Assembly: GCA_032768795.1 (NCBI GenBank)
Contig: CP136499.1
Location: 682,001 to 746,000 of the forward strand
Direction: 5' to 3'
DNA length: 64,000 bases
Source of the DNA: Tremella fuciformis
Taxonomy: Eukaryota; Basidiomycota; Tremellomycetes; Tremellales; Tremellaceae
The stretch's first letter is position 1, and each line of letters begins with the position of its first letter. The notes under the pieces are model-generated. The model saw only the letters and a list, made by a program, of their open reading frames with translations. It was not told where the DNA came from and did no database searches. The translations under genes were made by a program, and so were the position numbers. Below, piece after piece: positions 1 through 64,000 of the stretch.

Positions 1-1140
1 TGCAGGATTTGAAGAGCGACACGGCTCGTCCCATCTTTCGATGCAAATGTGACTTGGGATCCGGGTCCGGGTAGCTGGGTGTACAGCTTGGGCCAACCTT
101 CCCCCTTGCGTGGGCAAATGGAGACGACTCGCTCAGATGGTGTCAAGAAAATTAGGAGCGTGGACGTACTGTACGTTGGCAAGAGCAGAAATGTATCCCG
201 CCTGCGACCCGGCTGTTGCCACCGCCTTTTCCAACGAGCCGCAACATCGTGCATCCCGACAACGAACGTTGCCAAGTCCAAGCAGTAAAAGACAGGCAAC
301 CCCCATACTGTACCACATAAAGTAGCTTAATGTACCATCTATGTGTTCTGATTGTCAAAAGACGGCTTTGGATGTCCAACGTGGGATAGATACCGCACGC
401 GAACCCTCCGAACATCCCTGCCAGCAGTCTGTCTATATCATCGTGGACCAGCCTCAATGATTGCCGACACGACATCAGCATTATGCATTCATGATACCCT
501 TGAAAAAATAGCTTAACGTACCAATTGAGGATTATCAGGTTCGACAGAGCTCCATCTGAATATGGGGCAGAGTGAACCGAGAGAAGAATGTGAGAATGAA
601 TGATCAATGCTGGACGGTGCTAAGCCGAGATCCTTTGCGATACATGTAGTTATGTATCGTTACAGATGCTGCATCAGAGGGCAGAAGTGGCTCCATGTAT
701 GATCAATCGGCACGGCCTGTTCACATGCCCCGTTCTCAATCCATGCAGAAGGCGTTTAACACACTCGAAGAGACTTTCGGTAGTCGAATCCACCGTCCAG
801 TCTCTTCTGGCGTTTTGGCCTTACAGCCAAGACTCGCTCGATCAGGGTGGACGACTCTCCATAGGTCCAAACAGACCTGTCATCCTGATACAGCCCATGT
901 CCCGAGGTCACCTGCAACGTCAAATGGTCGTCGGGGCAGCGCCTAAAAGGAGACTCGCCCATTCTTCCAGACCTATCATCCTCCACTTGAGCCTCGCGTA
1001 CATGCCTTGTCTCTCGATCACCTTCTACTTAGGGTCTCAGACAGCCCTCGCAGTACAGAGTGCTCTCCTGTCTTCTGCCGTCATGTCGACGCCGCGCCCG
1101 TCATCCGCTGATGCTGCATCTTGACTCTGCGACGCCAAAC
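1..1140. other. No recognisable gene
   Basis: Several open frames of 60-150 codons overlap on both strands here, but none shows a recognisable domain, a convincing start or a splice pattern. I see no repeat shared with the rest of the window. The right edge runs into the decayed inverted-repeat end of the first MULE copy. Confidence 0.5.
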
Positions 1141-4100
1141 ATGGGCACGAGGGCAGATTGTAGAGGCACCAGTCTGCCGCACACACGTTCACCTCTCACG
1201 TTTGCTAAGTCGCTCGAGGTGCTTTTGACTGTTCTCAAAAAGATATGACTGCATAGACATCCGTTTTACATGTAAATCCCGCTTTAGAGAGGCCCCGGTT
1301 ACAACGAAGCTGGCTCCGGCTGCACAAAGGATTGGCTTATTGGCAAGGCTGGGTGGCTGTTCTGGACAGGTGGTAGGAGGGGCGATAGGGGGGGATATCG
1401 GGTCAATGGGGACTTGGTTGTCGATGTTGCCGCTCCTGACGAAGTGGACGCTTGGATTCAGGCCATAAGAGCCCATTGCCGGTGTCGCGGCCTAGCCAAT
1501 CAGCACCGCGCAGCCAGCAAGCTGTGGCGTTCAGACAAATGTGGCGGACACTCACATGCATTCCCTGATGACCTGTGCTCGCCACCCATGGGCTGCTCGC
1601 CACCATCCTAGCCCTGGGGGTCACTGTCACCATCTCCATCGCTGTCCTCTCAGTCTCCCAAGCCGTCATTGCCTTCATGAACGTCTGAAGTGTCGATTTG
1701 AGGCTGACAAGTCGCTTTCGAGTCTCGCTCTGCTCCTCATCGGCCAGAGCGTCCTCGCCAGCCTCCCAAGTCTGGCAGCGCACGCTCCAAGAGGCCATGT
1801 CGCAAGTTTTGAGTACTCGGCCGGTGTGGCAGTTCTTGGAGAGGTGTCACTTGGGACGGAAGCAGCGTTGCCGTCTCTCTTTCCTCTTTCCCAGCTGATT
1901 CTCTGCTCGGGTGTGTAGCCGCCCTGTGTTGCTATCGATGTCGGCTGAGACACGGGTGACTGTGCTCCTTTCCTCTCGCCTGGAGCTGCGATCACGCACG
2001 AGACGATCATCGAACATGTGGGTGTCTGCAACGGGGTCCGGCAGAGCTGTCAACATGAAGGGGATCATCATGGATGGGCTGGGTGACCGGTGGGGCGGCG
2101 AAGAGAGGTGCTTGGGTGTCAAAAGACAGTTCCTGGCCCACCGCCGCGGCTGCAGCTGCCCTGCAATCTGCTCGGAAGGATTTTGCCGTAGACGCGGGTC
2201 GCAAATGACATTGGTGTCGTTATCGTTCTCCCATTCGGATCCTGAGAGCTGATGGACGGCAACGATCCCTTCTAGGATGCCGTTGGTGGCCCCGGGTGGT
2301 GATGGCGACCACGATTTCGTCCCAGATATTCGGATTCAGCAGCCGCCAATGACGATGTATCGCTGTGATCGATACCCAGCGACCGAGGTTGCCTGCAAAG
2401 TGATGAAACGCATGGAAGACCGTAGGACTTGCAGAGTTCTGACCGAGATGGGGATGATAATCGATGTAGGCAGCGACGAAGAGCTCTTTGATGCTGTCGT
2501 CCACCATGGTCCTGTATATTGGCATTGGCTTGGTCATTCCGCCCACCAGCCCGTCGAAGACGCAGGGCAGCGAAGACATCGTGTAGGGCGTCTTCGAAGG
2601 CTGCTTAGGCGATGTCGGCAAGCCAGAAGTTGCCATAGCCGAAAGCTTGTCCTTCCAGCCCGTAAGGTCGGCAAAACATGGCTTGGCAGCGAGCTTGATG
2701 TTCTCTCGCAAAATGCCACCAATATGGAGCCGCTTTACATGAGGTAAGAGCGTGTCGATAGCACTGGTCAGGACGTCCTCGCGATCGATAATGACGACCT
2801 TGATCTCCGTCCTGACGGTCCAATGAGGTCGAAAAAGGCCGCGATGGCGAGATTGTACCTCTGCTCTGCCCCTCGCGATAGATAGCCGACGGTGGCGGTG
2901 TAGGTCTGGTTGTTGGTGGTGGTGAACCCGCAGATATGGAGCACGGGGAGGCGATAGCGATTGGTGCAGAAGGAACAGTCGACAAAGAGGACAGTCGGGT
3001 ACATGTTGAGTCATCGTACGGGCATCGGGCGTGATGAAGACTGGGCCGCAGAGCTCGCGGGCGTCATTTCTCCAGGCCTTGAAGAGGTCGCCGTTGTCCT
3101 TGAGACGCTGGACGGCAGCCTCGGCTGCGCCTCGGCCAGCTCGGAGTGAGGTGGCAAGGTGATGGCGGATGTCGCGGACATCGGTGCGGGTGATGAGTGC
3201 GTGAGGGTTCTCTGAATGAGCCGGACGATCTCGACGATCTTGACGCTAACAAGGTGTCGGCGGATAGCTGCATCGACGTCTGCTGTCCGGCTCATGCGAC
3301 GGAGGTAAGCTATGTCGATGCCCCTCTGCAGCTCATGGTTGTGGACGTTGAATGGGACATGGGGGAACCAGAAGGGATAGTCGGCGGTCCTGCATGCTTC
3401 CTGGCCGTACTCGATAGTCTCCCACCGCCATAAGACCGTCCACTCGCAGTCGCTTACGGGTATGACCAGGCACCTCCCTGGTCTCTTTGCCATGGTGGTT
3501 GCCTGCCCGACCGCCTCGAACGCAGGTCATGAGACATCGGCCATTGACAGGGCAGCGTTGGGCAGTGACGGCACAGGATTCGGCGGACAGGGCGAGCTGT
3601 TGGGTGTGTTGTTGTGCAGCCAACAGAGACGGCTGAGGCTGAAAGACCAGGGGAGGGTGGGGTAGGACAGGCCGGCCTGCATGGGTGGGATCGTGGAGGT
3701 CGTCCTCGAGGTCACTCAAGTCTCGGTCTGACAGAGAATTGTCACCGAGGCGTGATGTGTCATCCTCGAGGTCGGTATCGGCAAGAGGCTCGTCATCTCA
3801 GTCCAGGAGAGAGAGCGGAGTTCTCTGAGAGGGGTGTCATCGACAAAAGAGACTCTGGGATCTGGAGGGAATTCCTAGGGTGACAGTGAGATCGGCTGCA
3901 AGTCAGCCAACAGACCGTTTCTGAATAACAGAAGCACACTCACCATTAGGGAGAGCTCTGTAGATTGGTCTGAGCCGTAAAAGAGAGGGATAGAGGGTGG
4001 CATGCGTTGAATGGGGCGATTTGAGGGAAGGGACCTGGGCGCGGGTGAAAGAGGGGAAGTGTCGATCTCGGTCAAATCGTGTCGTACAAAAGCAATATGG

Positions 4101-4310
4101 GCATCGGGAGGCAGCTGGAGACGTGTAGAGACCGTTGTGCGTGAAATGAGCGTGATAGCAGACGTGTATAGTGAGATGTCGTTGTGACGGTGGTGAGCAA
4201 TGACGGGGTGCTGACGACGAGTGACTGAGCGGCGTTTCGGCGATATCGCCGGCTACGCGCACGAGGCATTTTTGGCAGTGGGTCTCAATCTTTAACGGCA
4301 CCCATATAAA
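1141..4310 (-). mobile_element. Decayed MULE DNA transposon, copy A
   Basis: This stretch is collinear with the well-preserved MULE at 47,017-50,727, with the transposase on the minus strand. The left end keeps a mutated terminal inverted repeat: around 1,143-1,185 the GGGCAC...GAGGCACCAG spacing resembles the intact repeat. It is followed by the shared subterminal stretch with CTAAGTCGCTCGAGG at about 1,204. Homology on the right stops at about 4,305, just after a segment shared with copy D (CACGAGGCATTTT), so the right inverted repeat is lost. Many indels break the reading frame. No target duplication could be found, so the limits are approximate. It is an old, immobile copy of a family present four times in this window. 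Confidence 0.75.
1403..3870 (-). pseudogene. MULE transposase relic (copy A)
   Basis: Broken minus-strand pieces match the transposase of copy D. Around 3,011-3,493 are remnants of the DNA-binding N-terminal part (the NHELQRGIDIAYLRRMSRTA region). Around 2,768-3,004 lies the start of the catalytic domain (FVDCSFCTNRYRLPVLHICGF), including the first catalytic Asp. A block at 2,600-2,770 keeps the second Asp context (REDVLTSAIDTLLPHVKRL). The C-terminal part continues to about 1,403. The pieces fall in at least three frames and contain stops, so no full transposase can be made. Names and motifs rest on alignment by eye to copy D and to the MULE transposase family. Confidence 0.75.
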
Positions 4311-4325
4311 GATTGCGGCCCCAGA

Positions 4326-4693
4326 ACTTGACCGTAAGACATTGATGATACTTCAAACTTCTGCTATCTCAAGAAATAGCCCCCACCTGTATGCGTGCCG
4401 AACTTCAGCTTTCTAGCTGCATGCATAAACAACTGACGGGCCGCTGTAGAAGACGGCGCAAAAACGCGGAGATTGTGAGGAGCTCCAGACTCCCCCGCGC
4501 GCAGGTGGTGCAGCTGATTTCCAGCTGAAGCCTGCATCTCTCATTCACTCAGCTGGAAAAGGTGTGCACACATCAAGAGCAGCTGATAGGCATGCTGCAG
4601 CTCTTTGCAGAGGCCAGAACCATGCATGGGACACAATAAATTATGCTGCCCGCGTTTCTCGGGGGGTGCGGTTAAAAAATTGGCCTGGGTGCG
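4326..4693 (+). repeat. Dispersed repeat, family unknown, copy 1
   Basis: About 365 bp that recurs in the same orientation at 31,108-31,468. Both copies begin with CTTGACCGTAAG, share GGGC[CT]GCTGTAGAA and a CAAGAGCAGCTG...GGCATGCTGCAGCTCTTT block, and end near CGTTTCTCGGG. I see no coding potential, no LTR-type TG...CA ends and no clear RNA polymerase III box. Copy 1 abuts the right end of MULE A and copy 2 abuts the left end of MULE B, so it may be a MULE-associated or independent small element. Confidence 0.6.
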
Positions 4694-7214
4694 TCCATCG
4701 AGACCCTACGTGAAAGCACTCACCTGCACCTGTGCTGCGTCAGGGCGTACGAGATCATTCTATCCTTTCCTCCTCCTCTCTCAGACAGTATGTCCTCATT
4801 ATGATACACTTCTGCTTGTCAGACAGAAGCATCATTGTCGGGCGGCATATATATGCATATACACTATGCGTATATTAATGACTGAATCAAAGAGGTCCCT
4901 GGACTAATTCAGTAATCTCCATCTTTTGTGTATCGTGATAATTGGCGACAATCTCTGCTCCGTGCGTGCTTTGATTCTCAGTGCTGAACTGTCATGACTG
5001 CATCTCAGGCACAACGGCTGCATGTGAAAGCGGGTCAGCCTGGGCATCTGCGGCCGTCGCCTAATCTTGTCGTCGCCCATCTCGCGACAAATCGACGGCC
5101 CATCGTCAGCCGCTGAGATCATACGTCTAGCCAGGCCATACCCTACTCAAGAAAACGACGAGGATGTGAGCCCGCCTCCGCGCAGCCCTCGACACCACGC
5201 CGGTCGCGTCGAAAGGCCGCGGATGGATCCAACAGAGAGCAGTGGAAGATCATCCGACATGCAGGAGGGTTGGAGAGGCCCGGCCTGTCACTCAGCGGGA
5301 CCATCACGCTCGGAAACGCAGGCACACAAGACGAATCTTCGCCTGTTCTCCACCAAAATACACCCGAAGGTGGACAATTGTCATCGCGGCGGGAAATTCG
5401 CTGGCGATGTGTCACGCTACTTCTCTGTCTCTGTCCAAAGGGTCCGTTACGAGGTAACCGAGACCCTTTGACTTCGGCCCGGCTAGGCAAGATCAGGAGA
5501 AGAAGCTGGGGGATCGAAGGATTCGTAGAGTCTGAACGAGTGTCGACAACGGTCGGCGAGGCAAGGCAGGGCAAGGCAGGGCAGGTCAAGGCACGGACAT
5601 GGCAAGGCAAGGACAAGGCCGCCGACAAGTGCTGTACCGGCACAGCTGTGGGGCAGGGCGGGGCGAGAGAGAGTGTAAGTGAAGAGAGAAGTCCGTATGC
5701 AATTCAATTGCGAGAGTACTGGGGTTCAGTGAGGGCTCTTCCAGCCTTAAGCATCCTGCGGCGCATGTCATTGTCTCTGTGACTCGGTCTCTCAGTGTTC
5801 GGCGAGCTGTCCAACTACATCGAGCTCATTGTCTACTAGTATTGTTGTGGTCGCTGGATGCGAGTCTTGCGGAGTGAACGTCGAGGGGCCTATCGTTGCT
5901 TGGCAGCGAGCATGGAGAGTACACGAGTATCATCGGGCTGGAGCTGAAGGTCGCACCCCGGATTGCATGTCTCGTATGTCAGTCCGCCTATCCGCATGAA
6001 GTATAGGCAAGACGAGCGTGAAACAAGCTGTGACCCATGAAGGCCTCGGCTCAGTCCTCAGATGCGTGACTGTGTCGACGGGTGCTGAGCGCAGGACTGG
6101 CAAGGTCGGGGTTGAAGCTTGGATATTACAGCGTGAGATCACTGGCTGGAGGTGCAGTACTGTACAATTATCTCAACTCGATCGTTGAGTATCCCCACCC
6201 TGTACAGTACAGTATCAAAGGCGAGCCCGGGCGCGGGTCGGCGATTTACTGCACGTCACCGCAAGGCAGGCGGTACGAGGACGGCGGCGCGGTATCCTTT
6301 TTGCGTACGACCCAGATAGCCAGGGTACTGACGTGGAGCCTCATGCAGGCCGGAGCACGGATCTGGTCAGTGGGACTGGTCCGTCTGGATCTTGAGCAGC
6401 ACCTCCCGTCCTGCAACAACTGGCTGCCAACTCGGGCAGCGTCCAGCGCCTCTGGGCGAGGATGTCCTTGCCATCGGTCAACCAGGCGCCGCCACCAACA
6501 CTAGGTCAGCTTCGGCAGCTAGGCTGCTGGGTCCAAGACTGCAACGCCCTGGAAAACTTAGCCAGCTTAGACTGACGCTTGCATGCTCTGGTGGCCAGGC
6601 ATGGCAGCCCATGTTGATGCCAGGGAGCTCCAAGGAGAGACCGTGGAATGTCTGTGCTTCGGACTCGCTCGCGCCAAGTGTGCAAACCACGCGGAAGAAA
6701 ACCAGTGTCGTTTCGGCCGTCTCAGGCCACGACCAGCGCTGAACGAGTCGTCGAGGTGATTCATGCTTGCGTTCCAGGCCAAACGAGGCGAGGAGCTAGT
6801 GGAAATGTGGATGGTGCAGTCGACACATGTGCTGCCCTCGACGTGAAAACCCGAGAAGTGCGTTACCGGAGGCGACCAAAACGAGGGACGCGTGGTGGGT
6901 TTTCCTAGAGCACGGTCCCTGCGCCGCTTTTGTCAGGTCGTCGCGGTACATTGTCGCCAGCGGCAGAGCAAGACCATGTCCAGAGGCAGGGTGGTCGGGA
7001 ATTACGCCTCGGCATGGCCCTGAGGCCGTTCGAGAATGAGACGGGGCCGTGTGCCGCATACTAGGGGTGCTGCGCTTGTGGCTTAAAGGGCAGATCGGGC
7101 TCGTGTATGGCCCGGCATCCCAATTGGTTGGCACTTGCGCGAAATCAATAATGACGCGCAGTTGAGGGACCCTTGGGCGTCTCGAGATGTTCTCCATGGC
7201 TGGCGGACCGCTGA

Positions 7215-7261
7215 CCCCCCCCCCCCCCCCCCCCAACCCCCCCCCCCCCCCCCCCCCCCCC
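7215..7261. repeat. Poly-C tract (C20-AA-C25)
   Basis: An almost pure 47-bp cytosine run interrupted by AA at 7,235-7,236. The opposite strand is poly-G with G-quadruplex potential. Length in an assembly is likely to be unreliable. Confidence 0.9.
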
Positions 7262-7910
7262 GGACACCCCCTACGCCATTGATGGGGCATTTGTCGGCCA
7301 ATCGAGTCTGTCTTTTCACACCGCGTCTGTCTTGAAGTCTTTGTCGAGGGTTCCACTCCGGCGATCGTCGGTCCTCGGCGGAAACGGCTTGCCGGAGTCG
7401 GGCTTGGAGCACACAGCACCGACTGACGTGAGCTGTATTGACCGACAGATTGCTTGTGGAGCGACCGCACCTCTGGGTGTTTATTCTGGTATCCTTTCGC
7501 ACGTAGACACGGTAAACTTCATCCCCTTCCTCAAATTCTTCACCCTTAGCATTCAAGCAATGCTATTACGACCTTGTCTTGGCAGATTCACAGTGTATGT
7601 ACATACGCTGAGCTGCTGCCTGAAAAGACACTTGCACAGAGATTGCGAGCAGATGTGTATGGACAGTACACTGAGTCTCATCACAGCAAGGAAGGTATAT
7701 TCGAATGAGATGTATCACCCCTGCTGCTGCTTGGCCTGTTGTTGCCGCCACCGCTGGCGGTCCTGCAGAGGAACAGCCGTCAGTGCCAAAGCTTCACCAG
7801 CCTCCAGTCCTCTCCAAGCGGGACTAGAAGCGATTATGAATCGCTGGAGAACAACCACATCAGGTAGCGCCAGCGAGCTACACTGGGACCAAGCCTGATG
7901 GGGGATGGCA

Positions 7911-7936
7911 GGGGGGGGGGGGGGGGGGGGGAGGGG
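7911..7936. repeat. Poly-G tract (G21-A-G4)
   Basis: A 21-bp guanine run followed by A and GGGG. It lies about 700 bp from the poly-C tract on the other strand sense, so the two could in principle pair. Confidence 0.9.
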
Positions 7937-8580
7937 CGGCAGCGAGTGGTCATTAGCCGTCAGTTCGCTCTCACCACCGTCAGAGGCAGAGGGTAGTAAC
8001 AGAACTCACGGGTGATGAGACATTGGGCAGCTTCCCTCAAGCTTGGATTCATGATGACCCTCTCTCCTTCATCTTCGCCCTTTGTCTTATAGCCGACGGT
8101 AATGCTGACGCTGACGCTGACATGCGACGGAGACAGAGTCCCATGTTGGACGAGATATGCAAATGCTCCTCGCAACGTTTTGCAAGGCTCCTGAACCGCT
8201 TGTCTCTGCCATTTCATCGCGTTTGATATTGTCAGCACCTCACCACTTGGAGCCATTGTAAGACCGAATGGAATGGGGATTGCATCCGGGCTCACGGTCA
8301 AGACCTTGTAATACCGCTTGAGCAATCTTCTTGTTTGCCAATCAGCCGCCCCTCATCGCATCTCGCCTCTCGCCTCTGGCTTGCAAACCGACCGCTCGCT
8401 TCTCACAGCCCACCAACAAGCTCGCAGCCGGCAGCGCGCAGCATGCAGCTCGCTGACTCACTGGGAACACGGTCCACGACAGGCTGCAACCCCTGCAGCC
8501 TCCCTAAAACCTCCCTCAGCCCCCTTTGCTCTATATACCAAGCTCAAGCTCGGCTAATCTCCTTGTAGACCGTCGCCTGA

Positions 8581-11500
8581 GCCTCCCCCCCCCCCCCTCC
8601 TCCTCCTCCTCCTCCTCCTCCTCCACCTCCTCCTCCGCCGCCGCCGCCGCCTCCTCCTCCTCCGCCCACTCCGCACGCGCCTCTCGGATCTACGATCAAC
8701 CCCGTTACACAAAGAGACCACAACGCATATCAACCTCTCTGCCTATGGGTTCAAGCATGCTCCAGTGAAAGAGCGGCTATTGAGAGCATCAACCTCCCCT
8801 ATATCCAGCACACACTGTGTCGTGCGCCCGTCGTAGAGGGCAAACGAGTCAATCTCAACTTGACGCTGACCTCTGTCGCCTCTGGAGGTCATCCTCTGAT
8901 TGTATCACTCAGGAGCGTAGAGTGGTCTTCTGCTCAGATTAGCCCTGGTGGTGGTGTGATAGCCACCACGTATTCCGGTAAAAAGTATCGTCTCTTCAGA
9001 TGCGAGCCCCTCGAGCCGAACGAGAACACCGACAGGAACAACGCCATCAGCATTGATGATGATCAACTCCAGGAGGCAAGATACATCAACATGCCCAACA
9101 GTCAGTCCCCAACACCATGCTTACTCGCACCACAATGGCCTCCGCTGATTTGCAAGTGCTCACTGAACTCTGTACCCGGTTTGGCAGAGGCAAGATATAC
9201 ACCTGGCTCGGCTCACGCACACTGGTCAGTCGTCTCCGACTCTTCTGCGGCGCCGACTGCTCCTGTGTCATGTTGAGCAGGCGTGCTGATGACAAAGGTT
9301 GCCATCAACCCATACGGACGAATTCCCTCTCTTTCTGCCGATGAATTGAGGCTCTCGCACCAACTGAAAACATCAACAGTCGCGCCCTCCTCAGCCGGTA
9401 TAGGGGAGCTTGTAAGACGGCTACACTGTTCGTCAACCACGCTGCGGGCAAGACAGCCAGCGGGGACGGGAACCAAGTAGGATTACTACTATCTCGCGAA
9501 TCGTAAGTAAACTCATCCGACGGCCCCCATGTTGGATCGTGTTGTATCGTGTGAGGCGAGGGCCAACTCGACAGGGGTGCAGGAAAGACAGTCTCTGCTA
9601 ATTTAGCAATCGTCCACCTTGCATCAAACAGCGGCAGCAACAGCGTTGGCGGCGGCGGAAAGGCCGCAGACCTGTGTCTCGCACTTAAACTTGCCGGAGT
9701 ATTACTAGCGGCATTTGGCAACGCCAGTACCGAGCGAAATGTCGACTCGTCCCGTTTCTCATTATTGACCACTGTACGCCTCTCTAGGCCCAGAATTCAT
9801 CACGCAGAGACGCTGATCAATACAGCTGGGTATAGCGGCTAGTGGGACAGTCGTGTCGGCTGCTGTCGCGGTGTACGCGCTGGAAGAGTCGCGCGTGACC
9901 CGTCAGGCGACATCACACACGGCTTTTCATATCTTTTATCTCCTAGAACGGGCAGCGCGATCATTTCCCTCGTCGTCTGCAACAACAGCAACGTCGCTCG
10001 ACGAGGCTCTGAAGCTCATAGCAAGCAAGTCGCACTTGCGTTTCATCGTCAAAAGCGAGAGTCTGCGCTCGCTACCCGAGGCGGATCGACCAAGCTTGGA
10101 AGATGCTCTGGAGATGTTCCTCCCGTCCGTCCAGACCACCCGAATCGACTCGATCCTCTGTGCTATTTTACTCCTGGGCGAAGGTATGCAGCACCTCGAG
10201 TTGGTTTGTGAGCTGCTACAGGTTGATCTGGAATCGACAAGGGAGGCGATTCTTTTCAGGCAGATGGGGGGGGGGGCAGCTACATCAACGCACCAAGGTG
10301 GATCAACAGGGTATGTGCGATAGTATGGCTAGGAGGTTGTTTGGCGGGACTTTCCGAGTGAGTTTGCCCCTTTTCGACCTCACGGCGCAAGGGCTCGCCA
10401 GCCTCCCGGCGGTGGCTGATCGGTGCTGACACTCTGGTCAATCGTGGAGCGTATCAACACGGTGTTGGAGACCAAACGTAATACCGACCAAAGCGTCATT
10501 GGCCATATCAGGCTCTGCGACGTATTCGGGTTTGAGAATCTCCCAAAGGTCGGTACAAAATCCTCTCGACTAGCTAGCTTTGCTGACAATCATCAGAACC
10601 AGCTTGACCAGTTACTCATCAATGACTCCAACGAGGTCCTACAACGGCTGGTAAGTCACCCTCAACCCCTCAGCGTCAGCTCGAAGAAAGTCTCTAATGC
10701 TGACCCACCTCCAGTTCATGAACTCGATGCTACAGGACGGCAGCGATCTACGTAGCGACAAGCAGGGCGATGAATGCTCGAGCTGGACCAGTCCGGAAAT
10801 GGTAGCCGTATTCGACTCGCTCGACAACGCCTCCCGTGGGCCCACAAGCGTTCGAAAAAAAACAGCAGCGGCGGACAGGCAGACGACAAGGCAGACCGGT
10901 TAGCGAGCATTTTCATAACCAGTCTACAACAAGCCCTCCCCCAAACAACGTTGTCGAGGACGTCGAACACCAGGTCTCGGTCGATCGTCACTTGTGTCAA
11001 CGACCCTTTTACAATCGCTCATTTCGCTGACAACGTGAACTACGATCCTACCTGTATGGTGGACGAAAACAGGGATACCTTTTCCCCTGCATTGTGCAGC
11101 ATTCTGCACAAATCGCGTTGTGCTTTCGTCGCGAGGCTGCCACTCGTCAGCACCCCCGGGCCTACTGGCGGCGGTCGCGGGGCGCAGACAGCCCGTACTG
11201 TATCAAAGAACGTTCGGCGTCCAGTGCAGGAACTCGTCAAAGTGCTCACCGCATCCATCGGACCGACTGGTACACCCACCCCACTATACTTCATACGCTG
11301 CATCAAACCAAACAAAGAGTTCAAACCCGGTGAAGCCGACAACCTGTACGTCCAGCGACAACTCGCTTCTGGAGGATTAGCGCAAGTGGCCGCTCGTCGT
11401 CTTATTGTTAGCCGGATATCGCTGGATTGTTTCGAGAGGAGGTACGGCACTTTGGCCGCACCGGAAGAGGAGGGCGTGGCGATTGATAGGCGAGAGCGTA

Positions 11501-12624
11501 TTCAAGGTATACTCGGTCTGGTGACACAATTCGACGCGCATGGTGGGGACATCGATGCCGGTGACACCGCCGACGGGTGCTCCCCTTTTCGGCTTGAGGG
11601 TTCTACTGGTACGGTCTGGGCGAAAACTAGGACCTGGAATAGACTCGATTCGGATCTGGCTCAGAGGGCGCGAGTCAAGGCTCGGCTGGATGCCGAGGTC
11701 GTGGCGCATCCAACGGCCCAGACAAAGGGCGAGGTCAAGGTCGAGAAAGAGGTCGACCGGGAGCAATGCCCAGGGCAAGACCAGCCGTCCCATGTCTTTG
11801 ACTCCACCACGCGGGTGCAGACAAAGGACGGGAAGCAGATGGTCACCCCGGCCGTCCACACCGCGGACGAGCAGTATCCGGTCCCCACGGGCAACCCAGC
11901 CCCGCCTCTGTCACTCGCCAAATGGAGAGACGACCTAGAGAAACTGGCCGACCAGCTACTCAATCGAGTACATATTGAGCGATTGCTCATCAATTGGGAA
12001 AGCCAAGCTGCTAAATGGGATCGCGTCAACGATACGCAAACCCACGACCCTTCAGCGGAGGGAGGGAGCAGCATGAGCGGTACCCAGGCTGCGCTGGAGA
12101 GGACGTGCCGGATCGTTCGAGCTCGTAGTCGCTCCCTGTCGTTATATCTCGATCTGGTTGGAGATGGAGGGGAGTCGGACGTGTTTGCGATTCTGACTCA
12201 GCTGCGCATTCTACTGCTCGACAAGTTTCGCATCAGCGCCGACCCCAGAGCGTCCGTCGCCGATGAGTATACCACTTTCGACCTAGCGACCTCTGCAGAA
12301 CTGGCCGCAGCTTGTCTCGAAATCTGGGCATGGGACGGGATCGTAGCGGGTATGCATGCCGGACCCACCAGCGCCTGTAAGTGTCTTTCGAGTATACATG
12401 AATGAGTCTGACTGACTGTGATAGCTCCAGCGAAATGCGAACAGTTTTGGGGTCTGATGAAGAGTACGTATTGGTCTTCGTCTTCTCACCTTCTTCGCAT
12501 CTTTCTCGGGTGAGTAAGCTGTGGGCTGACAGATGGTAGCGTGGGTTGTCAACTGACTTATGCCAACCCTGTCATCGGACTGCCTGTCGAATGTCTTGTG
12601 GGAAGATGCCAAGAAAGGATGTAG
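8581..12624 (+). CDS. Divergent myosin-motor gene, spliced and probably frame-broken
   Basis: Pieces in order match a myosin motor: DLQVLTELCTRFGRGKIYTW then, after a 73-nt intron (9,225-9,297), VAINPYGRIP; the FHIFYLLERA and AILLLGE blocks in 9,853-10,270; CDSMARRLFGGTF near 10,320; relay-type DVFGFEN near 10,525; NQLDQLLINDSNEVLQRL joined over an intron (10,651-10,713) to FMNSMLQDGSD; FTIAHFADNVNYDP near 11,020; and FIRCIKPNKEF near 11,290. The C-terminal exons fit introns 12,377-12,424 and 12,464-12,532, with a stop at 12,622-12,624. The P-loop position (near 9,440) reads VNHAAGKT, lacking the usual first Gly. Frame changes coincide with a G11 run (10,266-10,276) and an A8 run (10,855-10,862), so it is either decayed or carries assembly indels. 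Chitin-synthase-type motors are the nearest family I can suggest, but no synthase domain follows. The 5' start is not resolved. Confidence 0.65.
8585..8664 (+). repeat. Poly-C then CCT/CCG microsatellite
   Basis: C13 is followed by a CCT repeat with CCG units. In the frame that continues into the conserved open stretch at 8,749-9,100 it would encode a run of prolines, so it may be the coding N-terminal low-complexity part of the myosin-like gene. Confidence 0.8.
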
Positions 12625-14656
12625 GAGTGATCCTGTTGCCCAGGAAGAGCACGATGTGCTGGGTGCCAGGAGAATCTTGGTCCTCGATCGCGATCAAGCA
12701 GCCAGAGACGCTGCCGCAAAGAGAGAGCAAGACTATTGTTTCGAAGCGAGGAGAAAGCTAGTTGCCAAGATAGCCAAGTGGGCATCTTAAAACCCACGAA
12801 TCCATGTGAAATCTCTCGTCTGAAAGGCGTATCTCCTCTGATCAAAAAAACGAGTAGTATGTTCATCGCGGGATGGGAAAGACAGCTGCATAAACCGAGA
12901 ACCAATGTCAAGCTCAGACTCGCCGGGAGCAAGCTTGATCTTCTTGTTGGATGTAGCCTTGTCTCGCTCTGCTGATCGTCTCATCCCAGCCGCTCCCATC
13001 TGGCGGTTCCTCTTGCTAGGTATATCTCCTGACAGTAAGAAGCCTTGAGCTGGCCGCGCGAGCTCCGAGGACCAGACCAGCTTTCTAGTGTCGTCCGCCC
13101 GGTCCACAGCGAGCCATGGGCTCGTTGCCCTGCCCCGATCGTCGACGGAATTATTGCGCAAAACAATCGCCTGTGGTTTGAGCTATGATTCGGCTCGTAT
13201 CGCAAACTCCGACCCACTTCGGGCCCCAGCGTCTCTTCCTGGGCACCCGTCCCGCTGGGCTCCGTCGCCTGGTCGCGCACTGCAACCCGTCCGGTGGCCA
13301 TGGCCGTGTCGCCCAGGCCGTTGTGGCGGCGATGGCTATGGCCGGAGGGTGATCCGGTGCGGTCCTGGTAGACGTGGATCCACGTTCGACGGACTGAACT
13401 GGCAGCCGAGACGTGACGACGCGTTGGAGCCAGCGGCACACAGATGCATGGAAGTTTCACACAAGGCGTGTCAGACCAGACATCGCTATAGAATATCGTA
13501 AGTTACGTAGACAGTGATGATGGTTGGGGTAACCCCTTACGTAACATCTCATCCCCTACTTGAGGTACAGCTCCGGGCTGGTTCGGCATCCCTCCTTTGG
13601 CTCCAAACGCCGATTTGTGGCACATGGCTCAGTTCACCGATCGGTTTGTGAGACGCCCACCTCGACCACCGTACGAGTATATGGCTGGCAGACATGGAAA
13701 CAACGAAAGAGTTCTGCTGTTGTATGATCACTTAAGATTATTGAGATAACGCCGGCGGTAAACCGCATGACCGACAGCCCTGATGCATCATTCATAAGGC
13801 TGACTGACTGATCGCTCGACCCCACTCTTGTCTCGCTCCGCAATGGCTCTCGTTGTCCGCGATCAGCGTGCCGCTGTGGTCCAGCAAATCGGAGGCGCCG
13901 TACAGCTATCAGGTGCCGCTGCACCTCCCCCACCGCATGCAACCCCACCACGCCCAACGCAGCCCACCCCTCGCAGCGGCGGCCCCCGACATAGAAAGAA
14001 AAGGGAGATATCGTACCGCGGAGCGGTCCTGCGGTGCGCCCGTCGGACGCGTTTCCCCCAAGTCTCAGCTCATTCGCAGCATCTTGTTAGGTACACGGAC
14101 GGTACATACGATAGCCACGCAGTCGGCCCCTATCACCGACTGGTTTATGCTCGGAAATGGGCGACAAATGGCAAACGAGTCAGCCATCGAGTCCGTGCAT
14201 CCTGCGCACCATTGGCACCTCTGACATCAGGATGATAGCGGTCGTCCTGCCATTCTTGACTCGGCGACACTTGATAACCGATGCGGCATGTAATGCGGTG
14301 GTCGAGTCTATCAGGGAGGCTCAGCTTGCGAAAATGCAGATAGATGTGTGAATAGGCTTTGTGATTCCATCGGCATGCATGACTTCAACCAGGGGAACGT
14401 CACTAAAACCCGGGCAGCTCCTTGGCGCATGTGCCTGTTTTCATAGACGTTACGCCAAGCAAGGCTACCACCTCACGGAGTGCTTCGCCCGCGTTGTTGT
14501 GGTAGTGAATGATAAGCAGTGGGGAAAGGAAGGGAAGAGAGGCTTAGCAGACCGACCTTTGCAGCGTTGAGCTGGGCTTAGCCATCGAAACGCCACCGCC
14601 CAACTGTCTGTCACGCGCGTTGATCATTGCTCAAAGCAGAATTCTTGGGCAAGGGA
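12625..14656. other. No confident gene
   Basis: An open stretch from 12,560 to 12,790 (ending KLVAKIAKWAS) follows the motor gene in another frame and could be a missed exon. From 13,843 a plus-strand ATG opens a Pro-rich frame (MALVVRDQRAAVVQQIGGAV) for roughly 130 codons, with no domain that I recognise. Nothing else is supported. Confidence 0.4.
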
Positions 14657-15069
14657 ATGGCAATTATCAACGGAACGGGCAGGGGCAAAGGCAAAGAGGC
14701 GCACCTTGCGGAGGGGACAGAGGATTGTTCAGAGCTAAAGGATCGGCGATTCGCGAGGGTATTTGGAAGCTCAGCCACTCGGACGTGAGTGGCATAAGAG
14801 CTCTATGGATGCGAGGACGGATACCGACTTGAAAACTGAAGTGTTCGATATGATCAGAGCAATCGGGCCGGTTCGAAACGCCTCCTCAATCGAGACACTG
14901 GGGAGCATGCTGGCGGAGGCTGCGCCGGCGGCAGGTCGGCAGGGCTGTCAGGTGAGTCGGAGTTCATCAAGCGATGACAATGTAATGTTAGTCGCTAAAG
15001 GGAAATGTGTGAGACGCGATAGTAGAGTCAGCTTGACCCCGTAAAACTGGAGTGCCCCTGGATAGCGAC
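14657..15069 (+). CDS. Probable host gene, 5' part, cut by the Gypsy element
   Basis: An ATG at 14,657 opens MAIINGTGRGKGKEAHLAEG... to a GTGAGT donor at 14,785. A candidate acceptor at 14,815 restores phase into LKTEVFDMIRAIGPVRNA, which ends at another GTGAGT donor near 14,957. A later exon reads VPLDSD up to 15,069, where the retrotransposon begins. If the element and one copy of its 5-bp target duplication are removed, the frame continues DQDAIREAGTLIQ into 22,494 onward. The first intron would be only 31 nt, which is short. I do not recognise the protein. Splice choices are inferred from sequence alone. Confidence 0.4.
15065..15069. repeat. Target-site duplication GCGAC, left copy
   Basis: The five bases GCGAC directly precede the left LTR and recur directly after the right LTR at 22,489-22,493. 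Five base pairs is the usual length for Ty3/Gypsy integration. Confidence 0.9.
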
Positions 15070-15382
15070 TGTCAAGACCGGACGTAGGATAGTCCGCGTC
15101 GAGCTGGGAAGTCGAGGTTGCCTCGCAGGGAGTATGCAATCGAGTAGGGTTACTAGAAGTAGACTGAGAGTACAAGAGATACATTCGACTAGAGATCTTC
15201 TCTACTCGAATGTCTACTATATGTATTCGAAAACCGTTCAACTATACTAGACAGTCCGAGTGCCGCATTTAGCAGTTCGGCTACTTCACCCGGATGAGGC
15301 AAGTGGGCGGTTGGCTGAGTCAGGCCGTGTGGCACTTGGCCTTGTCTCATTCCGCCACAGTCTCAGTGCCACAGTCCTGACA
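15070..15382 (-). repeat. Gypsy 3' LTR (left copy)
   Basis: 313 bp with TGTCA...TGACA ends, identical by eye to 22,176-22,488. Relative to the element, which reads on the minus strand, this is the 3' LTR. Confidence 0.95.
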
Positions 15383-15386
15383 GTCG

Positions 15387-15400
15387 CCCCCCTCTTCTTT
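15387..15400 (-). promoter_or_regulatory. Polypurine tract of the Gypsy element
   Basis: On the minus strand AAAGAAGAGGGGGG lies 4 bp upstream of the 3' LTR, the expected place for plus-strand DNA priming by RNase H-resistant purines. Confidence 0.8.
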
Positions 15401-15601
15401 GATGTCGACCCGACATCCTCGGTTGTTGACATCCTTTATTCGACGTTGCGTCCTTTGGCACTGTGTGTTCGGTTCGTTGAGGTAGATGCCACGCCCGTAA
15501 GCCCGAGAGACGCCGTTGTTTACCCCTTCATGCAAGTTGTTGTTCTGGTTGTTGTGTCCGGACTTCGTCTTTCTTGAGTCGTCTTTCGTACTGTTCTCAT
15601 C

Positions 15602-17281
15602 ATGGTCGACGACGAGCTGGCCGGATTCAATGTTGAGCAGGGCATACAAGATGCCTACGATGAGGCGTATCTCGGTACGGCCTCTGCGGACGACTATCGA
15701 ATTCAACTCCAGGCCGCTCGAGAGAACCTCGAAGCGCAGCCCGAAAATGCCATTTTCAAGTTTGAGGTTGACAAGCTGGTTGCTGCGGGGAAGGCGGCTT
15801 TACGTCGAGAAAGGGATAAATCCGTGAGTCGAATGCCAGTAGACGAACTTCGAGTTAAGCTGTTAGGGTTCCTCTCCCGTAAAGTCGACTCCTGCTCGTG
15901 CTGAGTCGGTATTCCCGCCTATTCAATCGCCTTTCAAGGCTCCCCTTGCTCCCATCGGTCGTCTCTCACCCAAGAAACACATCTTGGATCCCTCTCCTAT
16001 CTCTCGTCAACCACCCTTCGGCTCGAGCAGCATTCCCGAGACACCGGCTAGTCAAAAGGGTCATGTTCATCGCCCTTTGGGCTTCCCTAAGGCCGCATCT
16101 CCGCCTGCCAAAGTCGTGTCTTCGGCTACTGAGGTCGGTCTGAGCGACTTGTTCGGCTCGGCCCCCGACTCGAGCCCGGGTCAGCCGATCCCTACTCCTT
16201 CGCCGACCAAGGCAGGTCGAACTCCTAGTGGGGTGTTCCCGAGGGTTGAAGGCGAAGAGTTGGTGGTCAAGCGTCTGAATCGCGTGTATCGGTACCCGCT
16301 GAAAGAACCGGAGGTCGTTGGACACGACGACTCGAGGATCGAGTCCTTCTACTCGTGGATCGAGTCGTACATTTCGACTCGTACTGGCGACACCGCGGAT
16401 ACCGGGTCGAACATCCTCGAAGCGCTCGACTCCGGCTCGTGGGGCGTCCTGATGGGGGCGGAGCGTTGTGCAGCCTGTGTGTCCCATAATCGCCCTCCCA
16501 TGTCGGGCTACTCGGGTCTACTCTGCGTCTGCCCGGTTGTGGAGGTCGATGGTAGGCGGTATGTGGCGCAGAAGTATGTTTTCGACTTACCGTACCCGAT
16601 TTTTGCTGACGTATAGGTGTCTTGGGTGTATGCTCAAGTCGAAACACTGCACCCTTTCGCCCAACACCGCTCTTGGGCCCCGAGCTCAACTCGTCCTCCC
16701 TGCCGACGAGGTCGTTCGTCGTAAGGGTGTTATCGCAGGGATTCACCGCCAGGCGGCAGCTCTACTTGCAGACGCGAAACCCGGTCTGGCCCGTAATGCT
16801 ATCTTGGAGATCTATAGAATCAATTACTCCGAATATCAGGTAAGTGTAGTCGGATTTTGTCTTGGTCTTGTCGAGATCTGACTTGCAGCATTTGAACCGG
16901 ACTGCATTCCGCGGCGAGTCTCAAGTCGCTCTGCTAGACTCGGGTGATCCTCCGTTGGTGTCTACACTCGACTGGAGCTCTTTGGACGACGCGATGGCCG
17001 AAGGCGCTGAGGAGGGGGTTGCGGGTCCCTCGGTGGTCGGTGGGGGTGGTTTGAAGCGGCTATTGGAGGACTCGCCCGCGCCCTCCATTCACTCGTCTCC
17101 CGACCGGCACCACTCGGTTACTCGACTTCTGTCTGCCCGAGCTGAGTCCCTCGAGTCGGAATCCAACATCCCGCACCGCACGACCCGACTGCAGACCAAG
17201 GAGAAGACTGCCAGTGAGGCGAAGGCGCCACAGCGCGCCGCGCTTGGCGCCCTCAAGACGAAGCGCGGCCGCCGCAAGTGA
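15602..17281 (+). CDS. Antisense, four-exon accessory gene inside the chromovirus
   Basis: Exons 15,602-15,823, 15,885-16,573, 16,617-16,839 and 16,889-17,281 join in phase through GT-AG introns of 61, 43 and 49 nt to give a 508-aa protein starting MVDDELAGFNVEQGIQDAYD. The ATG follows a pyrimidine-rich leader. Residues 1-74 are acidic and helical. About 75-180 is Pro/Ser-rich. A Cys cluster follows (C269, C272, C288, C290, C305, C308, C315) and looks metal-binding. The tail is acidic then basic, ending KTKRGRRK, a likely nuclear signal. It runs opposite to gag-pol and ends 32 bp from the pol stop, tail to tail. I recognise no family. It may be an accessory gene of the element or a captured host gene. 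The clean splice phases and lack of stops argue that it is under selection or newly acquired. Confidence 0.75.
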
Positions 17282-17313
17282 TTGTAGTCCAGGTTGTATT
17301 TTATGCAGAGACC

Positions 17314-20300
17314 TCATGCCGACTCCGTTCTCCAGCGCGGGGCGCGCCTTATGCGTTTCGCATCGGATACTAGGGATTCGACTTGGCTGTCCTTGATGCC
17401 CTTCATCCACGACTCGAACCGCGGGTCCCCCTTTAGAGAGTCTGTTGGTTGCCAGGTTGGTTGTTGGTACCCCTTCCATTTCACAAGGACCTGGTCCTCG
17501 AGTTGTCTTGCCTTACCCCGGGATCGTCGAGCTCGTTTCAGTACCCCTTCGACTTCGTAAAGCTCCTCCTCGCTAGTGTGTGGGGCTGGTGGCGGAGCGA
17601 CCAGCGCGGGTTGCGCTTCGACTCGAGCCCCACGAACGTGCGACAAGAGCTCTACGTTGAAGACTGGGTGAACTCGATTGGCGACCAATTCCGGAGGCAG
17701 GTCCAGTTTATATGCGTTCTCGTTTATCCTTTCTAGTATGGAGTACGGTCCTACGTGACGGTGGTCGAATTTCCTAGTCGGACGGAGCGTGCGCAAGTTC
17801 TTGCCATTTAGCCAGACTTTGTCCCCTACTTGGAAGTCCGGTGTACGTCGACGCTTATCATATTGCTTCTTCCACCCTTCTTGGGCTCTGAGCAAGTTCC
17901 CTCGTATTCGATGGTGCAGCTGTTCTAGCTGCTGAACCCGGTCGGCGGCTGCTGGAACTTGCAGGTCGGACAGGTCTCCTGGCGGATCGACTAGGGTCGT
18001 ACGATATGCTCTCCCGGTGTAGGCCTCCAGGGGGCTCATACCCAGCGAGGCGTGGTGCGTGCTATTGTAGCAGAACTCCGCGTGCGGCAGTAGGGGCACC
18101 CAATTGTCTTGTTCGAGGTTCACATAGTTGCGTAGGTACTGTTCCAGCCACTGGTTCGTTCTCTCGGTTTGTCCGTCTGTTTGTGGGTGGTATGCTGTCG
18201 AGTAGCGCAGGTTGGTTCCTAGGCCTTGGCAGAAGGCTTTCCAGAATTTGGATACGAACAGACTCCCACGATCCGACACTATGCTGTCGGGTATGCCGAA
18301 ACGAGTATATACTCTATCCGTGAAGATTTCGGACATTCCTTTAGCGGTGATCGACTTGTGACAGGGCGCGAATACTGCCATCTTCGAGAAGCGATCCACG
18401 ACAACCATGATGGAGTCGTAGGTATTCGAGGTGGGCAGGTCGACTATGAAGTCCACAGACAGGTCTGCCCATGGTCGTAGTGGCGGTTCGAGCGGTCGAA
18501 GGAGGCCGTACGGTTTCTGTCTCGAGGGCTTGTTTCTTTGGCACTTCTCGCACTCCGCCGCAGATTTCTCTACATCCGTCTTGATGTTCGGCCACCACCA
18601 GTGTTGCCTAATTGCCTGATAAGTCTTTCGGGGTCCAGGGTGACCGGCCGAGACTATATCATGATGTGCCTCGATGACCTCTGTCCGAGACTTCGAGGGA
18701 CAGTAGTATGCTTTCGAGTGTCTATAGTATCCTTGCGTGTCTTGGGTTACTTTTCCGTCCGCGATCAATGATCCTAGCTCGTCGTCCCCTTCGTACAAGT
18801 CGGACGGCGTCTTGCCCAGCAGCTGTACTTGTAGGGAGAGTAGCAACTGTTCTGAGGACAGGAGCGGTCGGAAATTGTGTCCGTTGAGTTCCTGAGACAG
18901 GCTCGTGGCTGTCGAGTCGGTGGGGAGGTAATCCGGTCTTCGACTGAGGGCGTCCGGTTTAGTACTTTGCTTCCCCAAACGATAGGAGATCTCGAAGTTG
19001 AAGTCTGCCATCATCTCTGCCCATCGTGCCTGTCGTCGGGTCAGTTGCTTGGTTGACAAGAAGGTTTCCAGGCTGCGGTGGTCGGTGAGCACTTGTGTCC
19101 GGTGTCGGGCACCTTCCAGGTAGTGTCGCCATTCCTTGAAAGCGTACACGATTGCCAAGAATTCCTTGTCGTGTATCGGGTAGTTCAACTCGGCTGGCGA
19201 CATGACTCGACTCGAATATGCGACTGGGCGCAGCCCATTCTCCCCGTCTTTCTGGGATATGACTGCCCCGATCGCGAAATCGGACGCGTCGGTCTCTACC
19301 ACGCATTCCTGGTCTGGGTCATAGTGTTTCAGGACGGGTCCGGTCGTCATTTTCGTCTTGAGCAGGTCGAACGCCGCCTGGTGCGGTTCCGACCAGGAGA
19401 ACGGGGTCGACTTCCGAGTGAGTTCGTGCAGTGGCTTAGCTACCTTGGCGAACCCTGCTATGAACCTTCGATAGAAGTTTGCAAAACCCAGGAAGGATTG
19501 GACTTCCTTGACGTTCCGAGGTGCTGGCCATGCCGACACCGCTCGCACCTTGTTCGGGTCCATCGATACGCCCTTCGGGTCGATGATGTAGCCCAGGAAC
19601 TCTACGGAGTCGGTATGGAACTGGCACTTGTCGTGTTTTGCGAACAGTTCGAATTTCCGCAGTCGTTGTAGGACTTCTTTGACGTGCCTCTCGTGCTCGC
19701 TCCGTGACTTCGAGAAGATAAGTATGTCGTCCAGATAGACTATGACGAAAATGTCCAGCACATCGCGGAATATGTGGTTCATCAAGTGTTGGAATGAGGC
19801 TGGGGCATTCGTGAGGCCGAATGGCATCACTCGGTACTCGAACAGCCCGAACCGAGTTCTGAATGCGGTTTTCCATTCTTCCCCGGCGGCGATCCGGAGG
19901 AGGTTGTACGCGCCACGTAGGTCTATTTTTGAGTAGATAGTGGCCGCACGGAGTTGGTCTAGTAGATCTCCGATCAACGGTAGGGGATAACGGTTCTTGA
20001 CGGTTATGTTATTCAACTTGCGGTAGTCCACGCAGAGGCGTAAGGATCCGTCTTTCTTCTTTACGAATAAAATTGGCGAGGCCGCTGGCGACTCCGAAGG
20101 TACGATAAAGCCTTTCTTGAGGTTCGTATCCAAGTAGTCTCGGAGGGCCTCCTGTTCGGTCACGGACAGCGAGTAGATCGGGCCGAATGTCGGCTCAGCG
20201 CCGTCGAGTAGCGGGATGCGGTGGTCGAAAGGCCTATGAGGAGGTAGCTTGGTGGCCTCCGACTCCGAGAAGACATCCAGGAACTCGTGGTATTCCGTAG

Positions 20301-20856
20301 GTACCACTTCCTCCATCCGAGGTGGGTCCACGGAGATGGCTCGTAGGTAGATCGCCCCCTTGGGTTCGTCCGTAATCTGTTCGAATGCCTCGGCCGAGAT
20401 GAGGGAGATTGCTTTTAGTTTTCCCGACTTGCCCTGGTGTGATCTCGAGGGAGGAGGTTGAATGGCCAGGTTATCCCAGTCGAGCGTTGGCTTGACTTCT
20501 TTGAAGAATGGCGCCCCAAGGATGATGGGGCCCACATCTAGTCTGGCGACCAGAAATGTAGCTGTGTAAGGCTGGAACCCTTCCCCTAGCAAGAGGGTGA
20601 GGGTACCCTCTTGTTCGATAGCGCTGCGGGAGCCATCCGCTAATCGTAGGGTCTGTTTGATTCTAGAAGGGCGCAATTCGAGTTTCGACTCGATGGCGTA
20701 GGTTTTCTCTATAAAGTTCCGGGAGGCCCCGGTGTCGAGCAGCGCTCGGGAGACTAGTGATTGTTTGTTTGCGATCGCGACAGGTATATGGAAAAGGTCT
20801 GGGGTATCAGGAATAGCTGGCGTCGAGATTGGGAGTGCGGCGAAGGTGGCGGTCAC
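17314..20856 (-). CDS. Gypsy chromovirus Pol polyprotein
   Basis: About 1,180 aa, uninterrupted, counted from 20,856. In order: aspartic protease with DTGAS at about 41-45; reverse transcriptase with YLDD at 374-377 and VDYRKLNNI upstream; RNase H (VVETDASDFAIGA); integrase with an HHCC finger (H...H...CEKC) and a DDE core (DLSVDF, SDRGSLF, QTDGQTERTN); a GPY/F-type stretch (HVGPYSILERI); and a chromodomain at about 1,100-1,142 (YEVEGVLKR...VLVKWKGY). There is no ATG at the 5' end: the frame is open upstream into gag and overlaps it by one base at GCGTGACC, lying in the -1 frame, so ribosomal frameshifting or another recoding event is likely. The chromodomain would direct integration to particular chromatin. 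All catalytic residues checked are present. Confidence 0.95.
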   Translation of the reverse strand: MTATFAALPISTPAIPDTPDLFHIPVAIANKQSLVSRALLDTGASRNFIEKTYAIESKLELRPSRIKQTLRLADGSRSAIEQEGTLTLLLGEGFQPYTATFLVARLDVGPIILGAPFFKEVKPTLDWDNLAIQPPPSRSHQGKSGKLKAISLISAEAFEQITDEPKGAIYLRAISVDPPRMEEVVPTEYHEFLDVFSESEATKLPPHRPFDHRIPLLDGAEPTFGPIYSLSVTEQEALRDYLDTNLKKGFIVPSESPAASPILFVKKKDGSLRLCVDYRKLNNITVKNRYPLPLIGDLLDQLRAATIYSKIDLRGAYNLLRIAAGEEWKTAFRTRFGLFEYRVMPFGLTNAPASFQHLMNHIFRDVLDIFVIVYLDDILIFSKSRSEHERHVKEVLQRLRKFELFAKHDKCQFHTDSVEFLGYIIDPKGVSMDPNKVRAVSAWPAPRNVKEVQSFLGFANFYRRFIAGFAKVAKPLHELTRKSTPFSWSEPHQAAFDLLKTKMTTGPVLKHYDPDQECVVETDASDFAIGAVISQKDGENGLRPVAYSSRVMSPAELNYPIHDKEFLAIVYAFKEWRHYLEGARHRTQVLTDHRSLETFLSTKQLTRRQARWAEMMADFNFEISYRLGKQSTKPDALSRRPDYLPTDSTATSLSQELNGHNFRPLLSSEQLLLSLQVQLLGKTPSDLYEGDDELGSLIADGKVTQDTQGYYRHSKAYYCPSKSRTEVIEAHHDIVSAGHPGPRKTYQAIRQHWWWPNIKTDVEKSAAECEKCQRNKPSRQKPYGLLRPLEPPLRPWADLSVDFIVDLPTSNTYDSIMVVVDRFSKMAVFAPCHKSITAKGMSEIFTDRVYTRFGIPDSIVSDRGSLFVSKFWKAFCQGLGTNLRYSTAYHPQTDGQTERTNQWLEQYLRNYVNLEQDNWVPLLPHAEFCYNSTHHASLGMSPLEAYTGRAYRTTLVDPPGDLSDLQVPAAADRVQQLEQLHHRIRGNLLRAQEGWKKQYDKRRRTPDFQVGDKVWLNGKNLRTLRPTRKFDHRHVGPYSILERINENAYKLDLPPELVANRVHPVFNVELLSHVRGARVEAQPALVAPPPAPHTSEEELYEVEGVLKRARRSRGKARQLEDQVLVKWKGYQQPTWQPTDSLKGDPRFESWMKGIKDSQVESLVSDAKRIRRAPRWRTESA

Positions 20857-22127
20857 GCTGAGGCGTACCTCGCCGCCGCGGGGCTGGGGTACGCCAACTT
20901 GTTTTCCGAATCGTCTTTGTCGAATTTCGTATGATCGAGGTTGGCGTTCGCATTCGGTGATTCGTGTCTAATACCATTGAGGCGGACTGCGTTCGCCCCC
21001 GATGCAGGGCTGTTTCGAGGAGCTCGCGTTTTCGGGGCCGTGGGGCAGTTGGCTACAATGTGATCCGGGCTCTCACAGTATAGACACAGGTTTTTGTCCA
21101 TCCGTCGCTGTCTTTCGCTGGGCGAGATCCTACCCCTCGAGTGTCCGTCGTCCTTCCGATATCTCTGGTTGGTCGGGGGTCGAGAGGGCGGATTCGGGGA
21201 TCGAACGTAGTCCCTCGAAGGTCTGTCGGCGCGGTCGCGAGAGTGAGTTGTCGCCGGCGCCTCGCCGAACCTTTTCGAGGTAGCTCGCTCCGGCTCGCGC
21301 TGCAGCAAGTTGTTGCGGACACTGTCCTGCTGTACATTGAGACGAATCGCTACGTCCGCCAGCTCTTTTAGGGATCTGGGCTCGTGCTCGCGATTCGCTA
21401 TGGCCAGGCGGATCTCGGGTCGCAGACCCGACTCGAACATGTCTCGTAGGCTACGGTCCTCATACTCCACATCGGCTGAGATCGCCAGGAATCGTGCATA
21501 GTATTCCGAGACCGTGCGGGTTTGCGACAGTTTTTTGAGTCGCTGCACCGCAATTCGGTGTCTATCCGGGTCGCCGAACATGTCCTGTAACTCGGAAATG
21601 AAATGGTCCAAGTCGGAGCAAAAAAGGGGTTGTTCGATTTTCGGCCTGTTGAAGTACGGTTCCCACCAACGAAGGGCATTCCCCCGTAGGTAGGATGCCG
21701 CCCAAATGACTTGCCTCCGCGAGTCCAGGCCACCGCCTTGCATGCTAAGGTACATTCGTACCTGGGTAATGTATTGCGGTAGCTTATCGCGGTCACCGTG
21801 ATATTCATCTGGGGGGTTCACCTTGAAGGATCTCGTCGCGTTCAAAATCCTCTGAGCGGACTCGAGCGGCGAGTGGTCGTGGTCGAGATCCGTGTCCGTG
21901 ATCTCTTCCAGGGGTGTACCTTGCGCGGCTCCCGTGTGATGAGTGGTTGCCGGGGTGGCCCGTTCGGCCAATGCGAGACGGGCGGCCGCTAGGGCCGAGT
22001 CGCTCTGCTCCTTGGCTTGGCGAAGCTCGAGTATCTGACGTCGGAGTTCCTCAACCTCCGTAGGAGTGTCGAGGTCCTCCGAGTCCGGGTCGACATGCGA
22101 CCGTAGTTGGCGAGTGGAAGCACTCAT
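20853..22127 (-). CDS. Gypsy chromovirus Gag
   Basis: 424 aa from the ATG at 22,127 (MSASTRQLRSHVDPDS). An in-frame codon at 22,181 lies inside the LTR and is unlikely to be the start. Residues about 25-60 form a heptad-like, Glu/Leu-rich coiled coil. The central part matches the Ty3-type capsid (ALRWWEPYF, SEYYARFLAIS, MFESGLRPEIR). A CCHC zinc knuckle (CLYCESPDHIVANC) occupies about 348-361, followed by a Ser/Pro/Asn-rich tail. The TGA stop overlaps the pol frame. Only about 48 bp separate the start from the 5' LTR, so the leader is very short and holds the primer-binding site. Confidence 0.92.
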   Translation of the reverse strand: MSASTRQLRSHVDPDSEDLDTPTEVEELRRQILELRQAKEQSDSALAAARLALAERATPATTHHTGAAQGTPLEEITDTDLDHDHSPLESAQRILNATRSFKVNPPDEYHGDRDKLPQYITQVRMYLSMQGGGLDSRRQVIWAASYLRGNALRWWEPYFNRPKIEQPLFCSDLDHFISELQDMFGDPDRHRIAVQRLKKLSQTRTVSEYYARFLAISADVEYEDRSLRDMFESGLRPEIRLAIANREHEPRSLKELADVAIRLNVQQDSVRNNLLQREPERATSKRFGEAPATTHSRDRADRPSRDYVRSPNPPSRPPTNQRYRKDDGHSRGRISPSERQRRMDKNLCLYCESPDHIVANCPTAPKTRAPRNSPASGANAVRLNGIRHESPNANANLDHTKFDKDDSENKLAYPSPAAARYASA

Positions 22128-22158
22128 GTTCCTCGACTTGCAATACTCAGTGCGAGTA

Positions 22159-22173
22159 TAGTCGAATGTATCT
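22159..22173 (-). promoter_or_regulatory. Candidate self-priming primer-binding site
   Basis: Two bases inside the 5' LTR, the minus strand reads AGATACATTCGACTA. The LTR itself contains the exact 15-nt complement (minus strand TAGTCGAATGTATCT at 22,283-22,297). If transcription starts at 22,297, the RNA 5' end can fold back on this site and prime, as known for Tf1/sushi elements. A tRNA primer was not identified. Confidence 0.6.
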
Positions 22174-22175
22174 AA

Positions 22176-22488
22176 TGTCAAGACCGGACGTAGGATAGTC
22201 CGCGTCGAGCTGGGAAGTCGAGGTTGCCTCGCAGGGAGTATGCAATCGAGTAGGGTTACTAGAAGTAGACTGAGAGTACAAGAGATACATTCGACTAGAG
22301 ATCTTCTCTACTCGAATGTCTACTATATGTATTCGAAAACCGTTCAACTATACTAGACAGTCCGAGTGCCGCATTTAGCAGTTCGGCTACTTCACCCGGA
22401 TGAGGCAAGTGGGCGGTTGGCTGAGTCAGGCCGTGTGGCACTTGGCCTTGTCTCATTCCGCCACAGTCTCAGTGCCACAGTCCTGACA
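22176..22488 (-). repeat. Gypsy 5' LTR (right copy)
   Basis: 313 bp, identical by eye to 15,070-15,382. It is the promoter-bearing LTR for gag-pol on the minus strand. Confidence 0.95.
22324..22328 (-). promoter_or_regulatory. TATA-like box in the 5' LTR
   Basis: ATATA on the minus strand lies 27-31 nt upstream of position 22,297, the start of the sequence that is complementary to the primer-binding site. Its distance fits a TATA box for that start. Confidence 0.45.
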
Positions 22489-22980
22489 GCGACCAGGACG
22501 CTATCAGAGAAGCGGGAACGCTCATTCAAGTGAGTTTTGATCAGTTCGCGCAATGGCAAGTCGAGGCTGAGACTCTGACAGGCTGAGGTCCAGCCAAACG
22601 CCGTCCATCAGCTCGGAGGGCCTCACCGACCCCAATTGCAAAACGTGGGCAATACGACGTCCTCGGCCCACACGACAACCCTTGGGCAGGGAGACAAGCA
22701 GGTTGGTCTGGCTTCGCAATGACCTGTCCGACAGGAAGAATGACGGGGTTGAGTCCGCCAACACCTTTCCGTTGCAGTGTAGCCAGGCCCCAAAACCAGT
22801 CTAAGGAAGCCGGGGGGAACTACATTCGCGCCGATGATTCTCAACCTGCTGAGTCCACGGACGAGGACGAGGGGCCTGAACGAGCACTGGATAAAGCAGG
22901 GGCTCCCATAAGGGTCCGCCCAAAACGGAAGCCTCGCGATCGCAGCGGCGCAAGAGGACCGGTGGGACTGCGCCGGGCAT
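22489..22980 (+). CDS. Probable continuation of the host gene cut by the Gypsy element
   Basis: From 22,489 the frame DQDAIREAGTLIQ leads to a GTGAGT donor. A plausible acceptor at 22,593 opens PNAVHQLGGPHRPQLQNVG, and further downstream is an acidic-to-basic stretch (STDEDEGPERALDK then RVRPKRKPRDRSGARG) typical of a nuclear protein tail. It stops where a Copia LTR begins at 22,981. The exact splice sites near 22,700-22,735 are unresolved because the frame changes there. It is assigned to the same gene as 14,657-15,069 only because the frame is continuous across the empty insertion site. Confidence 0.35.
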
Positions 22981-25170
22981 TTTACACAGTGGTTTGTACT
23001 CGCCCTCCTGGGCCCGAATCTACGCAGTCAGACAGCCTCTGCGCAGATTATTCTGCTCCACATCCTACCCAAAGAGGCAATTCCGGTGGCTATGGGGCGT
23101 TCACGGTGCTTAGTGTTCAACACTGCCCCTCGAGGTCGGCGAGCTGCAGGCCGATTGCGACAGAGTCTGCGATGATGTCGAGCACATCTGGAGCATCCTG
23201 CAGCCTATCAACTTTCGCACCATGAAGATAGAGCCCGGGAACGACTGATGCGGACGCCGCACGGCTCACCCGCTCCTCCTCCAGGCAGTTCGGAAGAGAT
23301 TCTGTCGTTATCCATCATTCCTGCATCAATCTCGGTGGTCTTGGTGTCTCCTGATAGCTCCTCTCCTCCGTGATGCCCTCCGCTTCCCCCTAGTCCGTTG
23401 CTGTGGGGAGGCGAGCTGACTATCGGCGTTTCGGCATTTCAGCCGAGTCGCGTGAGGTGGCTCGACATCGTCTCCGTCGCCTGAACTCGACACCGTCGTT
23501 TCTGTATCGTCGCTCATCTCTCGATCATCGTTGACGGCCGACATGCGCATGTAGCCGTCCTCTAGAGCCGTGTGCTGACTCTCCTGACGTAGTGCTTCTA
23601 GATGATGTTTGGCAATGGCGGTGACGGGCGACTTGGTGGGCGGAATCTCACTCCGATAGGCTGTGCTGACTCCCAGCTCTGCAGTGCCGGTGTCGACCGT
23701 GTCGACGGTTCTCTGACCCGTATCAGCGGCCTCCTTCTCATCACAGGCTCCCCCTGCACTCGTCCGATCATCAGACGACGCCGCCTTGCCCTCATCGTCG
23801 TCCTGCGACTCTCTGATGGCGGTCTCGGACCGCGATATAGCCCATGGCGGTCCGGCTGGTGGTCTTGAAAGTGTCGGTCCACAGGGATCTTCTCTTACTC
23901 AGCGTGAGCGTCTCATCCTCTCTCTTCAGCGTGCCGCCGTCGTCCTTGATCTCCACATCCCAGCCTCAGGCAAGCAGTCTCGACATCGAACACACGCTGA
24001 CTCTTGCAGTCGGCACGAGATAGCCGTCTTGCAGGCTAAGGCGTCGTCCCGACAGTACGCCCTCGGACCTCCCCGGCCTCGACAGCCTCGACGGTGGCCC
24101 CCCTAGCGAGCCCAAAGACGCCAGGTGTCTCGAACGCCCGCTCGCTTTTGAGGATCGAGCGGTGCGGGGTCAAGTGATGGGTGGCTCCGCTATCGATCAC
24201 CCAGTCCGTCTCGACGATCACGACGGTCTCGACGCTCTTGACGACGGTGTTCTCCATGACCTCGTTGGTAGCCGACTCACAGGCGGTCTCACCGGCCTCT
24301 ACGATCTTGATGATCCTCTCGGCGGCGGTGATGACGGCCATGATCTCAACCCATGGGTGACAAAGCAGATCGGCCCATTCGGTGAGCTGATGCGGTCGTC
24401 CTTGGTGGGCCGTTCGTCCTTGTCTGCGACCGAACGCTCATCATCAGAGCTCTCGTCGTCCTCGTCGTCCTCGGTGTCGCTCTGCTCATCGCAGTCTCTG
24501 TCGGTCCCTGAATCATTACGAGTCTTGCGCTGACGTGCAGCCTTGTAGTCACGCTCCACATGACCATCTCTCTGCATCGCCAACACTCGTCATCCTTCTT
24601 AGCCTTGCCGCGACGACGGTCCGCTACCATGACATCGCCGTTCCTCTCGGTCAAGCCGTTCTGATCGCGACCGTCCTCGAGATAGCGATGCTCCTTGCAG
24701 CGGCCTAGCCCGCCGTCGCGCGATCTCGGCGGTGTATTTGGACAGGACAACAGATTAGGTCTGCTGACTCTTGGCAATGGTGGCCATGGGTGCTGTATTA
24801 GCCCGGACGATGTTTCGGGATCATTGACACGAACCTCTGGGCGCGCTCCCCATCGCTCAGGACGATCCCGTGCTTGCCGACCGTGATAGCCTTCGAGAAC
24901 GTACCTACATGAGCGCTCATGTCGTTCGCGGAGGCGTCAGCGCCTAGGTCCATTTCTACAGCCTTGACTGCACAATGCGCTGATTCTCAAAGAGTCCGAC
25001 TTCGTACATCCTAGCGCAATAACGCCGTGTCGAGGGCTGCGAGCATGTTACACAATGAGCGTGGTTTGCATTCGCCCTCCTGTAGCCCTAGCTACATATA
25101 GAATGCAGTCAGACGACCTGTGCACAGCAGCATGACCGTCGTTCTATTGTTCTCCTCCGCATCCTACCCA
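22981..25170 (-). mobile_element. Decayed Copia-family Gag-protease element, copy 1
   Basis: A minus-strand, frame-broken relative of the complete element at 26,229-29,198. The left LTR (22,981-23,122) is mutated at its outer end. Internal pieces include the protease (VIDSGATHHLTPHRSIL, about 24,160-24,280), the LQDVY-like pre-integrase stretch and parts of gag near 24,350-25,000. The N-terminal half of gag is missing: a partial LTR (25,046-25,170) sits directly against the middle of gag, which points to an internal deletion or recombination. No target duplication was found. Confidence 0.75.
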
Positions 25171-25272
25171 ATGAATTCTCGGGACCTATTTCTGACCAAA
25201 ATCAAAGTAAAGCCAACCTCGCCGAGCCTTGGCCAAGATCAAGCTGTGCATGACTAAGTTACAACATTTCAC

Positions 25273-25853
25273 CTAGGAAGCGGTACTGCAAGAGGGGCCC
25301 GCCTCAGGCTGAGCGTTGACTTCAAGGCCAAACGATGCCGGGCCCATCCCAGTCTTGCGTCGCAATTGCGCGACGAGCCAAGCACGGATTCCGGGGTGGG
25401 ACGCAGACCGGATTAGGTCGACGAGCATGACCGTTGCAATGAGGTCGTTGGCATTGAACTGCGGGGAGACCTCAAATTCCCGGGACTCAGCGTTGGGATC
25501 ATGGGCGATGTTGTCTCCGTAGGCGTGCTCAGAGTCCTGATCGAAGTCCAATAAAGAGTCGCATTCGTCAGCTGACATCAGCCAGGACTCGCACAGCTAC
25601 CCAAAAACCACTCACCGTCTCGATGTGTATCCTGACTGTCGTCGGGCCCCTCCTCAGTGTTGTCCCCGCCGAAGTCCTCGCCGGATCGCTCGGCGTCAAC
25701 CTGAGTAGCCCCACCACTGGCTGCGGAGACTACGGCAGCAGCCAGCTGAGCTTTTCGAGCCGCATCGTACTGCTTCATAACTACTCGTCAGCCATACTCG
25801 CCAAGCCTGCGGAGCATCAATGACTCACGATCTTCGTTGAGCAGCATAGACAT
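25273..25853 (-). CDS. Small three-exon gene, function unknown
   Basis: On the minus strand, exons 25,853-25,829, 25,780-25,616 and 25,571-25,273 join in phase through GTGAGT...AG introns of 48 and 44 nt with GCTGAC-like branch sites, giving exactly 162 codons plus a stop. The protein starts MSMLLNEDLMKQYDAARKAQ, has an Ala-rich helix, a strongly acidic middle (SGEDFGGDNTEEGPDDSQD) and a more conserved-looking end (NDLIATVMLVDLIRSASHPG). I recognise no family. It sits intact between two Copia elements and shares no sequence with either, so it is likely a host gene. Start and splice sites are predictions, but three phases agreeing is good support. Confidence 0.6.
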
Positions 25854-26228
25854 AGTAGGGTGACCCTATGACGAAGTCTGTGAGTTGGCTACGAGAATGA
25901 AGACGAAGAATGAAGATCAGGAGATCAGATGATGTCTGACTCAAGCAATGATGGGGGATTGAGTGAGAACGACCCAGTACCGACTCAGCTCTTATACCGT
26001 TTTTCACAGAAGTGCAAGTGTTGGGTACTTCAGCACCGTTACCTGGCAACCACTTGACTCCATTCAGCACGCGAGGCACGTGGTCCTACCCGGTTTGGGT
26101 GAAATGGAGCTCAGAGATCAAACAGTAGAGCAAGCGACCTCGAGTCTGGTCCAACGATGAAAGGGCTTTGTTACTTCCCAACTGAACGCTGGAGGAATGG
26201 TTTCAGACTAAGTGACGATGGCATCCAA
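25854..26228. other. Intergenic, probable promoter side of the small gene
   Basis: 375 bp between the start of the small minus-strand gene and the left LTR of the complete Copia element. No gene or repeat is seen. It ends with TCCAA, the target duplication of that element. Confidence 0.5.
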
Positions 26229-26402
26229 TGTTGAACAATAAACGGTGAAAGCCTCATAGCCACCGGAATTGCCTCTTTGGGCAGGATGCGGAGGAGAACA
26301 ATAGGACGACGGCGATGCTGCTGTGCACAGGCTGTCTGACTGCATTATATATGTAGAATCAGCCCCAAGAGGGCGAATGCATACCACGCTCATTTTGTAA
26401 CA
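26229..26402 (+). repeat. Copia 5' LTR (copy 2)
   Basis: 174 bp, TG...CA ends, closely matching 29,023-29,198 apart from a cluster of differences near the 5' end and a 2-nt length difference. Confidence 0.9.
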
Positions 26403-26577
26403 GATTAAAAGTCCCAAGACTCAGCTCTGAGCTACCGAGAGCTCGCTGTAGGATCGCTCGAGCCATCGCCGTCAGCCGGGACGCTCTGGAAGCCGCCACT
26501 CTTGTTACCGACAATCGTTGCAGCACCCCCGCGTGTGCACAGACCCCGTCGACAGTCTTGGATACCGTTATCGCAAG

Positions 26578-29028
26578 ATGTCGAGCGCTAGAATCAACAT
26601 TGACGCGATCCCGAAGCTATCGCACGACCCGTCGTCATACGCGCCGTGGCGAGCAGCGGTCGAGATCGCCCTGCAGCTATCAGACTGCTGGAATGCCGCC
26701 TTGGGGCTCGATGTCGAGCCAGGGCAGGCCGTCACCACTGAGCGTCGCACTCGAGCTGGTTCCGTCATGCCGACGGGTTCCGAGGCTGGCGGGCTCAGTT
26801 GGGAGGACAAGAGAGAGTGGGAACGGTGGCAAGCCCGAGAGAGCAGGGCGCAGGCGATTTTGAAGGGGACGACCTCACAGGCCGTCAGGCTCGACATCGA
26901 GGACCTGCTCGCAGCCGTCGACATGTGGAGCTATTGCGACAAGATGCATGAGGTCGACCTCCTGGAGAATCAGAGGATCGTGCAAGCCCGTCTGTGGACG
27001 CTTGATCTCAAGGGTGACGCGTCCGCGGACGACATGAGCGCACACGTCGAGACGTTCTCGAAGGCTATCGCCGACGGCAAGCGCGTCGGGATCGTCCTGA
27101 GCGATGGCGAGCGCGCGCAGAGGTTCCTGTCGACTATCCTGGACCCCGCCTTCAACATCGTGCGTGCAGAACTGGCCCCGATCGCCAAAGACAAGCAGAC
27201 GTGGTCTGTTGTCCTGTCCAAGTACACCGCAGAGATCGCTCGACGGCGGGCTAGGCCGCCGCACGGAGGATCGTTGTCTCGTGGCCGATTTGACCAATAC
27301 GGCCTGACAGAGAGGAACCACGGAGATGTCATGGTAGCAGAGCGTCGTCGTGTCAAGGCCAGGAAGAATGACGAGTGTTGGCGATGCGGTGAGACGGGTC
27401 ATTGGGAGCGTGACTGCAAGGCTGCACGTCAGCGCAAGACTCATGGGGACCGCAGGGACCGACAGAGACGTCATCGCGACCAGCAGAGCGACACCGAGGA
27501 TAGCGGCGATGACAGTGATAGCGACGAGAGCTCTGACGATGAGCGCTCGGTCGCAGACAAGGACAAGCGGCCTACCAGGGACAAGAGGCCTACCAAGGAG
27601 AAGCGCATCACCATCCCGGCCAAGGCAAGCACGGGGCTGCTCGCCGTCGGCATGGAGTGGGTCGGTCTGACTGTTGCCGCAAATGAGTGGGCCGATCTGC
27701 TCGGCAACCCATGGGCTGAGAGCAAGGCCGTCGTCGCCACCGACAAGATCGTCGAGGTCTCCAAGACCGTCGAGATCGCAGAGGCCGGTGAGACCGCCTG
27801 TGAGGCGGGGACCGCCGAGGATGCAGAGATTGTCGAAGCCGCCGAGGCCATCGAGACCGACTGGGTGATTGACAGCGGTGCCACCCATCATTTGACCCCT
27901 CACCGCTCGATCCTCAAGAACGTGCGAGCGCTCGAGACGCCCGTCACCTTTGGGCTTGCGAGCGGAGGCACCGTCGAGGCCGCTGAGGTAGGCGAGGTAG
28001 ACGTCACGCTCGCCTCGGGACGACGCCTCACGCTGCAAGACGTGTATCTCGTGCCAACTGCTCGAGTCAGCGTGTGCTCGTTGTCGAGGCTGCTTGCCCG
28101 TGGCTGGCAGGTGGAGATCAGAGACGAGGGCGGCACGCTGCAGAGAGAGGACGAAAGGCTCACGCTTCGCAAGAGAGGATCCCTGTGGACCGTCGCTCTC
28201 AAGACCACCAGCCCGACCGCCCTGGGCTACACCGCCGCGAGAGACGTCGAGGCCAAGATCGTCGTTGAGGACTCGTGGGACGATGATGAAGGCAAGGCAG
28301 CGTCGTTTGGTGATCAGAGGGGAGCCTGTGATGAGAAGGAGGCCGCGGACACGGGCCAGAGAGAGGCGAGACGTCAGAGAACCGTCGACACAGCTGCAGA
28401 GCTGGGGATCAGCCCGACCGGTCAGAGTCAAGTTCCGCTCACCAAGTCACCCGCCACCGCCGTTGCCGCACACCATCTTGAAGCCCTACGTCAAGAGGAT
28501 CAGTTCACGGAGCATGAGGACGGCTACATGCGCATGTCGGCTGTCAATGACGATGGAGAGACGAGCGACAATGCAGAGACGACGTCGAGTCGTGCTGCAG
28601 ACGAAGACGGATGCGACGAGATGCCTCATCACGTGTCCGAGCCAAAACGCCGAAACGCCGATCGTCAGCTCGCTCATCATCAGCGACGCCTTGCTGCGAG
28701 CGCACGGGCTACGAGAGACTGCATGCATGCAGGGGGAGCTGGAGGACGTTGTGGAGGCGCAGAGCTACCGGAGGACACCAAAACCATTGGTATTGGTGGA
28801 GAAATGAAGGAGAACGGCAGGAATTCTTCCGATCTACATGGAGAAGGCAGAGCGGTGATCCGTGCGACGCCCGCATCAGTCGTTCCGGGGCTTGATTGTC
28901 ATGGTGCGAAGATCGACAGGCTGCAGGATTGCCTAGAGGCGCTCGACGCTGTCCCGGAGACGCTCAACACCATCGCAGAGACTGTCGCGATCACGCTGCA
29001 GCCCGCCGACTTCGAGGGGGAGTGTTGA
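26578..29028 (+). CDS. Copia Gag-protease polyprotein of the non-autonomous element
   Basis: 816 aa from the ATG at 26,578 (MSSARINIDAIPKLSHD); an open frame upstream lacks an ATG. Gag covers about 1-250 with the SYAPWRAAVEIALQLS block. A CCHC knuckle (CWRCGETGHWERDC) lies at 267-280. A long acidic and basic linker follows. The aspartic protease has DSGATHHLTPHRSIL starting at D432, followed by the pre-integrase-like segment RLTLQDVYLVPTARVSVCSL. Beyond about residue 560 comes an acidic, low-complexity tail where integrase would be in an autonomous element. The frame ends in the first six bases of the 3' LTR (TGT TGA), and the purine-rich tract GAGGGGGAG just before it is also coding. No frameshift or stop is seen, so it may still be expressed. 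Confidence 0.88.
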   Translation: MSSARINIDAIPKLSHDPSSYAPWRAAVEIALQLSDCWNAALGLDVEPGQAVTTERRTRAGSVMPTGSEAGGLSWEDKREWERWQARESRAQAILKGTTSQAVRLDIEDLLAAVDMWSYCDKMHEVDLLENQRIVQARLWTLDLKGDASADDMSAHVETFSKAIADGKRVGIVLSDGERAQRFLSTILDPAFNIVRAELAPIAKDKQTWSVVLSKYTAEIARRRARPPHGGSLSRGRFDQYGLTERNHGDVMVAERRRVKARKNDECWRCGETGHWERDCKAARQRKTHGDRRDRQRRHRDQQSDTEDSGDDSDSDESSDDERSVADKDKRPTRDKRPTKEKRITIPAKASTGLLAVGMEWVGLTVAANEWADLLGNPWAESKAVVATDKIVEVSKTVEIAEAGETACEAGTAEDAEIVEAAEAIETDWVIDSGATHHLTPHRSILKNVRALETPVTFGLASGGTVEAAEVGEVDVTLASGRRLTLQDVYLVPTARVSVCSLSRLLARGWQVEIRDEGGTLQREDERLTLRKRGSLWTVALKTTSPTALGYTAARDVEAKIVVEDSWDDDEGKAASFGDQRGACDEKEAADTGQREARRQRTVDTAAELGISPTGQSQVPLTKSPATAVAAHHLEALRQEDQFTEHEDGYMRMSAVNDDGETSDNAETTSSRAADEDGCDEMPHHVSEPKRRNADRQLAHHQRRLAASARATRDCMHAGGAGGRCGGAELPEDTKTIGIGGEMKENGRNSSDLHGEGRAVIRATPASVVPGLDCHGAKIDRLQDCLEALDAVPETLNTIAETVAITLQPADFEGEC

Positions 29029-29198
29029 ACAATAAGCGCCGTGAACGCCTCATGGCCACCGGAATTGCCTCTTTGGGCAGGATGCGGAGGAGAACAATAG
29101 GACGACGGCGATGCTGCTGTGCACAGGCCGTCTGACTGCATTATATATGTAGAATCAGCCCCAAGAGGGCGAATGCATACCACGCTCATTTTGTAACA
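29023..29198 (+). repeat. Copia 3' LTR (copy 2)
   Basis: 176 bp, followed by the TCCAA target duplication. It supplies the last Cys and stop codons of the polyprotein. Confidence 0.9.
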
Positions 29199-29239
29199 TC
29201 CAAGACACTCCATTCTGGTGTTCATGGCCGCATGTGCGA

Positions 29240-29452
29240 CTGTCATCGGTCCAGATCGACACCTTTGCTGCCCGTGTTATACCCGCCTCCGGGTACCTCC
29301 CATTAAATCGCCCCATCCACCGCATGTCGCCTCCTTTCCCTCTCGCATTTGGCTCAGCACGTTCTACAGAGCCATCTCTATCCGCGAGTATGCGTTTCAG
29401 ACTCGGAATTGTGCTGATTGCTGACATACAGCTGATCTTACTATCACCCCAA
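29240..29452 (+). mobile_element. Fragment of a MULE untranslated end
   Basis: The stretch from about 29,240 to 29,452 is the reverse complement of the region upstream of the MULE transposase start (compare 50,200-50,410). It sits directly against Copia internal sequence, so it is a small captured or recombined piece without coding function. Confidence 0.6.
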
Positions 29453-30565
29453 GGGTTAGCGTGTGTTCGCTATCAAGGCTGCTGTCCCGCGGGTGGGAAG
29501 CCGAGATCAGAGACGAGGGCGGCACGCTGCAGAGAGAGGACGAAAGGCTCACGTTACGCAAGAGAGGATCCCTGTGGACCGTCGCTCTCAAGACTGCCAT
29601 CAGCCCAACCGCCCTGGGCTACATTGCCACCGCCGCAAAAGACGTCGAGGCCAAAACCGCTGTCAGAGAGTCGCAGGGCGACGTCGTGGACAAGACGTCG
29701 TCGCTTGGTGGTGGGATGGGAGTAGAGGGAGACTGGGATGAGAAGGAGACTGCAGATACGGCTCAGAGAATCGTCGACACCGTCGACACCGGCACGGCAG
29801 AGCTGGGGATCAGGCCAGCCTATCAGAGTGAAGTTGCGCTGACCAAGTCGCCCGCCACCACTGTGGCCGCACGCCATCTTGAAGCCCTACGTCAGGAGAG
29901 TCGGTACGCGGCGTAGGAGGACGGCTACATGCGCATGTCGGCCATCAGCGACGAGCGAGAGACGAGCGGCGATGCAGAGACGATGACAAGGCGTGCTGCA
30001 GACGACAAAGACGACGTTACGCCACGTCACGTAGCACAATCAAACGCCGAAAACACCAACGGTTAGCCGAATCATCAGCATCATCAGCAACGCTTTGCTG
30101 CATGCGCACGGGATATAAGGGACTGCACACATGCAGGGAGAGCTGGAGAGCATCAAAGAGGAGCAGAGCCCTCGCCAGACACCAAGATCGTTGAGATTGG
30201 TGCAGAATTGACGGAAAACTACAGGATCGCTTCTAAGGTGCCTGGAGTAGTGGACCGTGCGACATCCGCATCAGTCGTTCCCGGGCTCTATGGTGCGAAG
30301 ATCGACTGGCTGCAGAATGTTACAGAGACGCCCGATACCATCACGGCTGTCGAGATCGCTCGCAGCCCGCCGACTTCGAGGGGGAAAGTTGAATGATAAG
30401 CACCGTGAACGCCTCATAGCCACCGGGATTGCCTCTTTAGGTAGGATGTGGAGTGGAAGAATAGGACGACGGCCTTGCTGCTGTGCATAGGCCATCTGAG
30501 TGCTTTGTGTATATATATATATTCGGCCCCAGGAGGGCGATGCATACCACGCTCATTTTGTAACA
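29453..30565 (+). mobile_element. Truncated Copia-family element, copy 3
   Basis: Copia sequence starts abruptly at the SVCSLSRLLSRGWE codons, after the protease. It continues in frame to about 29,916 (stop in SRYAA) and then as a broken tail to the 3' LTR (30,387-30,565). That LTR starts AGTTGA instead of TGTTGA. The 5' half is replaced by the MULE fragment at 29,240-29,452. It lies in tandem, same orientation, 250 bp from the complete element. Confidence 0.75.
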
Positions 30566-31107
30566 GCGTTGGCGTGCACGCTGTGACTCGGACACTCGAT
30601 CCACCTCGCCGAGGTCTTGGCGAATTTAGCGTGTATAACAACGGTCACGTTGAACAGAAGAAGTCGAGGGGGTTGTTGCAGATACTTGGCGAGGTCCAAA
30701 GACTTGTAGAGCTCCAAGCCTCTCGCGATTGTTGCAGAGAGACTTTCTCGCTCACACTCGCCCCCTCGCTTCGTTCCGCGAGCGGCTGCAGAGGTCTGCA
30801 CTTGCTCGGCATGCTCGCCTTGCTGGGCTCATCCTTTGATCAACTCGCCTAGCCTCGCCAAACCTACGCCCAACCGCCCGTGCCATAGCGCAGAGCAGTC
30901 AGAGTCGAAGGGACTCGTTCACGAAAGACAAGCCCTGTCACATCAGTCACGTCTTCGCTACCACCACCCCATGACTCCCAGGTAATACATGGCGGGCCTG
31001 CATCTCGTCGGGGTTGCACATTGGCGAGGACGCGAGCCCTGTTGATGTCGCACAATGCGAATCTGGGTTGAAAACTTAAGGATGCCAATGACCGCGCCCT
31101 CGTAGCT
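30566..31107. other. No gene recognised
   Basis: About 540 bp between a Copia LTR and the second copy of the dispersed repeat. A plus-strand frame through 30,660-30,850 has no recognisable motif. No repeat structure is seen. Confidence 0.4.
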
Positions 31108-31468
31108 TGACCGTAAGGCATCATTGATGCTTCAAACTCAAAGCATCTTGAGTTGCATCGTGCATGGGCATGCATGTTGAATTTAAGGGCTCTGGTTGCA
31201 TGCATACACAACTTATGGGCTGCTGTAGAACACGGCACTCATTAACGGAGATTGCGCGGAAGTGCCACAAATCCTTGACTTCTCAGCTTTCCAGCTGGAT
31301 CATGAAATCTAGCAGTTATTCAATTGGAAAAGGCGTGCATGTATCAAGAGCAGCTGGAGGGCATGCTGCAGCTCTTTTCTGAGGCGAAAATCATGCATGG
31401 GATGCAAGAAATGCGTTGCCGGCGTTTCTCGGGAGTGCGGTTGAAGATTGGCGTCCGCTCGTGCTTTT
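31108..31468 (+). repeat. Dispersed repeat, family unknown, copy 2
   Basis: Same orientation as 4,326-4,693 and sharing its start (CTTGACCGTAAGGCAT), middle and end. Divergence is substantial, so both copies are old. It abuts the left end of MULE copy B. Confidence 0.6.
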
Positions 31469-31664
31469 GACTGTTTCCAACATGATATCACTGCATAGAC
31501 ATCCGTTTTACATGCAGTCCTCTACATCCCGCCCTAGAGAGGCCCTTGCTACAATGCAGCTGGCTTCGGCTGCACATAGGATTGGCGTATTGGCAAGGCT
31601 GGGTGGCTGTCCTGCGGAGGTGGTCGAGGGCGCGATAGGGGGCGGGGGGAGGGTATGAAGTCAC

Positions 31665-34600
31665 ATGGGACAGTATTGGCGATGTTGCCGTTCCTTACAG
31701 AGTGGACGCTTGGCTTCAGGCCATAAGAGCCTATTGCCGGTGTCGCAGCCTAGCTAATCAGCATCAAGCAGCCACCAGGCTATGGCGGTCAGAGGGAATG
31801 TGGCGGACGCTCACAGGCATTCCCCGATGACCTGTGCTTGCCACCCATGGGCTGCTCGCCACCATCCTAGCCCTAGGTGTCACTGCCACCATCTCCATCG
31901 CTGTCCTCTCGGTCTTCCTAGCCGTCATTGCCTCCATGAACGTCTGGAGTGTCGATTCGAGGCTGACGAGTCACAGTCGAGTTTTACTCTGCTCGTCATC
32001 GGCCTGAGCGTCCTCGCCAGCCTCTCAGGCGTCGCAGCGCACATTCCAGGCGTCCTTGTCCTGTGTCTTGAGTTCTCGGCCGGCCGGTGTGGCAGTTTTT
32101 GGAGAGGTGTCGCTTGGGGCAGAAGCAGCATTGCCGCCTCCTTTCCCTCTTTCCCAGCTGCTTCTCTGCTCGGGTATGTAGTCGCACTTTGTGACTCTCA
32201 GCGGAGACCTGGGTGGCTGTGCTCCTTTCCCTGCTCCTGGGACTGCGATCTCGCACGGGACGATTGGCGAGCATTTGGGTGTCGACAGGGATGTCGGTAG
32301 GGCTGTCGGCACAGCTGTCGGCAGGGATGGGATCATCACTGATGGGCTGGGTGGCGATTCGGGTGGCGGCGAGAGGGCCTAGGGTGTCAGGAAACAGTTC
32401 CTCTGCTGCAGCCCTTCGATTTGCCCGGGAGCGATTCTGCCGCAGATGCGGGTCGCGCACGACATTGGTATCGTTTCCGATCTCCCATTCGGGTCCTGAG
32501 AGCTGATGGACGGCAACAGTCCCTTCTGGAATGCCGGTGCAGACGGCAGTGGTGATGGCGGCCACAGTGTCGTCCCAATGACTCGGACTTAGCAGCCGCC
32601 AATGACGATGTATCGCAGCGAGCGAACCCAAGCGATCCATTGTTGCCTGCGAGATGATGTGCGTACGGAAGACCGTCAGACTGATAGCAGTGGCCTGTGC
32701 ACTGGGGCTTGCTCTCAGGATCGGCCTCCCAAGCCTTCGCTCGCTGGTGTAGCGAGCTCATGAGCGATAGAGCCGTCCAGGATATTCGTTTTCGTACTTG
32801 TCGAACATGCGCAGCAGAGGACATTGCCGTTAACTTCGCCGGTGGCCAGTGCGCTCCAAGATCGAGTCAATCTGCTTGCTCATGAAGGTCTTGGCATGCT
32901 CGAGCATCAGATAGAGGTCGTTCTGAGCCCCCTCGTAGCTCTCTCTTGAAGGCGCGAGGAGCTCCTTCTAGTCGGGAGTTCGAGGTCTGACCGAGATGAG
33001 GACAGTAGTCGATGTAGGCAGCGACAAAATGCTCTTTGATGTCGTCCGCCATGATCTGTATATATGCATTGGCTTTGACATACCGCTGCCCAGCCCATCG
33101 ACTGCGAAGGGCAGCGAGGCAGTCGGCTAGGGCGTCTTCGGAGGCTGCGTTGGCGATGTCGGCCAGTTAGGAGTGTCCATAGGCCGAAAGCTTGTCCTTC
33201 GAGCCCGCAAGCTCGGCAAAACAGGGCTTGGCAGCGAGCTTGATGTTCTCTCGCAAGTGCCACCGACATGGCGGCCGTTTCACATGAGGCAAGAGGGTGT
33301 CGATCGCATTGATCAGGGGCTCCTCACGATCGGGAATGACAACCTTGATCTCTGTCTTGACGATCTCAATGATGTCGAGAAAGGCCGCGATGGCGAGATC
33401 ATGACACTGCGCGGCACCGCACAACAGGACACCAACAGCGGCGGTGTAGGTCTGATTGATGGCAGTGAAGCCGCAAATGTGGATCATCGGTAGCTGAAAG
33501 CGATTGGTGCGGAAGTACAATCGATGAAGAGGACGGTCGGGTACATGTGCGTCATCGCACGGGCGTCGGGACGTTGAAGACTGGGCCGCAGAGCTCGCCA
33601 GCCTCGTTCCTCCAGGCCTTTAAGAGCTCGCCGTTGTCCTTGAGACAAGCTCGACAGCAGTCTCGGTGGCGCTTCGGCCAGCGCGGAGTGAGGCGGCAAG
33701 GTGATGGCGGATGTCGCGGACAACGGTGCGCGTGATGAGTTCGTCTGGGTGTACCCCGGATGAGCCAAACGATCTGGATAATCTTGATACGAGCCGCGGG
33801 GTGTCGGCGTATAGCTGCATCGTGATCGGACATGGGGGGATCAGAAGCGATGGTCGGCGGCCCTGCAAGCCTTCCGGGCGTCCTCGAGAGTCTCCCGCCG
33901 CCATAAGACCGTCCACTCGCAGTCGCACTTGCGGGTATGACCAGGCGACTGGCATGGTGATTGCCTGCCTGACCGCCTCGAACGCAAGTCATGAGACATC
34001 GGCCATTGGCAGGGTGTCAGACCTGTACCCGGTGACCTGTTTTAGATCCAACTAAAGCTCACCTAAATCAACCTATCGGTTCAAGCTGCTAACTATCAAC
34101 GACTATTCGTAACAGATAGTAACGAACAAGAGTAGAATGGAACCAAGCTGGGTGAGGAGCGATCAAGACTCACTTCACTTATCTATCTCTCGTCACTGGT
34201 ACGGTCGATTCTCTAAGTAGACGTTCTATCTAGAGGACTAGTTAACTACATCGCTGAGGAACTTCCTCTGCGATCTTCCTTCTTAAGTATCTGCTGGCTC
34301 TCGCCCTCTCTCCCTCTGATCCTTCTAGCATCGTCCTTCGTGGATCGTTCCATCGTTCTCCTAGTCGCTTCTACTCGTTCCCAATACTCTCTAGTATTCT
34401 CTCGTCGTCTCTCTTCTCTTCTATCGTCTTCTCTCCGCGCTGGCTTGCATCTAATCTCCTTGCGTGCCCGTCGTCGTCCTTATCGTCCTCGGTCTCCGCC
34501 CCGTGGCCCTGACTGTGAGATAACTCTATCCTCCGTTATCGTGGACCTGACTCTTGTCCTTGCGTGCGTTCCTATCTCAAATCGGCCGATGGCAGACTGA

Positions 34601-35040
34601 GACGTATCCCTCTATCGTTCTCCAGGTTGTTCCAGCGCTTTCAAGAACAAGTCGTAGTTATTCGTGACTAATAGTGACAGTTCTACCGTACTCACGTTCT
34701 TCGGTTCGTAGGATCCTTTGGATGTTTCCGTCGGAAATTGCCTCGTGGTAGTCTCGTGGTCAGGATGCCGTGTTGGTTTCCTGACACAGGGCAGTGACGG
34801 CGCGGAAGCCGGCGGACGGGGCGCGCTGCTGGATGTGCTGATGTGTAGCCAACAGAGACGGCTGAGGCTGGTAGGCCAGAGGAGGGTGGGATAGGACAGG
34901 CCCGAGCCGTGAGATATCGTCCTCGATGTCGGTGCCGTCATGATCCTATTCCGGAGAGAGGGAGCGGATGTCTCTGAGGGGGGCGTCGTCTCTGGGGACG
35001 GGTGTCATCGATGAAGAAGGTACTGGGGCAAGGTAAACCG
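31665..35040 (-). pseudogene. MULE transposase relic (copy B)
   Basis: Minus-strand pieces match copy D: catalytic start (LFIDCTSAP and FQLPMIHICGFTAI around 33,480-33,560), the second-Asp block (EEPLINAIDTLLPHVKR, about 33,290), the WHLRENIKLAAKPCF block (about 33,240), the SNSRLEG block (about 32,960) and the Cys-rich C-terminal knuckle (CCFCPKRHLSKNC, about 32,130). Frameshifts and stops are frequent, and the N-terminal exon is separated from the rest by the solo LTR. Confidence 0.72.
34015..34786. repeat. Solo LTR, 772 bp
   Basis: Starts TGTCAGACC and ends TTTCCTGACA, flanked by the 5-bp direct repeat CAGGG (34,010-34,014 and 34,787-34,791). The uninterrupted sequence of MULE A at the same place contains a single CAGGGCAG, so this is a clean insertion followed by LTR-LTR recombination. 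It is not related by eye to the 313-bp Gypsy LTR or the Copia LTRs. Confidence 0.85.
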
Positions 35041-35437
35041 GATGTTGACATCGGTCTGATGAAGCCGCAAGAGACAAAAGAAGATCGGCTGTAAGTCAGG
35101 AAGCAGGCCTTCTCTGCTCGAGAAACGCATACTCGCGAATAGAGACAGGGCTACAGAACGTGCAGAGTCCGAAGAGAGAGACATAAAAGGTGAGATGCGG
35201 TGGATGGAGCGATTTGATGAGAGGTACCCCGGAGCGGGTGGAAGAAAGGAAGCAAAGGTGTTGTTCTCGGTCAAATTTGGTCGTACAACAGCGAAACGTG
35301 CATGGACAGGTAGCCAGGGTCTTAAAGAGAGTTGGGCGTGAAATGAGCGTGATCGAAGACGTATATCGTGGAATGTTGCTACGTCGGTGGTGAGCGTTGA
35401 CGGTCGGCGAGTCGGGTGAGCACACCCGTCGCACCAC

Positions 35438-36112
35438 TAGCGGCGCCTATCTCCCAAATCATCGATTTTCCCCTCTTTAGGCATGCTGGGGTCGGTCACT
35501 GCGTCGCCATTAGCCCAGCAATCATTCTATCAAGTTTAGCGTCCTCTAGTCCACTTTAAAGTACTCACAGGGGCTCCATCGCCTGCTCTACCCGCTTTTC
35601 GCTTGAAAAACCGTCTCACTGGCTGGAATGGGATCGATGAGGGAAGAAGCGATTTTCATCACTATATCGGGTTCTATGGCACTCTGGGTCCTCAAATTAA
35701 CATGAGGATGTAGCCATGGATCTCAGAAAGTCTCTCAGAGGACTTTTGAGGACATTCCATGCATAAAATCATGCAGGAATAAAACTCCTGTAGCACCGGC
35801 GGTCTCAGACGTCGAATCAGCGAGGATCAGACTCGCCTATTGACTTGCGGAAGCGAATTTGATTATGAATAGGCGTGTCTGGTGGTACGGTGCCCCAAGT
35901 CGGGGTCTCGGGTGATCAACGGAAGCAGACTCACACGATCACCACGGTGGCGAGGCAATTTTAGTAATGAAAATTGCCAGGATTAGAAATGGTTGACATT
36001 TCATTAGACTTGGTAACCCGTCTACGGCGTGCTGTAAGCGGTAGAGTAGCCTTGTTGCTATGATCCGCTGAGGCTAAGCCTTTGTTCCTCGATTTGTCCC
36101 TCGGGTGTTGAC
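35438..36112. other. No gene; contains two perfect inverted repeats
   Basis: No coding signal. GGCAATTTT (35,954-35,962) pairs with AAAATTGCC (35,970-35,978) around a 7-nt loop, and GGTGATC...GATCACC lies just upstream (about 35,907-35,944). Function unknown. Confidence 0.5.
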
Positions 36113-37040
36113 GTGCTGGGGGCTCTGATGCCCCTGGTGTGGGACGTGCGGGCGACTTGGTTCTTTGTGTGGGTGTCGGTGCGAGATGTGCTGGGGGCTC
36201 TGGTTTGTGGGTTGCGGGAGCGGCAGGGGACTTGGTGAGGCGGGACGGGACAGGACGAGACCGAACGGGGACGGCCGGGCGGAACCTGGGACACGCCTCC
36301 GGGACGACGGTGACGGGCCCGAGAGGTGTGGCGGGTGGCTGGTGTCGGGGGGAGACGTTGCGGGCGCGGAGGCGTATGGGTGGCGGGGGTGAGATGGGAG
36401 GGGTTCAACTACTGGGGGCTCTGGTCTCGTTGGTCGGGGGACGGCGGGGACTTGAGGTTTCTGGGTGTAGGTGTGATGTGCTGGGGGCTCTGGTGCGGGG
36501 AGACGGGAGACGGTGGGGACTTGTCATAAGTGATCATCCCAAGTGCTGGGGGCTCTGCTTTGTTGGCTCGGGGGATGGGGAGGACTTGTGATTTGGGCCG
36601 GGAGGTGGTGTGGGCGCTGACGTGCTGGGGGCTCTGGTCGGGAAACGTTTTCGGTCGAGGACGTAGCCCCGATCGGCCCGAGCTCGGGACTGGTCTCGAG
36701 ACTCGTGTCGGGTCGACGGTCGGCCGGGAAAACGGCCCGGAAGTTCCGAGACCCGACGATTTTTGAGCCATTGAGCCCTCCCGGGCCGAGACGGTGACGT
36801 GCTGGGGGCTCTGGTCCGAGAACGTTTTTGGCCGAGGACGTAGCCCCGGTCGGCCCGAGCTCGGGACCGGTCTCGGGACTCGTGTCGGCTCGACGGTCGG
36901 CCGGGAAAACGGCCCGGAAGTTCCGAGACCCGACGATTTTCACCCATCCCAAGTGCTGGGGGCTCTGGTTGGCAGGCTCGGAGAGCGGCCGAGACTTGTG
37001 ATTTGGGTGTGGGCAGTCATGTGCTGGGGGCTCTGCTATT
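36113..37040. repeat. GC-rich minisatellite with GTGCTGGGGGCTCTG core
   Basis: Nine copies of a 15-16 bp core GTGCTGGGGGCTCTG start at 36,113, 36,188, 36,410 (degenerate start), 36,478, 36,543, 36,622, 36,799, 36,953 and 37,021. Most spacings are 65-79 bp, with three longer ones (222, 177 and 154). Between cores a weaker GGACTTGTGATTTGGG block recurs. Two adjacent units (36,622-36,776 and 36,799-36,947) are near-identical over about 150 bp. The frame is open on both strands for long distances because of base composition, but no convincing gene is present. Confidence 0.8.
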
Positions 37041-37448
37041 TGGCCGTTACAGGCCGGAACATAATGCCATTAGCAAAACAGTGTAATGCATTAGCGGAGC
37101 GGAAAAATTGCCACATGGTAGCCACATGGTGTATCTCGGTCAATTCTCGGAGTCGTGTTCTTTAATTATAGTAGATGTTTGGTCCGAGCGTGAGTGGTAG
37201 GATGTCCAGCAAGTCTGATAGACCCCTTTTTGTCGCGGGCGTGCAGCGTTGGTTATCTCTGCTCGAGTCCTAACTAGCTTACAGAGCAAATTCCTGCGCC
37301 ACATCGCCTCTTTTGCAGCCTCGGCTACAGGAATGCATTAAGCCTCAACCGTTGACATCGAGGCCGTGGTCTGTCTGCGAGATGAGGTGAACTCCATCGA
37401 CGGCCTGTGGTAGACCGCTGGGTGTCCTTGCAAACCGCCTTGTGGACT
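37041..37448. other. Intergenic, possibly the 3' end of the Copia relic
   Basis: About 400 bp between the minisatellite and recognisable Copia RNase H sequence. No LTR like those of the Gag-protease copies is seen, so the end of the relic at 37,449 is unresolved. Confidence 0.4.
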
Positions 37449-40400
37449 CTACTCAGCCCTGCAGCTCGTCGCCTTCTCTTCCTCCTAGCCTAATCCCGGG
37501 AGCCCGCGGGTGGGCTAGGTAGGTCAGGATACCCTGTGAGAGGTCCCAGCGCTGACGAGTAGGTGTTGCGAGCGCCCTGGAGAGGTACGAGGCCGGGAAT
37601 ATGACATCCGGGCGGGTGCAGCCAGCAAGCCACAAGAGACACCCGACAAGCTCTTGATAGGGCGTTAAGGCGGCTACATTATCGCCGACGACCGTCCTAG
37701 CGTCCTGCGGTAGCGGTGTCGATCGTGAGCATCGGCTGGCATGTTCTGGGAAGCGCTCGAACGCCCTGTCGATGTAGGCGGGCTGACTTAGCCAGATCGT
37801 CCGCCTAGCCTTGTCCTGCGGTACCTTCATCCCGAACACGGCGCTAACGTTACCTATGATTGTCATCATCCATTCGGCCTTCAGGACGTTTGACTGGGTG
37901 TCGATCTCGTCCTCTGGCAGCCCCGTCAACGTAGGATCCGTCCTAGCTCTTCCCACCAGCTGATTGTTGACTGCTTGTAGCCGGACAAGCTCTTCAGGGG
38001 CAGCGGAGCGTCGTAGCTAGCGTCCGCCGCATCCCGTCCGGATAACGAATGTAGACTTCGGTATGGATAGAGCTGTTCAAATAGGCCCCTTCGATATCGG
38101 CTTATGCGACTATCGTGCGATCAGCAGCTGCGATTGTCAGCAATAGTCTCGGGGATCCAAGACAACCACGGGCGCGAAAGTCTCTTTCAAGTCGACACGC
38201 GGCACCTGCGAGAAGCCCTGTGCGACCAGCCGAGTTTTGTGTAATGACGTGGCCGTCAGCATCGATCTTGACTTTCAATTCCTATCTCGAACCGACTGCT
38301 TTGCGATCTACAGTGAACGAGCTTCGCCTCGCGCCAGGTCGACTTGCGCTACATGTCCGAGATCTCCGTCTCCATGGCCTCTGTCCACTGGGACGGTCAC
38401 CCCTAGCTATGGCTTCAGCTAGTTTCTTGGGATCTTCAGGCTACGGTGCCATCGACGGCCTCGGTTGAGAGGGAAGCAAAGCGACTATGCAACCGCTTTG
38501 CGATCGCACCGGACTTGGGAGGCCGTCTCTTGTCCCGAATCGGCCGCCCAGCTGCATCCTGAGCGACGGAAGGTCGCTGAGGCGTTGCTGCGACAGGTAC
38601 AGTACATACGTCCAACGGTCGGCCATTGGAGTTCTAGGTCGATTCGTGGGCACAGGGAGACGGGATGGACGAGGAGCCTGCTCGGGCATGTTGAGAATCC
38701 CAGGTGCGACGTAGTCGATTGTGAGGTCTTCCTCTGCGATTCCCACTTGAACGGCATGTTTATGGGCTTGCCCCGCCTCAGGCTGAGCTCCAGATACCCC
38801 CAGATCCTGCCAATCATCGTTCTGGCTCGAATGACCGGCGCTCTTGCCTCCAATCGGTCCAACAGGTGCGAGCTGTGCACGGTCGCTTTGGGTCAGAGAC
38901 CGACATCCGCCTCACTCTGCTCTGACATCTCGAGCACTTTGAAATCTCTTCGGTGTGTGATCTCGCTCGTGCCGTCAAGCCGGACAATCCAGCCACTCTG
39001 AGTCTCACTGTAAGCGAATATCCGGCACGCCTCGCTACGCTTCGGCTTGAATGAAGCCTTGCGGCGGACCTGAGACGGGATCTACCGTTGTTCGAATCGC
39101 AGGACGGAATCTAGACCTCTCTCACGACCGTGAGTGCGGTCCATGCGGATAGGCTAGTCTGGGCTGACGTCGATAGCTTCATGATGATCACGGCCGCATA
39201 TCGGAGTGCGAAAGACCAATAGGCGCGAGGGAGATGGCTAACAGCCAACATGGCGGCCGTCATGGCATCGATGGTACGAATCGTTCCTTCAGCCGGCCTT
39301 TTCAGCTCTGGCGTGTGGCGCGGGGTCATATAATGCTGTATTCCGGCTGACTGATAGGCACAGCGAGCTTCTTGGCTATCAGACTCGCCTCCGCCGTCGC
39401 TGCGAATGACTCGGACACGATCTCCGAGTTGCCGCTCGATTTTGGCTAGGAACTGCTGCAAGGCGTTGAACGCCTCTGACTTGCAACCTATTGAGATCAC
39501 GCCCAGGATCTTGCTCGAGCGCTCAACGGCTATGAGCATGTTCTCGCATGCGTCGACAGACATTTCAAATGGCCCCTTGTTGTCGACATCAACACCGACA
39601 CCGTCGCCGCCGCCCCAAAGCAACGGAGCGTCTCCAGCCTTCGGTGGCGTAAAGATCTTGGTTCGAGCGCACTCCTCACACGCAGCGATGACGGACGGAT
39701 CGTCCGCATACGCTTGCCAGCGCTCGGTAAGTAGGCCTTTCTTACCCAGCCCTTCAAGCCTTTCGACACCAATGTGGCCCAAACACTAATGTCCAGCTTC
39801 TAGCGGTTCATGCGTATCGAAGGCGGTTGCGAGCAGGATCGTGGAATGGGTCGTCCCCAGCCGCAAGGTCAAAAGCGAACCTTTCTTCTGCAGAGTCAGG
39901 ATCTCATGATGCTTCTCGAGCGTGCCGCCATGATCCGTAAGCTCGGCATGCCAGCCCCATCGTAATAGCCTGATTAAAGAGCAGAGGCTGACCCTTGCAG
40001 TCGGGACGTAATAGACGTCTCGGGGTGTGAGGCGTTGCCCGGACGATAAGACTAAGTCCACCTCGCTAATCTGGATAGCCTGCATTGTACCGGTATCGCT
40101 GGCTAACCCGAAGACACGGTGCGTCTCGAGACGACGAACACGCTTGACGATCGACTGGTGCGGGGTCAAATGATCGGTAGCCCCGCTATCTAGAGCCTCG
40201 ACGGGCTCGACGGCCTCTGACTGCAAATGCAGAGTGTCTGCGGTGTACAGAGCGTCATTACCCGTCTCTGAGGATCCGTTCTCGAACCACGGATCGTCGA
40301 GCTAATCGGGTAAGACGATGCGATCATCGCTGTCGTCATCGAGCCCGGCCCATTCGCTGGTACTGTAACAACCGTCAAACCAGCCCACCGGTCCATGGCA

Positions 40401-41405
40401 ATCTCCAGGGCTGCAGCGAGCAGTCCCAAGTCTGCCTTGGGCGGGCCTTTATGCTCTTACCGGCGGCGGCCGCTTGACGATCCTGAACCCCCTTACGTTC
40501 CCCTAGGCCGCCTCTCTGTCGTCCACGACGCCCACCACGGCCCTGCAGGCCTCCGCGCTGCAGTTCTGCGGCCTTCTTGCAGCAATCACGCTCCCAATGG
40601 CCCTTACTGCCGGGGTGTCGACATTCGTCATTGGTCTTATCCCTATCCATGCGGGGACGACGATCGACAACCTTCGCGAGCGATTTGCCGTGACCGTTAC
40701 CTTGTCGGTGAGGCGGTCTAGCCCGCCGTCTTACGATTTCCGCAGTGTACTTCGAGAGAACGACAACCCAGGAACCCAGGACTGGTTGTCCTGGACGATA
40801 GGACCCAGTTCTGCCCTTACGATGTTGAACGCGGGATCGAGAATCGTTGGGAGGAACCTCTGAGCGGGCTCAGTGTCGCCCAGGAGAGAGTCTTTACATG
40901 AGCGCTCATCTCATCCACAGAGGCGTCCCCTCGTAGGTCTAGGGTCCACAGGCGGACGTGGACGATGCGCTGATTCCAGTAGATCCGCCTCGTGCATCTT
41001 ATCGCAATGCTTCCACATATCGGCTGCGGCAAGCAGATCCTCAATGTCGAGCCAAACAGCCTCTAAGATTGTCCCTTGCAACATTGCCTGAGCCCTGCTC
41101 TCACGGGCTTGCCACCAGTCCCAGTCCTTCTTGTCCTCAGAGCTGAGTCCGCCAGCTTCGGATCCCGTCGGCATGACAGAACCAGCACGGATCCGGCGCT
41201 CGGTGGTTGCGACGCGTCCTGGTTCGACATCAAGGCCCATTTTTGACGAGACACGGAAAAGTGTCGCTTGTGCCCAGCTTTGATTGTGCCATGTACCCCA
41301 CATGGAACCTGGAACGGTTGTAGATACCTCCATATGTAGAGACGCGAAAAGAACACGTAAGGTCAGTCCCTTGCACTCGAGGGACATGCAAATTGGCGCC
41401 GCCAC
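37449..41405 (-). mobile_element. Decayed long Copia element, likely relative of the autonomous partner
   Basis: Minus-strand order gag (about 41,405-40,375), protease (40,226-39,786), integrase (39,782-39,111), reverse transcriptase start (about 38,300-38,050) and RT/RNase H connection (37,956-37,453). The gag block (LDVEPGRVATTERRIRAGSVMP) is clearly the same family as the Gag-protease elements. No LTR is found at either side and no target duplication is visible. Confidence 0.8.
37453..41405 (-). pseudogene. Copia Gag-Pol relic
   Basis: Visible pieces: gag (RESRAQAMLQGTILEAVWLD), a zinc knuckle with a changed first half (ECRHPGSKGHWERDC), protease (ALDSGATDHLTPHQSIV), pre-integrase LTPRDVYYVPTARVSLCSL, integrase with MGHIGVERL, CEECARTK and the core VDVDNKGPF...VIRSDGGGE, then RT start (LVAQGFSQVPRVDLKETFAPVV; DIEGAYLNSSIHTEVYI). 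Sequence jumps from there to AYIDRAFERFPEHA and TPYQELVGCLLWLAG with no YVDD motif, so the RT core is deleted. Multiple frames and stops rule out function. Confidence 0.8.
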
Positions 41406-43051
41406 GACCGATTCTCCTCTCTCATCTTTATATCCGGATGGTCCTCGCTGCTTTTCCCTGATTATTGGCGACTCGCTTTATCTGACTCATATTCCATGCT
41501 GATGACAAAAGAATGGCGCCGTCCTCGCCGTCGATCACTTAACCCAACGAGATTCAGTAGACTCTTTCTGCCATTCTGAACAACGTGAGCTCGGAGGGGT
41601 CTACGAGGAGACCTGGGTCGGGAATGAGGATATATGATGTCCATGTTCCTGAAGGTTCGGCCTCGCAAATGCTGGATCCGGACTTCGATTCCTTGTAATG
41701 CGGTTCGTAGAATGGGTCTTCGATCTCAGGATACATGATTTTGCCGCAAGCCGCTTCGAGGAGGCGAAGCGGGCTCGTGAAATTGGGGAACCGCGAATGG
41801 CGTGCAACGCGGCCGTCAGTAAACCTCATGAGATGCCTGTAAAGTTGGGGACTGTGAATCGGCGTTCTGCTTTCAAATCGGCACGGCCAGAGGAATACAG
41901 GAAAGGAAACGCACCGATTATGTGCGTCGAGGTCTGATCAAACTCGTTGACGGGATTTGACGAGGTCTGCAGGACGCAACGGCAGGTGGGGCGCAAATTT
42001 GGCGCGATCCCGGGGCAACGGACTGGCCGGCATATGGTCTGCATGCCCCCAATGCGCCAGATCTGACCCTGACCCGGTACGATTGATCACAGCGTCTCCT
42101 CGACTTGGTGAGTAAGGGAAGCGCTTCCACCCTGTCGTTGATGCAAAGAGTACGCAGATCCGGATCTGTCCGTCAGCCGGCATTGGGCATCAGATCGCCA
42201 GATGTGTTACCTGGATCCATGTTATTTGAGGCGATCCACTTGCCAGGCGCCTGCCTTCTCCCGGGCGCGACAATACTGCTGGCGCACTCTCTTGAGGGTA
42301 TCGATATGATTGGAGATCGCCTTGGCCTCTCATGGGCGCCATGACTATGAGGGATATCATCCGCCGAAAGGGAAGCTTCGTGAAGCTGGGGGCTTGGGGG
42401 CCAGCGGCACTCAGTCGCTGCTGCCGGGCAAGACAAGCTCGTCACGGACCGCACTGAAGGGGTTAAAAGCGGGTAGGGAATGTCGGTGGAGGGCGGAGTC
42501 GCGGCACGTTGGCGCAACGATACCGTTCACGCACTCGAACACGGCAGTCCGCGCAGCTCAGATTGATCGCCACGCCGTGGACAACGAGAAACTCAGCCAG
42601 GTGCCAGGAGTGCTCTACAGCCAAAGCACTTTCTCCGCGTCGGAGGCGGACCTGGGGGAGACACGAAGGGGGAGGGGGGGGGGGGGGGGGGGGGGCGGGC
42701 GGGCGAAGAAGACGCAGGGATGGGGAGTTGCGGAAGTTTCGAACGGAGGTCGACGAATACGTCATGGAGGGACAGAAGTTGTGGGACGCGGAAGATAGGA
42801 TGAGGCAGAGGTTGACACGAGAGCGCAAAGTGCCCGGAGTGAGGGGGGGTCGGCAGCGGTTCGGCAGGAGAAACACGACTTGCAAAGGGACCGGGCCGTG
42901 AATGCGGACGAATGCCGCTGAGAATCAAGAATGTCGAGCGCGAACCTGTCCTGAGGAATAGCATTGTAGAGAAGGTTTCATGGAGTGAGCGAGAAAGCAG
43001 GAAAAGAGTGCAAAGAGGGCACATAGCTCAAGCAGTGCCTCACATGCAATC
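41406..43051. other. No confident gene; one possible coding fragment
   Basis: A minus-strand frame at 41,554-41,829 and a plus-strand pair around the poly-G tract look protein-like. Before the tract: DNEKLSQVPGVLYSQSTFSA; after it, in another frame: ELRKFRTEVDEYVMEGQKL. The second pair could be one exon broken by a change in poly-G length; a coiled-coil character is suggested but no family is recognised. Confidence 0.35.
42674..42695. repeat. Poly-G tract (G22)
   Basis: A 22-bp guanine run preceded by GGGGGA and followed by CGGGCGGGCG. The flanking protein-like frames do not match in phase across it. Confidence 0.9.
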
Positions 43052-46000
43052 AACTTATAACGCCGAAATGCCGTTCACCTCTTACATTCGCGAAGTCGCT
43101 CGCTTGATGCTTGACTGTTTCAACAAGATATCACTGCATAGACACCCGTTTTACATGCAGTCCTCTACATCCCGCCCGAGAGAGGCCCTTGCTACAATCC
43201 AGCTGGCTCCGGCTGCAGATAGAATCGGCTCATCGGCAGGGGAAGGCGGCCGTCCTGTACAGGTGATCAGGGGCGCGATAGGGGGGTATCGGGTCACTGG
43301 GGACTTGGGTGGCGATGTTGCAGTCCCTGACGTAGTGGACGCTCGTATTCAGGCCATAAGAGCTCACTGACGGTGTCACAGCCTAGTCAATCAGCATCGA
43401 GCAGCCATCAGGCTGTGGCGGTCTCTGAGTGGCAGAGACTCACCGGTGCTGCTCCCCAATGAGCTGTGCTCGCCATTCATGGGCGCTCGCCACCATCCTA
43501 GCCCTATGTGTCACTTGCACCATCTCCATAGCTGTCCTCTCGGTCTCCCTGACCGTCATCGCCTCCATGAGATTTTGAGGTGTCGATTTGAGGCTGACAA
43601 GTCGCTTTCGAGTCGCTCTGCTCTTCATCGGCCTGAGCGTCCTCGCCAGCCTCCCAAGTCTGGCAGCGCACGCTCCAAAAGGCGGTGTGGCAGTTCGTGG
43701 AGAGGTGTCGCTTGGGACAAAAGCAGCGTTGCCGTCTCTCTCCCTTTCCTCTTTCCCAGCTGCTTCTCTGCTCGAGTATGTAGTCGCCCTTTGTCACTGT
43801 CGATGTCGGCTGAGACCTGGGTGGCTGTGCTCCTTTCCCCTCTCCTGGGACTGCGATCTCGCACCGGACGATCATCGAACATTTGGGTGTCGGCAGGGAT
43901 GGGTTCAACATGATGGGCTGGGTGACGATTTGTATGGCGGCGAGAGGGCCTAGGGTGTCAGGGAACGGTTCCTCGGCCACTGCTGCTGCTTCTACCCTTA
44001 GATCTGCTCGGAAGCGATTTCGCCGCAGATGCGGGTCGCAAATGACATTGGTGTCGTTATCGCTCTCCCATTCGGATCCTGAGAGCTGATGGACGGCAAC
44101 GATCCCTTCTAGGATGCCATAGGTGATCCCGGTGGTGATGGCGATCACGATGTCGTCCCAGATATTCGGATTTAGCAGCCATCAATGACGAGCTGTCGCA
44201 GTGATCGATACCAACGACCCAGGCTGCCTGCAAAGTGATGAGCGCACAGGAGACCGTGGGACTTGTAGAAGCGACCGGTGCATTCGGGATTGTTATCGGC
44301 ATCGGTCTCCCATGACTTGGCTCGTTGGCATTGGGCCGTCATGAGGGAGAGGGGGGTATAGGAGATTCGTTGTCGTACCTTGTCGAACATGCGCAGCAGA
44401 GGACGTTGCCGCTGAATTCGCTGGCGGCCAGTCCGCTCAAGGATCGAGGCGATCTGCTCGCTCATGAAGTCTTGGCATGCTCGAGCACGAGGTAGAGGTC
44501 GTTGTGAGCCCCTCGCAGCTCCCTCTCGGATGAACAACGGGCTGCCTGGCGTCTTGAGTTTGATGTTTGACCGAGGCGGCGAGGGAAATTGATGAAGGCA
44601 GCGACAAAGAACACTTTGATGTTGTCCAGCATGGTGTGTATATAGCCATTGGCCCGTCATACCGGCCCCCATCCCATCTCTGTCGAAGAGTAGCGAGGGC
44701 GTCGTGTAGAGCGTATTCGGAGCCTGCATTAGAGTCGGCCATCCGGAAGTTGCCATAGACCGAGAGATTGTACTTCCAGCAGTCCAGGTCCGCAAAGCAA
44801 GGCTTGACGGCCAGCTTGATGTAGTCGCGCAAGTGCCAGCGACATGGCAGACATTCCGTGACAGGCAGAAGGGTGCCGATGGCATCGGTGAACGCGTCCT
44901 GCGATCGGCCATGATGACCTTGATGTCCGCTTTGGCGACAACAATGAGGTCAACAAAGGCAGCGATGGCGAGATCGTACCACTGCTTCGCATCGCGTGAC
45001 AGCAAACCGACGGCGGCGGTGTATGTCTGGCTGGTGGCGGCGAACCCACATTTATGGAGGATGGGGAGGCGATAATGATTCGTCCGGAAGTTACAGTCAA
45101 CAAAGAAGACCGTCGGGTACATGTGTGTCATCGCACGGGCTGGAGGGGTGCTGAAGGCGATTCCGCAGAGGTTCCAGCCTCATTCCTCCAGGCCTTGAAG
45201 AGGCCGCCGTTCTTCTCAAGACTGCGGACGGCGGCCTCGGTCGCACATCTCCCAGCTCGAAGTGATGCCTCGCGATGATGGCGGATGTTGTGAAAATCGC
45301 TTCGGGTGATGAGGGCAACAGTCTGAATGAGGCGGACGATCTAGGACTCCTCGAGGCGGGCATTGATGTGTGGGTGGATCGATTGTTGTATCTCGGGTGT
45401 GCGACTCAGGCGGCTTAGGTAGGCAATGTCGGCACCTCGTGGTGGCTTATGGTCGTGGGTGTCGTCGAGAACGTGAGGGTACCAAAGGCGATCGTCCCGG
45501 GTGCGGCCGGCTCGCTGGGCGTCCTCGATAGTCTCTCGCCGCCGCCGTACAGCCCATTGGCAGTCATATTTGGATGTATGACTGTTCTCCATCGGTTGAC
45601 CGGTGATAGGCTTGGCATGATGATGATCGACCCGACCGCCCCTGGCACATGTCATCGACCAGTCTCCACGGAACTCCTGGAAGTGACTGCACAGAAGTCG
45701 GCAGTCAAGGCGAATGTCGGGTATGGCACTGTGCGGCAGAGAGCGATGACTGGGGCTTGAATGACAAGGGGGAATAGTGAAGATGGGCCGAGTGAACGCG
45801 GGGCTGGTACTCGAACAGCTCGACCTCGAGATCACTCAAGTCTCGGTCAGACTGAGAATTGTCACCGAGGCGTGATGTCTCATCCTCGGGGTCGGTATCT
45901 GCAAGAGGGTCGTCGTCTGAGGTCCGAGGAGAGAGAGCGGAGCTGTCTGAGAGGGGTGTCATCGACGAAAGAGGTGCTGAGATCTGGAGGGAATTCCTAG

Positions 46001-46325
46001 GGTGACAGTGAGATCGGCTGCAAGTCAGCCAACAGACCGTTTCTGAATGAATGACAGAAGCACACTCACCATTAGGGAGAGCTCTGTAGATTGTACTGAG
46101 CCGTAAAAGAGAGGGATAGAGGGTGAGATGTGTTGGACGGGGCGATCTGTGAGGAAAGGTAACCGGGCGCGGGTGAAAGAGGGGAAGAAAAGGTATCGAT
46201 CTCGGTCAAATCGTGTCGTACAAAAGCAAGATGGGCATCGGGAGGCAGCTGGAGACGTATAGAGACCGTTGTGCGTGATCGGAGACGTATGTCGTGGAAT
46301 GTCGTTAATATCGGTGGTGAGCAAC
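43052..46325 (-). mobile_element. Decayed MULE copy C
   Basis: Collinear with MULE D, same orientation. The left edge begins at the inner end of the inverted-repeat region (AACTTATAACGCCGAAATGCCG), so the outer part with the GGGGCACCAGGG motif is gone. The right edge fades after the leader at about 46,325. Indels and stops are scattered but fewer than in copies A and B. Confidence 0.75.
43300..45985 (-). pseudogene. MULE transposase relic (copy C)
   Basis: Acidic N-terminal exon (SDDDPLADTDPEDETSRLGD, about 45,840-45,960), the catalytic start with FVDCNFRTNHYRLPILHKCG (about 45,050-45,110), the second Asp changed in context (IMADRRTRSP near 44,900) and the SWIM-like ECTGRFYKSHGLLCAHHF (about 44,230-44,280). 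Pieces lie in at least three frames. It is younger-looking than copies A and B, but not functional. Confidence 0.75.
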
Positions 46326-47007
46326 TAGGTAGATCGTGCAGGAAAGTGCGCGATAGGGCGTAGCTCGTTATTTCAATTCTTTTTTAGCTCTGAATTTCTA
46401 ATCAGGTATTCAAGTTATTGGTTCTCAGGCAATTTGGAAAACCTAATGCAATTCCTTGTTCTTTGGTTCCGTTAGACATGGGGGGGTGGGACACCCCCCC
46501 AAGACCCCCCCTTGCGCCTAGCGGCGCAGCCATCGCAGCCCTTACGGGTCAAGCATCCGGCAAAGCCGGATGTACTGTAGAACATTGATTAGTTGCAAGC
46601 TAAAGCACTTCATCAAGAGATGCGCAAGTGCTTGTTGGGCATGCTAGGCTGATCAGATGATCATAGGCATGCCAAGCTGGTCACAGGGGCTATGTCACAG
46701 CTGCCACCTGGCAAGCCTATTGCAGTCTTGTCAGACTTGCGCTATTGTAACCATTTTGGTGCAATGATAGGGCAGGGTATGGCAGTAGCTATGTAGGCGA
46801 TTGGTTCTGCTACAGAGATCATTCCATGCATCAGCCTCATGCATAGATCTTTATTCTCTGATGAAAGGCAATTTGGCAAGGACACAATGCATATTAGGAT
46901 TGTGCTGATGAAATCAGAATGGCCGGAATTTTCTTATTTAATTCCCCCATTTACCGTTTTCGTTCCAGGGACACCCGCAGAAATTCGCCCCGTAAGAGCT
47001 ACGCTGA
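46326..47007. other. No gene; three successive hairpins
   Basis: Between MULE C and the target duplication of MULE D. At 46,480-46,572 three perfect stems follow one another: G7/C7 around TGGGACA (46,480-46,500), GCGCC/GGCGC around TAGC (46,514-46,527) and CATCCGGC/GCCGGATG around AAA (46,554-46,572). No coding frame of interest. Confidence 0.6.
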
Positions 47008-47016
47008 TGACAAAGG

Positions 47017-47120
47017 ACAGCATATAGGGGCACCAGGGTCGGGTCTTAGGGGCACCAGGGTGCCACAAGCGGAAGCAAATTTGGCCGAGCGGGATCAAAC
47101 TATAACGCCGAAACACCGTT
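47017..47120 (+). repeat. MULE D left terminal inverted repeat
   Basis: Starts ACAGCATATAGGGGCACC and contains a duplicated GGGGCACCAGGG motif; its reverse complement is found at the right end with few differences, down to the AACGCCGAAACACCG block. Confidence 0.85.
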
Positions 47121-47340
47121 CACCTCTTACATCTCCTAAGTCGCTCGAGGTACATTGCACTGGATCCAACACGATATGCATGCAGAGACATTCGTTTTAC
47201 ATGTAGGCCTCTAAAAACCGCCCTGGACAGGCCCCTGGTAAAATCCGCCTGGCTCCGGCTGCACATAGAATTGGCTCATTGACAAGGCTGGGTAGCTGTC
47301 CTGCACAGGCGGTCGGGGGCGCGATAGAGGGGGTATCGAG

Positions 47341-50182
47341 TCATAGGGGACATGGGTGGCGATGTTGCCGTTCCTGACAGAGTGGAAGCTCGGATTCAGC
47401 CCATAAGAGGCCATTGCCGGTGTCATAGCCTAGCCAATCAGCTTCAAGCAGCCGCCAGGCTGTGGCGATCTCTGAGTGGCAGAGACTCACCGGTGTTGCT
47501 CCCCAATGACCTGTGCTCGCCATCCATGGCCCTGTGCTTCCCATCCAAGAGCTGCTCGACACCATCCTAGCCCTGGTTGTCACTGTCTCCGTCTCCATCG
47601 CTGTCCTCTCGGTCTCCTTGGCCGTCATGGCCTCCATGAAGGTCTGAGGTGTCGATTCGAGGCTGACCAGTCGCTTTCGAGTCTCGCTCTGCTGCTCGTC
47701 ATCGGCCTGGGCGTCCTCCCCCGCCTCCCAAGCGTCGCAGCGCACGGTCCAAGCGTCCTCATCGCGGGTCTTGAGTTCCCGGCCGGTGTGGCAGTTCTTG
47801 GGGAGGTGTCGCTTGGGGCAGAAACAGCATTTCCGTCTCCCTTTCCTCTTTCCCAGCTGCTTCTCTGCTCGGGTATGTAGCCGCCCTGTGTTGCTGTCGA
47901 TGTCCGCTAATACCTGGGTGGCTGTGCTCCTTTCCCCTCTCCTGGGACTGCGATCTCGCACCGGACGATCATCGAACATTTGGGTAGCAAGGATGGCGGT
48001 AGGGCTGTCGGCAGGGCTGTCGGCAGGGATAGGGTCATCTTGGATGGGCTGGGAGGCCGTTTGGGTGGCGGTGAGAGGTACCTGAGTGGCAGAGATCGAT
48101 TCCTGGGCCGCTGCAGCAGCCCGCCGCTCTGCTCGGAAGCGATTCTGCCGTAAATGCGGATCACGAACGACATTGGTGTCGTTATCGATCTCCCATTCGG
48201 GTCCTGAGAGCTGATGGACGGCAACCGTCCCTCCTGGGATGCCGTCGGTGACCGCAGTGGTGATGGCGGCCACGGTGTCGTCCCAAATGCCTGGGTTCAC
48301 CAGCCGCCAGTGACGATCTATCGCGACGATCGATACCAAGCGATTCATGTTGCCTGCGAAGTGATGGGCGCACGGAAGACCGTATGACTGATAGAAGCGG
48401 CCTGTGCACTCGGGCTTGCTGTCGGGATCGGTCTCCCAAGCCTTGGCTCGCTGGTATTGGGCTGTCATAAGGGACAGAGCAGTCCAGGAAACTCGTTGTC
48501 GGAGCTTGTCGAAAGTCCGCAGCAGGCGGCTCTGACGTCGCAGGCGTTGTCGTCCCATCTTGCCTAGGATCGAGCTGACCTGCTCCGACATGAACATCTT
48601 GGCGTGCTCGAGGACGTGGTAGAGATCGTTGTGGGCCCCTTGTAGCTCTCTCTTGAATGACCGATGAGCGCCTTCGAGACGAGAATTCGAGGTCTGACCG
48701 AGATGGGGATGATGGTCGATGTAGGCAGCGACGAAGAGCTCTTTGATGTCGTCCACCATCGTTTGTATGTAAGCATTGGCTCTGTCATACCGCTCCCCAG
48801 CCCATCGACTGCAAAGGGTAGCGAGGCCGTCGGCTAGGGCGTCTTCGGAGCCTGCTTTGGCGATGTCGGCCAGCCAGAAGTTGCCATAGGCCGAAAGCTT
48901 CTCCTTCCAGCCCTCAAGATCGGCAAAGCAGGGCTTGGCAGCGAGCTTGATGTTCTCTCGCAGGTGCCAGCGACATGACAGGCGTTTGACGTGAGGTAAG
49001 AGGCAATCGATGGCGTTGGTGAGGGCGTCCTCGCGATCGGTAATGATGACCTTGATCTCCGTCCTGACGATCCCAATGAGGTCGAGGAAGGCCGCGATGG
49101 CGAGATCATACCACTGCTCGGCCCCGCGCGACAGGAAGCCGATGGCGGCGGTGTAGGTCTGGTTGGTGGCGGTGAAGCCGCAAATGTGAAGCATCGGTAG
49201 CCGATAACGGTTCGTTCGGAAGGTGCAGTCGATGAAGAGGACTGTCGGGTACATGTGTATCATTGCACGGGCTTCGGCGGTGGTGAAGACGAGTCCGCAG
49301 AGCTGCCCAGCCTCATTCTTCCAGGCCTTGAACAAGTCGCCGTTGTCCTTCAGACGCTCGACTGCAGCCTCGGTGGCGCTTCGCCCCGCCCGCAGCGACG
49401 CTTCGTAATGATGTCGGATGTTGCGGACATCGTTACGAGTGACGAGGGCAGCGGGATGCTCGGTCTGAATGAGGCGGACAATCTGGGACACCTCGAGGCG
49501 GGCGTTGATATGTCGATGGATCGCTTCTTGTATCTCGGCTGTGCGACTCATGCGGCGGAGGTAGGCAATGTCGATACCTCGTTGAGGTTCATGGTTGTGG
49601 GTGTTGTGGACGACGTGAGGGTACCAAAGGCGTTTGTCCCGGGTGCGGCCGCCTCGTTGTGCGTCCTCGATGGTCTCTCGCCGCCATTGGACAGCCCACT
49701 GACAGTCACACTTGGAGGTATGACTGTTCTCCACCGGATCGCCTGAGATGGGCTTGGCATGATGGTGACCAGCCCGACCGCCCCTAACACATGTCATAAG
49801 ACATCGACCAGTCTCCACAGAGCTCCGGGCTGTCACCGCGCAGAAGTCGGCAGCCAAAGCGAGCTGTTGGGTGAGGCGCTGAGAGGCGCTGAGAGGCAGA
49901 GATCGACGACTGGGGCTCGAACGGCAAGGGAGGATGGGTGAGGATAGGCTGGGCGGCATGAGGTGGCTGGTCATAGAGCTCGTCCTCGAGACCACTCAAG
50001 TCTCGGTCGGACTGAGAATCGTCACCGAGCCGTGAGATGTCCTCGATGTCGTCCTCGATGTCGGTATCCTCATGTTCCGAGTCGGAAGAGAGAGAGTGGA
50101 CGTCTCTGAGCGGGGTGTCGTCTTTGGGAAGGGTGTCATCGACGAAAAAGGTGCTGGGGCAAGGTAAACCGGATGTTGACAT
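47341..50182 (-). CDS. MULE transposase, one N-terminal frameshift
   Basis: The long frame (49,995-47,341) carries, counted from 49,995, the DDE-type residues D256 (LFIDCTFRTNRYR), D320 (IITDREDAL) and E441 (SRLEGAHRSF), a SWIM-like finger (ECTGRFYQSYGLPCAHHFA) and a C-terminal CCFCPKRHLPKNC knuckle. The natural start is probably the ATG at 50,182 (MSTSGLPCPSTFFVDDTL, acidic), in another frame. A 10-bp tandem duplication, GAGGCGCTGA twice at 49,873-49,892, separates the two frames; with a single unit they would be continuous, as the other copies imply. Unless translation starts internally, this copy makes no full transposase, though it needs only one change to be intact. Everything else looks undamaged. 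Confidence 0.88.
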
Positions 50183-50634
50183 CGGTCTGGAAGGGACCCC
50201 TAGGGTAAGAGTGAGATGGGCTGTAAGTCAGCAAGCAGATCACTTCTGAGAGACAGAAGCATACTCACCGATAGAGAGGACTCTGTAGAACGCAGTGAGC
50301 CCAAAGAGAGAGGGATAGGAGGTGAGATGCGGTGGATGGGGCGATTTGATGGGAGGGGGCGGGGGGCGGGTAGAAGCAAAGGTGTTGATCTCGGTCAAAT
50401 CGTATCGTACAAGAGCGTGACGGGCATGAGGATGTAGCTACAGTCGTGTAGAGAGCGTTGAGCGTAAAATGAGCGTGATCGGAGACGTATATCTTGAGAT
50501 GTCGTTATGACGGTGGTGAGCAATGACAAGGTAATGACGAGGACGACTGCAGAGATCAGGGCTGAGCGGCGTTTCGGCGATATCGACGCGTCCGTGCACG
50601 AGGCATTTTCGGAGATACGGCGTTTTGAGGGGCA

Positions 50635-50727
50635 AGCAAGTGTGACGCCGGTGTTTCGGCATTATGAATTTGCTCCCGCTTGTGGCACCCTGGTGCCCCT
50701 AAGACCCGACCCTGGTGCCCCTATGTC
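50635..50727 (-). repeat. MULE D right terminal inverted repeat
   Basis: Reverse complement starts GACATAGGGGCACCAGGG and follows the left repeat through GGTGCCACAAGCGG to GCCGAAACACCG. Confidence 0.85.
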
Positions 50728-50736
50728 TGACAAAGG

Positions 50737-53039
50737 CGATATCTTACGTAAGACTTATGGCACTCTGGTTTCCCTTAGTGGCGATACACGGAGATCGGGC
50801 CTCTCGCCGCGCAGCACGTACACGATTATCATTTGGGAGCTCCTTACCTGACCATCCCACCTTCTTTCCGCCTTCATCTGCGCCGCCCTGATCCGGCCCG
50901 TCATGGTCATGACCTGGTGACTCATGCCCATATCCCAGCCTCGATACATCTTATGAGGGCGAACCCGGGCAAAACCGGCCATGTTCAAGCTCATACCGCT
51001 CATTGGGGCCGTGTCGTGTCGCCCCCAAAAGCAATGTATCTTCCGGCCAAGCGCGTCCGACCATCCCCGGACCAGCCTCATCGGCCTGTATCCGATCGAG
51101 GTCCTCGCATAGTACTCAAGATCGCGCTCTTTTCTGAGCCCGCTGTGAGGCGTACACCTACCTTGGTGTCGTAGGTCGGCTGGGCAAGTGGGAGGCGAAG
51201 CAAAAGGCAGGCGCGTCAGCGTTGTACAACGAGGCAGTCGCTTCACATCAAGTTGTCGCGAGCGTGGGCGTGATATATCAGCAATGGTCTCTGAAGCCAG
51301 GGTGAGCAGATTCCGGTCAGCTCAGAGTCCCGCGATCGCTGATGAAGTTGGCGTTTCTGTGGATGGCCGTATTGAATGCAAGCCAGCCTCATGCGACTCA
51401 CAAGTCGAGGCGGCCGCCGCCTACGGTGGGAATGAGTCGCCGCTTCGCTTGGCGTCTTGCGACATAACCCCTCGGTCCGGCTATCTCGGCGGATCTGGAT
51501 TGAAATACGACGACGTCCCGCCCATGAACGATTAGGAGCACGGGCAAGAGGCCTTCAATGCCGGTCTCGTTATCGCAGGTGCGTCCCGAACCACGAGGAC
51601 TAGTTGCTGAGAGGCAGAACCCGATGTTGGAAACGCCTTCAGCATCGTACTCGTCCACGCAATTCTATCGAGAAAAACGAAAATGGACTACCATCTTTGC
51701 CTTCTCTGGTGATGGTCAGGTCAGCTCGCATTGCAACCTGGCTGAACCTCACTGAAAAAGCAGACCACCGGACGCGGCATGGCGCCAGCCTTGTATCGCA
51801 TCAAATTTTGAGCGCCCCATCGGTCCCGGACCCCTCGGAGCGACAACGAGCTCATGACTGCACTTTGCGATCCGGGGATTGAGCTGTGCCGGTTTGAGGC
51901 TCTCAAGGCCGGGCTGCCGCAGACCAATTGCGAGAGGCTTTCAGTCGTCGAGCAAAGGTGCCTTTGGGGAGAGAGAGAAAGAGAGCGAGGTCGCCCAAAG
52001 AAGCGGATCCCTTTCTCTCCGACAGAGACAGCGCCCGATCGGGCAAATGTGGGCTTAACGCGCCGCTACCTTCGCCGCCCTCAAATGGACCGACAAACCG
52101 TCGGCGATCGCGAACCGCAAACGTCCCAGGCCGTTCCCGGAATCTCGTGCAGGTGTCGAGGCTCACGCCGGCTTTACCGCAGTTGGGGTGGTCATCTTGG
52201 CCTTTGAGCAGACTGATGTAACAACGAGACATCGGCATCGCCGGGCGTGCAGGTGGTGCCCGAGGGGAGCGAAGAGAGGAGCCGGTTGACGAGATTCACT
52301 GCCCGTCCTGACTGGGCAACGCAGGAACAGGTCAGCGAGACAGAGGAGAAGAAGCCCAATGGTCTAAATCAACGATCCATGAGGTCTGAACCGGATGGAC
52401 GATTTGCTGGCGTTGGGTCCGGATGATCCCGCGCGTCCGGACTATGCTTGGCGACCCACATCGTGAGCTTCTGCTCTCGGCGCAGATTTTGCAGTTTCTC
52501 AATGATCATGTGAGTGGCCCTGCCCATCGATCGGCATGTCTGACGACCAGACCGCCAAGGACAAATGCGTCTTCCTCTCCAATGTTGTCCTGGTCATCAC
52601 CAAACCTCTGATCATCCATGGGATCTACGCCAACCTGGACATGCAGTTCCTTGTAAAATTGGTCACAATCTCTTCACCTTGCTCATGGCTTGTAGAGCAC
52701 TGCAAGCGGGATCGAGTCTTGCGATACGGGTCAACGACACCGGAGCCGCGGTCTTCTATTCCGCCCAGGCCGGTGTGTTGCCTGATCGTCTTGGAGACTG
52801 TCAAGACCAGTCGTCTCGCAACTGGAAGGCCGACCTGCCCCCAAACAGCTTGCAGCTCCCTTCGAATGTGTCGGTCGCTTCGCCAAGACCAGCGTGACGA
52901 GACACCTGTTCATCCCAGCCGAAGAGCCCGGACCGGTCTCGACTTTGCCTTCCTCCTCTCTCTCATCCACTTTGGTGACAACGTCCCAAACGCTATGTTC
53001 CCAGATGTGCTGTCGACCGTATGACACCACGTCAAGTCT
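50737..53039. other. No gene recognised
   Basis: About 2.3 kb of unique-looking sequence. Short frames on both strands overlap without domain or splice support. A minus-strand frame at 50,755-51,246 and plus-strand frames at 52,423-52,900 were examined and not accepted. Confidence 0.4.
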
Positions 53040-53190
53040 TTTGACGGGCTGTACGCCATCGACAAAGTGCTCGAGCGCTTTCCCGAACATGCCAGCGCAC
53101 GCTCATGATCGACACCGCTGCCGCAGGACGCCAGGACGAATGTAAAGGACATCCCAGCCGCATTGACGCCTTATCAAGAGTTCCTCACAT
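53040..53190 (+). pseudogene. Copia reverse-transcriptase fragment
   Basis: A plus-strand stretch reads DGLYAIDKVLERFPEHASARS, then STPLPQDARTN and TPYQEF, matching the minus-strand relic at 37,650-37,860 (AYIDRAFERFPEHAS, STPLPQDART, TPYQELVG). A stop lies between the blocks. It is a small isolated piece of the same Copia family. Confidence 0.6.
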
Positions 53191-54046
53191 CCGAAGAGCG
53201 ACAGCGAGGAGGATGCGCTCTCATTCTCGGTGCACCATCCATCCTTCGTCTCTGATTGTCACTCTTGACTTCACAGAGGATTGGACACGCGGAGTTACAG
53301 ACGAGCTGCTGGACTCTCGACGAGCTGCTGGACTCTCGACGAGCTGGGGCGGGGGGGCCAGGTACAGCCCGTGGCAGCGCCGCAAACGTAACACTTCTGC
53401 TTATGCCCTGCTCCGCCGAGGTGACTGCACGGCCGATCGTCCTGCTGACACCCGTGACACCGTCGACTACCGGTCAGCGGTGCAAGCGAACGCTCTCTTG
53501 CAAGATCGGGGGTATTCTGCCCGGCAAAAGGGCACAGGCTTGGTAGAGACCACCCGTCCGGCTTCGGAGAGGATACCCATCATTTTGCCTCACGCTCTGC
53601 AAGCTTGCTTGCATGGACTTGAGCGCTGTCACTGGGAGGACATATGTGTACACACTTGCAAATGACACTGCCAAAGTTGCAGATGTATGCATGTAGTATC
53701 GCAGGGGTCGAGATCGCGCGTGTGCGGGAGTGATCCCAACGAAGCCCGTCTCCGCAAAGCCACTGCCGGCAAAATGAGGTGGAGCCCAGTGGAGAATGCG
53801 ATCCGTTTGACTACCGAAAGTAGGGTATTCGAGTACTAAGGGCCTGCGAATCAGTCTCATCAGTCTCACATCGAACGGACGTACAGTACCGAAGAATGCT
53901 CTGTCTAGCGCATTCTTGCACCCCTTCCGGGGTCTCTCACGGAAAGGCGAGCCGAGTCTACGCTCAACGACCCGACGAGGCTCGTCGAGCCTTTGCCCCT
54001 CGCATCCCCTCATTCGCTACTGCTCTCGCAGATGCGACGCCCCCGT
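53191..54046. other. No gene recognised
   Basis: A short tandem duplication (GAGCTGCTGGACTCTCGAC twice, about 53,305-53,345) is present. No protein-coding frame is supported. Confidence 0.4.
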
Positions 54047-54893
54047 CTACTTTCGGCAACGCGTCCTCGACATCTCCCAGGCCAAGGTACCAAGAGCAGA
54101 CGGACCGAAGACGAGACGAGTAAATGCCGGTGGGAGGGGTGTGACGACGGCATCTGGCTGAGGCGAGAGATATGCTGGGACGACGGAGTGCGGGCTAGAT
54201 GGGGAGGAGATGCAGCGTCGACGGCGAGGGATAAGTAAAGGAGTCGGGGAGCGCGAGGTCGAGCGCGGGGGGACCGGTCGTGGAGAAAGGGGAGATGAAG
54301 GGGGAAGGCGGAGATCGGGGGACGCGGTTCTTCCGACCCCTTGCGAGGACCGAGGAGAACGAGAAGATGGCAGTTTGAATGGAAGCGAAAGAGCTTCACG
54401 AAACCGCCAGCGAGGGACGGAGAAGCTGGACTCCTCGATGTAGCGGATGGCGGACTCGGGTACCTCAACGACCTGACGCGGATGCCGCCCATGCCCTGCT
54501 AGCAACATCTCTGCGTTGAGGTCGGCCACTGAGCGCAGGGCCCCGGTGGGACCTGCTGGATTAGTCTGACCGCTTCCACGAGTTGGCAAGTACATACGGC
54601 TGGCCGCGACGCTCTTGAAGCTTGACCACTCCAACTCTTCGATATCGTCCGCCCCGTCCCCAGTGGAGCTAGGCGCGGGCGAGCTTGGAAGAACCGCCCT
54701 CGTTGGTCCAGCGCGAGCGGTAGGTGCGATGGGGTTCGACAAGGAGGAACACAGCGATAAGGCAGGCAATGGAGTGAAAGTGGACGACCGCGGAGGATGA
54801 GCTTGAGAGTCGGATCGGTGGGGTTGGAAAACATCAAGACCTGGGAGACGAGTGGCCCCGACGAGGGGATCATACAGGATGCGGGCGGGTCAT
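54047..54893 (-). CDS. Hypothetical Ser/Pro-rich protein, probably spliced
   Basis: A minus-strand frame of about 240 codons ends at 54,047. A clean 42-nt intron candidate (GTATGT...CTAATCCAG, about 54,560-54,601) removes 14 codons in phase, between SSFKSVAAS and GPTGALRSVADLNAEM. The C-terminal 120 residues are rich in Ser, Pro and Arg. A likely start is the ATG at 54,893, followed by a GTATGA donor after six codons. The frame linking the first and main exons is not settled. No domain is recognised; low complexity makes chance open reading possible. Confidence 0.35.
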
Positions 54894-55532
54894 GGCGGTG
54901 GACAGGAGCATGAGGGCGCTTGACGACGAGAGTAGGCAACACAACTTTTCACGACCGTTTGCCGTTGCCTAGCGTCGGCGTGAACGCATGATGCTAAACA
55001 AAGCTAACAGTGTAGGCCTTTGCTCGCGGACCAAAGGTGGCACGCGATTTTTTCCCTTTTCGATCAGTCCATTCGATCAGTCCATTCGTACTGTAACTAT
55101 TCGACTGTCATTGCTCTCGCCGTTGTACTTGCACTCACGATGCGATCGCCTGCAGAGCTCAGCTGCCACAGAGGACCTCGCCCAAGGGTTTCGAATGGTC
55201 TCGAATAGTCTTTATGTCTTACGCTTGACTGATCCTGATCTGACGACTGCTCACCGATACGAGAAGCAATGGTCGTCGAGCACACGCAATGTTTGTGCAT
55301 GTACTGTCATGATCTGCAAAGCTACATTCTATTTGCTAAAATGGGGAGACATGCATCTTCTCGCCGTTATCGTTCCTCAACCAACCAATAGAAGCACCTA
55401 CGGTAGCGAGCTTCAAGATGTTGCTCATGATGTTGTCTGCTGCCTCCTGCCGCCGAGCCGGCTCCATGCCCAGGGAAAGTAATGTCGGGAGATGGCTCGA
55501 ATAGACCTGCTGACTTCTTGAAGCCGCGACTG
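54894..55532. other. Intergenic between two divergent or adjacent small genes
   Basis: Plus-strand frame 54,988-55,482 is open for 164 codons but has no recognisable feature and unconvincing composition. Nothing else is seen. Confidence 0.4.
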
Positions 55533-55979
55533 CTATGACAGTGTCTCGGAGTAGGGCGTGTGGGTGCACTCCTGATTACACGTTGCACACTTTTTGCTGT
55601 ATTTACCGCCTTTACCGCGGATTCTGATGCAGCGTAGGCCGTTCAGCTGGCAGCGATAGCAGCGTCGGAGCTCCAGGTACTCCACATGCGGTCTCACAAG
55701 AGCTTTCTGAAGTCCATTAGAATCTCGAATCGTTGGCGCAGCCTCGTGTAGTCGGGACATACCCTAAGCTCCGCATCTGTCTTTTCTCCTCGTATACGAT
55801 GTCGCGGATAGCTTCCTGCCTCGGAGAACCTTGTGGCCGAGTCTCTGGTTGGTAAGCTCAATTCGATTGAGTCAGCTCACCCAGCTCTCGCAGAAGATTT
55901 CGCTCCTCTTGGAGCACATACTTGCAGTCGACGTGTCGCATTTCAAAACGTGCTCGCTCTGCGTCAGGCGTAGGCATCT
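55533..55979 (-). CDS. Cys-rich, spliced hypothetical protein, C-terminal exons
   Basis: On the minus strand three exons join in phase: 55,979-55,881 (MPTPDAERARFEMRHVDC), 55,844-55,763 (PRQEAIRDIVYEEKRQMRSL) and 55,692-55,533, with introns of 36 and 70 nt (GTGAGC and GTATGT donors, CTAAT branch in the second). The first two exons are strongly helical and charged. The last carries CYRCQLNGLRC and CATCNQEC, a C-x2-C-x6-C...C-x2-C-x3-C pattern that suggests zinc binding, close to but not matching fungal Zn2Cys6. Further exons upstream are likely to about 56,570 (Gln/Pro-rich frame containing HIPAGARVRPRRGIMARVNE), but their joints are unresolved. Function unknown. The split Cys pairs recall the Cys cluster of the antisense gene in the Gypsy element, without clear homology. 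Confidence 0.55.
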
Positions 55980-56913
55980 CTGATGGGAATCAGATCAGAG
56001 CATCGAGCGATCCGGGATACAGCAAATCTGCCACATCAGCATGACCAGGAGCAGAAAGCGGACCTTGCTTTGTCGGCCCAGCTTGATAGGCTTGGTCTGA
56101 GTAGACTTCCTGGCATTGAGGCCGGCCATTCCTTGACCTCCAACAGCCAACGGTCTGAACCCTTCCTCCCGCTGTCGCCGGTACAGGGCTTCTGGGATAC
56201 CCATGGTCCTATCGGGCGATGCGAGGAGGACCGTACAACCTAGGTCCCGCCACAGCAGGCGGACTGGGCGCAGCAGGTAGACCGATGTTTGACCGCCGGT
56301 GCGTTGTAGGGAGAAGAACCGGGATTGCCCTCGACGGGGCCGTCGAATTCATTGACACGCGCCATGATACCCCTTCGAGGGCGTACCCTTGCTCCTGCCG
56401 GAATGTGAGGCTGTGGAGGGTCAAGCTGTGCATCGTTGCCAAGCTCTTGCATCCGTAGCCGCATTTCGTGGAGCTGACCGCCAGCAGAAGCCGCCTGGAC
56501 ATGGGCTTGATTCTGAGCGCAGGGACGGCTTGTATCTGGGCTTGAAAATTCATGAACGCTGCAGACCGAAGCGTCAGTTCAGAGTGTCGGCTGAGTAGCG
56601 AGAGGGACACACCAACACGCCCGAGTCGCAGCATCCCCATTCACGCCGCATTCACTTTCATTGTCGCAACAGCTCTCCTTTCTTGATCTGTAGCTAGCAT
56701 CAGCAGAGGACCCTCTCCCCCTTGCATCCAAAGTGAGCCCAACTCGAGCTCATTGAAGCCCAGATAGCTGCAGCGAGTCAAGGCGAGTCGTTGAACGGTA
56801 TGTATGAAGACGTCTTGGCAAGAGGGGAACAGTCAACGCCGGAGATGACACCGCAATTCATAGAGGCTTAAATATATAGTCTTGCGCCGCCAGTGTGTGT
56901 AAGCTACGGGCAA

Positions 56914-57231
56914 CTAGCGGAACGCAGTGTCACTATCGCCTCTCCAGAGCAGAACACGCATGGCCTGGTCCATCATCACCCGAAAAGCCTCTCGATCCTG
57001 CAAATCTGACAGGATGAAGGCTGGGGCGTGTGCAGGGTTCCCCATCGAGTCGTTGGGTGTCTGCGCCGAGTCGTACGACAACAGCCCTGCTGACGTTAAC
57101 TGAGACCAAGCGTGTATCTTACTGAGGTCCTGTCCGCGCAGAAATGGGCATATCCGACAGAACTGACAGTCTACGCAGCTTCCAGAGCCAAAAGATTCCA
57201 GGTCGTCGTACGGGTCAAGAATGGCGACCAT
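56914..57231 (-). CDS. Hypothetical 105-aa Cys-rich protein
   Basis: A single uninterrupted frame from ATG 57,231 (MVAILDPYDDLESFGSG). The N-terminal half has CVDCQFCRIC; the rest looks like a folded domain (DREAFRVMMDQAMRVLLW). No family is recognised. It could be a complete small gene or one exon of a longer one. The flanking 270 bp to the Copia LTR at 57,500 hold nothing else. Confidence 0.4.
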   Translation of the reverse strand: MVAILDPYDDLESFGSGSCVDCQFCRICPFLRGQDLSKIHAWSQLTSAGLLSYDSAQTPNDSMGNPAHAPAFILSDLQDREAFRVMMDQAMRVLLWRGDSDTAFR

Positions 57232-57499
57232 TGTTCATAGCCTTCAAGCTTAGAAGGTCAAAAAAAGTGACATTCATTTTCGGTCGTCAAGCATCGACTT
57301 TAGGTCAACGAGAAACACATGTGCACGTCCCTGACCACCACACTCGAGGAAGGCAAATCTGAGGCAGACACAGAAGCACCGGCACGACCAACCACATGGG
57401 TGGAAAAGAGGTGCATACTGCGAAGAATGGGCATCAACAAGACGACCAAGAGGGATGATCACTCGAGCAAATCTTGCGACACCGAAATCGGGTCGAGGC

Positions 57500-57671
57500 T
57501 GTTACAGAATGAGCGTGGTGATGCCTTCGTCCTTCTGGGGCCGAATCTACATATATGTGCAGTCAGACGGCATGTGAGTAGCTGGGCCGTCACGGTCTTA
57601 TTGTCCTGCTCGGCATCCTAAACAAAGAGGCAATGCTGACTCAACGAGGCGTTTACGGTGCTTGTTCCACA
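57500..57671 (-). repeat. Copia 3' LTR (copy 5)
   Basis: 172 bp, reverse complement of the LTR family at 26,229 and 29,023, with several differences including a changed terminal CA. Confidence 0.75.
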
Positions 57672-60025
57672 CTCCCCCTCGAAGTCGGCGGGCTGCACCT
57701 CGTCGAGCGGCTCCGCGACGGCGTCGAGCTCGCCTGGAGCGTCGTAAAGCCCGTCGATCTTACCACAATTTCAATAGACCTCGGGAATGACTGCTGCGGA
57801 CGTCTCACGGTCCACAGACCTGCCTCCATCAGACTGCTCGGAAGCGATCCTGTCTTTCTCCGTCAATTCTGCACCGATCTCGATGATTTTGGTGTCTACC
57901 GATAAGTATGCTTCTCCCCAATGGTCTCTTGAAACTCCTGTTGCATACATCCGGTCTCTCTTATCCCGTGGACATGCAGGAAAACTTCGCTGATGAGGCT
58001 GATGGGTCGAGAGATGACTGTCGGTGTTTCGGCGTTTTGACAGAACCACATGATGTGGCTTGAAATCGTCTCTGTCGTCTGCAGGTCGACTCGTCGTCTC
58101 TGTATCGTCGTTTGTCTCTTGATCGTCATTTACAGCCGACATGCGCATGTAGCCGTCCTCTTGAGCTGTGTGCTGACTCTCCTGACATAGGGCTCCAAGA
58201 AGGTGTGCGGTAACGGAAGGTGGCGGGCGACTTGGTGAGCGCGACTTCACTCTGATAGGCTGTGCTGACTCCCAGCTCTGCAGTGCCGGTGGCGACAGTG
58301 TCGACGGTTCTCTGACCCGTATTCGCGACCTCCTTTTCACCACAGGCTCCCCTGCACCCATCCTATCATCAGACAGCGCCGCCTTGCCCTCATCGTTGTC
58401 CTGCGACGCTCTGACGGCGGCCTCGGACTTGGCGGCGATGAAGCCCAGGGCGCTCGGGCTGGTGGTCTTGAGAGTGACGGTCCACAGAGGTCTTCTCTTA
58501 TTCAGCGTGAGCGTCTCATCCTCTCTCTGCAGCGTGCCGCCGTCGTCCTTGATCTACACTTCCCAGCCCCGGGCAAGCAGTCTCGATAATGAACACACGC
58601 TGACTTGAGCAGTCGGCAGGTGATGGACATCTTGCAGGGTGAGGCGTCGTCTCGAGATGAGCGTGACATCTACCTCGCCTACCTCGACGGCCTCGACGGT
58701 CCCTCTGCTAGCCACCCCAAAGACGGCGGGCGTCTCGAACGCCCGCAGGCTCTTGAGGATCGAGCGGTGCGGGGTCAAATGGTGGGTGGCACCGCTATCG
58801 ATCACCCCGTCCGTCTCGACGATCTCGACGGTCTCGGCGGTTTCTCCATGACCTCCGCGGTCGCCGGGTTCCACCTGTCTCTGCGATCTCGCTGGGGTCG
58901 GCGACCTCGACGATCCTCTCGGCGGCGACGACAGCCTTGCTCTCAGCCCACGGGTTGCCGAGCAGATCGGCCCATTCGGTGATGCCAACGGTGAGACCAA
59001 TCCCGGCGTCCATCCAGCCGACTGCGAGCAGGCTTTCCTTGGCCGGGATGGTAATGCGCTTGTCCTTGTCGGCGATCGAGCGCTCATCATCAGAGCTCTC
59101 GTCGACATCGTCATCCTCGGTGTCGCTCTGCTGATCGCGATGACGTCTCTGTCAATTCCTGCGAATACTATGAGTCTTGCGCTGACGTGCAGCCTTGCAG
59201 CCCCGTTCCCAATGCCTCATCTGACCGCATCACCAGAACTCGTCATCCTTCTTAGCTTTGCCGCGACAACGCCCCGCTACCATGACGTCTCCGTTGTTCC
59301 GCTTTGTCAGGTCGTTCTGGTCGGACTGTCTTCGAGATAGCCATGCTCCTTGCGGCGACCTCGCCCGCCGTCCCGCGATTTCGGCGGTGTAGTTGGACAG
59401 GACAGCAGATCACGTCTGCTGACTCTTGGCGATGGGGGCTAGTTCAGCCCGCCCAATGTTGTAGGCGGGATCCAGGATCGTCGACAGGAATCTCTGCGCG
59501 CTTTCGCCATCACGCAGCACGATTTCGAGGCACTTGCCATCCGCAATCGCCTTCGAGCACGTCTCGACGTGCGCGCTCATCTTATCGGCAGAAGCGTCGT
59601 CTCGGAGATCGAGCGTCCACAGGCGTGCTCGCACGACCCGCTGGGTCTCCAGTAGATCCGCCTCGTGCATCTTACCGCAGTATTCCCACACGTCAACGGC
59701 GGCGAGCAGGTTTTCGATATCGAGCCGAACAGCCTCTGAAGCCGTCCCCTTCAAGATCGCCTGCGCCCTGCTCTCTCGGGCTCGTCATCGCTCTCAGTCC
59801 TGCTTGTCCTATCAGCTGAGCCCGCCAGCACCAGATCCTATCGGCATGACAGATCCGGCTCGGACTCGACGTTCGGCGGTCACGCCTGCCTGCCTCTCGG
59901 GATGGAGCCCTAAGGGCGCCTTCCAGCAGTCTGCTAGCTGCAAGGCGATCTCGACAGCTGCTCGCCACGGCGCGTATGACGACGGGTCGGGCGATAGCTT
60001 CGGGATCGCGTCAATATTGAGCTTC
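57500..60025 (-). mobile_element. Decayed Copia-family Gag-protease element, copy 5
   Basis: Minus-strand copy of the Gag-protease family. The 3' LTR is at 57,500-57,671 (TGTTACAG...TGTTCCACA). Internal order: acidic tail (58,361-57,771), protease (GVIDSGATHHLTPHRSIL, about 58,790), gag (59,754-59,410 and 59,968-59,812; NIDAIPKLSPDPSSYAPW near 60,020). The copy stops where the gag start codon should be, so the 5' LTR and leader are missing. Its truncated end lies about 190 bp from the Argonaute relic. Confidence 0.78.
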
Positions 60026-60218
60026 TGGGAGAGAGCTCGCCATAGTAGGATGATCAAGTTGAGCGCTGTCAAGCCGCAAGGCGCGCCAAGCAGATCGACA
60101 TGTGGCGAGAAGAGCTGCATCATGAGAAACAGCCGAAAATCGCTGCCTGGGGTTGGCAGGTACAGCTCACACACACCGCGTATTAAGCTCGAGCTGATTG
60201 ATCTAGGTCAACATTGAC

Positions 60219-61690
60219 ATGGTCAAGGTGCAAGCGCGGATCCTGCAACCCCTCAAGATAGCCTTCTACGCCCATGGGCAAGTAGGGCGAGCCAACGAAG
60301 GCGAGTGGGACGTCCGCCACAAGCAAGTCAGACGTCTTTCCTCTCTGTTTCAGCACTCCTGCGCGTCAAAGACTGACACATAGTTTATCCTCAATGGCCC
60401 GCAACCCCTCAAAGCCTGGTGGGTAATTTCGTTTGACAGGTTCTTCGGCACGCGAGACATGCAGCGATATGTGCAGTATCTCTGCAGGGTGATGGAGTCG
60501 CACGGGATCGAAGTGGCCAACGGACGACCCGAATGCTCCGAACCCGTCGATCCCCGCGAAGAGGAGAACGTGATCCGCTCATTGCAACAGGCGGCGAGGA
60601 GCGCATATGTGACCGGGAAGTGCAGCCCTCAGCTAATCTGCATCATCCTGCCTGGAAGGTGAGACCGTGGCTTACTCGTGCCAGTAGCTGACCAGACAGA
60701 GATGCTTGGCTGTACGGGCAGATCAAGCGAGTCTCGTTTACTCAGCCCACGGGCGAGTACCTCAGGCTCTGCTTCGAAGTCGCTCCTCACGCTCAGCGCC
60801 CGCTCCTGCGCAGTGCATGCAAGTCGCCAAACTCTACTCAGAACGAGGCATCAAGCCCTACACCGACAGCCTCGTCATGAGAATACAAGTCAGCTCATAC
60901 ATACATGATAGTCCGAGCTGATGAGTCAGAGCAAGCTCGTACCCGGCATGGAGCGGGGCAAGACAATGATTCTCGGCGCGGACTTCGGTCATGTCAGCTC
61001 AACCGTGTTTGAGGGTCAATGAGCTGACATCCCAGCCGAGCTGATGAGTCAGAGCAAGCTCGTACCCGGCATGGAGCGGGGCAAGACAATGATTCTCGGC
61101 GCGGACCTCAGTCATGTCAGCTCAACCAAGTTTGGCCGTCATTGAGCTGACATCCCAGCCTGCTTCGGTAAAGTCGCAGACACGGACAGGTCCGGCAACC
61201 TGCCCTCTGGGCTGGTGATCGATCGCACGGTCACTCACCCATACGTGTACGACTTCTTCCTCCAGTCGCACACCGCGCGGGTGGGCACCGCCCGGCCGAC
61301 GCACTACATCTGCCGGTTGGGCATGACGCCCGACACGTTGCAGCAGATGGTGCCCAATCTGTGCTTCTCATTTGCGCGGCGCACCAAGAGCGTGTCGATC
61401 GTACCTGTGTGCTACATCGCAGGTCGGGCCCAGTTGTCACCCTGTAGCGATTCAACTGACCAGGAATAGACCTGGTCTGCCAGAAAGCGCGGATCACCGT
61501 CCATGCGCCGACGCACCCTACACAGGTGAGCTCGTCCGATGGGAAAGGCCGAGTCACGCACAGAGCTCCGCCGTCCACGGAGGTCTCGACCATGCGCAAG
61601 CGTGGAGCGGCCCATGGTGTCGACATCATGCAAGTGCAAAACCTTCTCGAGAGGAACCAAGATCTGGGAGATAGCGTGAGCTGGACTCCA
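60219..61690 (+). pseudogene. Argonaute relic (linker, Mid and parts of PIWI)
   Basis: Plus-strand exons match fungal Argonaute from the second linker on. 60,219-60,326 encodes MVKVQARILQPLKIAFY...WDVRHKQ. After a 57-nt intron, 60,384-60,658 encodes FILNGPQPLKAWWVISFD and ends QLICIILPG. Exon from 60,700 has RDAWLYGQIKR, and 60,814-60,888 has CMQVAKLYSERGIKPY. The PIWI start ILGADFGH/ILGADLSH appears twice, in a 123-bp tandem duplication. The PIWI end (LPSGLVIDRTVTHPYVYDFF, GTARPTHYICRL, ARRTKSVSIVP) continues over a 47-nt intron into DLVCQKARITVH. The segment between GADLSH and VIDRTVTHP, which should carry two catalytic acidic residues, is deleted. The N-terminal and PAZ domains are absent. 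It cannot be a working slicer. Confidence 0.82.
60913..61158 (+). repeat. 123-bp tandem duplication in the Argonaute relic
   Basis: Units 60,913-61,035 and 61,036-61,158 each contain the exon for the first PIWI Asp (ending GGTCAT or AGTCAT) plus the following intron (GTCAGCTCAACC...GACATCCCAG). They differ at about nine or ten positions by eye, so the duplication is not brand new. Confidence 0.85.
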
Positions 61691-61759
61691 CTCCACGTAG
61701 GACCAGTCTGCCAGCTCATTTCCAGGCATGGTGTACGTGATCACAGGGAGGAGCCGATA

Positions 61760-64000
61760 TCCTCTAGTCTTTGTTGGTCAGCTCTTGGGGCGTCCTCTCG
61801 GGGGCGAATCGGTGTGAGGGCTGTGTCTCTCACCTCCGACCCCCGTTGCCGGGGTATTCTGGGCGTCTGGAAAGGAGTTGAGGGCGGCTGCCAAGGCGTG
61901 CTTGACAACTTCATGGCGGCGGAAGCCGTGTCTCGCTACATTCATGCAGCGGTCGGGGTGGTCAAAGGAAGGATCGGGGAGAGAGCAGTCGAGGTAACGG
62001 TCGAAGTCAGGATTGAGAAGGAAGCGGTGTTGGAGGGCGGCTGCGATGCCGGCGTCGGTGAGGCGGAGGGCATGGGAGTATGGGATGGGAGACAGCCACT
62101 GTCGCCCGACCTCGGAGGAGCCCTCCAGGACGGCCATGCACTCGTCGACGGACAGGGTTGTGAATAGACGGTTGCGATTGTCGAGGAACATCCCCGCGCA
62201 GCGCTGCCGCTGGGAGACGAAAGTGGGAGGGGTATAGCTAGCAGGAGCTCAGAGAGGAGGGCCTGACGGACTTGTGGGCGTCGGCGCAGGCATGTGGGCT
62301 ATTGGTGGTGAAGGCGAGGAAACCGAGGCCGCCGAGGCGGACGGGGAGCTGGAAAAGAGGAGTATCATGCAAGGCGTCGGTACGCCAGGCGCGGCGGATT
62401 CGAGAGAGGGCGGTGGCGAACATATCATCGCCTGTAAAACAGGTGCCGGCGGTGGATGCGGGGTCGAGGGAACGAAGGAGATGGCGGGGTCTTGCGAAGA
62501 TGGAGGAGCGGAGAGGGAGCCGGGCGCATGTGGTCGGGCGTTGTTGAGTGAGGTCGATGAGGGGTCGGAATCCAGACAGTTTGGAGGAAAGAGAGGCGGA
62601 GCGGGGCTCGTCCGGGCCGACGAACGATCCCAAGAGATCGAGGTCGTCGGTCTGGATGTTGTCGACAGGGATGGTCTTTGACTTGCGCTGGTTGATGGGG
62701 AGGAAGGAGAAGGGGCAGGCGAAGGAAGGCATGGCGGAGTCAAGGGTGGAGTCGCCGGGGGGGAAGACGAAGGTATCGTCTAGGTAGGAGATGACTAGTC
62801 GTTCTGGTCCAAGGTCGGCTTGTAGGGATGCAAGGTGGGGCGATAGCCGATGAAGAAGAGCAGCGGGCCGATGAGGTCGCCTTGGCGGACGCCTTGCGAG
62901 GACCAGAGGACTATTGGCTTGTCGTTGCGGACGATTAGGAGAGCTGTAGGCCCATCTGGCGAGGCGCATGAGAGCTGGGGCGAAGCGGGCGATGGCGCGT
63001 GCCATGTGGGCGCAGTCAAGGGTGCTGAAGGCATTGGAGACGTCGAGGAGAGTGAGGTGCGACTAAGAGTGGGAGAAGTCCCCGTCGCTGACGCGTTGGG
63101 CGTTGGGCCATGGGGACAATGGGCTCGACGCCGCAAGGGGACTGTACCGCGAGCTGGAAGGAGGCTTGAAAGCAGCACTTGCGGACGATCGCTTTCATGG
63201 AGAGGCGGAAGATCTTGTCCCCTACGGCAGTCGGACGGACGTCGGTATTGTTGTCTTTGGGCAGTGGGGTAAGGCGGGAGGCGCAGAGGAGGTTGTACCC
63301 GGGACATGTACCATCCAGCATTGAGGTAGCGACCGACTGGATGAAGTTCATGACTGTGCTGTCTTTGCAGAGGAGGGACAACAGGGAGACGGTCCACCGG
63401 GAGAGGCCGGGGGAGGTGTGGGGGCGGGAATTGGAAACGGTGTTGGAGATGACGGCAGCGTCAGGCGCTGTAGGGGATGAGTGGCGGAGGTGGTCGTGAG
63501 AGGCGGAGGAAGGGTCGTCAGGCCCAGTGGGGTGCTTGGCGCGTAGGGCATCAAGGACTGTGTGGTCGATGTCCGGGATGGCGGCACCTGTAGGGAGAGC
63601 GCTGACTGCGGCACCCAGCCGGCCGCTTTCGACCAGGGCTGTCACAGTGGCTACGGGCTGGCGGCGGATTCTCGAGGTCTGGTCGTGCTTGGGCCAGGGT
63701 AGGGTGGGGTAGTTGGCGAGGCGGATGGGCACGGTGCGACTGGGAAGCCCTGGCACGAGTCCCGCTTTCCGGACGGCGAGGAAGAGGAGGTCGCGAGAGG
63801 AGGGTCGAGAGAGGTGGGACATAGCCAAGCGGTTGGCGGCATTAACAAAGGCCACGGCGACGCCCGGGGCCAGTCGCTTGCATGTATGTCGTCGGGAGGG
63901 GGGTGGAGACGGAGGCGTGCCAGAAGGGCAAACTTTGATGTGGGCTGTGAAGAACACCCCACACAAGCAAAGGATGCACCCAGCGGCCTGGGCTTGGTCC
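61760..64000 (-). mobile_element. Non-LTR retrotransposon (CRE/R2-like), 5' end outside window
   Basis: A minus-strand element with RT followed by a Cys/His motif of the restriction-like endonuclease type, so it belongs with site-specific non-LTR elements rather than APE-type LINEs. The 5' part runs past 64,000. The 3' end lies near 61,760, immediately after the Argonaute relic. No poly-A or target repeat was identified. Confidence 0.72.
61778..63966 (-). pseudogene. Non-LTR reverse transcriptase, frame-broken
   Basis: Pieces in order on the minus strand: the N-terminal region GRLGAAVSALPTGAAIPDID, then TSPGLSRWTVSLLSLL and ASRLTPLPKDNNTDVRPTAV (63,966-63,016 frame); the RT A region LLDVSNAFSTLD (about 63,010-63,060); SSQGVRQGDLIGPLLFF (about 62,850-62,900, another frame); the catalytic YLDDTFVF (near 62,780); the thumb region LGGLGFLAF; and a C-terminal C...ARHGFRRHEVVKHALAAAL motif (about 61,900). 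At least two frameshifts separate these. The family is inferred from motif order; a CRE-type element would often be telomere-associated. Confidence 0.75.

What the first reader, a model, noticed from the sequence alone, without database searches (positions are those of the whole stretch)
15602..17281. A spliced gene carried antisense inside an intact chromovirus
Between pol and the 3' LTR of a complete, young Ty3/Gypsy element lies an opposite-strand gene with four exons and three short introns that join in phase to 508 codons. Its product has a seven-Cys cluster (C269 to C315) and a basic tail, and I recognise no family. Antisense genes are known in a few plant LTR elements. An intron-bearing one, tail to tail with pol, would be unusual in a fungal chromovirus: introns in an antisense gene survive retrotransposition because they are not removed from the sense genomic RNA. 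It could regulate the element, act in trans, or be a captured host gene.
Basis: partly seen in the sequence, partly recalled or inferred. Interest (0 to 1): 0.88.

Follow-up and report, generated by a model that had tools for sequence, protein, structure and literature searches.

The report
Antisense cysteine-rich gene in fungal retrotransposons
A young fungal retrotransposon carries, on its opposite strand, a real, intron-containing and selectively maintained gene for a cysteine-rich protein, and similar backward genes sit at the same place in five other retrotransposon families of the same genome.

Summary
The window has an intact Ty3/gypsy element on the minus strand (313-nt LTRs, 0 mismatches, target repeat GCGAC) with a four-exon plus-strand gene between pol and the 3' LTR. 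My preferred model gives 514 residues, not 508. Against the C9 copy (89% identical element) dN/dS is 0.15 in this frame only, splice dinucleotides are kept, and the only indels are 7 nt in intron 1 and 3 nt in exon 4. 14 of 17 copies read through without interruption.
It is not a one-off: opposite-strand Cys genes lie just past pol in six families of this genome, at 86 of 103 pol matches found, none on the same strand. 17 matches, including three whole families, show none by similarity.
An antisense gene in a fungal chromovirus is already known (Boty brtn, Botrytis), so the kind is known; introns, paired-Cys core and breadth are not described in the papers I could search. Best reading: an accessory protein, probably nuclear and nucleic-acid-binding, made from the element's own spliced antisense mRNA and regulating the element. 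Transcription, zinc binding and function are untested.

The parts
15070..15382 (-). 3' LTR of the element
   Evidence: 313 nt, identical to the other LTR; target repeat GCGAC
15383..15402 (-). polypurine tract next to the 3' LTR (read on the minus strand AAAGAAGAGGGGGGCGAC)
   Evidence: by eye
15383..15601 (+). leader of the antisense gene, presumed to hold its promoter (no promoter was tested)
   Evidence: 12.3% divergent from L054 (27 of 219)
15602..15823 (+). antisense gene, exon 1
15824..15866 (+). intron 1 (43 nt; 50 nt in L052 and L054)
   Evidence: GT and AG in 15 of 16 aligned rows, L050 deleted there
15867..16573 (+). antisense gene, exon 2; first part of the Cys cluster
16574..16616 (+). 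intron 2 (43 nt), inside the Cys cluster
   Evidence: GT and AG in 16 of 16 rows; donor hexamer differs in L044, L045, L054
16617..16839 (+). antisense gene, exon 3; second part of the Cys cluster
16840..16888 (+). intron 3 (49 nt), GTAAGT...CTGAC...CAG
   Evidence: GT and AG in 16 of 16 rows
16889..17281 (+). antisense gene, exon 4, basic tail and stop codon
17314..20967 (-). pol open frame (protease-like, RT, RNase H, integrase, chromodomain-like end), 1217 residues, tail to tail with the antisense gene
   Evidence: 32 nt between the two stop codons
20853..22127 (-). gag, 424 residues, overlapping the pol frame in another frame
   Evidence: (PF03732, 46.9 bits, cut-off 24.1)
22159..22173 (-). 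15 nt beside the 5' LTR complementary to the element's own LTR (22283-22297): likely self-priming site
   Evidence: longest in 200 shuffled LTRs was 11
22176..22488 (-). 5' LTR of the element

Best explanation
The locus is a third, accessory gene of a recently mobile fungal chromovirus. It is read from the strand opposite gag-pol, from a promoter of its own between the 3' LTR and the start codon; the host splices three short introns, and the product is a protein of about 514 residues. A paired-cysteine core (CX2CX15C...CX2CX6C, probably metal-binding) and a strongly basic tail suggest a nuclear nucleic-acid-binding protein that regulates the element, for example its sense transcription, RNA handling or pre-integration complex. 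The introns persist because the genomic RNA carries only their unspliceable complement. A similar gene sits in the same place in five other families, so it is an old part of this lineage. Shown by sequence: gene structure, selection, position, recurrence. Inferred: antisense transcription and splicing in the cell, metal binding, nuclear location, regulatory role.
For: Frame-specific purifying selection (omega 0.152 with L054, 0.148 with L052, 0.156 with L053). Splice dinucleotides kept in every aligned row that has the site. The two indels with L054 are intronic (7 nt) or a whole codon (3 nt). Uninterrupted frame in 14 of 17 copies. Identical LTRs in 12 of 12 copies with both LTRs in the fetched stretch, matching 5-nt flanks in 9 of 12: two subfamilies moved recently with the gene. 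Opposite-strand Cys genes past pol in families A, B, C, D, G, H: 32 of 38 pol matches and 54 of 65. Splice models with 1-3 introns for genes of B, C, G. Core similarity beyond Cys-fixed shuffles (at most 1 of 500) in 9 of 28 pairs, including A-C1, A-G, A-H.
Against: No RNA or protein data. No homologue of known function. Families E, F, I and one C-like copy show no such gene by similarity, so it is not universal or diverges beyond recognition. 14 of 28 core pairs are no better than Cys-fixed shuffles (more than 14 of 500). Exon 4 against L052 is 10/2/4 by codon position, not third-position rich. Introns and leader change less than synonymous sites, so something besides the protein may be under selection. 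The core model is too weak to support a fold (mean pLDDT 64).
Confidence: 0.55

Rival explanations
1. The antisense transcript rather than the protein does the work: it pairs with the sense RNA and feeds host RNA interference or hinders sense transcription, limiting the element; the protein is secondary.
For: Antisense RNA would be complementary to about 1.7 kb of the genomic RNA. Introns (15 of 108 sites) and leader (27 of 219) change less than synonymous sites. PMC7264820 proposes this for plant antisense ORFs (part 2 read).
Against: Codon-position pattern, omega 0.15 in one frame only, and indels that respect the protein.
Confidence: 0.2
2. A captured host gene, carried by the element and used by it or merely hitchhiking.
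For: Introns of ordinary fungal type; a self-contained gene on the opposite strand.
Against: Genome searches gave only copies beside pol or a few stray or decayed matches (5 of 64 entered matches had no listed pol alongside; L055 and the window relics). Recurrence in six families argues for long residence. Very divergent progenitors would be missed.
Confidence: 0.12
3. An env-like or structural gene: the product joins the particle rather than regulating.
For: Position between pol and the 3' LTR is that of env-like ORFs.
Against: Opposite strand, Cys core and basic tail; no transmembrane test was run.
Confidence: 0.05
4. Fortuitous open frame or artefact of gene modelling.
For: Nine in-phase splice combinations exist in the window alone.
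Against: as above.
Confidence: 0.03

Closest known systems
brtn of Boty-like elements (Botrytis cinerea, Sclerotinia; Zhao et al. 2011 Virology, not held, seen only through PMC7264820, PMC4227169, PMC5987419 and PMC8365987)
   Same: Antisense gene between pol and 3' LTR of a fungal chromodomain-bearing gypsy element.
   Different: I saw neither its sequence nor its gene structure, so homology and introns could not be compared.
Plant antisense ORFs: Grande gene23, RIRE2, Retand TRP28 genes (PMC7264820 parts 1-2; PMC11963269 passages)
   Same: Same position and orientation, present in most copies, conserved; Grande GENE23 is reported nuclear and transcribed from its own promoter.
   Different: No TRP28 (PF04195) match here. 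The papers' read parts do not describe spliced versions: PMC11963269 has 0 uses of intron.
HBZ, the antisense gene of HTLV-1 (mentioned in PMC11963269 passages; its splicing and bZIP nature are recalled)
   Same: Antisense accessory gene near the 3' LTR; nuclear regulator: a functional parallel.
   Different: Different protein type and host; no sequence relation claimed.
Zn2Cys6 (GAL4-type) zinc clusters, CX2CX6CX5-12CX2CX6-8C (recalled)
   Same: Two CX2C...C half-sites; family G reads CX2CX6CX11CX2CX5C.
   Different: No Pfam Zn_clus match. Linkers 21-22 in C1 and B1; the window protein reads CX2CX15CXCX14CX2CX6C.
DUF3716 (PF12511)
   Same: Weak matches of B2 (E 0.21) and C2 (E 0.053) over their Cys cores.
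   Different: Below the curated cut-off of 22 bits; none for the window protein (E up to 1).

Membership tests
Ty3/gypsy LTR retrotransposon | LTRs, target repeat, gag, and pol order RT-RNase H-integrase | tested here: met
Chromovirus | Chromodomain at the C-terminal end of integrase | tested here: inconclusive
   PF00385 E 0.0011, 19.2 bits, under the cut-off 25.1 for the window pol; family G pol passes with 38.6 bits
Antisense extra ORF between pol and 3' LTR (as in Grande, Retand, Boty) | Opposite strand, between pol and 3' LTR | tested here: met
   86 of 103 pol matches
Antisense extra ORF between pol and 3' LTR (as in Grande, Retand, Boty) | Kept in most copies and conserved like the other genes | tested here: met
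   14 of 17 copies uninterrupted; omega 0.152 against pol 0.083 and gag 0.084
Antisense extra ORF between pol and 3' LTR (as in Grande, Retand, Boty) | Transcribed from its own antisense promoter; product nuclear (Grande) | not testable with these tools
   needs RNA and localisation data
BRTN family | Sequence similarity to BRTN | not tested
   BRTN sequence not available; paper not held
TRP28 (PF04195) proteins of Retand | Pfam match | tested here: not met
   no match for the window protein at E up to 1, nor for seven relatives' pieces at E up to 10
Zn2Cys6 (GAL4-type) zinc cluster | Pfam Zn_clus match and CX2CX6CX5-12CX2CX6-8C spacing | tested here: not met
   no match; spacings differ
DUF3716 | Match above the curated cut-off | tested here: not met
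   none; B2 and C2 below cut-off

The most novel reading that the evidence does not exclude
An intron-bearing antisense gene for a paired-Cys, zinc-cluster-like protein is an ancestral third gene of a broad clade of fungal chromoviruses, kept between families whose pol proteins share only about 36-52% identity, present as two genes per element in families B and C, and acting in trans on the element much as HBZ does for HTLV-1.
Probability: 0.42. Interest if true: 0.8.

Novelty: new variant of a known kind. Interest (0 to 1): 0.62.

Why it matters
Ty3/gypsy elements are usually described as gag-pol machines, with antisense extra genes recorded for some plant families and for Boty. If most chromovirus families of a fungus carry an intron-bearing antisense Cys-rich gene, element annotation has been missing a gene class, and a fungal host offers a tractable system for the open question of what such genes do. 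The introns give a clean marker: spliced reads would prove antisense transcription from an element.

Tried and rejected
Homologues: Pfam (and 104 for family H), PDB sequences and the protein database (7996 candidates scored, none at E <= 0.001) gave none of known function. IMG/VR scans found nothing: one search used only two patterns, both from the N-terminus; one search used six patterns of pol. DUF3716 was followed in the own genome (two places, C1:3911081 over the cut-off, C3:10140 below; neither is among the antisense genes listed) and dropped. Structure of the family C core: mean pLDDT 64, no PDB match at E <= 0.001. Papers: searches showed no description of an intron-bearing or Cys-rich antisense gene in a fungal LTR element; most subscription papers are not held, and I judged by listings and passages. 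Genes 1 and 2 of family C are no more alike than shuffles, so duplication is not shown. Two scripts ended in an error after printing part of their results (at gag of L052, repeated).

Full report
WHAT IS THERE. The element lies on the minus strand between LTRs 15070-15382 and 22176-22488 (313 nt, identical, target repeat GCGAC), with gag 20853-22127 and pol 17314-20967. The plus-strand gene 15602-17281 lies between pol and the 3' LTR; 32 nt separate the two stop codons. It needs three introns. Nine splice combinations keep the frame in the window alone, so the choice rests on comparison. In the 16-row alignment (window and 15 copies; L053 left out because of its insertions) GT and AG are kept in 15 of 15 rows that have intron 1 (deleted in L050), 16 of 16 for intron 2 and 16 of 16 for intron 3; the donor hexamer varies in L052 (intron 1) and in L044, L045 and L054 (intron 2). 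Intron 1 is 43 nt here and 50 nt in L052 and L054. This choice is a judgement, not a proof.

IS IT A GENE. The own genome (28.1 Mb, 11 contigs, unnamed; fungal by my inference from intron style and elements) holds 17 places of this region: 12 at 99-100% over the full length, the window included, two at 93-94%, one at 86%, two broken by an indel. I fetched the 16 others. The antisense frame is uninterrupted in 14 of 17; the exceptions are L050 (deletion), L051 (435-nt insertion) and L053 (20-nt duplication in exon 3, and an insertion in the leader). Against L054 (C9 copy; 89.4% over 7.4 kb) the antisense gene has dS 0.455, dN 0.069, omega 0.152 over 512 codons; pol has 0.083 and the part of gag compared (375 codons) 0.084. 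Against L052 and L053 omega is 0.148 and 0.156. Substitutions fall 48/28/135 over codon positions; bootstrap omega 0.111-0.207; the five wrong frames give 0.29-2.36 with 8-23 stops. The only indels against L054 over 15383-17313 are 7 nt in intron 1 and 3 nt in exon 4. Against this reading: exon 4 compared with L052 is 10/2/4, not third-position rich, and introns (15 of 108) and leader (27 of 219) change less than synonymous sites (133.5 of 391), which is unexplained.

RECENT MOVEMENT. In 12 of 12 copies with both LTRs in the fetched stretch the LTRs are identical, L054 included; 9 of 12 have matching 5-nt flanks (L041, L050 and L054 differ). So two subfamilies appear to have moved recently with gene and introns in place; conversion between LTRs is the alternative. 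The pol frame has an internal stop in L050.

RECURRENCE. The window's pol found 38 scored matches of 460 candidates. Beyond pol I could read other families in part: B (L056), C (L057), D (L058) and G (nested in L052); H lies in L051. Each has opposite-strand Cys frames. Splice models: B1 204 residues, two introns; B2 287, two; C1 150, one; C2 194, one; G 556, three; for D none joined the two Cys halves; H was not modelled. Genome searches with these proteins and with G pol (65 matches from 64 scored of 438 candidates) allow a count. For one search I entered 17 places of A, 3 of 4 rows, 5 of 5, 19 of 38 rows (the other rows are the other half of the same genes) and 2 of 7: an opposite-strand gene follows pol by 36-1640 nt at 32 of 38 matches. 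For one search I entered 64 of 66 rows (the two weakest left out): within 2.5 kb at 31 of 32 G, 23 of 23 H and 0 of 10 I matches. Together 86 of 103, same strand 0. At least one element is counted twice (C9:97060 and C9:98833), and copies within a family are not independent, so the weight rests on six families. The 17 without: C6:1519610, C1:713699 and C10:39678 are pol pieces lacking the 3' end; C2:1059671 (C-like), C5:2330394 (E), C2:2362815 and C1:6242444 (F) and the ten I matches show none by similarity (with the H protein also gave none beside I), and I could not read them. In one search, 5 of the 64 entered antisense matches had no listed pol alongside, one of them the window relic. A decayed relative at 44% identity (C10:634930-635501) also sits tail to tail with a pol relic (40% over pol residues 1134-1217).

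THE PROTEIN. Cys spacing: window CX2CX15CXCX14CX2CX6C; B1 CX2CX6CX22CX2CX6C; C1 CX2CX6CX21CX2CX6C; B2 and C2 CX2CX9CX8CX2CX6C; G CX2CX6CX11CX2CX5C; H CX2CX6CX10CX2CX4C. A strict pattern chosen after seeing these (CX2CX6C, 5-30 residues, CX2CX5-8C) occurs four times in 151,851 bases (window and 12 loci): three in antisense genes (B1, C1, G) and one in a G-like relic of the window; a looser pattern eight times, two of them (window 36138 and L057 523) outside such genes; 20 Markov shuffles of the window gave 0 and a mean of 0.05. Neither pattern catches the window protein or H. Six Cys are invariant among C1, B1, G and H. Local scores reach at most 1 of 500 Cys-fixed shuffles in 9 of 28 pairs (A-C1, A-G, A-H, B1-C1, C1-G, C1-H, B2-C2, B2-H, G-H), 5-14 of 500 in 5 pairs (A-B1, B1-D, B1-H, B2-G, C2-G) and more in 14, among them A-D, A-B2, A-C2 and C1-C2. 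The A-C1 relation was first seen in a genome search (E 0.011, 26%) at a place that proved to lie beyond a pol (C5:1497304-1500591). So A, B1, C1, G and H are probably one family; B2 and C2 a second type perhaps linked through H; D is unresolved. Omega is lowest at residues 201-260 (0.046) and 331-400 (0.056). The tail is basic (pI 12.0).

HOW IT MOST LIKELY WORKS. Antisense mRNA from a promoter beside the 3' LTR, host splicing, and a probably nuclear metal-binding protein that regulates the element. Only structure, selection, position and recurrence are shown; the rest is inference. HBZ and GENE23 are functional parallels, not relatives.

WHAT IS KNOWN. [quoted passage not shown] PMC4227169 (passages) gives Boty-like elements a CHROMO domain and brtn; PMC5987419 and PMC8365987 (passages) mention BRTN. 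PMC11963269 (passages) describes antisense TRP28 genes in Retand. The fungal surveys PMC3248453 and PMC2864245 use the word antisense 0 times; PMC12810828 (passages) gives no antisense gene for TCN3. Hence a known kind and, as far as these searches show, a new variant.

Noticed in passing
window 53295-53501 (-); by eye about 52900-54950: Decayed relative of the family G antisense gene (41%; Cys core 53364-53459) without a gypsy pol found beside it.
   Followed up: partly
window 61744-61869 (+): Short relic of the window's own antisense gene type (60%, one stop), beside Argonaute-like frames at about 60200-61560 and a LINE-like RT at 62238-63460 (both named by eye only, frames).
   Followed up: no
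window 22159-22173 and 22283-22297: 15-nt complementarity between the site next to the 5' LTR and the LTR itself, suggesting Tf1-like self-priming.
   Followed up: partly
window 47344-49995 (-): 884-residue MULE transposase frame (PF10551).
   Followed up: partly
window 10774-12402 (+): Part of a myosin-like gene (PF00063) beside the element.
   Followed up: partly
L039, L052: Family A copies interrupted by family G elements (pol at C6:1498942 and C1:736501), so G moved after some A insertions.
   Followed up: partly
15824-16888 introns and 15383-15601: Introns and leader diverge less than synonymous sites between subfamilies; cause unknown.
   Followed up: partly
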